From Pseudoroseomonas ludipueritiae (GTDB lineage: Bacteria > Pseudomonadota > Alphaproteobacteria > Acetobacterales > Acetobacteraceae), in NCBI RefSeq assembly GCF_014490445.1, contig NZ_JACTUZ010000025.1:1-40087 (forward strand): DNA of 40,087 bases. Reading direction: 5' to 3'. This document shows, piece by piece, positions 1 to 40,087 of the stretch. The notes under the pieces are model-generated. The model was not told the DNA's origin. It was given only the letters and a program-made list of their open reading frames with translations, and did no database searches. Position numbers and translations under genes: made by a program. Every line of letters starts with the position of its first letter. Within the stretch, counting starts at the first letter, position 1.

Positions 1-4
1 CGCT

Positions 5-550
<546 letters not shown>

Positions 551-640
551 CGCCCCCTGGCACCCATGCCGAGAGGATAAGCCGCTCCGCGCTCTTTTCA
601 AACAATCTCGGTGGACACCGGACCTGCTTGGCTTCTCGGG

Positions 641-715
641 TTAGAGGGTCCAGTCGCTCCGTTGCAGGGCAACTCGGTAGCCGTCTGGATTCTCAAAAGT
701 GGCGCCACTTTTCTG
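641..715 (-). pseudogene. VOC (glyoxalase/dioxygenase fold) C-terminal remnant
   Basis: The minus-strand frame ending at a TAA at 641-643 encodes ATFENPDGYRVALQRSDW. This closely resembles the last strand and C-terminus of vicinal-oxygen-chelate proteins, whose usual form is F-x-D/N-PDGYR-hydrophobic-LQ. The Glu ligand region and the rest of the domain are not recognisable upstream, so only the tail remains. It lies between the IS1182 fragment and the MBL-fold remnant, in a short stretch of broken genes. The assignment rests on one motif. Confidence 0.45.
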
Positions 716-797
716 CGCGACGCATGATGGCTGCGGCCATCGGCTGACGCTTACCGTTGCGGGGGTATGAGGAGCGATGCGCCCCAATCCGCGCGGA

Positions 798-1045
798 TCA
801 GCCGGCGAGGCCGACGTGATCCGGATGGAAATGGGTGACCAGGACGCGCGTGACCGGCCGCCCCGCGAGGCCCTTCGCGAAGACGTGCCGCCAGACCTTC
901 CGTGTTGCGTTGTCTCGAGGCCGGTATCCACGAGCAGCCAGCAATTCACATGGGAAGGCGGCCCGGGAAGCGGCATACGGACCCGCAGGATGCCGGGTGC
1001 AACCTCCACCGGCCTGCCGGGCGGGGGCGGACCCGAGCCCGCCAT
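798..1045 (-). pseudogene. MBL-fold metallohydrolase, truncated and frameshifted N-terminus
   Basis: An ATG at 1045, three bases beyond the stop of the acyl-CoA synthetase, opens a frame reading VEVAPGILRVRMPLPGPP and SHVNCWLLVD, the usual start of metallo-beta-lactamase-fold hydrolases. After roughly 45 codons the similarity moves to another frame, which reads RPVTRVLVTHFHPDHVGLAG. This contains the diagnostic HxHxDH zinc-binding motif and then meets a TGA at 798-800. A frameshift near 905-915 and loss of everything after the HxHxDH motif make this a pseudogene. It was presumably the last gene of the minus-strand operon, cut off by the rearrangement that brought in the neighbouring remnants and the IS element. 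Confidence 0.75.
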
Positions 1046-1047
1046 GG

Positions 1048-2568
1048 TCACGCGGGAGCACCGGCATAGGCCTCGCGCAGGCGGCGCTTGAACACCTTGC
1101 CCATGCTGTCTCGCGGCATGTCGTCCACCAGCCAGACTCGCCGCGGGACTTTGTAGCCCGCCAGGCGTTCCCGCAGGTAATCGCGGATCGCCTGCGCTGC
1201 GGGCGCGACGCCGGGGCGCGGCTGCACGGCCGCGACGAGGGCTTCCCCGTATTCCGGATCCGGCACGCCGAAGACGGCGCAGTCCAGCACGGCGGGATGG
1301 GTAATCAACGCGGCCTCTATCTCGGCGGGGTAGATGTTCACGCCGCCGGAGACCACCATGTCCCGCTTGCGGTCGGTGATGAAGAGGTAGCCCTCCTCGT
1401 TCAGATAGCCGACGTCGCCGTTGGTGATGTGGCCGTCCCGCTCCACCCGCGCCCGTTCCCCGGGCAGGTTGTGGTAGGTGAAGGGCAGGGCGTTCGGCCC
1501 GGAATCGACGTAGATCTCGCCGATCTCGCCAGGCGACAGGACCCGTCCTTCCTCGGATAGGATTCGGATGGAGGTGCCGGGTAAGGCGCGACCAACCGTG
1601 CCGGGGAAGCGCAGCCACTCCTCTGAGCGGGAGGCGGCGATGAGGCTGACTTCCGTGGAGCCGTAGGTCTCGGAGAGGATGGGCCCCCACCACGCGATCA
1701 TGGCCCGCTTCACCTCCGGCGCGCAGGCGGAGCCGCCATGGGTGACGCCCTCCAGCGAGGACAGGTCGTAGCGGGCACGCACTGCCTCGGATAGCTTCAG
1801 CAGGCGCACGAGCATGACGGGCACGAGGGCGAGGTGCGTCAGCCGGTGGCTCTCGATCGCGCGCAGGAGCTCCTCCGCGTTGAAGCGCGGCATCACCACG
1901 ATCAGCGCGGCCTGGGCCAGCGCCACGCGCGCGCTGGAGGCGGGGCCGGCGTGGTAGAGCGGGCCTACCACCGCGGTGCGCATGCCCTGCCGGGCACCGC
2001 CCACGAGGTTGCGGATGCGCCGGGCGGAATCGTGCTGCTCCGGCGTGCCGGGAAGGCGGCGCACACCCTTGGCGAGGCCCGTCGTGCCTGAGGTGTAGAG
2101 CATCATGCCGAGGGAGGGCGGGGTGGGTGCCGTCCAGGGCCGATGGGAGTCGCGCCAGCCCGGCCAATCCAGTGCACCGGGCGGGGCGGCGGGCGCTGCG
2201 CCGATCCCGTAGGCCTCGGCGATCTCGGGTGGCGTCGGCACGACGATCAGGGTGATGCCAGCCGGCACCGCGGCAGCGATCTGCGGCAGGAGGTCGGCGT
2301 GAACCACGAGCACGCGGGCCCCGCAATCCGTCAGGACGTGGGCGGCCTCGTCCGTGCGGAAGTGCCAGTTGATCGCCACCAGAGCCGCGCCGAGACGGTC
2401 CGCGGCGAGGATAACCTCGAGATAAGCGGGCTCGTTCCGCATCATCACGGCGATCCGGTCCCCCGGCGCGACGCCCAGCGCCGCCAGACCCGAGGCCGCC
2501 CGAGCGGCCCGGTCACGTAGGGCATCACCCTCGATCGTGGTGCCCCCGAAGACAATGGTTTGGCTCAT
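1048..2568 (-). CDS. AMP-forming acyl-CoA synthetase (ANL superfamily)
   Basis: A 506-residue adenylate-forming enzyme that would convert a carboxylic acid, ATP and CoA into acyl-CoA. The P-loop-like motif YTSGTTGLAKGVR is at residues 158-170, TYGSTE at 301-306, the hinge region GDVGYLNEEGYL at 384-395 and DRKRDMVVSGGVNIYP at 399-414. The C-terminal lysine motif SMGKVFK (488-494) supplies the catalytic Lys491. It appears full-length, although the N-terminus is short for the family. The ATG overlaps the stop of the flavoprotein gene (ATGA), so the two are translationally coupled. The acid substrate is not evident from sequence. In this operon it is the activating step for whatever the two Bug proteins bind. 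Confidence 0.93.
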   Translation of the reverse strand: MSQTIVFGGTTIEGDALRDRAARAASGLAALGVAPGDRIAVMMRNEPAYLEVILAADRLGAALVAINWHFRTDEAAHVLTDCGARVLVVHADLLPQIAAAVPAGITLIVVPTPPEIAEAYGIGAAPAAPPGALDWPGWRDSHRPWTAPTPPSLGMMLYTSGTTGLAKGVRRLPGTPEQHDSARRIRNLVGGARQGMRTAVVGPLYHAGPASSARVALAQAALIVVMPRFNAEELLRAIESHRLTHLALVPVMLVRLLKLSEAVRARYDLSSLEGVTHGGSACAPEVKRAMIAWWGPILSETYGSTEVSLIAASRSEEWLRFPGTVGRALPGTSIRILSEEGRVLSPGEIGEIYVDSGPNALPFTYHNLPGERARVERDGHITNGDVGYLNEEGYLFITDRKRDMVVSGGVNIYPAEIEAALITHPAVLDCAVFGVPDPEYGEALVAAVQPRPGVAPAAQAIRDYLRERLAGYKVPRRVWLVDDMPRDSMGKVFKRRLREAYAGAPA

Positions 2569-3581
2569 GTGGGCACGGCGTCCATCGCGCCGAGGCGAGC
2601 GAGGCGCCCGCGGGCTGCCACAGCCTCGGCCATCAGGGTGTCGATGATCGTCTCCATCGGCTCGACCGCCCCCGTAAAGGCGGCGGCGGGGCCGCAGGAG
2701 AGCATGCCGCGCTCCACCTCGCCGTCACGGTAGGCATGGTCGCGGGATCTCGTGCCGCCGACGAGGTCAGCGAACTCCTCGTAGCCGCGGGCGCCGGCAG
2801 CCTCCCGCCGGAGCACCTCGCGCGCCGTCTCGTTCTCCAGCACGCGCCAGGCGCCCATGGGGTGGTTGCCGGAGAAGGTGAGGACGGAGGATTCCTGCTC
2901 CGCCGCCACGATCCGCTCCTTGTAGGCGGAGTGGGCCCAGACCTCCTCGGCGGCGAGCAGGCGGGAGCCGAGCAGCACGCCCTCCGCTCCTGCGGCCAGC
3001 GCCGCCAGAATGCTGTCCCCGGTTCCAATGCCGCCGCCGATCACCAGCGGCACGCTGAGGCTGCGCGCGGCCAGGGGGGCGACGACGAAGGAGGAAAGCT
3101 CCGCATTCCCCGGATGGCCGCCCGCCTCGCGCCCGATGACGGTGATGGCATCCGCCCCCGCGCGCTCCGCATTCAGCGCGTGGCGCAGCAGCGGGCATTT
3201 GTGGATGGCGATGCCGCCGGCGGCGTGGATGCGGTGGATCAGGTCCCCCGGGGCGCGGCCCACCGTCTCGAAGTGGCGGACGCCGGCCCTCAGGGAGAGG
3301 TCCAGCCACTCGTCCAGGTGCAGGTTGTGGTTCTCGACCCGGGAGACGTTGAGGTTCACGCCGAAAGGCATTCCCTCGCACAGCTCGCGGCAGCGCACCA
3401 GTTCCCGCGCAAAGGCGCCGGGACCGGGGAAGGAGCGCGGGGTGAGGAAGGCCATGCCACCCGCCCGCACGATGGAGGCGACGTAGCGCGCATCCGACAG
3501 CCACATCAGCCCGCCGCCCAGGATGGGATGGCGGATGCCGAACAGTTCCGTGATGCGCGTGCGGAAGACGGGTTCGTGCAT
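2565..3581 (-). CDS. Nitronate monooxygenase / 2-nitropropane dioxygenase-like flavoprotein
   Basis: A 338-residue FMN-dependent TIM-barrel protein. Visible family marks are the N-terminal HPILGGGLMW (residues 18-27), REAGGHPG (151-158) with the histidine often proposed as catalytic base, GGGIGTG (182-188) and GVLLGSR (201-207) of the phosphate-binding region. Enzymes of this family oxidise nitronates, but many relatives in acyl-CoA operons are flavin reductases or oxidases of unknown substrate. Its position between an SDR and an acyl-CoA ligase supports a role in the same catabolic route rather than nitroalkane detoxification. The ATG overlaps nothing upstream; the SDR stop is 11 bp away. 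Its stop overlaps the acyl-CoA synthetase start. Confidence 0.85.
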   Translation of the reverse strand: MHEPVFRTRITELFGIRHPILGGGLMWLSDARYVASIVRAGGMAFLTPRSFPGPGAFARELVRCRELCEGMPFGVNLNVSRVENHNLHLDEWLDLSLRAGVRHFETVGRAPGDLIHRIHAAGGIAIHKCPLLRHALNAERAGADAITVIGREAGGHPGNAELSSFVVAPLAARSLSVPLVIGGGIGTGDSILAALAAGAEGVLLGSRLLAAEEVWAHSAYKERIVAAEQESSVLTFSGNHPMGAWRVLENETAREVLRREAAGARGYEEFADLVGGTRSRDHAYRDGEVERGMLSCGPAAAFTGAVEPMETIIDTLMAEAVAARGRLARLGAMDAVPT

Positions 3582-3592
3582 GACCGTGCTCC

Positions 3593-4408
3593 TCAGGGCA
3601 TCGCGTAGCCACCGCTCGCGCCGACATGCTGGCCGGTGACGAAGGCCGCGCGGTCGGAGGCGAGGAAGGTGACAATCCCGCTGACATCCTCCGGGCGGGA
3701 GAGGCGGCCGAGGCCCTTGGCGGAAGGATAGGCGTTCAGCATCTTCGCCAGGCGCTCGTTGTTCTCCGGCGTGGCGTCGGCACTTGTCGCCTGCCCCGGC
3801 GCGATCCCCTCATGCGAGACGGCGCCGAGGACGACAACATTGGCGGTGACGCGGTCCCGCCCGTGCTCCTTCGCCAGCGCCTTGGTCAGGCCGATGATGG
3901 CGGCCTTGGCGCCGGAATAAGCGGCCAGCCGCGCCTCTCCTACGCGCCCGGCCTCGGAGGCGATGGAGATGATGCGGCCCCATTTCTGGCCAACCATGTC
4001 GGGCAGCACGGCACGGCAGCAGTACATGGTGCCGTAGACGTTCAGCTCCACGGTCTGGTGCATCTCGCGGTCGGGCGTCTCGATAAAGGTAGGCGGCATG
4101 CCGCCCTTGGCGCGGCGCTCCGGCGTGACGCCGGCGTTGTTCACCAGGATGGTAATGGGGCCGAGAGCATCGCGCCCCTTTGCTACCAGCGCGTTCACGG
4201 AATCGGCCTTGGTGATATCGCCGGGGGAGGCCACCGCGTCGCCGCCCGCGTCGCGGATCTCCTGCGCCACGGCCTCGGCGCGCTCAGGGAAGAGGTCGTT
4301 GACGACCACTTTCACCCCCTCCGCCGCAAGCTCCTTGCAGATGGCCCGGCCGACGCCCTGGCCACCGCCGGTGACGAGCGCGACCTTGCCCTTGAGGTTC
4401 AGTTCCAT
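3593..4408 (-). CDS. SDR-family NAD(P)-dependent oxidoreductase
   Basis: A 271-residue classical short-chain dehydrogenase/reductase. The Rossmann glycine motif TGGGQGVG is at residues 13-20, NNAG at 90-93, the catalytic serine region IISIAS at 146-151, and Tyr164-x-x-x-Lys168 in YSGAK. The C-terminal VTGQHVGASGGYAMP matches the usual FabG-like end. An acidic residue after beta-2 (ND at 37-38) suggests NAD rather than NADP, which is inference. In this operon it would oxidise a 3-hydroxyacyl-CoA made by the adjacent enoyl-CoA hydratase. It is about 180 bp from no promoter-like gap and reads as a mid-operon gene. Confidence 0.92.
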   Translation of the reverse strand: MELNLKGKVALVTGGGQGVGRAICKELAAEGVKVVVNDLFPERAEAVAQEIRDAGGDAVASPGDITKADSVNALVAKGRDALGPITILVNNAGVTPERRAKGGMPPTFIETPDREMHQTVELNVYGTMYCCRAVLPDMVGQKWGRIISIASEAGRVGEARLAAYSGAKAAIIGLTKALAKEHGRDRVTANVVVLGAVSHEGIAPGQATSADATPENNERLAKMLNAYPSAKGLGRLSRPEDVSGIVTFLASDRAAFVTGQHVGASGGYAMP

Positions 4409-4417
4409 GATGTCCCC

Positions 4418-5218
4418 TCAGCGCCCGACATAAACGGGCTTGCGTTTCTCGACGAAGGCGCGGAATCCCTCGCGCCGGTCCTCGCTGTCGGTCAGCATGC
4501 CGGCGGCATAGCGCTCGAACTCGAAGCCTGCATCGATCCCGCCTCCCAGCCCCGCATTCACCGCGCGCTTGGCGAAGGCGACGGCAAGCGGTGGCATTTC
4601 CGCGATCTTGCGCGCCGTCTCCATGGCGGCGCTGAGCACGTCGCTCGCCACCACCTTGCTCACCAGCCCGATGGAAAGCGCCTTCTCCGCCGTCATGTGC
4701 TCGGCAGTGAACAGCAGTTCCTTCGCCATGCTGGCGCCCACTGCGCGCGGCAGGGTCTGCGTGCCACCGGCGCCGGGGATGGCGCCCAGCCGCACCTCTG
4801 GCAGGCCCATTTTCGCGTGGGCGACGGCGTATCGGATGTCGGCGGTCAGGGCCAATTCCAGTCCGCCGCCCAGCGCCACGCCGTTGATCGCGGCGATCAG
4901 CGGGCGCTCGAACTCCATCACGCCTCGGATGAGTTGGTGCGTGGCCTTCTGCGCCATGAAGTATTCCGGGCCGGTGCGGCGCAGCTCCGCCCGCTCCTTG
5001 ATGTCGGCGCCGGCGCAGAAGGCGCGATCGCCCGCGCCGGTGAGGATGGCGCAGCGCAGCCCTGCATCCTCCTTCGCCAGCCGGAAGAAGGCAGTTGCAA
5101 GATCCTCCTTCATCGTGCCGCCGATGGAGTTCATCCGGTCCGGCCGGTTGAGGGTGATCACGGCCACGCCATCCGCTGATTCGTAGATCAGCGTTTCCAG
5201 TTCCTCGCGCATCCGCAT
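4418..5218 (-). CDS. Enoyl-CoA hydratase/isomerase (crotonase family)
   Basis: A 266-residue crotonase-fold enzyme. The oxyanion-hole segments FCAGADIKE (67-75) and GVALGGGLELAL (113-124) are present, with both catalytic glutamates: Glu121 in GGGLE and Glu141 in PEVRLG, followed by PGAGGTQ. This is the standard hydratase pattern, so hydration of a trans-2-enoyl-CoA is the expected reaction. The ATG at 5218 was chosen because it falls just after the thiolase-like stop (5224) and begins the family-like sequence; a second ATG at 5212 is also possible. The frame is open much further upstream, but that extension has no family resemblance and overlaps the thiolase gene. Confidence 0.92.
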   Translation of the reverse strand: MRMREELETLIYESADGVAVITLNRPDRMNSIGGTMKEDLATAFFRLAKEDAGLRCAILTGAGDRAFCAGADIKERAELRRTGPEYFMAQKATHQLIRGVMEFERPLIAAINGVALGGGLELALTADIRYAVAHAKMGLPEVRLGAIPGAGGTQTLPRAVGASMAKELLFTAEHMTAEKALSIGLVSKVVASDVLSAAMETARKIAEMPPLAVAFAKRAVNAGLGGGIDAGFEFERYAAGMLTDSEDRREGFRAFVEKRKPVYVGR

Positions 5219-5223
5219 CTCCC

Positions 5224-6372
5224 TCAGTCCCGCTGCAGAACGTGGCCGACGGCCACGGAGCCCAGCCCGATCATATGCGCCAGCGCCGTGCGCGCGCCGG
5301 GGTGCTGCCGCCCTTCCGCCTCGCCACGGAGCTGCCGGACGATCTCCGCGATCTGTCCAGCGCCGGTCGGCCCTATGGGATGCCCCATGCCGAGCAGGCC
5401 GCCCGAGGGATTCACCGCACAGCCCCCGCCGCCGATGTCCCACTTGCCCTCGCGCAGCTGCGCCGCGCCCTCGCCGAGGGGGCACAGGCCCAACGCCTCG
5501 GCATAGACGATCTCCTCGATCGTAAAGGCATCGTGCAGTTCGATGATGTCGATCTCCTCCATGCCCAGCCCTGCCGCGGCCAAGGCGGAGAGGCCCGAGC
5601 GCTGCACCATCTCCACGAGGCTCCAGCCCTCGTCGGCCACGGCGTGCTCGGATGAGGAGACGGAGGAGAGCACGCGGATGGCACGCCCGCGGTCCAGCCC
5701 GTGCTTCCGGATTGCCTCCTCGCTCGCCACGATCACCGCCGCCGCGCCCTCGCCGCGCGGGGTGCATTGCAAGGACGTGAGGTCGCCCGCCACAGGGTTG
5801 CTGTTCAGCACCTGCTCCAGCGTGCGCGGCTTGCGGAACTGGGCGTAGGGGTTGCGCGCGGCGTTTCCGTGATTCTTCACGGCCACGCGCGCCAGGTCCT
5901 CCCGCGTCAGGCCGTACTTGTCGCGCCAGGCGCGGGCCATCAGGGCGAACTTCACGGCCGGGATCTCGGCGGCGGGCGTCAGGCGGGGGATGCCATCCTT
6001 ATGCGCTGCACGCTGGCCGCTGCCGAACTTGTCCACGCCGAGCGCCAGCGCGATCTCATGCTGGCCGCTGGCGACCATCAGGCAGGCCATGCGGAAGGCG
6101 GTGGAGCCGGAGGCGGAGGCGTTCTCCACCTGCATCACCTCCAGCCCCGTGGAGCCGATGTGGCGCAGCATCACGCGCCCTGCCGCCATGCCGATGGCGC
6201 CCGTGCCGATGGCGGCGAAGGTCACGTCCGGCCATTGCAGCCCGGCATCCGCCAGCGCCTGCCGCAGCGCGGTCAGGCCGAGGGCGAGGTAGGGGGTTTC
6301 CGTCGGAAACTGGTAGGGGTGCATCCCGATGCCGACGGCGCGCACGGGGCGCATGGAGGCGAGCCCGCTCAT
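5224..6372 (-). CDS. Thiolase-superfamily protein (SCPx/Ltp-like) lacking the active-site cysteine
   Basis: A 382-residue thiolase-fold protein of the lipid-transfer/SCPx branch. Where catalytic thiolases have the nucleophilic Cys in a VENACASGS-like motif, this protein reads VENASASGS, placing Ser at position 86. The C-terminal half keeps HDAF (280-283), NPSGG (321-325) and GMGHPIG (328-334) with His331. The second catalytic Cys expected near residues 365-375 is also absent. Its ATG overlaps the stop of the OB-fold gene (ATGA), and thiolase-like proteins paired with DUF35 OB-fold proteins are known to form complexes. Ordinary thiolysis is therefore doubtful. A retro-aldol role like that of Ltp2 in steroid side-chain degradation is a reasonable alternative, which is inference. 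Confidence 0.88.
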   Translation of the reverse strand: MSGLASMRPVRAVGIGMHPYQFPTETPYLALGLTALRQALADAGLQWPDVTFAAIGTGAIGMAAGRVMLRHIGSTGLEVMQVENASASGSTAFRMACLMVASGQHEIALALGVDKFGSGQRAAHKDGIPRLTPAAEIPAVKFALMARAWRDKYGLTREDLARVAVKNHGNAARNPYAQFRKPRTLEQVLNSNPVAGDLTSLQCTPRGEGAAAVIVASEEAIRKHGLDRGRAIRVLSSVSSSEHAVADEGWSLVEMVQRSGLSALAAAGLGMEEIDIIELHDAFTIEEIVYAEALGLCPLGEGAAQLREGKWDIGGGGCAVNPSGGLLGMGHPIGPTGAGQIAEIVRQLRGEAEGRQHPGARTALAHMIGLGSVAVGHVLQRD

Positions 6373-6764
6373 GACGCCACCCGGAAGCGGCAGGCGAGCA
6401 CAGGCCCGCCCTCCCGCTCCTCCGGCACCAGGACCGCCTGCACCCTCGTGCCTGGCGCGGGCTCCTCGGTGCCTTCGAGGACGCCGTCCAGCACGACGCC
6501 CTCCTCCAGCCGCAGCCGGGCGACGAGCAGCGGCACTTTCATGCCGGGGGAGAGCGGCTGGTGGATGGTGACGCAGATGATTACCTCCCCCCGCCCGCTC
6601 AGCTCCACGGGTTCCGCCATCTCGGCCGGCGTGCCGCTCCCGCCGATGCCGTGAGGCGTGCGCGGGAAGGCGAGAGTGCCCGTGGCGGGATCGCGCAGCG
6701 CCAGCAGCACGGCGCCGTCTCCTGCGCCCGATGGGGCGTAGAGGGTGGGGTCGCGAAGATCCAA
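6369..6764 (-). CDS. DUF35-type OB-fold protein, partner of the thiolase-like protein
   Basis: A protein of about 131 residues. The C-terminal two thirds, from GRGEVIICVTIHQP through VPLLVARLRLEEGVVLDGVLEG to VPEEREGGPVLACRFRV, match the OB-fold of acyl-CoA-associated DUF35 proteins. The usual N-terminal zinc ribbon with two CxxC motifs is not visible. No ATG fits, and a TTG at 6764, five bases after the preceding Bug stop, is the best start. DUF35 proteins bind acyl-CoA and complex with thiolase-fold partners, and the overlapping thiolase-like gene fits that. The start choice is uncertain, and a neighbouring alternative cannot be excluded. Confidence 0.78.
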   Translation of the reverse strand: MDLRDPTLYAPSGAGDGAVLLALRDPATGTLAFPRTPHGIGGSGTPAEMAEPVELSGRGEVIICVTIHQPLSPGMKVPLLVARLRLEEGVVLDGVLEGTEEPAPGTRVQAVLVPEEREGGPVLACRFRVAS

Positions 6765-6769
6765 TGCAC

Positions 6770-7741
6770 CTACTCCAGTCGGATGCCGGCGCGGCGGATC
6801 ACCTCCGCCGCGCGCTGCCGCTCTGCGGCGAGATGGGCGGCGAAGTCCTCCGGCCCGGCCCAGTAGGCCTGGCTGCCCAGGTCCTTCATCCGCGCGGTGA
6901 AGACCGGCCCCTGCACCGCGCCCCGCAGCGTGCCGGACAGGCGCGCGACGACCGGGGCGGGCAGGCGGGCAGGGCCGACGAGGCCGAGCCAGGTGGTGAT
7001 CGCCACGCCCGGCACGATGTCCTTCAGCAGCGGGACCGCCGGCATCTCCTGGAAGGGCTCGGCGCCGGTCTGGGCCAGTGCGCGCAGCACGCCGTTGCGG
7101 ATGTGCGGGGTGGTGGTGGAGACGCTGTCGATCATGAAGTCCACGCCACCCGCGATCAGGTCGGTGATGGCGGGGCCGCTGCCGCGGTAGGGGACGTGGA
7201 TGATGTCCAGCCCACCATAGGCCTTCAGCATCTCTCCCGCGATGTGCATGGAGCTGCCGACGCCCGCCGAGGCGTAGTTCATCTTTCCAGGCCTGGCACG
7301 GGCCGCGTCGATCAACGCGCGGGCGTCTCGGTAGGGGGAATTCGCGGGCACCACGAGAACGAGCGGGCTGCTGGTGGTCTGCCCGATTGCGGTCACGTCC
7401 CGCGCAGCGTCGAAGCTGAACTTCGGGTCCAGCAGCGGGTTCACGATGAGCTGTCCGGGGCTGGCGAGCATCAGTGTATACCCGTCCGGCTCCGCGTGAG
7501 TGAGCAGGTCGGTTGCCACGTTGCCGCCGCCGCCGGAGCGGTTCTCCACCACTACGGGCTGGCCGAGCGCCTCGCCCAGAAGGGGCTGCAGCAGGCGGGC
7601 CGCGATATCGGTGGCGCCCCCTGGCGAGAAGCCGACCAGCAGCTTGATCGGGCGCGCCGGGAAGCCCTGAGCGTGCAGCGGGCGTGGGGCGAAGGGTGCC
7701 AGCGCCGCGGCGGCGAGGAGGTGGCGTCGGGAGGCCTTCAT
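6770..7741 (-). CDS. Bug-family (TctC-like) periplasmic substrate-binding protein
   Basis: A 323-residue tripartite tricarboxylate transporter receptor-type protein. The N-terminus MKASRRHLLAAAALAPFA ends in LHAQ and looks like a signal peptide with a twin arginine. The mature protein starts with the hallmark FPARPIKLLVGFSPGGATDIAAR, followed by GQPVVVENRSGGGGN and later THVPYRGSGPAIT-like family blocks (here IIHVPYRGSGPAITDLIAGG). It would bind a carboxylate in the periplasm. No TctA/TctB genes accompany it, which is common for Bug genes. Its ATG overlaps the stop of the upstream Bug gene (ATGA), so two binding proteins lead this operon. Confidence 0.92.
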   Translation of the reverse strand: MKASRRHLLAAAALAPFAPRPLHAQGFPARPIKLLVGFSPGGATDIAARLLQPLLGEALGQPVVVENRSGGGGNVATDLLTHAEPDGYTLMLASPGQLIVNPLLDPKFSFDAARDVTAIGQTTSSPLVLVVPANSPYRDARALIDAARARPGKMNYASAGVGSSMHIAGEMLKAYGGLDIIHVPYRGSGPAITDLIAGGVDFMIDSVSTTTPHIRNGVLRALAQTGAEPFQEMPAVPLLKDIVPGVAITTWLGLVGPARLPAPVVARLSGTLRGAVQGPVFTARMKDLGSQAYWAGPEDFAAHLAAERQRAAEVIRRAGIRLE

Positions 7742-8697
7742 TGCGGGCGGATCCCGGCCAACTCCACGCCGCGCGCGGCGCGGGTGCGCTCCTCGGCGAA
7801 GAAGGTCTTGAAGGCGTCAGGCCCGAGATAGGCCGGGCCGTTGCCCACGACGCGTAACCGCGCCGCCGTCTCCGGCTCCTCCAGTGTCTCGCGCGTGGCA
7901 TCGTCCAGGCGGTGCAGCAGCGGGTCCGGTAGGTTGGCGGGCGCGACGATCGCGGTCCAGCTTTGCACCACCACCTCCGGGTAGCGGTCGGAAAGCCGGG
8001 GGAGGTCGGGATAGGCGAGGTCCGGCAGCAAGCCCCCGTTCGCGATGACCCGGACCACGCCGGATTGCAACTGCGGCAGAAGTGGCCCGCGGCTGTCGAA
8101 AAGGAAGTCGATCTCCCCGGCGGCCAGGGCGTTGATGGCGGCCGCGCTGCCGCGATAAGGCACGTGGGTCGCCTTGGCGCCGATGGCGTTGAGGAAGACC
8201 TCCGCCCCGATATGCATGGCGAAGCCGATGCCGGGGGAACCGTAGTTCGAGGCGTCGCCCTTTCGCCTCAGGTGGGCAATCAGCCCGTCCACATCCGTCA
8301 CACCGGTCGAAGCAGGCACGGCGAGGAGGAAGCCGCCGGCGGTGGTGCGGGAGACCAGCCGGATGTCGCGCACGGGATCGAAGGGCAGGTCGCGGTACAG
8401 GTAGGGGTTCAGCGTCATGATGCCGCCCGAGATGGCCATGATCGTGTGGCCGTCCGGGGCGGCACGCGCCAGGAACTCGGCGGCGATGTTGCCGCCCGCG
8501 CCGGGACGGTTGTCCACCACCACGGGCTGCCCGAGCCGCCGTGCCAGGCCCGGCTGCACGATGCGCGCGATCAGGTCGGTGATGCTGCCCGGCGAGGAGC
8601 CGCAGACCATGCGGAGCGGCTGCGTCTGCGCGCCGGCCGGCCACGCTGCCAGGAACGGGGGCGCGAGAGCCAGGGCCGCGCGCCGCGGGATGGACAT
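7738..8697 (-). CDS. Bug-family (TctC-like) periplasmic substrate-binding protein, first gene of operon
   Basis: About 319 residues from an ATG at 8697, preceded by a GGAGGA ribosome-binding site. An earlier in-frame ATG at 8751 would add 18 residues without signal-peptide character. The N-terminus MSIPRRAALALAPPFLAAWPA is a clear signal peptide. The family blocks LRMVCGSSPGSITDLIAR, GQPVVVDNRPGAGGNIAAEF and THVPYRGSAAAINALAAGEIDF follow. The SPGSITD segment replaces the commoner PGGATD, suggesting a different ligand preference from its neighbour. It is the promoter-proximal gene of the 8-gene minus-strand operon, and the paired operator at 8755-8790 sits 58 bp upstream. Confidence 0.92.
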   Translation of the reverse strand: MSIPRRAALALAPPFLAAWPAGAQTQPLRMVCGSSPGSITDLIARIVQPGLARRLGQPVVVDNRPGAGGNIAAEFLARAAPDGHTIMAISGGIMTLNPYLYRDLPFDPVRDIRLVSRTTAGGFLLAVPASTGVTDVDGLIAHLRRKGDASNYGSPGIGFAMHIGAEVFLNAIGAKATHVPYRGSAAAINALAAGEIDFLFDSRGPLLPQLQSGVVRVIANGGLLPDLAYPDLPRLSDRYPEVVVQSWTAIVAPANLPDPLLHRLDDATRETLEEPETAARLRVVGNGPAYLGPDAFKTFFAEERTRAARGVELAGIRPQ

Positions 8698-8754
8698 GGA
8701 CGATCCTCCGTCAATCCGCCGCGTTGGCCGCCGCTGGACCTCGAAACTCAATCA

Positions 8755-8790
8755 GTGACTTCATGGTATTAAAAGTGACTTCAGAGTCAA
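8755..8790. promoter_or_regulatory. Paired operator A with overlapping minus-strand promoter
   Basis: Two 16-bp sites lie exactly 20 bp apart: GTGACTTCATGGTATT (8755-8770) and GTGACTTCAGAGTCAA (8775-8790). The second is a good palindrome with half-sites GTGACT and AGTCAA. On the minus strand, TTGACT (8785-8790) and TACCAT (8763-8768), 16 bp apart, form a sigma70-like promoter for the catabolic operon, so the operator covers the -35 box. The region is divergent, with the TetR gene beginning at 8870. The same arrangement recurs at 14398-14445. Repression is inferred from the overlap. Confidence 0.75.
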
Positions 8791-8869
8791 CTCAAATGAC
8801 GTGGTTGAAGGTCCGGCTTGCGCTGGCCGCCCAGTGCGGCCATCACGTGTCACGAAGCGGGATGGGGAA

Positions 8870-9520
8870 ATGACTCGGACGACAAGCGTGAAGAGGCCAG
8901 CGCGCTGGGCGGATGCCGTCCCGCCGCGTGAGGCGCAGTTCGAGACGAAGCGCCGCGCCCTGGTGCGCGAGGCCGCTCGCGCCTTCGGCCGCCGGGGCTT
9001 CCACAACACCTCGCTGGAGGAGATCGCGGAAGCGCTGGGCGTCACCAAGCCCGCGCTCTACCGCTACGTCCGCACCAAGCACGAAATCCTCTACGAGGCG
9101 AAGACCATCGCCTTCGACGCGGGCGCGGAAGCGCGGAAAGCCGCCTTCGCCGCCAGCGAGGACCCGCTGGAGCGCCTCCGGCTCTACATCGTGCACTACA
9201 TCAACCTGGTGACGAGCGAGCTCGGTTCCTATGCTGTGTTGGCGGAGCCGGTGACCTCCCTGCCGCCTGAATACGCCGATCCCATCCGCGGGCGCATGCG
9301 CGAGGCGGACCGGGCGCTGCGTGACATGGTGCAGGCGGCGATGGATGCCGGTTCGATCGCACCAGGCGACCCGAAGCTGATGGTCGCCTTCTTCATGGGC
9401 GCGATCAACCACATCGCCCGCTGGTACACGCCCGACGGGCCACTGACCGGCTTGCAGATCGGGGAGATCTTCGCCGGCTACGTGCTGAACGGGCTGCGCG
9501 GGTCGGCCGGGGCGGGCTAA
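8870..9520 (+). CDS. TetR/AcrR-family transcriptional regulator
   Basis: A 216-residue regulator from the ATG at 8870, preceded by a GGGG-rich ribosome-binding site. The longer frame from 8801 would overlap the operator region and lacks family resemblance. The N-terminal helix-turn-helix is at about residues 45-70, including the TSLEEIAEALGVTKPALYRYV segment with the typical ALYRYV recognition helix. The C-terminal ligand-binding part contains SELGSYAVLAEP and GAINHIARWYTPDGP, as in regulators of acyl-CoA catabolism. It is divergent from the Bug-led operon and shares the paired operator with it, so autoregulation and control of the operon are likely. The ligand, perhaps an acyl-CoA, is inference. 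Confidence 0.9.
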   Translation: MTRTTSVKRPARWADAVPPREAQFETKRRALVREAARAFGRRGFHNTSLEEIAEALGVTKPALYRYVRTKHEILYEAKTIAFDAGAEARKAAFAASEDPLERLRLYIVHYINLVTSELGSYAVLAEPVTSLPPEYADPIRGRMREADRALRDMVQAAMDAGSIAPGDPKLMVAFFMGAINHIARWYTPDGPLTGLQIGEIFAGYVLNGLRGSAGAG

Positions 9521-9532
9521 GCGACGCCCGCC

Positions 9533-10264
9533 TCGGAGCGGCTGCGCGACGGAGCGCCGCACGATTTTCGCCCAGCGCGGCAACTCACCCTGGATGAAGA
9601 CGGCGAAGCACTCGTGGCTCAGCCCCGCCAGGAAGCAGTTGCTGTCGTTCTCGGCGTGCCTGAAAAGCTCGGCTTCCTCCATGACGGTGCTGCAGGCCGT
9701 GGCAAGCCTCTCCACGACCTCCGGCGGAGCACCGGCAGGCAGGACACCCCCGACCAGGAAGCGAGGCCGGCACCGGGCATCCCGGCCTGTGACGACGAGC
9801 GGACGCATCCGGCCGCCCTCGATGTAGCCGTGGGTCGCGACCGCGTAGTTGAACATGACGCCGGTGTTGCCGGCGATCAGGCCCGTGATGGCCGGGCCGC
9901 TGCCGGGATGGGGACATGGGTCATCTCAATACTCGCCACCGTCTGGAACAGGACGGTGGCGAGGTGTGTGCCGGTCCGACGCCCGCCGTACCGTAGAGAA
10001 GCGTGTAGCCATCGGGCATGGCGCGGGCTCCCACCTTGGTGCCGGCTGTTCCGCCCGCGCCGGGCCGATTGTCGATGGTCACCGCCCGCCCCAGCCCGGC
10101 CTCGAGCCTGCGTGCGAAAAGGCGGGACTGGATGTCGGTGATTTCCGCGGAGGTGAAGGGCACGATTCAGGTGAGGGGGCGGTTCGGATAACCCCCCTGG
10201 GCCGGGCGCGGCGCGCACCTGGGGCTGTCAGCCCGAAGCCCGTGGCTCTGCGGGTCGTATGCAT
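9533..10264 (-). pseudogene. Decayed Bug-family binding-protein gene
   Basis: Comparison with the Bug genes at 11477 and 12483 shows the damage. The start (ATG at 10264) and signal-peptide region survive. The conserved LTWIVPF block has its Trp codon changed to TGA at about 10167. It continues as AEITDIQSRLFARR, VTIDNRPGAGG and MPDGYTLLYGT. About 75 codons are then deleted, a frameshift leads to HLATVLFQTVASIEMTHVP, and another frame continues with MFNYAVATHGYIEGGRMRPL. A further short deletion follows before RWAKIVRRSVAQPL. The stop TGA of the paralogue (QPL-stop) is CGA here (9533-9535). Nonsense, deletions, frameshifts and stop loss together make it clearly dead. Confidence 0.85.
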
Positions 10265-10288
10265 GGCGTCACTCCCTGAACCTCTTTT

Positions 10289-10313
10289 GTGACTATACCG
10301 ACCCTAAGGTCAA
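10289..10313. promoter_or_regulatory. Degenerate operator B upstream of the dead Bug gene
   Basis: An intact half-site GTGACT (10289-10294) starts 25 bp upstream of the pseudogene ATG, similar to the 29 bp seen for operator D. An overlapping match, CCGACCCTAAGGTCAA (10298-10313), reads TTGACC-TTAG-GGTCGG on the other strand. A second site 20 bp away (10309-10324) is only weakly recognisable. The pattern fits an operator pair that has decayed along with its gene, but it could be chance. Confidence 0.45.
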
Positions 10314-10385
10314 AGATCTGATATCAAAACGGAACGTCCTTTCGGGGGCCTGATATAGTGATCATCGCGGGAGGCAGATCAGGAC

Positions 10386-10421
10386 TTGACTTCAAAGTAA
10401 CATTATTGACTATCGGGTCGA
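10386..10421. promoter_or_regulatory. Paired operator C upstream of Bug gene 10471
   Basis: Two 16-bp sites lie 20 bp apart: TTGACTTCAAAGTAAC (10386-10401) and TTGACTATCGGGTCGA (10406-10421). The left half TTGACT is identical in both. The right halves AGTAAC and GGTCGA are degenerate inverted copies. The pair ends 49 bp before the Bug ATG. TTGACT at 10386 could serve as a -35 box, but no convincing -10 is seen at the right distance. Confidence 0.7.
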
Positions 10422-10470
10422 AAAGAAGGCGACGGCCCGCGAAGGTGCTGGCCGGCACGGAGGAACTGTC

Positions 10471-11457
10471 ATGATCCGAACCCGCCGGGGCTTGCTGGCC
10501 CTCGGGGCCGCGGCACCTTTCGCCGCACGGGCGCAGCCCGCGCCGCCGCCGCCGCCGGGCTACCCGTCCAAGCCTGTCCGGCTGCTGATCGGCTTCGCAC
10601 CCGGCGGCGCGACCGACATCGCGGCCCGGCTCGCGGCCCCGATCTTATCGGAGTTGCTGGGCCAGCAGGTCGTGCTCGAGAACCGCTCGGGTGCCGGCGG
10701 CAACGTGGCCACCGAGATGACGGCACGCGCCCCGGCGGATGGCTACACGCTGCTGATGCTCACCCCCGGCCAAGTCGTCACCAACCCCCTGATGATGCGC
10801 GTGCCCTACGACCCTGAGCGGGACATCACCGCCATCGCGCGGATGACGGCCGGGCAGCTGGTCATGGTGGTGCCGAAGGAATCCCCCTTCCGTGACGTGC
10901 GCGAGCTGCTGGAAGCCGCGCGGGCGCGGTCCCGCACCACCCCCTTGTCCTACGGCACACCGGGGCCGGGCACGTCCCAGCACATCGTCATGGAGATGCT
11001 GAAGAAGGAGGGCGGATTCGAAGCGACGCATGTGCCCTATCGCGGTAGCGGCCCGGCCATCGTGGACCTGATCGGCGGCAAGATCGACTTCATGATCGAC
11101 AGCGTCAGCCCCACCCTGCCGCATGTCCGCACCGGGTCGCTGCGCGCGGTCGCGGTGACGGGGGAGCGGCCGCACCCGGATTTCCCGGAAGCCGCCACGC
11201 TGAACAGCGTGGTGCCCGGCGTGGTCATGACCACCTGGGTTGGGCTGGGCGGCCCGCCGGACATGCCGCCAGCCATGGTGTCCTACCTGACGGATGTGGT
11301 CAGGCGCGCCGTGGACCACCCGGGCTTCTCAGAGCGCATCAAAGACCTCGGCGGCCAATCCGCCTGGCTGGGGCCGCGGGATTTCACCGCCGCGCTCTCA
11401 GCGGAGCGGACCAGCATCGGCGCGGTGATCCGAAGCGCCGACATCCGCATGGAGTGA
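10471..11457 (+). CDS. Bug-family (TctC-like) periplasmic substrate-binding protein
   Basis: A 328-residue binding protein with an AGGAACTGTC leader before the ATG. The signal peptide reads MIRTRRGLLALGAAAPFAARAQ and is followed by a proline-rich linker (PAPPPPPGYP) before the mature domain. The family blocks VRLLIGFAPGGATDIAARLA, GQQVVLENRSGAGGNVATE and THVPYRGSGPAIVDLIGGKIDF are intact, and the protein ends normally. It is most like the 6770-7741 gene in this window (PGGATDIAAR subtype). It is the only Bug gene here on the plus strand and stands alone, with operator pair C immediately upstream. Confidence 0.92.
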   Translation: MIRTRRGLLALGAAAPFAARAQPAPPPPPGYPSKPVRLLIGFAPGGATDIAARLAAPILSELLGQQVVLENRSGAGGNVATEMTARAPADGYTLLMLTPGQVVTNPLMMRVPYDPERDITAIARMTAGQLVMVVPKESPFRDVRELLEAARARSRTTPLSYGTPGPGTSQHIVMEMLKKEGGFEATHVPYRGSGPAIVDLIGGKIDFMIDSVSPTLPHVRTGSLRAVAVTGERPHPDFPEAATLNSVVPGVVMTTWVGLGGPPDMPPAMVSYLTDVVRRAVDHPGFSERIKDLGGQSAWLGPRDFTAALSAERTSIGAVIRSADIRME

Positions 11458-11476
11458 GGGCGGGACGCGCGGCCCC

Positions 11477-12472
11477 TCAGAGGGGCTGCGCGCCGGAGCG
11501 GCGGACGATCTCCCCCCAGCGCTCCATCTCGGCCGTAACGAAGCGGGCGAAGGCCTCGCCGTTCAGCTCCTCCATGGGGCGGCTGCCATTGCCCTCGCCG
11601 AAGGCGCGCATTTCCGGGTCGCGGATCACGGCCGCAGCGGCGTTCGAAAGGCGCTCCACCACGGACGCGGGCGCGCCCGCTGGCATGAACAGACCCGACC
11701 AAGTGGAGGACCAGGCGTCAGGCAGCCCGACCTCGGCCACCGTCGGCACGGCGGGCAGCGCGGGGATGCGCGCCCGCGCAGTGACGGCGAGCGGGCGCAT
11801 GCGGCCTTCGGCGATGGGATTCCGCGTGGTGGCCACGTAGTCGAACATCACGTCCACGTTGCCGGCCATAAGGTCGGTCAGCGCGGGCGCGGCGCCGGTG
11901 TAGGCGACATGCGTCATCTCGATCCCGGCGATGGATTCGAACAATACGGCGGTGAGGTGCGTGGAGGTGCCGACGCCGGCGTGGGCGAGATTGACCCGGC
12001 CAGGATTGGCGCGGGCGAAGCGGATGAACTCCTCCGCAGTGCGATAGGGGCGCAAAGGGTTGGCGACGAGCACGTTGGAAGACTCGAACAACCCCTGCAG
12101 CGGCGTGAAGCTGCGCACGGGGTGGTAGCCCAGTCGCCGATACAGGGCGGGGGCGCCGGACATGGCGGCATTGGTGCCGTAGAGGACCGTGTAGCCGTCC
12201 GGCGCGGCGCGCGCGGCGTACTCCGTGCCCAGCGTGCCGCCGGCACCGGGCCGGTTCTCGATCACCACGGGCTGGCCAAGCTGCTGGCCGAGCTTGCGTG
12301 AGGCGAGGCGAGAGGTGGAATCCGTCACCCCGGCCGCGTTGAAGGGAACGATCCAGGTGACGGCGCGGGAGGGATAGGGCGCGGTTTCCTGCGCCGCCGC
12401 GCCGCCAGGCCGGGCGCCCTCCCCCGTGAGGACGAGGCTGCTGAGGGCAAGGGCGCGACGGCTGATCGGCAT
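11477..12472 (-). CDS. Bug-family (TctC-like) periplasmic substrate-binding protein
   Basis: A 331-residue binding protein. The signal peptide starts MPISRRALALSSLVLTGE. The blocks VTWIVPFNAAGVTDSTSRLASRKLG, GQPVVIENRPGAGGTLGTEYAARA and THVAYTGAAPALTDLMAGNVDVMFDYV are present. It belongs to the same subtype as the neighbour at 12483 and the pseudogene at 9533: all three share a WIVPF start and an IVRRSxAQP end, indicating local duplication. The ATG is 10 bp from the stop of the upstream Bug gene, so they are co-transcribed, presumably from the operator-D promoter. It converges on the plus-strand Bug gene with 19 bp between the stops. Confidence 0.92.
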   Translation of the reverse strand: MPISRRALALSSLVLTGEGARPGGAAAQETAPYPSRAVTWIVPFNAAGVTDSTSRLASRKLGQQLGQPVVIENRPGAGGTLGTEYAARAAPDGYTVLYGTNAAMSGAPALYRRLGYHPVRSFTPLQGLFESSNVLVANPLRPYRTAEEFIRFARANPGRVNLAHAGVGTSTHLTAVLFESIAGIEMTHVAYTGAAPALTDLMAGNVDVMFDYVATTRNPIAEGRMRPLAVTARARIPALPAVPTVAEVGLPDAWSSTWSGLFMPAGAPASVVERLSNAAAAVIRDPEMRAFGEGNGSRPMEELNGEAFARFVTAEMERWGEIVRRSGAQPL

Positions 12473-12482
12473 GGCGGCCCCC

Positions 12483-13469
12483 TCAGCTCGGCTGCGCGCC
12501 GGAGCGGCGGACGATCTCCGCCCAGCGCGGAATCTCCGCCTCGATGAAACGGGCGAAGCTGTCGCGGTTCAGCTCCACCATGGGCCGGCTGCCGTTCGAT
12601 TCGGCGATGTGGCGGATTTCAGGGTCGCGGATCGTCACGGCGGCCTCGGCGGCGAGCTTCTCCACCGCCTCGGGCGGGGAGCCGGCGGGGAGGAGGATGC
12701 CGGACCAGGCGGCGGAGGCGGCGTCCGGCACGCCGATCTCCGTCACGGTGGGTACCTCCGGCAAGGCCGGGATCCTGTTTTTAGCCGTGACCAGCAGCGG
12801 GCGCAGGCGGTTGCCCTCGATATGGTCCCGCGTGGCGACGGCGTAGTCGAACATGATGTCCAGCGTGCCCGCGATCAGGTCCGTCAAGGCCGGGCCGCTG
12901 CCGGGATAGGGCACGTGCGTCATCTCGATGCCCGCCACGGTCTGGAAGAGCACGGCGGCCAGATGCGTGCCGGTGCCCACGCCGGAGCTGCCGAAGTTCA
13001 CCTTGCCTGGGTTGGCCTTGGCATAGGCGATCAGCTCCTGCGCCGTGCGGTAGGGGCGGGAGGGGTGCACCACCAGCACGTTCGGCGTCTCGAACATGGC
13101 TTGGATGGGGATGAAGCTGCGCAGGGGATCGTAGGGCAGGCGCCGGAACAGGGCAGGCGCTGTGGCGAGGGTGCCCTGGGTTCCATACATCATCGTGTAG
13201 CCATCGGGCGCTGCACGCGCGCCCATCTCGGTCCCCAGCGTGCCGCCGGCGCCGGGGCGATTGTCGATGATAACGGTCTGGCCGAGCTGCGCACCGATCT
13301 TGCGAGCGAAAAGACGGGAGTTGACGTCCGTGATCCCCGCCGGGGTGAAGGGCACGATCCAGGTGAGGGACCGGCTGGGATAGCCGCCCTGCGCCGCCTC
13401 GCCCCTGGTGCTTCCCATGGTACCGAGGGCCGTCATCCCCAAGCTGAGGACCCGTCTGGTAATCCGCAT
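12483..13469 (-). CDS. Bug-family (TctC-like) periplasmic substrate-binding protein
   Basis: A 328-residue binding protein from the ATG at 13469, which has a strong GGAGG five bases upstream. The alternative ATG at 13484 lies before this ribosome-binding site and is less likely. The signal peptide is MRITRRVLSLGMTALGTMG. The blocks LTWIVPFTPAGITDVNSRLFARKIGA, GQTVIIDNRPGAGGTLGTE and THVPYPGSGPALTDLIAGTLDIMFDYA follow. It is the closest intact relative of the pseudogene at 9533-10264, sharing SRLFARK and the IEMTHVP block. It is the first gene of a two-gene unit with 11477-12472, under operator pair D. Confidence 0.92.
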   Translation of the reverse strand: MRITRRVLSLGMTALGTMGSTRGEAAQGGYPSRSLTWIVPFTPAGITDVNSRLFARKIGAQLGQTVIIDNRPGAGGTLGTEMGARAAPDGYTMMYGTQGTLATAPALFRRLPYDPLRSFIPIQAMFETPNVLVVHPSRPYRTAQELIAYAKANPGKVNFGSSGVGTGTHLAAVLFQTVAGIEMTHVPYPGSGPALTDLIAGTLDIMFDYAVATRDHIEGNRLRPLLVTAKNRIPALPEVPTVTEIGVPDAASAAWSGILLPAGSPPEAVEKLAAEAAVTIRDPEIRHIAESNGSRPMVELNRDSFARFIEAEIPRWAEIVRRSGAQPS

Positions 13470-13497
13470 CCTTTCCTCCCGCATCCGGCTTTATGCC

Positions 13498-13533
13498 GTG
13501 ACCTCCGAGTCATCGGAGTGACCTTCAGGATAC
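13498..13533. promoter_or_regulatory. Paired operator D upstream of two-gene Bug unit
   Basis: Two 16-bp sites lie 20 bp apart: GTGACCTCCGAGTCAT (13498-13513) and GTGACCTTCAGGATAC (13518-13533). The first is a clear palindrome with half-sites GTGACC and AGTCAT. The pair begins 29 bp upstream of the Bug ATG (13469), so a protein bound there would overlap the core promoter or leader. No convincing -10 hexamer was found in the 29 bp. Confidence 0.7.
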
Positions 13534-13563
13534 CGAAGGGGGTGGAGGAATCAACGCGCGTCT

Positions 13564-14316
13564 TCAGCCCCTGGGCGGTTCAGGAGCAAAGAGAAGGGGG
13601 CGCACCTCCTCCAGCGCGGCGCGGTAACTCTCCCGGCTGGCCTCCAGCCGGGTGGTGGGGCCGGCGAGGGAGATGGCCAGGGGCTCGCCCCCGACCAGCC
13701 CGGCGATGGCGATGGCGGCCACCCCTTCTCCCGCCTCCCCGGCCACCCAGGCCCAGCCGCGCGCCCGCACCTCCTCCACCGCCACTTCCAGCTGGTCGGG
13801 GTCGGTGATGGCGGCGGGGCCGAGCTGGCGGAGCGGCCGGGCGCGGATGGCGCGGCGCATCTCCTCCACCGGCATCAGCGCGAGCAGCGCCTTGCCAAGC
13901 GCAGAGGCATGCATGGCCAAACGCTCGCCCGGGCGCAGCATGTAGCGCAGGGGGTGGCTGCCCTCCTGGATGGCGATGACCTGCACACGCGCGCCGTCCG
14001 GCCTGCCGCAGATGGCTGTCTCGCCGGTGCGCTCGCTCAGCGCCGCGATGGCGTCCGCGGCGAAGGCGGCGATCGGGTCCCGCTCCGCCGACTGGCGGGC
14101 CACGTCCAGCAGGCGGCGCGTGGGATAGAAGCGGCGCGAGCGGACGGTGCGGAGCAGGTATCCCGCTTCGTGCAGCGTGTGCAGCAGGTCCGAGGTGCTG
14201 CTCTCCGGCAGGCCGATGAGGCGGGCGATCTCGGCGTTGGAGAGGTCGCGCTGTTCACGGGCGAAGACCTCGAAGACGGCGAGGGTGCGCAAGGTCGCCG
14301 GGACGGTGGTCGGCAT
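13564..14316 (-). CDS. IclR-family transcriptional regulator
   Basis: A 250-residue regulator from the ATG at 14316, preceded by GGAG. The frame is open to 14445, but that extension runs through operator pair E and has no family likeness. The N-terminal winged helix-turn-helix is at about residues 8-65 (TLRTLAVFEVFA, LSNAEIARLIGLPESSTSDLLHTL). The C-terminal effector domain includes MHASALGKALLA and the GWAWVAGEAGEGVAAIAIAG block. IclR regulators of this type usually respond to aromatic or aliphatic acids and control adjacent operons. It is divergent from the acyl-CoA dehydrogenase gene with operator pair E between them, making it the second candidate for the protein that binds the paired sites. 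Confidence 0.9.
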   Translation of the reverse strand: MPTTVPATLRTLAVFEVFAREQRDLSNAEIARLIGLPESSTSDLLHTLHEAGYLLRTVRSRRFYPTRRLLDVARQSAERDPIAAFAADAIAALSERTGETAICGRPDGARVQVIAIQEGSHPLRYMLRPGERLAMHASALGKALLALMPVEEMRRAIRARPLRQLGPAAITDPDQLEVAVEEVRARGWAWVAGEAGEGVAAIAIAGLVGGEPLAISLAGPTTRLEASRESYRAALEEVRPLLFAPEPPRG

Positions 14317-14397
14317 GGGCGCTCCAGGAAGGGTCCAATGGGCCTGCCGTAGAGGAGCCGTTGCGGGCTTTCCAGAGCGGGATGGCACGAACCGGCA

Positions 14398-14445
14398 GTG
14401 ACCTTTGAGACATATTGTTGACTCAAAAGTCACTTTCTCTACCAT
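14398..14445. promoter_or_regulatory. Paired operator E with overlapping plus-strand promoter
   Basis: Two 16-bp sites lie 20 bp apart: GTGACCTTTGAGACAT (14398-14413) and TTGACTCAAAAGTCAC (14418-14433). The second is the best palindrome of the set (TTGACT, CAAA, AGTCAC). On the plus strand, TTGACT (14418-14423) is followed after 16 bp by TACCAT (14440-14445), the same hexamers and spacing as on the minus strand at operator A. This is the likely promoter of the acyl-CoA dehydrogenase unit, with its -35 box inside the operator. The sites lie between the IclR and dehydrogenase genes. Confidence 0.75.
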
Positions 14446-14574
14446 CCCTTCACCAGAGATGGACGCCAGGGTGGAGAACGCCCGGCAATGGGAAGGAAGC
14501 AGGCATGGCGCGTCTCACGACGGGGCATCACCGATCGCAGAACCCGGGTGCGGCGCGTCGGCCTGGAGGCCACC

Positions 14575-15723
14575 ATGGCCGTTGACCTCACCCCCGAGCA
14601 GGAGCTGCTGCGCGACAACGTGCGCCGCTTCATGGAGCGCCGCGTCGCGCCCGTGATCAACGAGCACGAGGCGTCAAAGACCTTCCCCTTCGAGATCCTG
14701 GGGGAGCTGGCCGAGTTCGGCTATCTCGGTGGCCGCCTGCCGGAGGCGGATGGCGGGTTCGGGCTGGACTACGTCACCTGGGGGATGCTGCTGGAGCAGA
14801 GCGGCTACTACTGGATGTCGCTTCGCACGCTCGTGAACATCACCAACGGCGCCATCAACCGGCTGCACGCCTATGGCACGCCGGAACAGCACGAGCGTTT
14901 CCTCAGGCCGCTGCTGGAGAATCGCCGGCGCGCCTGCTTCGGGCTGACCGAGCCGGATACCGGATCGAACGCCGCCGGCGTCCAGGCGCGCGCCGACCGC
15001 AGGGGTGACACCTACGTCCTCAACGGGCGGAAGATGTGGATCACCAACGGTGCCAGTGCCGACTTCGCCATCATCATCGCCCGCACCTTCAGCCCGGACT
15101 GCGACGGCGGCCTCTCCGCCTTCATCGTGGAGCGGGAGGCGGCGCACTACGACGTGCGGCCGCTGGACACGATGGTGCTGCGCTGCACTGGCACCGCGGA
15201 ACTCGGCTTCAACGATGTGGTAATCCCGCGGGAGAACCTGCTGGGCGAGGAGGGTGGGGCCTTCCGCAACGTCCTGAAGGGGCTGAACGCCGCGCGGGTG
15301 AACATCGCCATGGGAGCGGTCGGCGCGGCCCAGGCCGCGCTGGACCTCTCCGTGGAGTACGCGAAGACGCGCAAGCAATTCGGCAAGCCGATCGGGAGCT
15401 TCCAGCTGATCCAGAAGCACATCGTGGACATGACCATCCGCACGGAGGCCGCACGCGCCCTGGCCTACAACGCCGCCACTGCGCTGGACCGCGGGCGTGA
15501 CGCCCGCACGGAATGCTCCATCGCCAAGCTCTACGCCACGGAAGCCGCGCATGAGGTCGCGAACATGGCGCTGCAGGTACATGGCGGGATGGGCTACTCC
15601 ACCGAATACCCCATCGAGCGCATCTTCCGCGACACGCGCGGCGGCATGATCCCGGAAGGGACGACGGAGATCCAGACGCTCATCGCCGGGCGCGAGATCC
15701 TCGGGCTCTCGGCGCTGACATGA
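14575..15723 (+). CDS. Acyl-CoA dehydrogenase (FAD)
   Basis: A 382-residue acyl-CoA dehydrogenase from the ATG at 14575, with GGAGG just upstream. An earlier ATG at 14488 would add 29 residues without family resemblance. Signature segments are CFGLTEPDTGSNAAG (FAD and substrate contact), KMWITNGASADF, RKQFGKPIGSFQLIQ and MALQVHGGMGYSTEYPIERIFRD. The catalytic glutamate region near the C-terminus reads MIPEGTTEIQ, with Glu at about residue 361, as in short- and medium-chain members. It oxidises an acyl-CoA to the 2-enoyl-CoA, passing electrons to ETF. Its stop overlaps the start of the next gene (ATGA), giving a coupled activation and oxidation pair. Confidence 0.94.
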   Translation: MAVDLTPEQELLRDNVRRFMERRVAPVINEHEASKTFPFEILGELAEFGYLGGRLPEADGGFGLDYVTWGMLLEQSGYYWMSLRTLVNITNGAINRLHAYGTPEQHERFLRPLLENRRRACFGLTEPDTGSNAAGVQARADRRGDTYVLNGRKMWITNGASADFAIIIARTFSPDCDGGLSAFIVEREAAHYDVRPLDTMVLRCTGTAELGFNDVVIPRENLLGEEGGAFRNVLKGLNAARVNIAMGAVGAAQAALDLSVEYAKTRKQFGKPIGSFQLIQKHIVDMTIRTEAARALAYNAATALDRGRDARTECSIAKLYATEAAHEVANMALQVHGGMGYSTEYPIERIFRDTRGGMIPEGTTEIQTLIAGREILGLSALT

Positions 15724-17831
15724 GCGGCTTCTCCGACCTCGCCCCGCTCTTCGACCCGCGCTCCGTCGTGCTGGTCGGGGCCTCCGAGCGCGCCGCCAGC
15801 GTCGGCGGGCGAACGCTCGCCAACATCGTGGACCACTCGGATTTCCGCGGCACGCTGCACCTGGTGAACGCGACGCGGCCGGAGGTGCGCGGCCTGGCCT
15901 GCCACCGGCGGGTCGCGGACCTGCCCTCCGCCCCGGAGCTGGCCGTCATCGCCGTGCCGGCCGCCGGGGTGATGGAGGCGCTGCGCGAGTGCGCGGCGAT
16001 CGGCGTGAAGATCTGCGTGATCCTCACCTCCGGCTTCGGCGAGACCGGGGAAGAGGGTCGCGCGGTCGAGACGGAGATGAAGGCGCTGGCGCAGTCCACG
16101 GGGATGCGCCTCTACGGGCCGAACTGCCCAGGCGTGACGAACATCAACAAGCGGCTCGGCTTCACCTTCTCCCCCGCCTTCAAGGACGATCTACGCCCCG
16201 GCCCGATTGGCCTGGCTACCCAGGGCGGTGGCCTCGGGCGGAACCTGATGCAGGCGATGGAGCGCGGCGCGGGCTTTGCCCTGTGGTGTTCCACTGGCAA
16301 CGAGGTGGACCTGCAGGTCGCGGACTTCATCCACTACATGGCCGGCGCGCCGGATGTGCAGGTGATCGGCACCATCTTGGAGGGGATCAAGGACGGGCCG
16401 CGCTTCCTGGCGGCGGCGCGGGCGGCGGCGGAGGCCGGAAAGCCGGTCGTGGCCCTGAAGGTCGGCCGCTCGGAGTACGGGATGAAGGCGGCGGCGTCGC
16501 ACACCGCCTCGCTCACCGGCTCCGCCGAGGTGAACAGCGCCGCCTTCCGCCAGATGGGCATCATCGAGGTGGACGACGTGGACGAGCTGGTGGATGTCGC
16601 CTCCCTGCTCGCGCGTGGGCGGCCGCAGCGCGGCGCGCGGATCGCCGTGTTTGGTTCCTCGGGAGGGGCCTGTGCACTGGCGGCGGACATGGTGGGGCAG
16701 GCCGGCATCGTGCTGGCCGGGTTCGCGCCGGAAACCACCGCGACGCTGGCGGAAAAGCTTCCCTCCTTCGCCGCGCTCGGCAATCCCGTGGACACGACCA
16801 CCGTCACCCTGACCAACCCGTCCGTGATCGAGGAGACGCTGGCCGCGGTGGCGAATGACCCGGCCGTATCGCTGGTGATGCTGCCGATGCCGCTCGATTA
16901 CGGGCCCGTCTCGCTCACCGTGGCGGAGCGGATGGCGGCGGCGCAGCGGCTCTCGCCCGTGCCGCTCGTTCCGGTCTGGATGAGCGAGCGGACGGGCGCG
17001 GCCTACCGGCACTTCGCGGAAGCGGAGATGGTGCCGATCCGCAGCCTTCGCAACGCCGCCAAGGCCTTCCGCCGCTTCATCGACCGCGGCGAATGGGAGC
17101 CGGGTGCGATGCCGCGAGGCATGGGCGCCGGGCCGCCGGGACCCACCCGGACGCTGTCGGAGGCGGAGGGCAAGGCGATGCTGCGCTCGTCCGGCCTCGT
17201 GGTGCCGGAGGGAAGGATTGCCCGCTCGGACACCGAGGCGGTGGAGATCGCGGCAGAACTGGGCTTCCCGGTTGCGGTGAAGATCGCCAGCGCCGACATC
17301 CTGCATAAATCCGACATCGGTGGCGTGGTGCTCGGGCTGCGGACGGCCGAGGCGGTGCGCGCGGCCTTCGAGGCCGTCAGAGAAGCGGCGCGCAGGCACG
17401 AGCCGGCGGCCCGCATCGACGGCGCGCTGGTGGAGCGCATGGCGCCTTCCGGCGGGCAGGAGATCCTGCTCTCCGTCTCGCGTGACCCGGTGTTGGGCCA
17501 GGTGATGACCTGCGGCCTGGGCGGCATCCATGTGGAACTGCTGCGCGACGTGTCCCGCCGCCTTCTGCCCGTGGATGCTGCCGAGGCCGGGCGGATGCTG
17601 CGGGAGTTGCGCGGCTTCCCGCTGCTGCAGGGCCTGCGCGGCGCGGCGCCCTGCGACCTGGAGGCGCTCTGTGCGGCGATGGCGGCGGTTTCCGCCCTGG
17701 TGGAGGCGCGGCCAGAGGGGATCGAGGAGATCGAGATCAACCCGCTGCGCGTCGGCGCCGCGGGCGAAGGCGCCTGGGTGCTGGATACGGTGGTGACGCT
17801 GCGTGAGAAAGATGCAGGCCCATGCGGATGA
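15720..17831 (+). CDS. NDP-forming acyl-CoA synthetase (acetate-CoA ligase ADP-forming family)
   Basis: A 703-residue single-chain enzyme with the ACD domain order. A CoA-binding Rossmann domain starts at LFDPRSVVLVGASE (10-23). Succinyl-CoA-ligase-like domains follow, with the phosphohistidine segment ASHTASLTGS and His261. A C-terminal ATP-grasp domain spans about residues 475-700 (LGFPVAVKIASADILHKSDIGGV, ALVERMAPSGGQEILLSVSRDPVLG, EEIEINPLRV). It would make acyl-CoA from acid, CoA and ATP with ADP as product, or work in reverse. It is coupled to the acyl-CoA dehydrogenase by a 4-bp overlap. The window therefore carries both AMP- and ADP-forming activation systems. Confidence 0.92.
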   Translation: MSGFSDLAPLFDPRSVVLVGASERAASVGGRTLANIVDHSDFRGTLHLVNATRPEVRGLACHRRVADLPSAPELAVIAVPAAGVMEALRECAAIGVKICVILTSGFGETGEEGRAVETEMKALAQSTGMRLYGPNCPGVTNINKRLGFTFSPAFKDDLRPGPIGLATQGGGLGRNLMQAMERGAGFALWCSTGNEVDLQVADFIHYMAGAPDVQVIGTILEGIKDGPRFLAAARAAAEAGKPVVALKVGRSEYGMKAAASHTASLTGSAEVNSAAFRQMGIIEVDDVDELVDVASLLARGRPQRGARIAVFGSSGGACALAADMVGQAGIVLAGFAPETTATLAEKLPSFAALGNPVDTTTVTLTNPSVIEETLAAVANDPAVSLVMLPMPLDYGPVSLTVAERMAAAQRLSPVPLVPVWMSERTGAAYRHFAEAEMVPIRSLRNAAKAFRRFIDRGEWEPGAMPRGMGAGPPGPTRTLSEAEGKAMLRSSGLVVPEGRIARSDTEAVEIAAELGFPVAVKIASADILHKSDIGGVVLGLRTAEAVRAAFEAVREAARRHEPAARIDGALVERMAPSGGQEILLSVSRDPVLGQVMTCGLGGIHVELLRDVSRRLLPVDAAEAGRMLRELRGFPLLQGLRGAAPCDLEALCAAMAAVSALVEARPEGIEEIEINPLRVGAAGEGAWVLDTVVTLREKDAGPCG

Positions 17832-17893
17832 AAGCCGCCATTCTGCACGAGGTGGGGAGCGTGCTCCGCCAGATCCTGCGGCCGGATCTTTGA
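17828..17893 (+). pseudogene. MDR-type (zinc) alcohol dehydrogenase, N-terminal stub
   Basis: A 21-codon frame begins MKAAILHEVG, the standard start of medium-chain dehydrogenases/quinone reductases. Its ATG overlaps the stop of the synthetase (ATGA), as a real operon member would. It continues for about ten more codons and ends at a TGA (17891-17893). Nothing of the rest of the domain follows, because the stop of the opposite-strand SDR begins 11 bp further on. The simplest reading is that a third operon gene was cut off here by the rearrangement that placed the minus-strand SDR operon next to it. Confidence 0.6.
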
Positions 17894-17903
17894 AGCCTGG
17901 CTG

Positions 17904-18734
17904 CTATCTTCGCCGGTCCGGCAGGTCGAGCGAGGTGGTGGCGGTGGCACCGGCATCCACCGGCAGGATCACCCCCGTGACCCAGCGCGCGTGGCCGGAG
18001 GCGAGGTAGAGCACCGCCGCCCCGCAATCCCACCCCGAGCCCTCCGTCCGCAGCAGGGATCGGTTGCGGCGGGCCTCGCGCATCTCCTCCGTCATGCCGC
18101 CGGCATAGACCATGGGGGTGTGGAGCATGCCCGGGCAGACGCAGTTCACCCGGATGCCGTCCCGCGCGTGGTGCACGGCCATGGCGCGGGTCATGTTCAC
18201 CACCGCCCCCTTGGAGGTGGGATAGAGCAGGTTCGGCGTCCCGCCGCGCAGCCCGGCGACGGAGGCGATGTTGACGATCGCGCCGCCGCCCTGCCGCACC
18301 ATCTCCGGGATGCTGAACTTCGCCATCAGCATCATGGAGGTGACGTTCACCAGCAGGCCGTGGTTCCACTCCTCGAGGTCGGTCTCCACCGCCGTGCCCC
18401 TGGCGCCGCCGATGCCCACATTGTTCACCAGCACGTCCACCCGGCCGAAGCGCGTCACCGCGGCATCGACAATGGCGCGGCATTCCCCAGGCCGGGTGAC
18501 GTCGGCCTGCACCACCAGGGATTCGCCGCCCTCGGCCGCGATCATCTCCGCCGTGCGCCCGGCCCAGCTCCGCTCGCGGTCCACCAGCACCACCCGCGCG
18601 CCCGCCTCGGCAAGGAGGATGGCCGAGGCGCGGCCATTGCCGATCCCCTCGGCCTGCGATCCCGCGCCGGTGACGATGGCGACCTTGCCCTCCAGCGCCC
18701 GTGCGATGCGCGGCGGCATAGAGGCTCCACTCAT
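17904..18734 (-). CDS. SDR-family oxidoreductase with extended nucleotide-binding loop
   Basis: A 276-residue SDR. The glycine motif is stretched to TGAGSQAEGIGNGRA (22-36) rather than the usual TGxxxGxG. NNVGIG is at about 104-109, the catalytic serine region IVNIAS at about 153-158, and Tyr171-x-x-x-Lys175 in YPTSK. The C-terminus has VTGVILPVDAG as in FabG-like enzymes. The ATG at 18734 overlaps the CaiB/BaiF stop by 4 bp, so it is the last gene of a three-gene unit with the CoA-transferase and the iron-type alcohol dehydrogenase. The extended loop is shared with the SDR at 23393 (GAG...GNGRA), marking both as one SDR subfamily. Confidence 0.9.
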   Translation of the reverse strand: MSGASMPPRIARALEGKVAIVTGAGSQAEGIGNGRASAILLAEAGARVVLVDRERSWAGRTAEMIAAEGGESLVVQADVTRPGECRAIVDAAVTRFGRVDVLVNNVGIGGARGTAVETDLEEWNHGLLVNVTSMMLMAKFSIPEMVRQGGGAIVNIASVAGLRGGTPNLLYPTSKGAVVNMTRAMAVHHARDGIRVNCVCPGMLHTPMVYAGGMTEEMREARRNRSLLRTEGSGWDCGAAVLYLASGHARWVTGVILPVDAGATATTSLDLPDRRR

Positions 18735-19804
18735 GGCCGCACCTCCGCCTGCCCGCCCAGCGGCGGTGCCTCGCCCAGCGGGGCCATGCCCTCCAGCCGG
18801 ACGGGAAATCGCGCGAGCGGGCCCAGGGCCGTCCTCTCCATGGCGCCGCGCGCGACGAGATGCGGAAAGCCGGCCAGCTCGCCGGGGGCCAGCACCGGCG
18901 CTGCCGGCACGTCGGCGGCCAGCAGGCGCTCCAGCAGGGCCTCGCTCTCCTCCTCGGCGCAGCGGGCGGCGATGGTGGCGTTGATCTCTTCGGTCTCCGG
19001 CACGCGCTGCGCCATGCTGGCATGGGCCGGGGTGTCGAAGGGGGCCAGCGGCATCGCCGCGACCAGCCGCGCCCAGAAGTGGTCTTCCAGCGCTGCGATG
19101 CTGAGGGCGCGTCCGTCGCGGCAGGGAAAGGCGCCGTAGGCGGGGCGCGATCCGGCGATGCCGCGCTGCGCCTCCAGCGTCTCCGCCCCCGATCCGGCAA
19201 AGCGGCCCAGGCGCGGGTTCATCCAGTGCAGCGCGCATTCCGTCAACGCCACGTCGAGGTGCTGTCCGCGCCCGGTGACGCCGCGCTGCACCAGCGCCGC
19301 CAGCACCGCCGCCAGCCCGTAGACCGAGCCGCAGAGATCGGCCACCGGCACGCCGGCGCTGCCGCCCGAGATGGCCTTGATGCCGGCGACGGAAAGGTAG
19401 TTCAGGTCGTGGCCTGGCACCGCCGCGTAGGGCCCGTCCTGCCCGTAGCCGCTGAGGGAGGCGTAGATCAGGCGCGGGTTCAGCGCCGCCAGCTCCGCGT
19501 AGCCCAGGCCGAGGCGCGCCATCACGCCGGGGCGGAAGCTCTCCACCAGCACGTCGTGCTCCGAGGCAAGCGCCAGCGCCCTCTCGCGCCCCTCCGGCCG
19601 CTTCAGGTCGATCAGCACGCTGCCCTTGCCGCGGTTCACCGCGCCGAAGACGCCGGGCGACATGCGCCGGACCGGGTCGCCCGCGGGCGGGCGCTCCACC
19701 TTCAGCACCGTCGCGCCCAGCTCGGCCAGGCAGCCCGTGAGAAAGGGTCCCGGCAATAACTCGGAGAAGTCGAGGACGCGAAGGCCGTGCAGGGGGCCGG
19801 GCAT
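18731..19804 (-). CDS. CaiB/BaiF-family (class III) CoA-transferase
   Basis: A 357-residue class III CoA-transferase, which moves CoA from an acyl-CoA donor to a free acid. The N-terminal LHGLRVLDFSELLPGPF and LGATVLKVERPPAGDPVR match the family. The aspartate that forms the covalent anhydride intermediate is Asp156 in GVPVADLCGS. SYxQDGPYA-like (SGYGQDGPYA) and GRGQHLDVAL are also present. It is somewhat shorter than the usual 390-410 residues but has a normal start and end, so this looks natural. It lies between the Fe-ADH and SDR genes with 1-bp and 4-bp overlaps. Confidence 0.9.
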   Translation of the reverse strand: MPGPLHGLRVLDFSELLPGPFLTGCLAELGATVLKVERPPAGDPVRRMSPGVFGAVNRGKGSVLIDLKRPEGRERALALASEHDVLVESFRPGVMARLGLGYAELAALNPRLIYASLSGYGQDGPYAAVPGHDLNYLSVAGIKAISGGSAGVPVADLCGSVYGLAAVLAALVQRGVTGRGQHLDVALTECALHWMNPRLGRFAGSGAETLEAQRGIAGSRPAYGAFPCRDGRALSIAALEDHFWARLVAAMPLAPFDTPAHASMAQRVPETEEINATIAARCAEEESEALLERLLAADVPAAPVLAPGELAGFPHLVARGAMERTALGPLARFPVRLEGMAPLGEAPPLGGQAEVRP

Positions 19805-20970
19805 CAGACCATCTCCTCGTACAGGGCGGATGCGGCGGCCGCGTCCAGGGGACGCGCATTGCCGTGGGTGGCGGCACTCAGCTGCGCCTGGCGGGCCAGC
19901 TCCGGGATCATCGAGGGCTGCACGCCGAGGGCGCCCAGGCGGGAGGGCATGCCGAAGCGGTCCCGCAGCCCGGTGAGATGCGCCATCAGTCGCTCCGCCG
20001 CTGTCATGTCCGGTTCACCCTCCGCCGCCACGCCGATCATCCGCGCGATCCTGGCGTAGCGCCCACCCGCCGCGGGAAGGTTGAAGCGCATGACATGCGG
20101 GCAGATGACCGCGAGCGAATCGGCATGGGTGCAGTCCGTCAGGGACTCCACGGGGGTGGAAAGGCCGTGGATGGCATCCACCCCCTTCAGCGTGATGCCA
20201 TGGCCGGCGAGATAGCTCGCCAGCATCATCGCGGAGCGCGCTTCGATATCCCGTCCATCCTCCACCGCGCGCGGGAGGTGCGCGGCGGCGAGGCGCATGG
20301 CCTCCGCCCCCACCATCTCCCCGATCGGATGCGGGCGGTTGGAGGTGAGCACGCCCAGCGCGTGCATCAGCACGTCGAAGCCGGTGGCCGCCGTGGCGCG
20401 CGGGGGCAGGGAGACGACCAGCTCGGGATCCAGGATGGTGAGGGCGGGGCGGAGATGCTCGCTGCGCAGCACCAGCTTGCGCCTCGGGGTCTTCAGCACC
20501 GCGCCGAGCGTTGTCTCGCTGCCCGTCCCGGAGGTGGTGGGGACGGCGACGAAGCGCAGCGGCTCGCATGGACTCTCCTGGATGCCCTCGTCGAACAGGC
20601 TGTCCAGCGAGCGGCCGGTGAAGCGGCGGAGGCAGGCACCTTTCACCGCATCGATGGTGCTGCCGCCGCCGAGCGCCACGATGGCGTCGCAGCCCTCGGC
20701 CTCCCACAAGGCCAGGATCGCTTCTACCTCCGCCTCGCGCGGGTTGGGGCTCACGCCGGTGTCGATGGCGACGTGCAGGCCCACGGCGCGCAGCAGCCCG
20801 GCCACGCGTTCCACCAGCCCTGCCGCTGCAACTCCGGCATCGGAGGCCAGCAGCACGCGGTTAGCGCCGAGCGCGCGCATCCTCTTGCCAATCGCTGCGA
20901 TGGCGCCGGGGCCGAAATTTGCCTGATGTGGCCAAGTTATGTCGACAGCCGCGATGTCCCGTTCGGCCAT
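19804..20970 (-). CDS. Iron-containing alcohol dehydrogenase (maleylacetate reductase-like)
   Basis: A 388-residue group III (metal-dependent) alcohol dehydrogenase from the ATG at 20970. The nucleotide-binding GGGSTIDAVKG is at 101-111 and PTTSGTGSE at 144-152. Metal ligands are visible as Asp199 and His203 in GFDVLMHALG, His268 in DAIHGLSTP and His282 in CTHADSL. The segment after His203 lacks the HAIE glutamate of classical members, so the branch is uncertain; maleylacetate reductase-like or alcohol/aldehyde dehydrogenase are both possible. It is the first gene of the three-gene unit and overlaps the CaiB start by one base. It is divergent from the acyl-CoA ligase at 21067. Confidence 0.88.
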   Translation of the reverse strand: MAERDIAAVDITWPHQANFGPGAIAAIGKRMRALGANRVLLASDAGVAAAGLVERVAGLLRAVGLHVAIDTGVSPNPREAEVEAILALWEAEGCDAIVALGGGSTIDAVKGACLRRFTGRSLDSLFDEGIQESPCEPLRFVAVPTTSGTGSETTLGAVLKTPRRKLVLRSEHLRPALTILDPELVVSLPPRATAATGFDVLMHALGVLTSNRPHPIGEMVGAEAMRLAAAHLPRAVEDGRDIEARSAMMLASYLAGHGITLKGVDAIHGLSTPVESLTDCTHADSLAVICPHVMRFNLPAAGGRYARIARMIGVAAEGEPDMTAAERLMAHLTGLRDRFGMPSRLGALGVQPSMIPELARQAQLSAATHGNARPLDAAAASALYEEMV

Positions 20971-21015
20971 ACGATTCCTCCGTGCAGGGTTTGCATGCTT
21001 GCCCCGCTGCATTGC

Positions 21016-21048
21016 TACGATATGCTGTAGATTATTACGAAATATCGT
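21016..21048. promoter_or_regulatory. Possible operator repeats in the divergent promoter region
   Basis: In this short AT-rich gap, TACGA starts at 21016 and again at 21036, 20 bp apart, within TACGATATGC and TACGAAATATCGTCG. The second copy is palindromic (ACGA, four bases, TCGT, at 21037-21048). ACGATAT (21017-21023) and ATATCGT (21042-21048) form a larger inverted repeat. The repeats lie between the Fe-ADH unit and the ligase gene. No regulator gene is adjacent, so the binding protein is unknown. Confidence 0.45.
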
Positions 21049-21066
21049 CGTTAAGGCGAGGGGGAG

Positions 21067-22647
21067 ATGATGTCCGAGCAGAGCGCTGCAAGGTCCGTGT
21101 ATGAGAGCGGCACGATCGGCGACATGATCGTCACCCTGCTGGACCGCTATCCCGACCGTATCGCCTTCATCGACGGCGAACGCCGCTTCACCTACGCGGA
21201 AACCCGGGACGCGATCAGCCGCGCCATCCAGCAGTTGCGCGCTCTCGGGCTGAAGCGGGGCGACACAGTGGTGCAGCTCTCCGGCAACCGGCCGGAGGTG
21301 TTCTTCGTCACCGCCGCGATCTATCTCCTCGGCCTGCGCTCCGTGACGCTGCAGGCGATGGGCGGGATCGAGGACCATGCCTATATCCTCGGCCATGCAG
21401 AGACGCGGCTGATGCTGGCGGATTCGGCCTATGCCGAGCGGACCCGCGCGCTGCGCGGCCGATTGCCGTCCATCCCACACTGGTACCTGCACGATGCCGG
21501 CGGCGAGCTGCCGGGCTTCTGGGAGGAGGCCGCGCGCTTCGCGCCCGCGCCGCTTCCCTCCGAGGCCGGGGCGGAGGACGTGATCCGCCTGGCCTATACC
21601 GGCGGCACCACGGGCCGCCCAAAGGGCGTGATGCTCCCGGGCCGCGCGGTGATGACGCAGACCCTGCTGCTGATGGCCGGCCGCGCCTGGAGCGATGGGG
21701 TGCGGCTGCTCTGCCCCACCCCGATCTCGCATGGGGCGGGCGCGACGCTGATCCCCGTCCTTTGGCGCGGCGGCACCGTGATCCTGCAGAAGGGATTCGA
21801 CCCCGACCGCTTCCTGGATGCGATGGAGGAGCACGGGGCCAATGCCACCTTCCTCGTGCCCACCATGGTCTACAAGCTGCTGGACCACCCGCGCACGCGC
21901 CGCACCGACTTCTCCCGCATGGAGACGCTGATGTACGGGGCGGCGCCGATGTCGCCGGCGCGGATCAGGGAGGGGCTGGAGGTGTTCGGCCCGGTCCTGC
22001 AGCAGGGCTACGGGCAGACCGAGGCACCGAGCGCCATCCTCACCCTTTCCCGCCAGGATCATCTGGACGCGGACGAGCGCATCCTCTCCTCCGCAGGCAA
22101 GCCCTATCCCGGCATCGCCGTGCAACTGCTGGACGAGAGCGACCGGCCCGTGCCGCAGGGCGAGGTGGGGGAGATCTGCGTGCGCGGCCCCCTGGTGATG
22201 GCCGGCTACCTCAAGCAGCCCGAGCTGACCGCCGAGGTGCTGCGCAACGGTTGGCTGCACACAGGCGACATGGCCTACCAGGACGCCCGTGGCTTCTTCT
22301 TCATCGTGGACCGCAAGAAGGACATGGTGATCTCCGGCGGCTTCAATGTCTATCCGAAGCAGGTGGAGGACGTGCTCACCACCCACCCCGCCGTCTCCGC
22401 CGCCGCCGTGATCGGCGTGCCGCACCCGACTTGGGGGGAGGCGGTGAAGGCCGTCATCGTCTGCCGCCCCGGCCGGAGCGCGAGTGCGGAGGAGCTGACG
22501 CGCTACGTGAAGGAGCGGCTCGGCAGCGTCCCCGCCCCGAAGAGCGTGGACTTCGTGGAGGGCCTGCCGCTGACGGTGCTGGGCAAGCCCGACAAGAAGG
22601 CCCTGCGCGCGCCCTACTGGGAGGGCCGGTCCCGGGCCGTGAGCTGA
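21067..22647 (+). CDS. AMP-forming acyl-CoA synthetase (ANL superfamily)
   Basis: A 526-residue adenylate-forming ligase. The start is one of two adjacent ATGs (21067 or 21070) after GGGGAG. The P-loop-like motif is YTGGTTGRPKGVML (177-190), followed by GYGQTEAPSA. The hinge and C-terminal motifs are GDMAYQDARGFFFIVDR and KKDMVISGGFNVYPKQVE. The catalytic lysine region reads TVLGKPDKKALR. It would activate an unknown acid with CoA and AMP release. It is divergent from the Fe-ADH/CaiB/SDR unit and shares a short putative operator region with it. Its end overlaps the opposite-strand remnant of a quinone oxidoreductase by about 34 bp. Confidence 0.92.
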   Translation: MMSEQSAARSVYESGTIGDMIVTLLDRYPDRIAFIDGERRFTYAETRDAISRAIQQLRALGLKRGDTVVQLSGNRPEVFFVTAAIYLLGLRSVTLQAMGGIEDHAYILGHAETRLMLADSAYAERTRALRGRLPSIPHWYLHDAGGELPGFWEEAARFAPAPLPSEAGAEDVIRLAYTGGTTGRPKGVMLPGRAVMTQTLLLMAGRAWSDGVRLLCPTPISHGAGATLIPVLWRGGTVILQKGFDPDRFLDAMEEHGANATFLVPTMVYKLLDHPRTRRTDFSRMETLMYGAAPMSPARIREGLEVFGPVLQQGYGQTEAPSAILTLSRQDHLDADERILSSAGKPYPGIAVQLLDESDRPVPQGEVGEICVRGPLVMAGYLKQPELTAEVLRNGWLHTGDMAYQDARGFFFIVDRKKDMVISGGFNVYPKQVEDVLTTHPAVSAAAVIGVPHPTWGEAVKAVIVCRPGRSASAEELTRYVKERLGSVPAPKSVDFVEGLPLTVLGKPDKKALRAPYWEGRSRAVS

Positions 22648-23234
22648 GCCGCCGCGTGGGCTTGGGGTGGCAACAGGATCTTCCCGAAATGACCGTTGGC
22701 CCGCATCCCGGCCAGCGCCTCCGCTGCCTGGTCCAGCGGATACTCCGCCGCGATCGGCAGGCGCAGGCGCCCGGCCTCCAGTGCGTCTCAGAAGCCGGCG
22801 CGCATGCGGCGGTTGATCTCGCTCACCTCCTCCGCGCTGCGGGTGCGGAAGGTGACGCCGACATAGGTGATCCGCCGCAGCGCGTGCGGTTCGAAGTCGA
22901 AGGCCGCCTCCCGCCCGCCGAGCCGCCGGACATTCACGACCCGGCCGAGGATGGCGGCGGCACGGAGGTTGGCGTTCATCATCGGGCCGGCGACCTGGTC
23001 CACGACGAGCTGCACGCCTTCCCCGCCCGTCGCGGCCAGCACCAGCACCGGTTAGCCGGATTACCCGTGTCCACGGACAGGTCGGCGCCGAACTCCACCA
23101 GCCGCGCGCGGCGCTCCGCATCGGTGGAGGTGCCGATCACCAGCCTGGCGCCCGTCTCCTTCGCAATCTGCAGCCTTATCAGCCCGGCGCCGCTGCTGGC
23201 GCCCTGGATCAGCACGGCCTCGCCCCTACGACGA
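22614..23234 (-). pseudogene. Zinc-binding/quinone oxidoreductase (MDR), truncated and frameshifted
   Basis: The remnant begins at the nucleotide-binding core (EAVLIQGASSGAGLIRLQIAK, then GTSTDAERRARLVEFGAD). It shifts frame near 23045-23050 into LVLAATGGEGVQLVVDQVAGP, and meets a TGA at about 22786 where a Trp codon would be expected (RAGF-stop-DALEAGRL). It then continues in frame to YPLDQAAEALAGMRANGHFGKILL, the typical C-terminal end. The whole N-terminal catalytic half (about 130 residues) is missing upstream of 23234. One frameshift, one nonsense codon and a truncation make it a pseudogene. No recognisable gene is seen in the 158 bp between it and the next SDR. Confidence 0.8.
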
Positions 23235-23392
23235 TTACCCTCATGCCCGTCTCTTCTCCCGCGCCGCCAGCCCGGCAGTATCCGCCTCGGACGAGGCAGT
23301 CATGCCGGTAGCTGTCCGCATCATCTTCTACGCGATCATGCGGCACGACGTGCACGACATCCGCTGATCACCTCCTGAAGAAAGACACGACC

Positions 23393-24259
23393 ATGGATGC
23401 TCCAGGCTTGAACCACGCTCCGAACGCAACGGACCCGGGCCGCTCGGTCCATCCCGAGACGCTGGGCCAGGGCCCGCGCTGCCGGCGCCTGGCCGGCCGC
23501 CGCGTGCTGGTGGTCGGCGCCGGCCAGCGCGCCAGCAACGAGCCCGCCCCGCCGGTCGGGAATGGCCGCGCCATGGCCATGCTCTTCGCGCGGGAGGGCG
23601 CCTCGGTTGCCTGCCTCGACATCGTGCCCGAGGCCGCGGAGGCGACCTGCCGGATGATCGCGGGGGAGGGGGGGCACGCCGTCCCCATCACCGCCGACGT
23701 CGCCGACCCAGGCGCCATTCCCCGCGCGGTGGCCGAGGCGAAGGAGAAGCTCGGCGGCCTGGACGGCGTCGTGCTGAACGTCGGCATCTCCACACGGCAG
23801 AAGGTGGACGAGTTGACGACGGAGGACTGGGACCGCGTCTTCGCCGTGAACGTCCGCAGCAACATGCTCTTTGCTCAGCAGGCGCTGCGCGCGATGACGC
23901 CGGGCGGCTCGATCGTGCTGATCTCGTCCCTGGCCAGCCAACGCGCCGCATCGCGCAACCCGGCCTATGAGACATCTAAGGCCGCGCAGGTCGCCTTGGC
24001 GCGCAGCATTGCCCGCGCCGGGGAGCCGCTGGGGATTCGCTGCAACAGCCTCGCCCCTGGCCTGATGGACACCCCGATGGGCCGCGACGCCAGCCGCAAC
24101 CGCGCCAACCGTGCCGCGCTGGTCCCTTTTGGCCGCCAGGGGACGGGCTGGGAGGTGGCCTATGCCGCGCTCTTCCTGATCTCGAACGAGGCGTCTTACG
24201 TGAACGGACACTGCCTGCTGGTGGATGGCGGTCTGGGCGCCGGGATCTCCAGGGATTGA
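23393..24259 (+). CDS. SDR-family oxidoreductase with extended nucleotide-binding loop
   Basis: A 288-residue SDR with an N-terminal extension of about 30 residues before the Rossmann fold. The glycine loop is stretched to GAGQRASNEPAPPVGNGRA (42-60), the same style as in the SDR at 17904. The catalytic region has LISSLASQ (about 177-184) and Tyr192-x-x-x-Lys196 in YETSK. The C-terminus YVNGHCLLVDGG is normal. It reads AACGTCNVGIS-like NVGIS instead of NNAG at the beta-4 position (about 129-133). A possible ribosome-binding site (CTCCTGAAGAA region) lies upstream. It is isolated between the dead quinone oxidoreductase and the IS6 element, so its pathway partners are unclear. Confidence 0.88.
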   Translation: MDAPGLNHAPNATDPGRSVHPETLGQGPRCRRLAGRRVLVVGAGQRASNEPAPPVGNGRAMAMLFAREGASVACLDIVPEAAEATCRMIAGEGGHAVPITADVADPGAIPRAVAEAKEKLGGLDGVVLNVGISTRQKVDELTTEDWDRVFAVNVRSNMLFAQQALRAMTPGGSIVLISSLASQRAASRNPAYETSKAAQVALARSIARAGEPLGIRCNSLAPGLMDTPMGRDASRNRANRAALVPFGRQGTGWEVAYAALFLISNEASYVNGHCLLVDGGLGAGISRD

Positions 24260-24348
24260 GAGGGTGAGGATCCCGCGAGTTGGCCTCGCTGTCTGCACAT
24301 TTTGGCGGGCAGTGTTGGTTCAAGCGTGGGGGAGAAGCGTGATCGGGC

Positions 24349-25186
24349 GGTTCTGTTGCGAACGGTGGTGCAGGGCAGAAGTGATACTGTAGAGCCCGAC
24401 ATCATGCAGTGGCGAGGAGGTTTGTGACGAACGCTGCCTGTGCTGCGGTGTCGCAACCACTGATCCCGTGAACCTGTCCCTTCCTGATCATCGCCATGCC
24501 TCGTAGCCCGCAACTATTATCCTGGCTGTCTGCAGGCCGCCGAAGCCAAGCCCTGGTCTGACCAGGCGTTTCATCCTCCGGTGGTCCTGCTCCACGATGT
24601 TGTTCAGGTACTCGCACTGCCGCAGCCGTGAGAAGCGCCAGAGTTCGCCCACTCGCTTCATGTCCACCACGGCACGCGGATAGGCCGGGTTCTTGTCCAC
24701 CGTGATCGTCCGCGGGTTCACGGTATGCAGCTGCGCCAGTGCCTTGCGGAAGAAGCGCTTCGCCGCCGCGGCGTCCCGCCGGGCTGACAGCAGGAAGTCG
24801 ATGGTCTGACCGAGGCTGTCGACCGCTCGGTACAGGTAAGTCCAGGCACCCTGGACCTTGATGTAGGTCTCATCGACCGACCAGGACCCGGTGCAGGGGC
24901 GCACGTGGCCTCGAACCCGCTGTTCAAGCTCGGCAGCGTAGGTCTGCACCCAGCGGAACAGGGTGGTGTGGTCAACCATGACGCCTCGGTCCGACAGCAT
25001 GGCCGCGAGGTCCCGGTAGCTGATCGGGAATGCCAAGTACCAGCGCAGCGCCCACAGGATCACCTCGGACGTGAAGTGCCGCCCCTTGAAAGCTAGCTCC
25101 TGTCTCGCCGCCATCATGCCAGTCCCGCTCAGCCGCCCAGCGTCGTTCTACCTCACTTCGGCCACCCTGCCGTTTGCAACAGAACT
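24349..25186 (-). mobile_element. IS6-family insertion sequence, about 838 bp
   Basis: The ends carry imperfect inverted repeats: GGTTCTGTTGCGAACGG (24349-24365) and, at 25170-25186, a sequence whose complement is AGTTCTGTTGCAAACGG. They match at 15 of 17 positions and have the TTCTGTTGC core common in this family. The length and single transposase gene fit IS6. No 8-bp target duplication was found, as expected after replicative cointegrate events or rearrangement. The element ends one base before the tctA stop codon, so the original downstream region of tctA is no longer adjacent. Confidence 0.82.
24402..25117 (-). pseudogene. IS6-family transposase, C-terminal frameshift
   Basis: The main frame gives 209 residues with all three catalytic acids: Asp in SVDETYIKV, Asp in TVDKNPAYP and Glu in NIVEQDHRRMKR. 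An N-terminal GRHFTSEVILWALRWYL and a helix-turn-helix-like YRDLAAMLSDRGV precede them. The frame ends at GYEAWR-stop, whereas the family expects a GIEAMHMIRKGQ-like continuation. That sequence is present in the next frame (MAMIRKGQVHGISGC, to a stop at 24402), so one base has been lost near 24496. About 30 C-terminal residues are therefore lost. The catalytic core is intact, so residual activity cannot be excluded, but it is best called frameshifted. Confidence 0.8.
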
Positions 25187-25187
25187 G

Positions 25188-26690
25188 TCAGGCCTCCCTT
25201 GCCGCAGCAGGCTGGCGCAGCCGTGCCACGGCGCGCAGCAGCACTGGCCCCAGCAGCCCGACTGCGGTGATCAGCAAAAGCGTCACGGCGATCGGCCGCC
25301 CTGCGAAGCCGCTGACAATGTCGCTGCCGAATATCAGGATGCTCTGCTTCAGGCTTTCTTCCACCATCGCGCCCAATACCAACCCCATGATCAGAGGCGC
25401 GGGAGAGAAGCCGGTCCGCCGGAACAGAAGTCCGATGACGCCGAAAGCCATCATCAACCAGACATCGCCCATCGACTGATTGGCCCCATAGGCGCCGATC
25501 ACCGAGAGCACGAACACGGCAGGCCAGAGCAGTGCCGGCGGAATCAGGCTGATCCTGGCAAAGAGCTTCGCGGCGCCGAGCCCGATCACGAGATACAGCA
25601 GGTTCGCGGCCAACATGGAGGAGAAGACGGCGTAGAGCAGGGTCGGCTGTTCGCTGAACAGATGCGGACCGGGCCGCACCCCTTGCACGATCAACCCGGC
25701 CAGCATGATGGCCGTTGTCGCACTGCCGGGAATGCCCAGCGCCAGGGTCGGCACCATGCAGCCGCCCACCGCCGCGTTATTGGCCGCCTCCGGGCCCGCG
25801 ACGCCCTCGATCGACCCGTGGCCGAATTCATGCTTGTGCTTGGACCAGCGCCGCGTCTCGTTGTAGGAGATCAGGGCGGCGGTGGTGGCGCCGAGCGCGG
25901 GCAGGATGCCGATCAAGGTTCCGAGTACGCTGCCCATCCAGATGCTGCGATTGCACTTCTTGAACTCCTTGCGGCCGGGAATGCGCACGGCATCCATCTT
26001 CAGCAGGCTGGGCTTGCCCATCTGCTGCGTCGCCTGGTCCAGCATTTCCCCTACCGCGAAGAGGCCGATCAGGGCCGCGACGAAGCTGACCCCGTCCGTG
26101 AGGTCGTAAAACCCGAAGGTGAAGCGCTCCACGCCTGTGGTCAGGTCGATGCCCACGGTGGCGAGCAGCACGCCGAAGGCGGCCGCGATGAGGTTCTTGA
26201 GCGCACTGTCGCCACCCACCGCGCCGCACATGGAGAGGCCAAACAGCGCCAGGGCGAAATATTCCGGCGGGCCGAAGCTGTAGGCCGCTCTTGCCAGCAG
26301 GGGCGCCGCGATGATCATCGCGATGACGCTGAAGATGCCGCCAATGGCGCTGGCCACCGCCGACATTCCCAGCGCCATGCCGGCCTCGCCGCGTTCCGCC
26401 ATCTTGTAGCCTTCCAGCGCCGTGGCGGAGGCGGAAGGATCGCGCGGTGCATTGACCAAGATCGCCGTGATGGAGCCGCCGAAATTAGCGGCGCAATAGA
26501 TCGATCCGAGGAAGGCGAGGGATACCACGGGGTCCAGGCCGATGGTGATCGGCAGCATCAACGCGATCGTGGTGCTGCCGCTGATGCCGGGCAGGGCGCC
26601 GACGGTGATCCCCAGCACGGTGCCCGCGATGATCATGAAGAAGGTGAAAGGGTCGAGCAGAATGCCCATGCCGCCGAGAAAGGCTTCCAT
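25188..26690 (-). CDS. tctA: TctA: tripartite tricarboxylate transporter large membrane subunit
   Basis: A 500-residue, very hydrophobic inner-membrane protein, the full length expected for TctA, with around 12 membrane segments. The conserved family block GALPGISGSTTIALMLPITIGL is near residues 31-52, and GTLIGILPALGATTAALISYNETRRWSK is a second copy-like block in the middle, reflecting the internal repeat of the family. It forms the sodium-coupled transport channel together with TctB, fed by a periplasmic TctC protein. It follows tctB by 15 bp. Its stop codon (25188-25190) is directly adjacent to the IS6 right end. Confidence 0.95.
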   Translation of the reverse strand: MEAFLGGMGILLDPFTFFMIIAGTVLGITVGALPGISGSTTIALMLPITIGLDPVVSLAFLGSIYCAANFGGSITAILVNAPRDPSASATALEGYKMAERGEAGMALGMSAVASAIGGIFSVIAMIIAAPLLARAAYSFGPPEYFALALFGLSMCGAVGGDSALKNLIAAAFGVLLATVGIDLTTGVERFTFGFYDLTDGVSFVAALIGLFAVGEMLDQATQQMGKPSLLKMDAVRIPGRKEFKKCNRSIWMGSVLGTLIGILPALGATTAALISYNETRRWSKHKHEFGHGSIEGVAGPEAANNAAVGGCMVPTLALGIPGSATTAIMLAGLIVQGVRPGPHLFSEQPTLLYAVFSSMLAANLLYLVIGLGAAKLFARISLIPPALLWPAVFVLSVIGAYGANQSMGDVWLMMAFGVIGLLFRRTGFSPAPLIMGLVLGAMVEESLKQSILIFGSDIVSGFAGRPIAVTLLLITAVGLLGPVLLRAVARLRQPAAAREA

Positions 26691-26705
26691 CTGAGCGGTG
26701 CCCCC

Positions 26706-27188
26706 TTAGCCGAACAGCGCGTCGCCGAGCAGGCCGCCCGGCAGGGTGAACTGGAAGACGCGGACAAAAAGCAGCCAGATCAGCAGCGTCATGATGGCCG
26801 CGCTGGGCACCAGCACGTGCAGCCGCCGTTCCCCCCAGGCCAGCCCCGCGGCAATGGGGAAGAGGAACATGGCGGCCAGCATGCCGGCCAAAGCCAGCAC
26901 GCCGAAGAAGGCGAGGCACAGCCCGAGGGTCCACCAGGTGCAGGCATGCACCGGCGGCAAGGCTTCGGCATCTCCGCGTGCCGGGCGGGCAAAGAACAGG
27001 CAGACGGACAGCAGCAGGATGACGACGCAGATCAGTTGCGGGAACTCGGCGGCGCCCATGCCTTCCATCAGTGCCGCCGGCACCGTGTCGAAGGTGAAGG
27101 TATAGGCCAGGGCCAGGGCGGCAATGCACGCCGCCCCCAGGGCTACGAGTCGGTCACGGCCGAGCCACGATGCCAGGCCGCCGCTCAT
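26706..27188 (-). CDS. tctB: TctB: tripartite tricarboxylate transporter small membrane subunit
   Basis: About 160 residues from the ATG at 27188, which overlaps the tctC stop (ATGA). It has four hydrophobic segments: LVALGAACIAALALAYTF, ICVVILLLSVCLFFA, LGLCLAFFGVLALAGMLAAMF and AAIMTLLIWLLFVRVFQ. The sequence MGAAEFPQLICVV before segment two is the usual TctB pattern. A longer frame to 27257 would overlap tctC. TctB sequences vary widely, so the call rests on size, topology and position between tctC and tctA. Confidence 0.88.
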   Translation of the reverse strand: MSGGLASWLGRDRLVALGAACIAALALAYTFTFDTVPAALMEGMGAAEFPQLICVVILLLSVCLFFARPARGDAEALPPVHACTWWTLGLCLAFFGVLALAGMLAAMFLFPIAAGLAWGERRLHVLVPSAAIMTLLIWLLFVRVFQFTLPGGLLGDALFG

Positions 27189-28219
27189 TGCGTGACGCCC
27201 AGATCGGCCAGCGCCTGGCGGCTGTCGTTGGAGAAGGCGACGAGCTGCGCGTGCCACGTCGCGCGCCCGGCGGCGCTGGTGCTGGCTTGGCCGGAATTCT
27301 TCAGGTATGTGGTGTAGGTCGGGCTGGCCATGGCCTTCAGCAGCCCTTGTTCCAGCTTGGCGATGCGGTCTTCCGGCGTGCCCTTCATCACCGCGAAGCC
27401 GCGTGTGGTGGCGGAAGCATAGTCGATCCGCTGCTCCTTCGCCGTCGGCGTGTCCGGCAGGGCGCTGACCCGTTCATTCGCCAGAACCATCAGCGGGCGC
27501 ACCTCGCCGGCGCGGATCTGCGCCTCCGCCTCCGCATAGTTCAGCAATCCGACATCGATGTTGCCGCCGACCAGATTGACCACGATGTCGCCGCCGCCGC
27601 GGAAGGGCACCGCCGTGGCCGGGCGGATGCCGGCCGCCTTGGCGAAGGCCATTGTCGCCACGTGATCGACGCTGCCGACATGAGTGATGCCGAACTTCAG
27701 TGCGCGGCTCTTGCCGACGGACAGGAACTCGTCGGCCGAGCGCAAGGGGCTGTCCGCCCGCACCATGACGATCTGCGGGTCCTCCGTGGCGCGGGCGACG
27801 CCGACCAAATCGTCGATCTGGGTGGCGGTGCGGTTGCGCAGCATGGTGATCAGGTGCGTCTGCGTCATCAGCAGCAGCGTGTGGCCGTCCTTCGGCCGCT
27901 GCGCCGCATAGGCCAGGGCCGCCGCGCCGCTGCCGCCCGTCTTGTTCACAACGATGAGCTCGGTGCCCAGCTCTGCCGGGGCATGCACCATCACCATGCG
28001 TGCGGTGATGTCGGTGCCGCCGCCAACGCCGGAATGCGTCACGACCTCGATGGGGCGCGAGCCGAAGGCGGCGATCTCGGCGCGCAGGATACGGGGCGCG
28101 GCCAGCACGCCCAGGCCGGTCGCCACCAGCAGGCCGCGCCGGCCCAGGGTGGCGCCGCCCGGTCGGATCAGGGAATCAGGTGTCTCAGGTGGGCGGCCAG
28201 TCAGCTTTCCGTTTGTCAT
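27185..28219 (-). CDS. tctC: TctC: tripartite tricarboxylate transporter substrate-binding protein
   Basis: A 344-residue periplasmic receptor from the ATG at 28219, preceded by GGGAGG. The long N-terminus carries twin arginines (GRRGLLVATGLGVLAAPRILRA), suggesting Tat-dependent export. The mature domain starts IEVVTHSGVGGGTDITARM and has VVNKTGGSGAAALAYAAQ and a pocket region around GGGDIVVNLVGGNIDVG. The PGG of most Bug proteins is GVGGGTD here, so it is divergent from the Bug proteins elsewhere in the window. It is the first gene of tctCBA. Its start is overlapped by 35 bp by the end of the GntR gene, so the two are probably co-transcribed. Confidence 0.92.
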   Translation of the reverse strand: MTNGKLTGRPPETPDSLIRPGGATLGRRGLLVATGLGVLAAPRILRAEIAAFGSRPIEVVTHSGVGGGTDITARMVMVHAPAELGTELIVVNKTGGSGAAALAYAAQRPKDGHTLLLMTQTHLITMLRNRTATQIDDLVGVARATEDPQIVMVRADSPLRSADEFLSVGKSRALKFGITHVGSVDHVATMAFAKAAGIRPATAVPFRGGGDIVVNLVGGNIDVGLLNYAEAEAQIRAGEVRPLMVLANERVSALPDTPTAKEQRIDYASATTRGFAVMKGTPEDRIAKLEQGLLKAMASPTYTTYLKNSGQASTSAAGRATWHAQLVAFSNDSRQALADLGVTQ

Positions 28220-28931
28220 GGTTTCCTCCCGTGGCCGCTTGCTGCGGCCTTGCTGGATCTTTTGGGCAGCTCGCGGCGAAGCGTTGTCGGCCGCCCTTGA
28301 TATGCGCCTCTCCGGCGGCCTGCGCCGCCGCGCCGTCCCTGGCGCGCAGCGCCTGCAGGATGGCGGCGTGTTCCGCGTTGGACTGGCGCATATTCTCCGG
28401 CTGCAGCAGCACGCGGCGGCGGAACAGGTGCAGTTCCTTGCCGAGGTCCGCGTAGATCCGCGCGGCGCGTGCATTGCCGGCCACCTCGAACAATGCGGCG
28501 TGAAACTGCAGGTTCAGCGCGTAATAGCCCGCCGCATCCTCGTTCTGCTCCGCCTGCGTCAGCTGTTTCAGCAGCGCCTCCATGGGCGCCAGCAGGGCGG
28601 GGGTCGCGCGCTCGGCGGCCCGTTCCGCCGCATGACTGGTCAGGGCGACGCGGATGTCGAACACATCCAGCGCTTCCTCGACGCTGATCTTCCGCACATA
28701 GGAGCCCTGGTTCACCACGGCCACGATCAGGCCTGACCGTTCCAGCCCACGCACGGCCTCCCGCACCGGGCCACGGCTGACACCGAGCCGGGCGGCGAGC
28801 AACTGCTCGTTGAGTCGTTCCCCCGGCGCGATCTCCCCGGAGAGGATGAGCTGTTCAATCTCCTGTCCCACCAGGGAGGCGAGGGAGCGGGTGCGGACAA
28901 TGTCGAGCGGCGTGGAAAGAGGAGCAGACAT
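28185..28931 (-). CDS. GntR-family regulator with FCD domain
   Basis: A 248-residue regulator from the ATG at 28931. An upstream ATG at 28967 adds 12 residues and is less typical. The N-terminal winged helix-turn-helix includes LILSGEIAPGERLNEQLLAARLGVSRGPVREAVRGLE (about 25-65). The FCD effector domain follows, with VFDIRVALTSHAAERAAE, FHAAL and AEHAAIL carrying the His and Asp residues typical of the metal-binding pocket. The last about 35 residues run into the tctC start in another frame, so the C-terminus may be natural or slightly extended. It is divergent from the CaiB gene, with a perfect 14-bp palindrome between them. It likely controls both directions. Confidence 0.9.
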   Translation of the reverse strand: MSAPLSTPLDIVRTRSLASLVGQEIEQLILSGEIAPGERLNEQLLAARLGVSRGPVREAVRGLERSGLIVAVVNQGSYVRKISVEEALDVFDIRVALTSHAAERAAERATPALLAPMEALLKQLTQAEQNEDAAGYYALNLQFHAALFEVAGNARAARIYADLGKELHLFRRRVLLQPENMRQSNAEHAAILQALRARDGAAAQAAGEAHIKGGRQRFAASCPKDPARPQQAATGGNHDKRKADWPPT

Positions 28932-28979
28932 GCGGCGAGGTTGCGCCTCGTCATGCAAGCCTGTCAACTGAATGATGTA

Positions 28980-28993
28980 AACTGTCGACAGTT
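28980..28993. promoter_or_regulatory. Perfect 14-bp palindrome, likely GntR operator
   Basis: AACTGTCGACAGTT is a perfect palindrome in the 106-bp gap between the GntR gene (start 28931) and the CaiB gene (start 29038). CAACTG at 28965-28970 and CAGTTG at 28989-28994 extend it as a wider inverted repeat. GntR/FCD regulators usually bind short palindromes of this kind next to their own gene, so it is the obvious operator candidate. Confidence 0.65.
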
Positions 28994-29037
28994 GCCGGGA
29001 ACAATCGTAGCCTTACTGGACAAACGGAGGAAACGCC

Positions 29038-30225
29038 ATGCCGCAGCCTGCCACGGCGCTCTCGCGCTACACTGTACTCGACCTCACCCGTGTCCGATCC
29101 GGCCCTACCTGTGTGCGGCAGTTCGCAGATTGGGGCGCGAAGGTCATCAAGATCGAGATGCCGGAAGGCCTGGATGAGGGAGACCCGATGGGCGGGCCGC
29201 GCCAGGGGCCGGACTTCCAGAACCTGCACCGCAACAAGCAGAGCATGACCCTGAACCTGAAGAGCGCGGAGGGCGTCGCGATCTTCCAGGAGATGGTCCG
29301 GCAGGCCGATGTGGTGGTGGAGAATTTCCGCCCAGATGTGAAGGACCGCCTCGGCATCGGCTATGAGAGCCTGGCGGAGATCAATCCGCGGCTGGTCTAT
29401 GCCTCGATCTCCGGTTTCGGGCAGGATGGGCCCTATGCGGGGCGTCCGGGCTTCGACCAGATCGCCCAGGGCATGGGCGGGCTGATGTCCATCACCGGGC
29501 AGCCGGGGCAGGGGCCCATGCGCGTGGGCATTCCCATCGCCGATCTCTGCGCCGGTATCTTCGCCGCGCAAGGGGTCCTGGTGGCGCTGCTGGAGCGGGA
29601 GATATCGGGCAAGGGGCAGTGGGTGCAGACATCCTTGCTGCAGGCCCAGATCTTCATGCTGGACTTCCAGGCGGCCCGCTGGCTGCAGGCCGGCGAGGTG
29701 CCGAAGCAGGCGGGCAACAACCACCCCACCAGCATCCCCACGGGCGTCTTTCCCACAGCCGACGGCTACATGAACATCGCGGCCACGGGCCAGCGGATCT
29801 GGCAGCGCTTCGCCATGGCGCTTGGCCACCCCGAATGGCTGGAAGACCCGCGCTATGCCGCCGCCGCCGCGCGCAGCCAGAACCGCGACGTCCTGAACGA
29901 GGAGATCTCGGCGGTGACGCGCGGTGATACCAGTGCCAATTGGGTCGCCAGGCTGAACGAGGCCGGCGTGCCCTGCGGGCCGATCAACAGCATCGATCAG
30001 GTCTTCGCCGATGAGCAGGTGAGGCATCTTGGCATCGCGGCCTATCTGAATGGCGGCAGCAATGACCCTGTGGGCTATGTCGCGCAGCCCATGACGTTGA
30101 GCCGGACGCCCAGCAGCATCGTCAGCCATCCTCCGAGGCACGGCGAGCATACCGAGTCCATTCTGGCCGGGCTTGGCTACACGCCCGAGCAGATCGCCGA
30201 CCTGCGCGGCCGGCAGGTGGTCTGA
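29038..30225 (+). CDS. CaiB/BaiF-family (class III) CoA-transferase
   Basis: A 395-residue class III CoA-transferase with GGAGG before the ATG. TVLDLTRVRSGPTCVRQFADWGAKVIKIE at the N-terminus, SGFGQDGPYAGRPGFDQIAQGMGG in the middle and Asp169 in GIPIADLCAG (the nucleophile, at the same number as in formyl-CoA transferase) are seen. GKGQWVQTSLLQAQ follows. It is the first gene of a plus-strand unit with a crotonase (3 bp gap) and, further on, a sugar-isomerase-like gene. With tctCBA divergent from it, the simplest model is uptake of a di- or tricarboxylate followed by CoA transfer to it. Confidence 0.93.
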   Translation: MPQPATALSRYTVLDLTRVRSGPTCVRQFADWGAKVIKIEMPEGLDEGDPMGGPRQGPDFQNLHRNKQSMTLNLKSAEGVAIFQEMVRQADVVVENFRPDVKDRLGIGYESLAEINPRLVYASISGFGQDGPYAGRPGFDQIAQGMGGLMSITGQPGQGPMRVGIPIADLCAGIFAAQGVLVALLEREISGKGQWVQTSLLQAQIFMLDFQAARWLQAGEVPKQAGNNHPTSIPTGVFPTADGYMNIAATGQRIWQRFAMALGHPEWLEDPRYAAAAARSQNRDVLNEEISAVTRGDTSANWVARLNEAGVPCGPINSIDQVFADEQVRHLGIAAYLNGGSNDPVGYVAQPMTLSRTPSSIVSHPPRHGEHTESILAGLGYTPEQIADLRGRQVV

Positions 30226-30228
30226 GCC

Positions 30229-31032
30229 ATGCCGGACACCCCTGTTCCCGCCCCCGCCGGCCGCATCCAGCACCGCCGGGAAGATGGCGTCGGCTGGATC
30301 ACCATCGACAACCTGCCGCGCCGCAACGCGCTCTCACCCGAGATGTGGCAGGCGCTGGGCGACACGCTGGCCGAGTTCGAGGCCGATGCGGCGGTGCGCT
30401 GCATCGTGCTGACCGGCGCCGGCGACCGCGCCTTCGCCTCCGGCTCCGATATCTCCCGCTTCGAGGAGTCGCGCACCACGGCGGAGCAGATCGCGGAGCA
30501 TCGCGCGCGCAACCAGCGGGTGCATGACCTGCTGCGGCAGATGGACAAGCCGAGCATCGCCATGATCCGCGGCCACTGCATCGGCGGTGGCCTGGCGATC
30601 GCGCTCTCCTGCGACCTGCGCATCTGCACCGAGGATGCCGATTTTGCGGTGCCGGCCGCGAAGCTCGGAGTCGGATACGAGCTGGATGGGGTGCGCAAGC
30701 TGGCGCAGATTGTCGGCCCGGCCTTCGCCAAGGAGATTTTCTTCACCGGCCGCCGCTTCAGCGCGGCGGAGGCTTACGAGATGGGGCTGGTGAACCGGGT
30801 GGTGTCGTCCGCCGCGCTGGAAGCTCATGTGACGGAAATCGCCCGGGGCATAGCCGCCAACGCGCCCCTGACGATCCGCGCCTCCAAGCACATCATTGCG
30901 GAGTCCCTGAAGGGCCAGCCAGATGAGGCGCGTTGCGACCGCCTCTACCAGGATTGCTTCGACAGCGAGGATTACAGGGAGGGCCGCCGCGCCTTCATGG
31001 AGAAGCGGCCGCCGCAGTTCCAGGGCCGCTAG
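30229..31032 (+). CDS. Crotonase-fold protein lacking both canonical hydratase glutamates
   Basis: A 267-residue enoyl-CoA hydratase/isomerase family protein. The oxyanion-hole segments FASGSDISRFEE (69-80) and GHCIGGGLAIAL (115-126) are present. The residue in place of the first catalytic Glu (GGGxE) is Ala123, and the second (PExxLG) is Ala144 in PAAKLG. It therefore cannot use the standard two-glutamate hydratase mechanism; isomerase, hydrolase, decarboxylase or lyase roles found elsewhere in the superfamily are more likely. Glu151 in GYELDG could act instead. It lies 3 bp after the CaiB gene and is presumably its partner. The start is the ATG right after that gap. Confidence 0.88.
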   Translation: MPDTPVPAPAGRIQHRREDGVGWITIDNLPRRNALSPEMWQALGDTLAEFEADAAVRCIVLTGAGDRAFASGSDISRFEESRTTAEQIAEHRARNQRVHDLLRQMDKPSIAMIRGHCIGGGLAIALSCDLRICTEDADFAVPAAKLGVGYELDGVRKLAQIVGPAFAKEIFFTGRRFSAAEAYEMGLVNRVVSSAALEAHVTEIARGIAANAPLTIRASKHIIAESLKGQPDEARCDRLYQDCFDSEDYREGRRAFMEKRPPQFQGR

Positions 31033-31039
31033 AGGAGAT

Positions 31040-31067
31040 CCCGGTCAGGTGGGAGCACCTGACCGGG
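31040..31067. terminator. Strong hairpin after the crotonase gene
   Basis: A perfect 12-bp stem, CCCGGTCAGGTG (31040-31051) and its complement (31056-31067), with a GGAG loop begins 8 bp after the crotonase stop. There is no T tract after it, so it is not a classical intrinsic terminator. It may attenuate or protect the upstream mRNA before the isomerase-like gene. Confidence 0.55.
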
Positions 31068-31156
31068 TGAGGATGCCCATAAGAACAACGAACCAGGGCA
31101 ACCCAGCGAATCATGGCAAGGGCAACCGCCCGGGCCGGAGCAATGAGGGAGGGAAG

Positions 31157-31999
31157 ATGACCACAACGGAAAGCCTGTATGACCGCATCGGCGTCGATAT
31201 CGGGCGCCGGGCGAAGCTCGAGGACGGCATCGCCTGGGCCGCCCGCAACGCGGTGCGCTACATCGACATCCAGTTGGACTACGGCGAGAACGCCTTCACC
31301 CGCTTCGATGATGCCCGCGCCGCCTCTGTTCGGGACGCCTGCGAGCGGCACGGTATCCATCTCGGCCTCCACACCCTTTCGGCGGTCAATGTCGCGGAAT
31401 ACTCGCCGATCCTGTCAGAAGCGGTGGATGACTATCTGAAGGGATATATCGACATCTTCCCGAAGCTTGGTGCCCATTGGATCGTGGTTCACGCGGGGTA
31501 CCACTTCTCCGCTGATGTCAAGCCGCGCATGGAGGCAGGGTTGGAACGCCTCAAGCGCATGGTGGGTTATGCCGAGCGCAAAGGTGCCAGGCTCCTGCTG
31601 GAGAACTTGAACAAGGAACCGGCAGATGCCGAGGTCCATTACCTTGCCCATACCATGGAGGAATGGACCTACTACTACGACAGGATCGACAGCCCGGCCT
31701 TCGCGCTGTCATTCACCGCCAACCATGCTCATCTTCTGCCGGAGGGCATACCCGGCTTTGTTGATGCCATCCCCTGGCACCGGGTGAAGGAGGTGCGGCT
31801 GGCGGACTGCTTCCGCAACGGCACGGAGATCCACTTGCCACCCGGGCAAGGCGACCTGGATTTCCCGGACATGTTTCGCCGCATCGAAGCCACAGGCTTC
31901 ACAGGCCACTACATGAATGCTTTCGGCACTCTGGAAGACATGCAGGCGGCCCGCCGGACCATGGCCGAAGGTGCCTCAGCTGCGGCCATGGGTGACTGA
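31157..31999 (+). CDS. Sugar phosphate isomerase/epimerase-like TIM barrel (AP endonuclease 2 family)
   Basis: A 280-residue protein from the ATG at 31157, preceded by GAGGGAGGGAAG. It has the xylose-isomerase-like barrel pattern: GIHLGLHTLSAVN, GAHWIVVHAGYHFS, GARLLLENLNKEP with the metal-binding-type Glu, FALSFTANHAHL, VKEVRLADCFRN and the C-terminal IEATGFTGHYMNAFG. The exact substrate is not evident, and such proteins include isomerases, epimerases and dehydratases. A longer frame from 30923 overlaps the crotonase gene and is unlikely. It lies 124 bp after the crotonase and is separated from it by the hairpin, so it may be only partly co-transcribed. Confidence 0.82.
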   Translation: MTTTESLYDRIGVDIGRRAKLEDGIAWAARNAVRYIDIQLDYGENAFTRFDDARAASVRDACERHGIHLGLHTLSAVNVAEYSPILSEAVDDYLKGYIDIFPKLGAHWIVVHAGYHFSADVKPRMEAGLERLKRMVGYAERKGARLLLENLNKEPADAEVHYLAHTMEEWTYYYDRIDSPAFALSFTANHAHLLPEGIPGFVDAIPWHRVKEVRLADCFRNGTEIHLPPGQGDLDFPDMFRRIEATGFTGHYMNAFGTLEDMQAARRTMAEGASAAAMGD

Positions 32000-32225
32000 C
32001 CGCCCCATGACCTCAGCTCACCAGGACGTAATTCCGTTCGCCTGCACAACTGGACACCTCGAAGTGCCCATTGCTGCGCGGGTTTCGTGAACAGAGTCGT
32101 CGCCCCAGCGCGCAACGCGCTTCTGCTGACGGCCGGGGCATTGCCAGGTTGATGCTCTCTGGCCGGAACGATATGGTCGGGCCGAACTGGCGGGATGTCA
32201 CCAGACTGATCCTCAACCTGCGAAG
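32000..32225. other. Short non-coding stretch before the IS3 element
   Basis: No gene is supported here. On the minus strand a frame reads SLVTSRQFGPTISFRPESINLA and ends NYVLVS at about 32013, which looks protein-like but is not one I recognise. It may be a remnant of another mobile or chromosomal gene. Confidence 0.35.
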
Positions 32226-32268
32226 TGGTCCGCCTTGAAGTACGGCTTCAAGTTGGAGGAGGACGGAG

Positions 32269-32546
32269 ATGGCGAGGAAGAAGCACCGGCCTGAGGAGGG
32301 CGTGGCCAAGCTGCGGCAGGTGGATGTCCTGGTCTCGCAGGGCAGTCGGTGGCGGAGGCGATCCGGGCCATTGGGGTGACGGAGGTCACCTACTATCGCT
32401 GGCGGCGGTAGTTCAGAGGTTTGAAGTCGGACCAGGTGAAGCGGCTAAAAGACCTGGAGACGGAGAATGCCCGGCTTCGCAAGGCAATTGCGGACCTGAC
32501 GCTCGACAAGCAGATCCTGGCGGAGGCTGCCCGGGGAAACTACTGA
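32269..32546 (+). pseudogene. IS3-family orfA, frameshifted and interrupted
   Basis: It starts MARKKHRPEEGVAKLRQVDV, the usual N-terminus of IS3 orfA proteins. After VLVSQG the similarity moves to another frame (SVAEAIRAIGVTEVTYYRWRR), showing loss of one base near 32343. That frame then meets a TAG at 32410-32412 before continuing as FRGLKSDQVKRLKDLE and LDKQILAEAARGNY, with the leucine-zipper-like helix. The helix-turn-helix protein cannot be made intact, so the element is probably unable to transpose on its own. Confidence 0.8.
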
Positions 32547-32570
32547 GCCCCGCGCGCCTGCGTTAAGCAT

Positions 32571-33419
32571 GTGTGTTGTACGCTATCCGTCTCCGAGCGC
32601 CGCGCCTGCGCGGCGCTCGGCCAGCACCGCTCGACGCAACGCAAGGCGCCGCGGGGCCGCAACGACGAAGAGCGGCTCACGACCGACATCATGAAGCTGG
32701 CGCGGCAGTATGGCCGCTATGGCTACTGCAAGGTCACAGCCCTGCTGCGAGATGCCGGCTGGCTGGTGAACGACAAGCGGGTGGAGCGGATCTGGCGGCG
32801 CGAGGGACTGAAGGTGCCGCCGCGCCAGTCGAAGCGCGGGCGGCTATGGCTGGCCGACGGCTCCTGTATCCGGCTGCGCCCGGAGCGGCGCGACCACGTC
32901 TGGAGCTACGACTTCGTCGAGGGCCGTACCCACGACAGGCGCAAGTTCAGGATGCTCAACGTCTTCGACGAGTTCACCCACGAGTGCTTGGCCATCCGGG
33001 CGGGGCGCAGGCTCAAGGCGGTAGACGTCATCGATGTTCTGTCCGACCTGTTCATCCTGCGCGGCGTGCCCGCCCATATCCGCTCAGACAATGGCCCAGA
33101 GTTCGTGGCCAAGGCGGTGCGGAGCTGGATCACGGCGGTCGGAGCCAAGACGGCCTACATCGCGCCGAGCAGTCCATGGGAGAATGGGTATGTGGAGTCG
33201 TTCAACGCGCGCCTGCGCGAAGAACTGCTGGGCGGCGAGATCTTCTACAGCCTGCGCGAAGCCGAGGTGGTGATCGAAAGCTGGCGTCGGCACTACAACA
33301 CCGTACGTCCGCATGCATCGCTCGGTTTCAGGCCGCCTGCGCCAGAGGTCGTCCTACCCAGCTTCGCGGTGTGGCCGCGGCGCGACGCCGGTCGGCCTTG
33401 CCAACCACACAAGTCATAG
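32571..33419 (+). CDS. IS3-family transposase orfB (DDE integrase domain)
   Basis: A 282-residue frame, intact by itself. The HTH_21-like HRSTQRKAPRGRNDEERL and YGRYGYCKVTALLRDAGWLVNDKRVERIWRREGLK precede the rve-type integrase core. Its DDE residues are Asp in WSYDFVEG, Asp in RSDNGPEF and Glu in NGYVESFNARLREEL. The ending RPHASLGFRPPAPEV is normal. In IS3 elements orfB is expressed mainly as a frameshift fusion with orfA. Because orfA is broken here, a full OrfAB transposase is not expected. Confidence 0.88.
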   Translation: MCCTLSVSERRACAALGQHRSTQRKAPRGRNDEERLTTDIMKLARQYGRYGYCKVTALLRDAGWLVNDKRVERIWRREGLKVPPRQSKRGRLWLADGSCIRLRPERRDHVWSYDFVEGRTHDRRKFRMLNVFDEFTHECLAIRAGRRLKAVDVIDVLSDLFILRGVPAHIRSDNGPEFVAKAVRSWITAVGAKTAYIAPSSPWENGYVESFNARLREELLGGEIFYSLREAEVVIESWRRHYNTVRPHASLGFRPPAPEVVLPSFAVWPRRDAGRPCQPHKS

Positions 33420-33458
33420 CGCCCAGGTCAACGCTCAACTAACATTCGCAGCGGACCG

Positions 33459-33607
33459 CCCGGTGGGGGCCGATCAGCATCGAAACATGTTCGGCAGGCT
33501 CAAGGACTGGCGCCGCATTGCCATGCGCTATGACCGCTGCGCTCACACCTTCATGTCCGCCATCTGCCTCGCCACCACTCATCCTCTTCTGGATCAATGA
33601 GTCCTAA
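33459..33607 (+). pseudogene. IS5-family transposase, C-terminal fragment
   Basis: The frame encodes NMFGRLKDWRRIAMRYDRCA followed by HTFMSAICLA, the C-terminal signature of IS5 (IS427-type) transposases. One base too many near 33575-33590 shifts the last residues (ILFWINES is in the neighbouring frame, with TAA at 33605-33607). It is nearly identical in sequence to the end of the element at 39172-40015, but in the opposite orientation. Only about 45 residues remain, with the rest lost at the IS3 junction. Confidence 0.85.
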
Positions 33608-34038
33608 GTCTATTAACGGTGCAGTAGTGCGGCACCTTCCGGAGCCCCTAGACTTTTTTGGAACTCCTGTCACTCGGCCACCAGGATCATGAAGCCGCTG
33701 TGATCGGTGCGTAGGAAATGGTGCAGCACCAGGAGCGCGAAAGGCTTGGCCTGGGCGAAGTCATGCCGTGAGGTCCGGCTGCTATAGGACGGAAAGGTCT
33801 GGCGCCTGACGGCCTATGCCTCGCGCGCCACCCGCACCGTCGATTTCGTCATCCCGCGCATCGAGGACCTCGTGCTCATATGCCGACGTCCTTCCAGCGC
33901 ATTTCCTTGCCAGAAGGCGTCAATAGGGTAAGTATAAATTAACAGCCATCGACGAAAAGGACGTTTTCGCCTACAAAGAAGGAAAAATCACCCATTAGAA
34001 GATCCTAGAAATTCCAGATCGAAGTAAGGATTAGCAAG
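33608..34038. other. Gene-free stretch with protein-like scraps, AT-rich toward the end
   Basis: No complete gene is supported. On the minus strand a frame reads DFAQAKPFALLVLHHFLRTD and ends FMILVAE-stop near 33672. On the plus strand RATRTVDFVIPRIEDLVLI is seen near 33830-33885. Both look like gene fragments I cannot name. From about 33910 the sequence becomes clearly richer in A and T, with TATAAA at 33933-33938, and probably holds the promoter of the glycosyltransferase gene. No convincing -35 at proper spacing was found. Confidence 0.5.
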
Positions 34039-37000
34039 TTGTTAAACGAAACCCTACGATGCCTTACGCCCTCCTCCTTCTGGATGCCGCGACATCTGGT
34101 TACTTCAGCTTGGCTAGAGCATGCGCCTTTTGCTTTCTGGCTTATGGAAGCACTTCGCCCCAAGATGTTTGTTGAACTCGGCACACATGCCGGATTTTCT
34201 TACCTGACGTTCTGCCAAGCGGTACAACAACTCGATTTACCCACAAGATGTTTCGCTATCGATACATGGGAGGGGGACGAGCATGCAGGATTCTATGGCA
34301 ATGAGGTCTTCGCGGCGCTCCACATGGTCAACGAAGAGAACTACGCCACCTTTTCCAGGCTAGTGCGCTCGCGGTTCAATGATGCTTTATCTTACTTTCC
34401 CAATGGAGAAATCGATCTCCTGCATATCGATGGCCGCCATACTTACGAAGATGTGCTAGAGGACTTCACGACTTGGAGGCCAAAGCTGTCGGACCGCGCG
34501 GTGGTCCTCTTCCATGATACCAATGTGCGGGAGCGGAATTTTGGGGTGTGGCAGCTCTGGAATGAGCTTTCCGTTCAGTATCCTTCCTTCGAGTTCTTCC
34601 ACTGCCACGGCCTTGGAGTCCTTGGACTGGGAAAGGCGCTTCCAGAAGCGATCCAACCCCTCCTGAGCAGCAGCCTGGGGGAAGCCGTGGCCCTGCGCGC
34701 CGCCTACTCCCGCCTCGGCGCCGCTGTGTCGCGCCAAGCCGTCCTCGAGCACGCCCGCCAGGAAATAGGGCATCGTGACGTGCATATCGGCAATCTCCAG
34801 CAGGAGATCAGCACGCTTTCTCAGCAGCGAGCCGATCCTGCGGCCGAAGAGGTTTCTGGCCTCCGGCAGGAGCTTGCTTCCTTGACTTCACAGATTGAGG
34901 GCCTCCGCCAAATCGCCGCGGCCGAGAGGGAGGCTGCGGCTGCCATCGAGGCTGAGCGTCAGGCTCTTCATGCTAAGCTCGCCGCCGTAGAGGCAGAGCG
35001 CCAGACGCTCGAATCTGAGCTCGACAAGGAGCGGCGTGAATTACGTCACCGGAGCCAAGCCCAGGAAGCCGTGGAGCGTGGCATCGCCCAACTGCGACAT
35101 GACCTCGCAGAACGGGATCGCAAGCTTCGCAACCAGTCCAACGTCCTGCTCCAGCAGACGCAGCGGGCGGAGGAGCTCGCGCGCAGCAAGCAGGATGTTG
35201 ATCACAGCTTGTCACATTTGCAGCACGAGATCGCACTGCTCTCCGAGGAACGCACGAATCTTGCTCAGCAGCTTGCGTTGATGGAGCACAGCACGTTCTG
35301 GCGAGCAACAGGTCCCCTGCGCCGTAGATTGTCGAGCATGCCCGATGGTGTGCGTATCAGCGCGCGCCGTTTCGCCAAGGCGCTTTGGTGGGCGTCGACC
35401 CCTCACCGGATGCCTGAGCGCTTGCGCTTTTTGAAGGCGCGGCGGCTGGGCGGCATCAGCGTGGCCCAGCCGGAGCCTATGCAGGCAATAGAGGCGCAGC
35501 TGACGGTGCAGGAAGCGCCGCTGACAGTGAAGGAGATCGCCTTCGTGCCTGCCCCGCAGTCAGGCCAACCCCACACAGACGTGCAGTTGGCGAGTGCTTC
35601 CGGAACCTATCGCTTCCAGCCTCCTACCGGGGGATATACCTACATTCCGCCACGCCAGCCGGACGATCTTGAGAGACGGGTCCGGCAACTGACGCACTCC
35701 GTGCTTTTCTCCATCGTGGTTCCGGTCTACAATACGCCTCTCGACCTGCTCGCACGACTGGTCGCCTCGGTAAAGGCGCAGTGGTACTCGTCCTGGGAGC
35801 TTATTTTTGTCGACGATGCAAGCCCCAATGATGCGGTTCGCACAACCCTTTCTGCATTGCAAGACCCACGTATTCGGACAATCTTTTCTGACAAGAACCG
35901 TGGGATTTCGGATACAACGAATATTGGGCTCAACGCCGCTCAGGGTGAATATGTCGTGTTCCTGGACCACGACGACGAGCTGACCGTAGATTGCCTCTAC
36001 GAGCTTGCGCTCTGCATCGAGCGCGACGATCCTGACTTCATCTACAGCGACGAAGACAAGATCGCGACGGACGGAAGCTTCACGCAGCCGTTCTTCAAGC
36101 CGGATTGGTCTCCGGATACGATGATGAGCACAATGTTTACCTGCCACGTCATGTGCGTACGGCGCTCATTGCTCGAGAAGGTTGGTGGCCTTCGGAAAGA
36201 GTTCGACGGAAGCCAGGACTATGATTTCGTACTTCGCTTGGTCGAACACACCAACCGTATCTCGCATATCCCCAAAGTCCTCTATCACTGGAGGATCATT
36301 CCCGCGTCTGTGGCATCGGACCTGAACGCCAAGCCGTACGCCATTGAAGCATCGCGAAGTGCGAGAGAAGCGGCATTGAAGCGGCGTAACCTGCAAGGCG
36401 TGGTAGAGCCTGTTTCGCAGGTGCCTGGCTATTTTCGAATTCGTTACGATGTGGTCGGGACCCCGCTGATCTCTATCATCATTCCCAGCAAGAACAATGC
36501 GGCCGTCCTCAGGCGCTGCGTAGAGTCCATCCAGGATTTGTCTAGCTATCGAAACTTCGAAATCATCATCATGGATAACGGATCGACCCACGTCGATGCC
36601 GTCCGCACGCTCCGTTATTTCTCCGCACAAGACGGCATTCGCGTCATTCCTCACAATCAACCGTTCAATTACTCCGAGCTCAACAATATTGGTGTTCGTC
36701 ATTCACAGGGAGATATCCTTCTGTTTCTCAATGACGATACGGAGGTTCTCTCACCTGACTGGCTTGAGCGTATGGCTGGATACGCTCAGTTGGACCATGT
36801 GGGCGCGGTGGGAGCCAAGCTCCTTTATCCCAACTCACGGAGTGTCCAGCACAACGGGGTGCTCAACCTCGACACCGGTCCGGCGCATGCCCTCCTGCGA
36901 GAGGATGCCGACAGCCCCGGCTACTTCATGCGCAATCTGCTAGAGTGGAACTGGCTGGCCGTCACCGGCGCCTGCCTAATGGTTGAGCGGCGCAAGTTTG

Positions 37001-37290
37001 AGGCGGTCGGCGGCTTCAACGAGAAACTTCCAATTGCCTACAACGACGTGAAGCTCTGCTTCGACCTAGTAGATCATGGTTACTATAACGTAGTCTGCCC
37101 GGCGGTCGAACTCACCCACCATGAGTCGCTCACCCGCGGAGCGGATGAACTGACGCCGGAGAAGCGGGCACGCTGCATGAGGGACATGGAACTTCTCTAT
37201 CGGCTGTCTCCTCACTACTTTATGCGGGACCCGTTCCATAATCCCAACCTGCATCCGAGCAGCGTACACTTTGCCCTAGCAACCGCCTGA
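34039..37290 (+). CDS. Methyltransferase-coiled coil-double GT2 glycosyltransferase
   Basis: A 1083-residue multidomain protein. Residues about 40-210 form a class I SAM methyltransferase of the Methyltransf_24 type (VELGTHAGFSY at 45-55, DLLHIDGRHTYED at 126-138). About 235-420 is a Gln/Glu/Arg-rich coiled coil, followed by the STFWRATGPLRR motif (418-429) common in surface-glycan synthases. Two GT2 domains follow: the first at about 555-800 (FSIVVPVYNT, VDDASP, FLDHDDE) and the second at about 809-1040 (ISIIIPSKN, MDNGS, FLNDDTE, GGFNEKL). No ATG fits; the start is TTG at 34039 with TAAGGA nine bases before it. It probably polymerises and methylates a surface or O-antigen-like glycan. Codon use is less GC-rich than in the rest of the window. 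Confidence 0.88.
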   Translation: MLNETLRCLTPSSFWMPRHLVTSAWLEHAPFAFWLMEALRPKMFVELGTHAGFSYLTFCQAVQQLDLPTRCFAIDTWEGDEHAGFYGNEVFAALHMVNEENYATFSRLVRSRFNDALSYFPNGEIDLLHIDGRHTYEDVLEDFTTWRPKLSDRAVVLFHDTNVRERNFGVWQLWNELSVQYPSFEFFHCHGLGVLGLGKALPEAIQPLLSSSLGEAVALRAAYSRLGAAVSRQAVLEHARQEIGHRDVHIGNLQQEISTLSQQRADPAAEEVSGLRQELASLTSQIEGLRQIAAAEREAAAAIEAERQALHAKLAAVEAERQTLESELDKERRELRHRSQAQEAVERGIAQLRHDLAERDRKLRNQSNVLLQQTQRAEELARSKQDVDHSLSHLQHEIALLSEERTNLAQQLALMEHSTFWRATGPLRRRLSSMPDGVRISARRFAKALWWASTPHRMPERLRFLKARRLGGISVAQPEPMQAIEAQLTVQEAPLTVKEIAFVPAPQSGQPHTDVQLASASGTYRFQPPTGGYTYIPPRQPDDLERRVRQLTHSVLFSIVVPVYNTPLDLLARLVASVKAQWYSSWELIFVDDASPNDAVRTTLSALQDPRIRTIFSDKNRGISDTTNIGLNAAQGEYVVFLDHDDELTVDCLYELALCIERDDPDFIYSDEDKIATDGSFTQPFFKPDWSPDTMMSTMFTCHVMCVRRSLLEKVGGLRKEFDGSQDYDFVLRLVEHTNRISHIPKVLYHWRIIPASVASDLNAKPYAIEASRSAREAALKRRNLQGVVEPVSQVPGYFRIRYDVVGTPLISIIIPSKNNAAVLRRCVESIQDLSSYRNFEIIIMDNGSTHVDAVRTLRYFSAQDGIRVIPHNQPFNYSELNNIGVRHSQGDILLFLNDDTEVLSPDWLERMAGYAQLDHVGAVGAKLLYPNSRSVQHNGVLNLDTGPAHALLREDADSPGYFMRNLLEWNWLAVTGACLMVERRKFEAVGGFNEKLPIAYNDVKLCFDLVDHGYYNVVCPAVELTHHESLTRGADELTPEKRARCMRDMELLYRLSPHYFMRDPFHNPNLHPSSVHFALATA

Positions 37291-37325
37291 TCCCCCCCCT
37301 TTCATCTCAGATCCAGACGAGCATC

Positions 37326-39131
37326 ATGTCCGCGACAACAGCAAGCAAGCTCTTCCAGCCAGACCATGTTACCCCGGCGCTGCTGCAGAGCGTTGCCGAG
37401 GCACGCGCAATATCGTTTGATGTCTTTGACACCTTGTTTGTCCGACCTCTGCAGGACCCTGAGGACGCATTCGACATGCTCGGCGAGAAGTTCGGCATAC
37501 CCGACTTCCGCGCCTTGCGGCGCGCCGCCCAGCAGCATGCCTTCGTGCAGATGGCGGATGAGGGGCGCAGGGAAATCACCCTCGACGGCATCTACAGCTT
37601 CCTGGAGGGCTTGCCTGTCCGGGCCGCCGCGCTCAAGCAAGCCGAGTACGACCTTGAACTCGCGCTGACCTTACCCAATCCGGAGATGATCGGGCTGTTT
37701 CGCGAACTTGTGGAACAGCAGCGGCAGGTCGTGATTACCTCTGACATGTATATGCCGTCCGCTTTCTTCCTGGACCTCTTCCAGCGGCATGGCGTTCCGC
37801 CCGTGCCAATGTTCATCTCCTCCGACCGCAATGCGACCAAGCGCGACCATGGTGAACTCTTCCGCATCGTATCGGAGGAATTAGGGGTCGAACCGGCTTC
37901 GCTCCTCCATATCGGCGACAACCCACACTCGGATGTGGCGAAAGCCCTGGAGAGTGGGATGAAGGTATTCCACTATAGGACCACACGACCGTCCCGCTCG
38001 ACGCAGCCTTCTTCTCCCTCTGCCTCCCTTGCCGGAGCCCTCTCTAAGATCCACGATGCGGACATCAAGCCGGGCTCCTTCCATGAACTCGGCTTCTCCT
38101 ATGGTGGGCCGGCCGCCTTCGGCTTCCTGCAATGGATCAAGCAGCATGCCTCCGCAGACGGAATAGACCTCCTGCTTTTCATGTCTCGCGATGGTTATGT
38201 GCTGGACCATCTTGTGCGACAGGAGGAAGCAGGCGCCCTGCCAGCCTCCACGTATTTCGAGGGGTCTAGGACTGCCTTTACGCTCGCAGCCATCAACGAG
38301 CACAACTTCGATGCCCATCTCGATTTCCTCCTCAGCGGGTCCCACGGCCTCTCGCCTTTCGAGGTATTCGAGCGAATCGGGGTAGTGGCGCCGGCAGATT
38401 GCCTTCTCGACGACCTAGGACTGGGCCGCGATGTCAAGATCCAGGACAGCACCATGCCGCAGATGCGCACATTGCTGCGCGCTCTTCGCTGGAGAATCCT
38501 CGAGGTCTGCCGGCGTAACCGGCGCGGCCTGTTCCATTATCTGCGCAAGCTTCAGATCAAGCCGGGGATGCGGCTAGGCCTTGTAGACATCGGCTGGAGC
38601 GGCACCACTCAAAACGCTTTCGAGAAAGCTTTGTCCGGAATAGTCGAGGTCAGCGTCACAGGATATTACTTCTGCCTCGTAAACTCCCCCGAACGTTTGC
38701 GGCGGCAGGTATACCTGAACATGAAAGCGATGGTGTCGGAGCAGACTGTATCGTCTGACCTGCTCGACCGCATCTATGCCAATCGTGTTGCCGCAGAGCT
38801 ACTTTTCTCAGCGCCCCACGATGCCGTCATTGGCTATGATGTTCAGCCGGACGGCACTGTGTCGACCGTGACCGATAGAGGCCGCGGCAAGGTTACCAGC
38901 ATGCAGAATGCAGCACGTGAGATCACGCGCGGTGTGGAGGAATTCGGCAGCCGCTTCCGCGAAATCTGTCGGTCCGCAGGTTTCGAGCCTTGGCCGCTAG
39001 ACACCACTTGGCCATTCATCGAGTTCATCACTCATCCCGAACGTGCAATGAAGGCGCTGGGCGATATTCAGAACTTCGACGCATGGGCAAGCACACGGAA
39101 CAGCGTTATGCGCACGAGAGATTATCTGTGA
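37326..39131 (+). CDS. Two-domain HAD-superfamily protein associated with glycan genes
   Basis: A 601-residue protein. The N-terminal HAD hydrolase has motif I FDVFDTL (Asp32, Asp35), motif II VITSDMY (136-142), the motif III lysine at about 172 (TKRDHGELF) and motif IV HIGDNPHSDV (195-204), so phosphatase or phosphotransferase activity is plausible. The C-terminal half (about 240-600) is a domain of unknown role seen in COG5610-type proteins next to glycosyltransferases (LLLFMSRDGYVL, LVDIGWSGTTQNAF, GYYFCLV). It begins 36 bp after the glycosyltransferase stop and is likely co-transcribed. The substrate is unknown, perhaps a phosphorylated sugar or polymer end. Confidence 0.82.
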   Translation: MSATTASKLFQPDHVTPALLQSVAEARAISFDVFDTLFVRPLQDPEDAFDMLGEKFGIPDFRALRRAAQQHAFVQMADEGRREITLDGIYSFLEGLPVRAAALKQAEYDLELALTLPNPEMIGLFRELVEQQRQVVITSDMYMPSAFFLDLFQRHGVPPVPMFISSDRNATKRDHGELFRIVSEELGVEPASLLHIGDNPHSDVAKALESGMKVFHYRTTRPSRSTQPSSPSASLAGALSKIHDADIKPGSFHELGFSYGGPAAFGFLQWIKQHASADGIDLLLFMSRDGYVLDHLVRQEEAGALPASTYFEGSRTAFTLAAINEHNFDAHLDFLLSGSHGLSPFEVFERIGVVAPADCLLDDLGLGRDVKIQDSTMPQMRTLLRALRWRILEVCRRNRRGLFHYLRKLQIKPGMRLGLVDIGWSGTTQNAFEKALSGIVEVSVTGYYFCLVNSPERLRRQVYLNMKAMVSEQTVSSDLLDRIYANRVAAELLFSAPHDAVIGYDVQPDGTVSTVTDRGRGKVTSMQNAAREITRGVEEFGSRFREICRSAGFEPWPLDTTWPFIEFITHPERAMKALGDIQNFDAWASTRNSVMRTRDYL

Positions 39132-39162
39132 TCCTCCTCTGAATGGATGGGTGCCCCTGAGT

Positions 39163-40015
39163 AAGTTAGGCTCAGGGCTCATTGATCCAGAAGAGGGCGG
39201 TGGCGGCGAGGCAGATGGCAGACATGAAGGTGTGGGCGCAGCGGTCATAGCGCATGGCGATGCGAGGCCAGTCCTTGAGTCTGCCAAACATGTTCTTGAT
39301 ACGGTGCCGCTGGCGGTAGAGCTTCCTGTCGTGCGGGATTCGTTGCATGCGACCACGGCGTTACGGAACGCAGGGCTCGATGCTGCGAGCAGTCAAGGCT
39401 TGGCGGAAGCGGTTGCTGTCATAGCCCTTGTCGCCGATCAGAACGCGGGCGGGCGGCAAGGTGGCAAGCATCAGCGCTGTGCCCTTCTGGTCGCTCACCT
39501 GCCCTTCAGACAGCAGCATGACCATTGGACGGCCCTGCCCATCCGGACGACGTGGAACTTGGAGTTCAGGCCGCCCTTGGTGCGCCCAATACGGGGGGGA
39601 ACAGCGCCTTTTTGAGCAAGCTGCCTGCTGTGCAGTGGGCCTGGAGGTGCGTGGCTTCAATCATCAGACGGTCTGGCTCCCCTTTGCGTCCGGCCAGCTC
39701 CGCGAAGATGCGGTTGAAGACGCCCATGCGGCTCCAGCGGATGAAGCGGTTGGACCGCGTCTTGTGGGGGCCGTACTCGGCAGGCGCATCGCGCCAGCGA
39801 AGGCCGTTGCGGATGACGTGGATGATGCCGCCGACGACCCGCTGGTCGTCCACCCCGTGGCACACCATGCGAGAGCGGGAAGTAGCGCGAGATCCGCTCG
39901 ATCTGTGCCTTCGTCAGCCAGAACAGGCCAGCGATGGCAGCACCTCCGGCTACCATGGAATCACGGCAGAATCGAAGCGCAAGAGGGTCGTTCATAAACC
40001 CTCAGCTTAGAACTA
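39163..40015 (-). mobile_element. IS5-family (IS427-type) insertion sequence, decayed
   Basis: About 850 bp with one broken transposase gene and loosely matching ends: AGGCTCAGGGCTCAT near 39168-39182 and, read from the other side, AGCTGAGGGTTTATG near 39995-40010. The exact borders and target duplication could not be fixed. It is in inverted orientation relative to the C-terminal fragment at 33459-33607, so the two IS5 copies bracket the glycosyltransferase/HAD pair. Confidence 0.7.
39172..39995 (-). pseudogene. IS5-family transposase, multiply frameshifted
   Basis: The pieces in order are: WLTKAQIERISRYFPLSHGV in the first frame, then VDDQRVVGGIIHVIRNGLRW and RDAPAEYGPHKTRSNRFIRW in the second (extra base near 39868), with MGVFNRIFAELAG and DRLMIEATHLQAHCTAGSLL. 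Further on are GRPMVMLLSEGQVSDQKG and PPARVLIGDKGYDSNRFRQA in another frame, an in-frame TAA after EPCVP, and finally RQRHRIKNMFGRLKDW to the end FWINEP. IS427-type elements do use one frameshift between orfA and orfB, but the extra lesions and the in-frame stop make this copy inactive. Confidence 0.82.
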
Positions 40016-40087
40016 CGTATGTTAACGATGAGCGTAATCTAAGGCCTGTTAGATCTTGATTGCTGTTCCCATGTTCTGGGTATGGCG

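Follow-up and report, generated by a model that had tools for sequence, protein, structure and literature searches.

Tandem sites as probable operators of a local TetR regulon in a transport and acyl-CoA gene cluster of Pseudoroseomonas ludipueritiae

The window analyzed here, a stretch of 40,087 nucleotides from Pseudoroseomonas ludipueritiae (contig NZ_JACTUZ010000025.1), features four groups of tandem palindrome-like sites, A to D, ahead of genes for Bug-type solute receptors and acyl-CoA metabolism. As judged by sequence, this is most likely a conserved TetR regulon, in which the repressor would act through tandem operators and keep the transport and acyl-CoA genes silent until a pathway intermediate is present. 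TetR-family repressors are a known type of switch, which silences a pathway as long as its substrate is absent. That the paired sites A to D are operators of the locally encoded TetR protein (8870–9520) is very probable, and the gene families make it plausible that the cluster serves one shared pathway. The cluster, which is present in a small number of Roseomonas-type genomes and in a R. mucosa plasmid, is uncharacterized; it hereby gains a likely regulator, with four promoters as targets. Because of this assignment, its Bug receptors—proteins whose ligands are mostly unassigned—become linkable to one pathway. With its paired operator, the cluster offers a direct way to test whether a PfmR-like TetR protein binds cooperatively; the regulatory principle itself is familiar.

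Paired sites and the promoters they overlap

The features of the cluster are listed below in window coordinates.

1048–7741, minus strand: remaining genes of the Bug1-led operon, namely a second Bug (6770–7741), OB-fold protein, lipid-transfer-type thiolase, enoyl-CoA hydratase, SDR, NMO/FabK-like protein, and AMP-forming acyl-CoA ligase
7738–8697, minus strand: Bug1, TctC-family solute receptor (TctC 5.6e-56), first gene of the predicted target operon; ATG 8697 after GGAGGA, longest ORF from TTG 8751
8755–8790: candidate operator A, sites 8755 and 8775, between the Bug1-led operon (minus) and the TetR gene (plus)
8763–8790, minus strand: sigma-70-like promoter of the Bug1-led operon, inside operator A; TTGACT 8785–8790, N16, TACCAT 8763–8768
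8870–9520, plus strand: TetR-family regulator, candidate binder of A to D; ATG 8870, longest ORF from GTG 8801
10386–10421: candidate operator B, two 16-bp sites ahead of Bug2
10471–11457, plus strand: Bug2 (TctC 1.9e-59), predicted target of operator B
11477–12472, minus strand: Bug3 (TctC), predicted target of operator C
12483–13484, minus strand: Bug4 (TctC; ATG probably 13469), predicted target of operator C
13498–13533: candidate operator C, two 16-bp sites ahead of the Bug4–Bug3 unit (minus)
13527–13554, minus strand: possible Bug4–Bug3 promoter, recognized by eye in the alignment; TTGATT 13549–13554, N16, TATCCT 13527–13532
13564–14316, minus strand: IclR-family regulator (HTH_IclR and IclR_C), divergent from the acyl-CoA dehydrogenase gene
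14398–14453: candidate operator D, sites 14398 and 14418 and a degenerate third at 14438, between the IclR gene (minus) and the acyl-CoA dehydrogenase gene (plus)
14418–14445, plus strand: sigma-70-like promoter of the acyl-CoA dehydrogenase operon, inside operator D; TTGACT 14418–14423, N16, TACCAT 14440–14445
14488–17831, plus strand: acyl-CoA dehydrogenase and ADP-forming-type acyl-CoA ligase, predicted targets of operator D

The left half KTGACY is exact in 8/8 sites, at 8755/8775, 10386/10406, 13498/13518, and 14398/14418, precisely where the earlier note had placed its four pairs. The start-to-start distance, which had been described as always 20 bp, is so in 4/4 pairs of the window but amounts to 21 bp for pair A of R. 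mucosa. Group D, previously taken for a pair, is really a triplet because of the degenerate site at 14438–14453. On the right, the sites match far less well: TGACY-N4-RGTCA is fitted by 3/8 sites, the others having a worn right half. Each 16-mer carries 2 to 5 symmetric base pairs out of 8, and "palindrome" is a generous word for these sites. The strongest motif positions are A4 and C5 of KTGACY, as judged by 59 sites (118 half-sites) from the window and its relatives.

The arrangement KTGACY-N14-KTGACY occurs four times on the plus strand of the window and not at all on the minus strand, whereas 200 first-order Markov copies of the window, read on both strands, have 0.04 such pairs on average and never more than 1. 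Across the genome (5.35 Mb, 394 contigs), the half-site pair TGACY-N15-TGACY is found 17 times and the reversed pattern nine times; four of the 17 are the window pairs, and the remaining 13 lie on other contigs and below the threshold of the full pattern. This full paired pattern, KTGACY-N4-RGTCAM-N4-KTGACY-N4-RGTCAM with at most three mismatches, matches at four places in the genome, all within the cluster and each read on both strands, with none for the reversed control; at this threshold, the pattern is confined to the cluster. Chance repeats, for which the poor quality of several right halves might speak, have a vanishingly small probability in view of the window count, the genome count, and the retention of the pairs in relatives. 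A worn operator-like stretch lies at 10278–10313 ahead of a broken Bug gene; its score of 17 of 24 is at chance level when taken alone, approximately five such stretches being expected per window. Counting identical 5-mers at fixed spacing yielded GC-rich words only.

Groups A and D share a layout in which TTGACT is operator half and −35 box at once, with the inverted half inside the spacer and the −10 box under the next site. This −35 role of the left half within TTGACT-N16-TACCAT was overlooked in the earlier reading. Each of the two promoters is the sole promoter-like match of the consensus scan in its interval, for A in 8600–9000 (shuffles mean 0.0) and for D in 13400–14550 (shuffles mean 0.0, sd 0.2). 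In the alignments of both, TTGACT is present in 7/7 sequences; TACCAT is kept in 6/7 at A, with TACTAT in the carrier genome G289, and in 5/7 at D, with TAGCAT in 2/7. The possible promoter at C, TTGATT-N16-TATCCT, is not among the matches of the consensus scan of 13400–14550; the sites of C cover its −10 box and the region downstream. At B, the consensus scan yields no promoter although TTGACT is present. For tetR and iclR themselves, no promoter was recognized.

Conservation in relatives and the choice of regulator

The TetR gene is accompanied by the Bug1 operon or the wider cluster in seven genomes or records besides the window, and paired sites occur in all seven. These are R. rosea (G019), R. 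populi, Pararoseomonas baculiformis (G317), Roseomonas sp. SXEYE001 (G231), G009, G289, and the R. mucosa plasmid; the names for G019, G231, and G317 are assigned from matching coordinates and identities. Operator A is found in 8/8 TetR carriers. Operator B is found in the five carriers with Bug2 and, without a Bug2 behind it, as a worn copy in G289; in P. baculiformis and R. mucosa, no Bug2 is seen at the corresponding place. Operator C is a pair in six carriers and a single palindrome in P. baculiformis, and operator D is found in 7/7 IclR-bearing carriers, the middle site in all of them and the outer two worn in some. The gene order from the ligase to two Bug genes is the same in R. mucosa as in the window. 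The mean majority share per alignment column is 0.88, 0.78, 0.89, and 0.81 inside A, B, C, and D, respectively, and lies below these values, at 0.52 to 0.76, in the flanks, some of which span fewer than 36 columns. The pattern with three mismatches misses some orthologous operators, having one match each in G019, G317, and G289. The sites are hence conserved in relatives, confined to the cluster within the genome at the threshold applied, and located on promoters of transport and acyl-CoA genes, which supports the earlier idea of a local regulon with paired operators.

The earlier note left the regulator as TetR or IclR; the distribution of the pairs and the motifs of relatives point to the former and away from the latter. 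The TetR protein belongs to its family by TetR_N (5.3e-13) and TetR_C_24 (9.2e-25), both past the Pfam cut-offs. In a sample of 299 genomes of the bacterial family, the paired pattern occurs in 6/6 genomes with a TetR ortholog and in 3/293 without one; these three matches are within background since the reversed control matched nine genomes of the same sample. TetR and IclR occur together in 7/8 carriers, and therefore the exceptions decide. Genome G289 has a TetR protein of 84% identity, the Bug1 operon, and operator A, while its IclR ortholog is absent (best match 32%). Conversely, six genomes with an IclR homolog of 45 to 54% identity and no TetR ortholog (best match 26–34%) have the paired pattern in 0/6 genome-wide; the reversed control matched one of them. 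Two of the six are Verticiella (IclR 53–54%, TetR best match only 30–34%), whose iclR neighbors are similar Bug, thiolase, hydratase, SDR, dehydrogenase, ligase, and NMO genes; the other four (IclR 45–51%) equally lack paired sites. Verticiella, Cupriavidus, Variovorax, and Lacisediminimonas are betaproteobacteria. Ahead of iclR, both Verticiella genomes have another conserved palindrome, TCRCGGTATTCCGTGA. The separation of the two regulators rests on a single TetR-only genome and on IclR homologs of approximately 50% identity, whose DNA specificity may have drifted.

Binding of the pairs by the IclR protein (13564–14316), for instance as a tetramer across two palindromes, is accordingly rated as improbable. 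It would agree with the divergent position of iclR at operator D, with the IclR ortholog alongside the pairs in 7/8 carriers, and with the habit of IclR regulators, which often bind paired sites as tetramers. It is rejected mainly by distribution, as the pairs do not follow the IclR gene in either direction—operator A and TetR are retained in G289, and 6/6 genomes with an IclR homolog but no TetR ortholog are devoid of pairs—and the palindrome upstream of the Verticiella iclR speaks against it too, though the recognition helices differ in part. Still less probable is a regulator encoded elsewhere, or RNA polymerase alone on repeated −35 boxes. TTGACT at A, B, and D is indeed a good −35 box, but −35 boxes leave the inverted RGTCAM halves and operator C unexplained, and carriers of the local TetR gene are split sharply from noncarriers.

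Distant homologs, proposed mechanism, and number of dimers

Distant TetR homologs were sampled at 29 loci of 30 to 42% identity, 16 from the class sample and 13 from the phylum sample. A single site KTKACY-N4-RGTMAM, with at least 10 of 12 positions matching within approximately 420 bp upstream, occurs at 21/29 loci (simulated mean 5.3, maximum 10 in 100 runs). Pairs with at least 19 of 24 positions matching are found at 7/29 loci with a spacing of 19 bp (simulated mean 0.035, maximum 1 in 200 runs) and at 2/29 loci with a spacing of 20 bp, the latter equaling the simulated maximum of 2 (mean 0.065); 19 bp is hence the commoner spacing in the distant pairs, and other spacings from 12 to 32 bp occur at 0 to 3 loci each. 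The relaxed motif was chosen after a first look at these homologs, some partner sites in the pairs are weak, and independence of the loci is not given, with L118 and L120 coming from one genus and others sharing a genome or family. For these reasons, the distant sites are a lead rather than proof that TetR relatives often have similar palindromes and sometimes paired ones. Tandem palindromes at 19 to 21 bp might be a subfamily-wide trait in Proteobacteria, with touching dimers on one DNA face and a half-site serving as −35 box; this extension is tentative. Locus L095 bears a pair of 21 of 24 at 20 bp that lies approximately 90 bp or less past the 3′ end of the TetR match rather than upstream of it. 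In a further set of 11 loci, L055, a match of 26 residues, enters the site scan but none of the counts.

From the sites, their conservation, the promoter overlap at A and D, and the co-occurrence with TetR, we infer binding, dimer number, repression, and inducer as follows. One palindrome KTGACY-N4-RGTCAM would be read by one TetR dimer, and two dimers would sit side by side approximately two helical turns apart, with up to three at D. At A and D, the sites span both boxes, −35 and −10, and the spacer of a sigma-70-like promoter, and at C probably the −10 box and start region. Since they lie over promoter elements, bound TetR would keep RNA from being made from the Bug1-led catabolic operon, from the genes of the remaining Bug receptors, and from the operon for acyl-CoA dehydrogenase and ligase. 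Where the left half is the −35 box, at A and D, the repressor is likely to act by promoter occlusion. Release of TetR would be brought about by a pathway intermediate, probably an acyl-CoA.

The side-by-side pair of dimers is plausible, and the 20-bp spacing would agree with two dimers per operator in the mode of QacR and DarR. It is unlikely, albeit with an appreciable chance, that one palindrome per pair is the operator, with a single dimer per promoter and the second palindrome kept because it overlaps the −10 box or start. One side of the second site in A is indeed the −10 box TACCAT, and P. baculiformis has one palindrome only at C and a worn first site at D. Against a single dimer, conservation of the second A site reaches past the −10 box into its outer half, RGTCAC, in 7/7 sequences, and spaced sites recur upstream of the distant homologs at 19 and 20 bp.

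Comparison with known TetR systems

The PDB relatives of the window TetR protein are 3dcf and 3vpr, with 3VPR as second-best match (7e-21); 3VPR is PfmR (PMC10636190). PfmR (TTHB023) of Thermus thermophilus is reported to select CTGACCGATCGGTCAG and to control acyl-CoA genes (PMC7022988). Like the window protein, it belongs to the TetR family, and its selected sequence contains the TGACY-N4-RGTCA core of the window sites (PMC7022988). At the sequence level, the window sites conform to a PfmR-like operator with the exact core in 3/8 and the left half in 8/8. PfmR sites are described as lying typically over core promoter elements (PMC7022988), which is seen here at A and D, by eye at C, and was not found at B. 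Among the genes reported for the operon and the targets of PfmR are those of an acyl-CoA dehydrogenase, a ligase, a thiolase, and a reductase (PMC7022988), and the predicted targets in the window are likewise acyl-CoA metabolism genes. The systems differ in the outermost base, C/G in PfmR versus K/M here, and in the center, for which PfmR prefers GRYC; two PfmR promoters also have two sites each, but shifted by 4 bp or 146 bp rather than in a 20-bp tandem (PMC7022988).

SbtR (TTHA0167) of T. thermophilus has a 14-bp consensus, TGACYRNNYRGTCA, with the same palindrome core as here (PMC4948773). BkaR of mycobacteria is described as a TetR repressor that controls its own expression and an operon tied to the metabolism of branched-chain keto acids, with two copies of the 16-bp core GTTANTN4ANTAAC in the BkaR promoter region; its bases and regulon are different, and the motif is reportedly bound by a BkaR dimer (PMC3920632). 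DarR, structurally closest to PfmR, features an ATACT-N4-AGTAT operator with two touching dimers along one DNA face; it differs by overlapping palindromes within a 20-bp operator and by a second-messenger ligand (PMC10636190). MbdR of Azoarcus is a TetR repressor with several target promoters in a single catabolic cluster, where its operators overlap promoter elements, and its inducer 3-methylbenzoyl-CoA resembles the acyl-CoA inducer proposed here, whereas its operator is ATACN10GTAT (PMC4424350). AtuR/RdmA and PA3973 are described as further TetR regulators with two operator copies each at other spacings. A possible resemblance to the RutR box was dropped as a literature search in its support came back empty.

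The regulon had been called undescribed, and a search of the open-licence literature found no publication on it; the site type, by comparison, is known, its core being shared by PfmR and SbtR. Set beside these systems, the operator type and its mode are therefore known, and what is added is the regulon together with the 20-bp tandem arrangement.

Bug genes in the window

The window features six genes of Bug proteins (TctC-family solute receptors) in 7 kb, namely Bug1 to Bug4, a second Bug gene and a broken copy, and, in addition, carries a further, distant relative.

6770-7741 (-), second Bug gene, immediately after Bug1
9536-10253 (-), broken Bug (TctC-family) gene, pieces of which match intact Bug proteins in more than one frame
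27254-28141 (-), further distant relative

A longer ORF (6369-7901) overlaps the second Bug gene. The broken gene is flanked by the TetR gene and Bug2 and is preceded by a worn operator-like stretch at 10278-10313.

Operator A in Roseomonas

Operator A, a paired site putatively of the local TetR, is present twice on the R. mucosa plasmid p1-AD2 (NZ_CP025188.1), at 9334-9370 and 13890-13926. Each copy precedes one of two Bug genes and has a spacing of 21 bp. The R. rosea operator A is intact; the adjoining DNA (1-360 of that locus, L067) appears transposase-like by eye and lies close to an assembly break.

Sites near regulator genes in other genomes

The elements TCRCGGTATTCCGTGA and TCACGAAATACCGGAGAA are conserved upstream of iclR in two Verticiella genomes (about 9850-10000 of loci L049 and L054) and are candidate IclR operators. 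The locus of a distant TetR homolog (38%; L095) carries a 20-bp pair at 1409-1444, which scores 21/24 with the relaxed motif KTKACY-N4-RGTMAM. This pair sits at most about 90 bp beyond the 3' end of the homolog, a relative position equivalent to that of operator B in the window.
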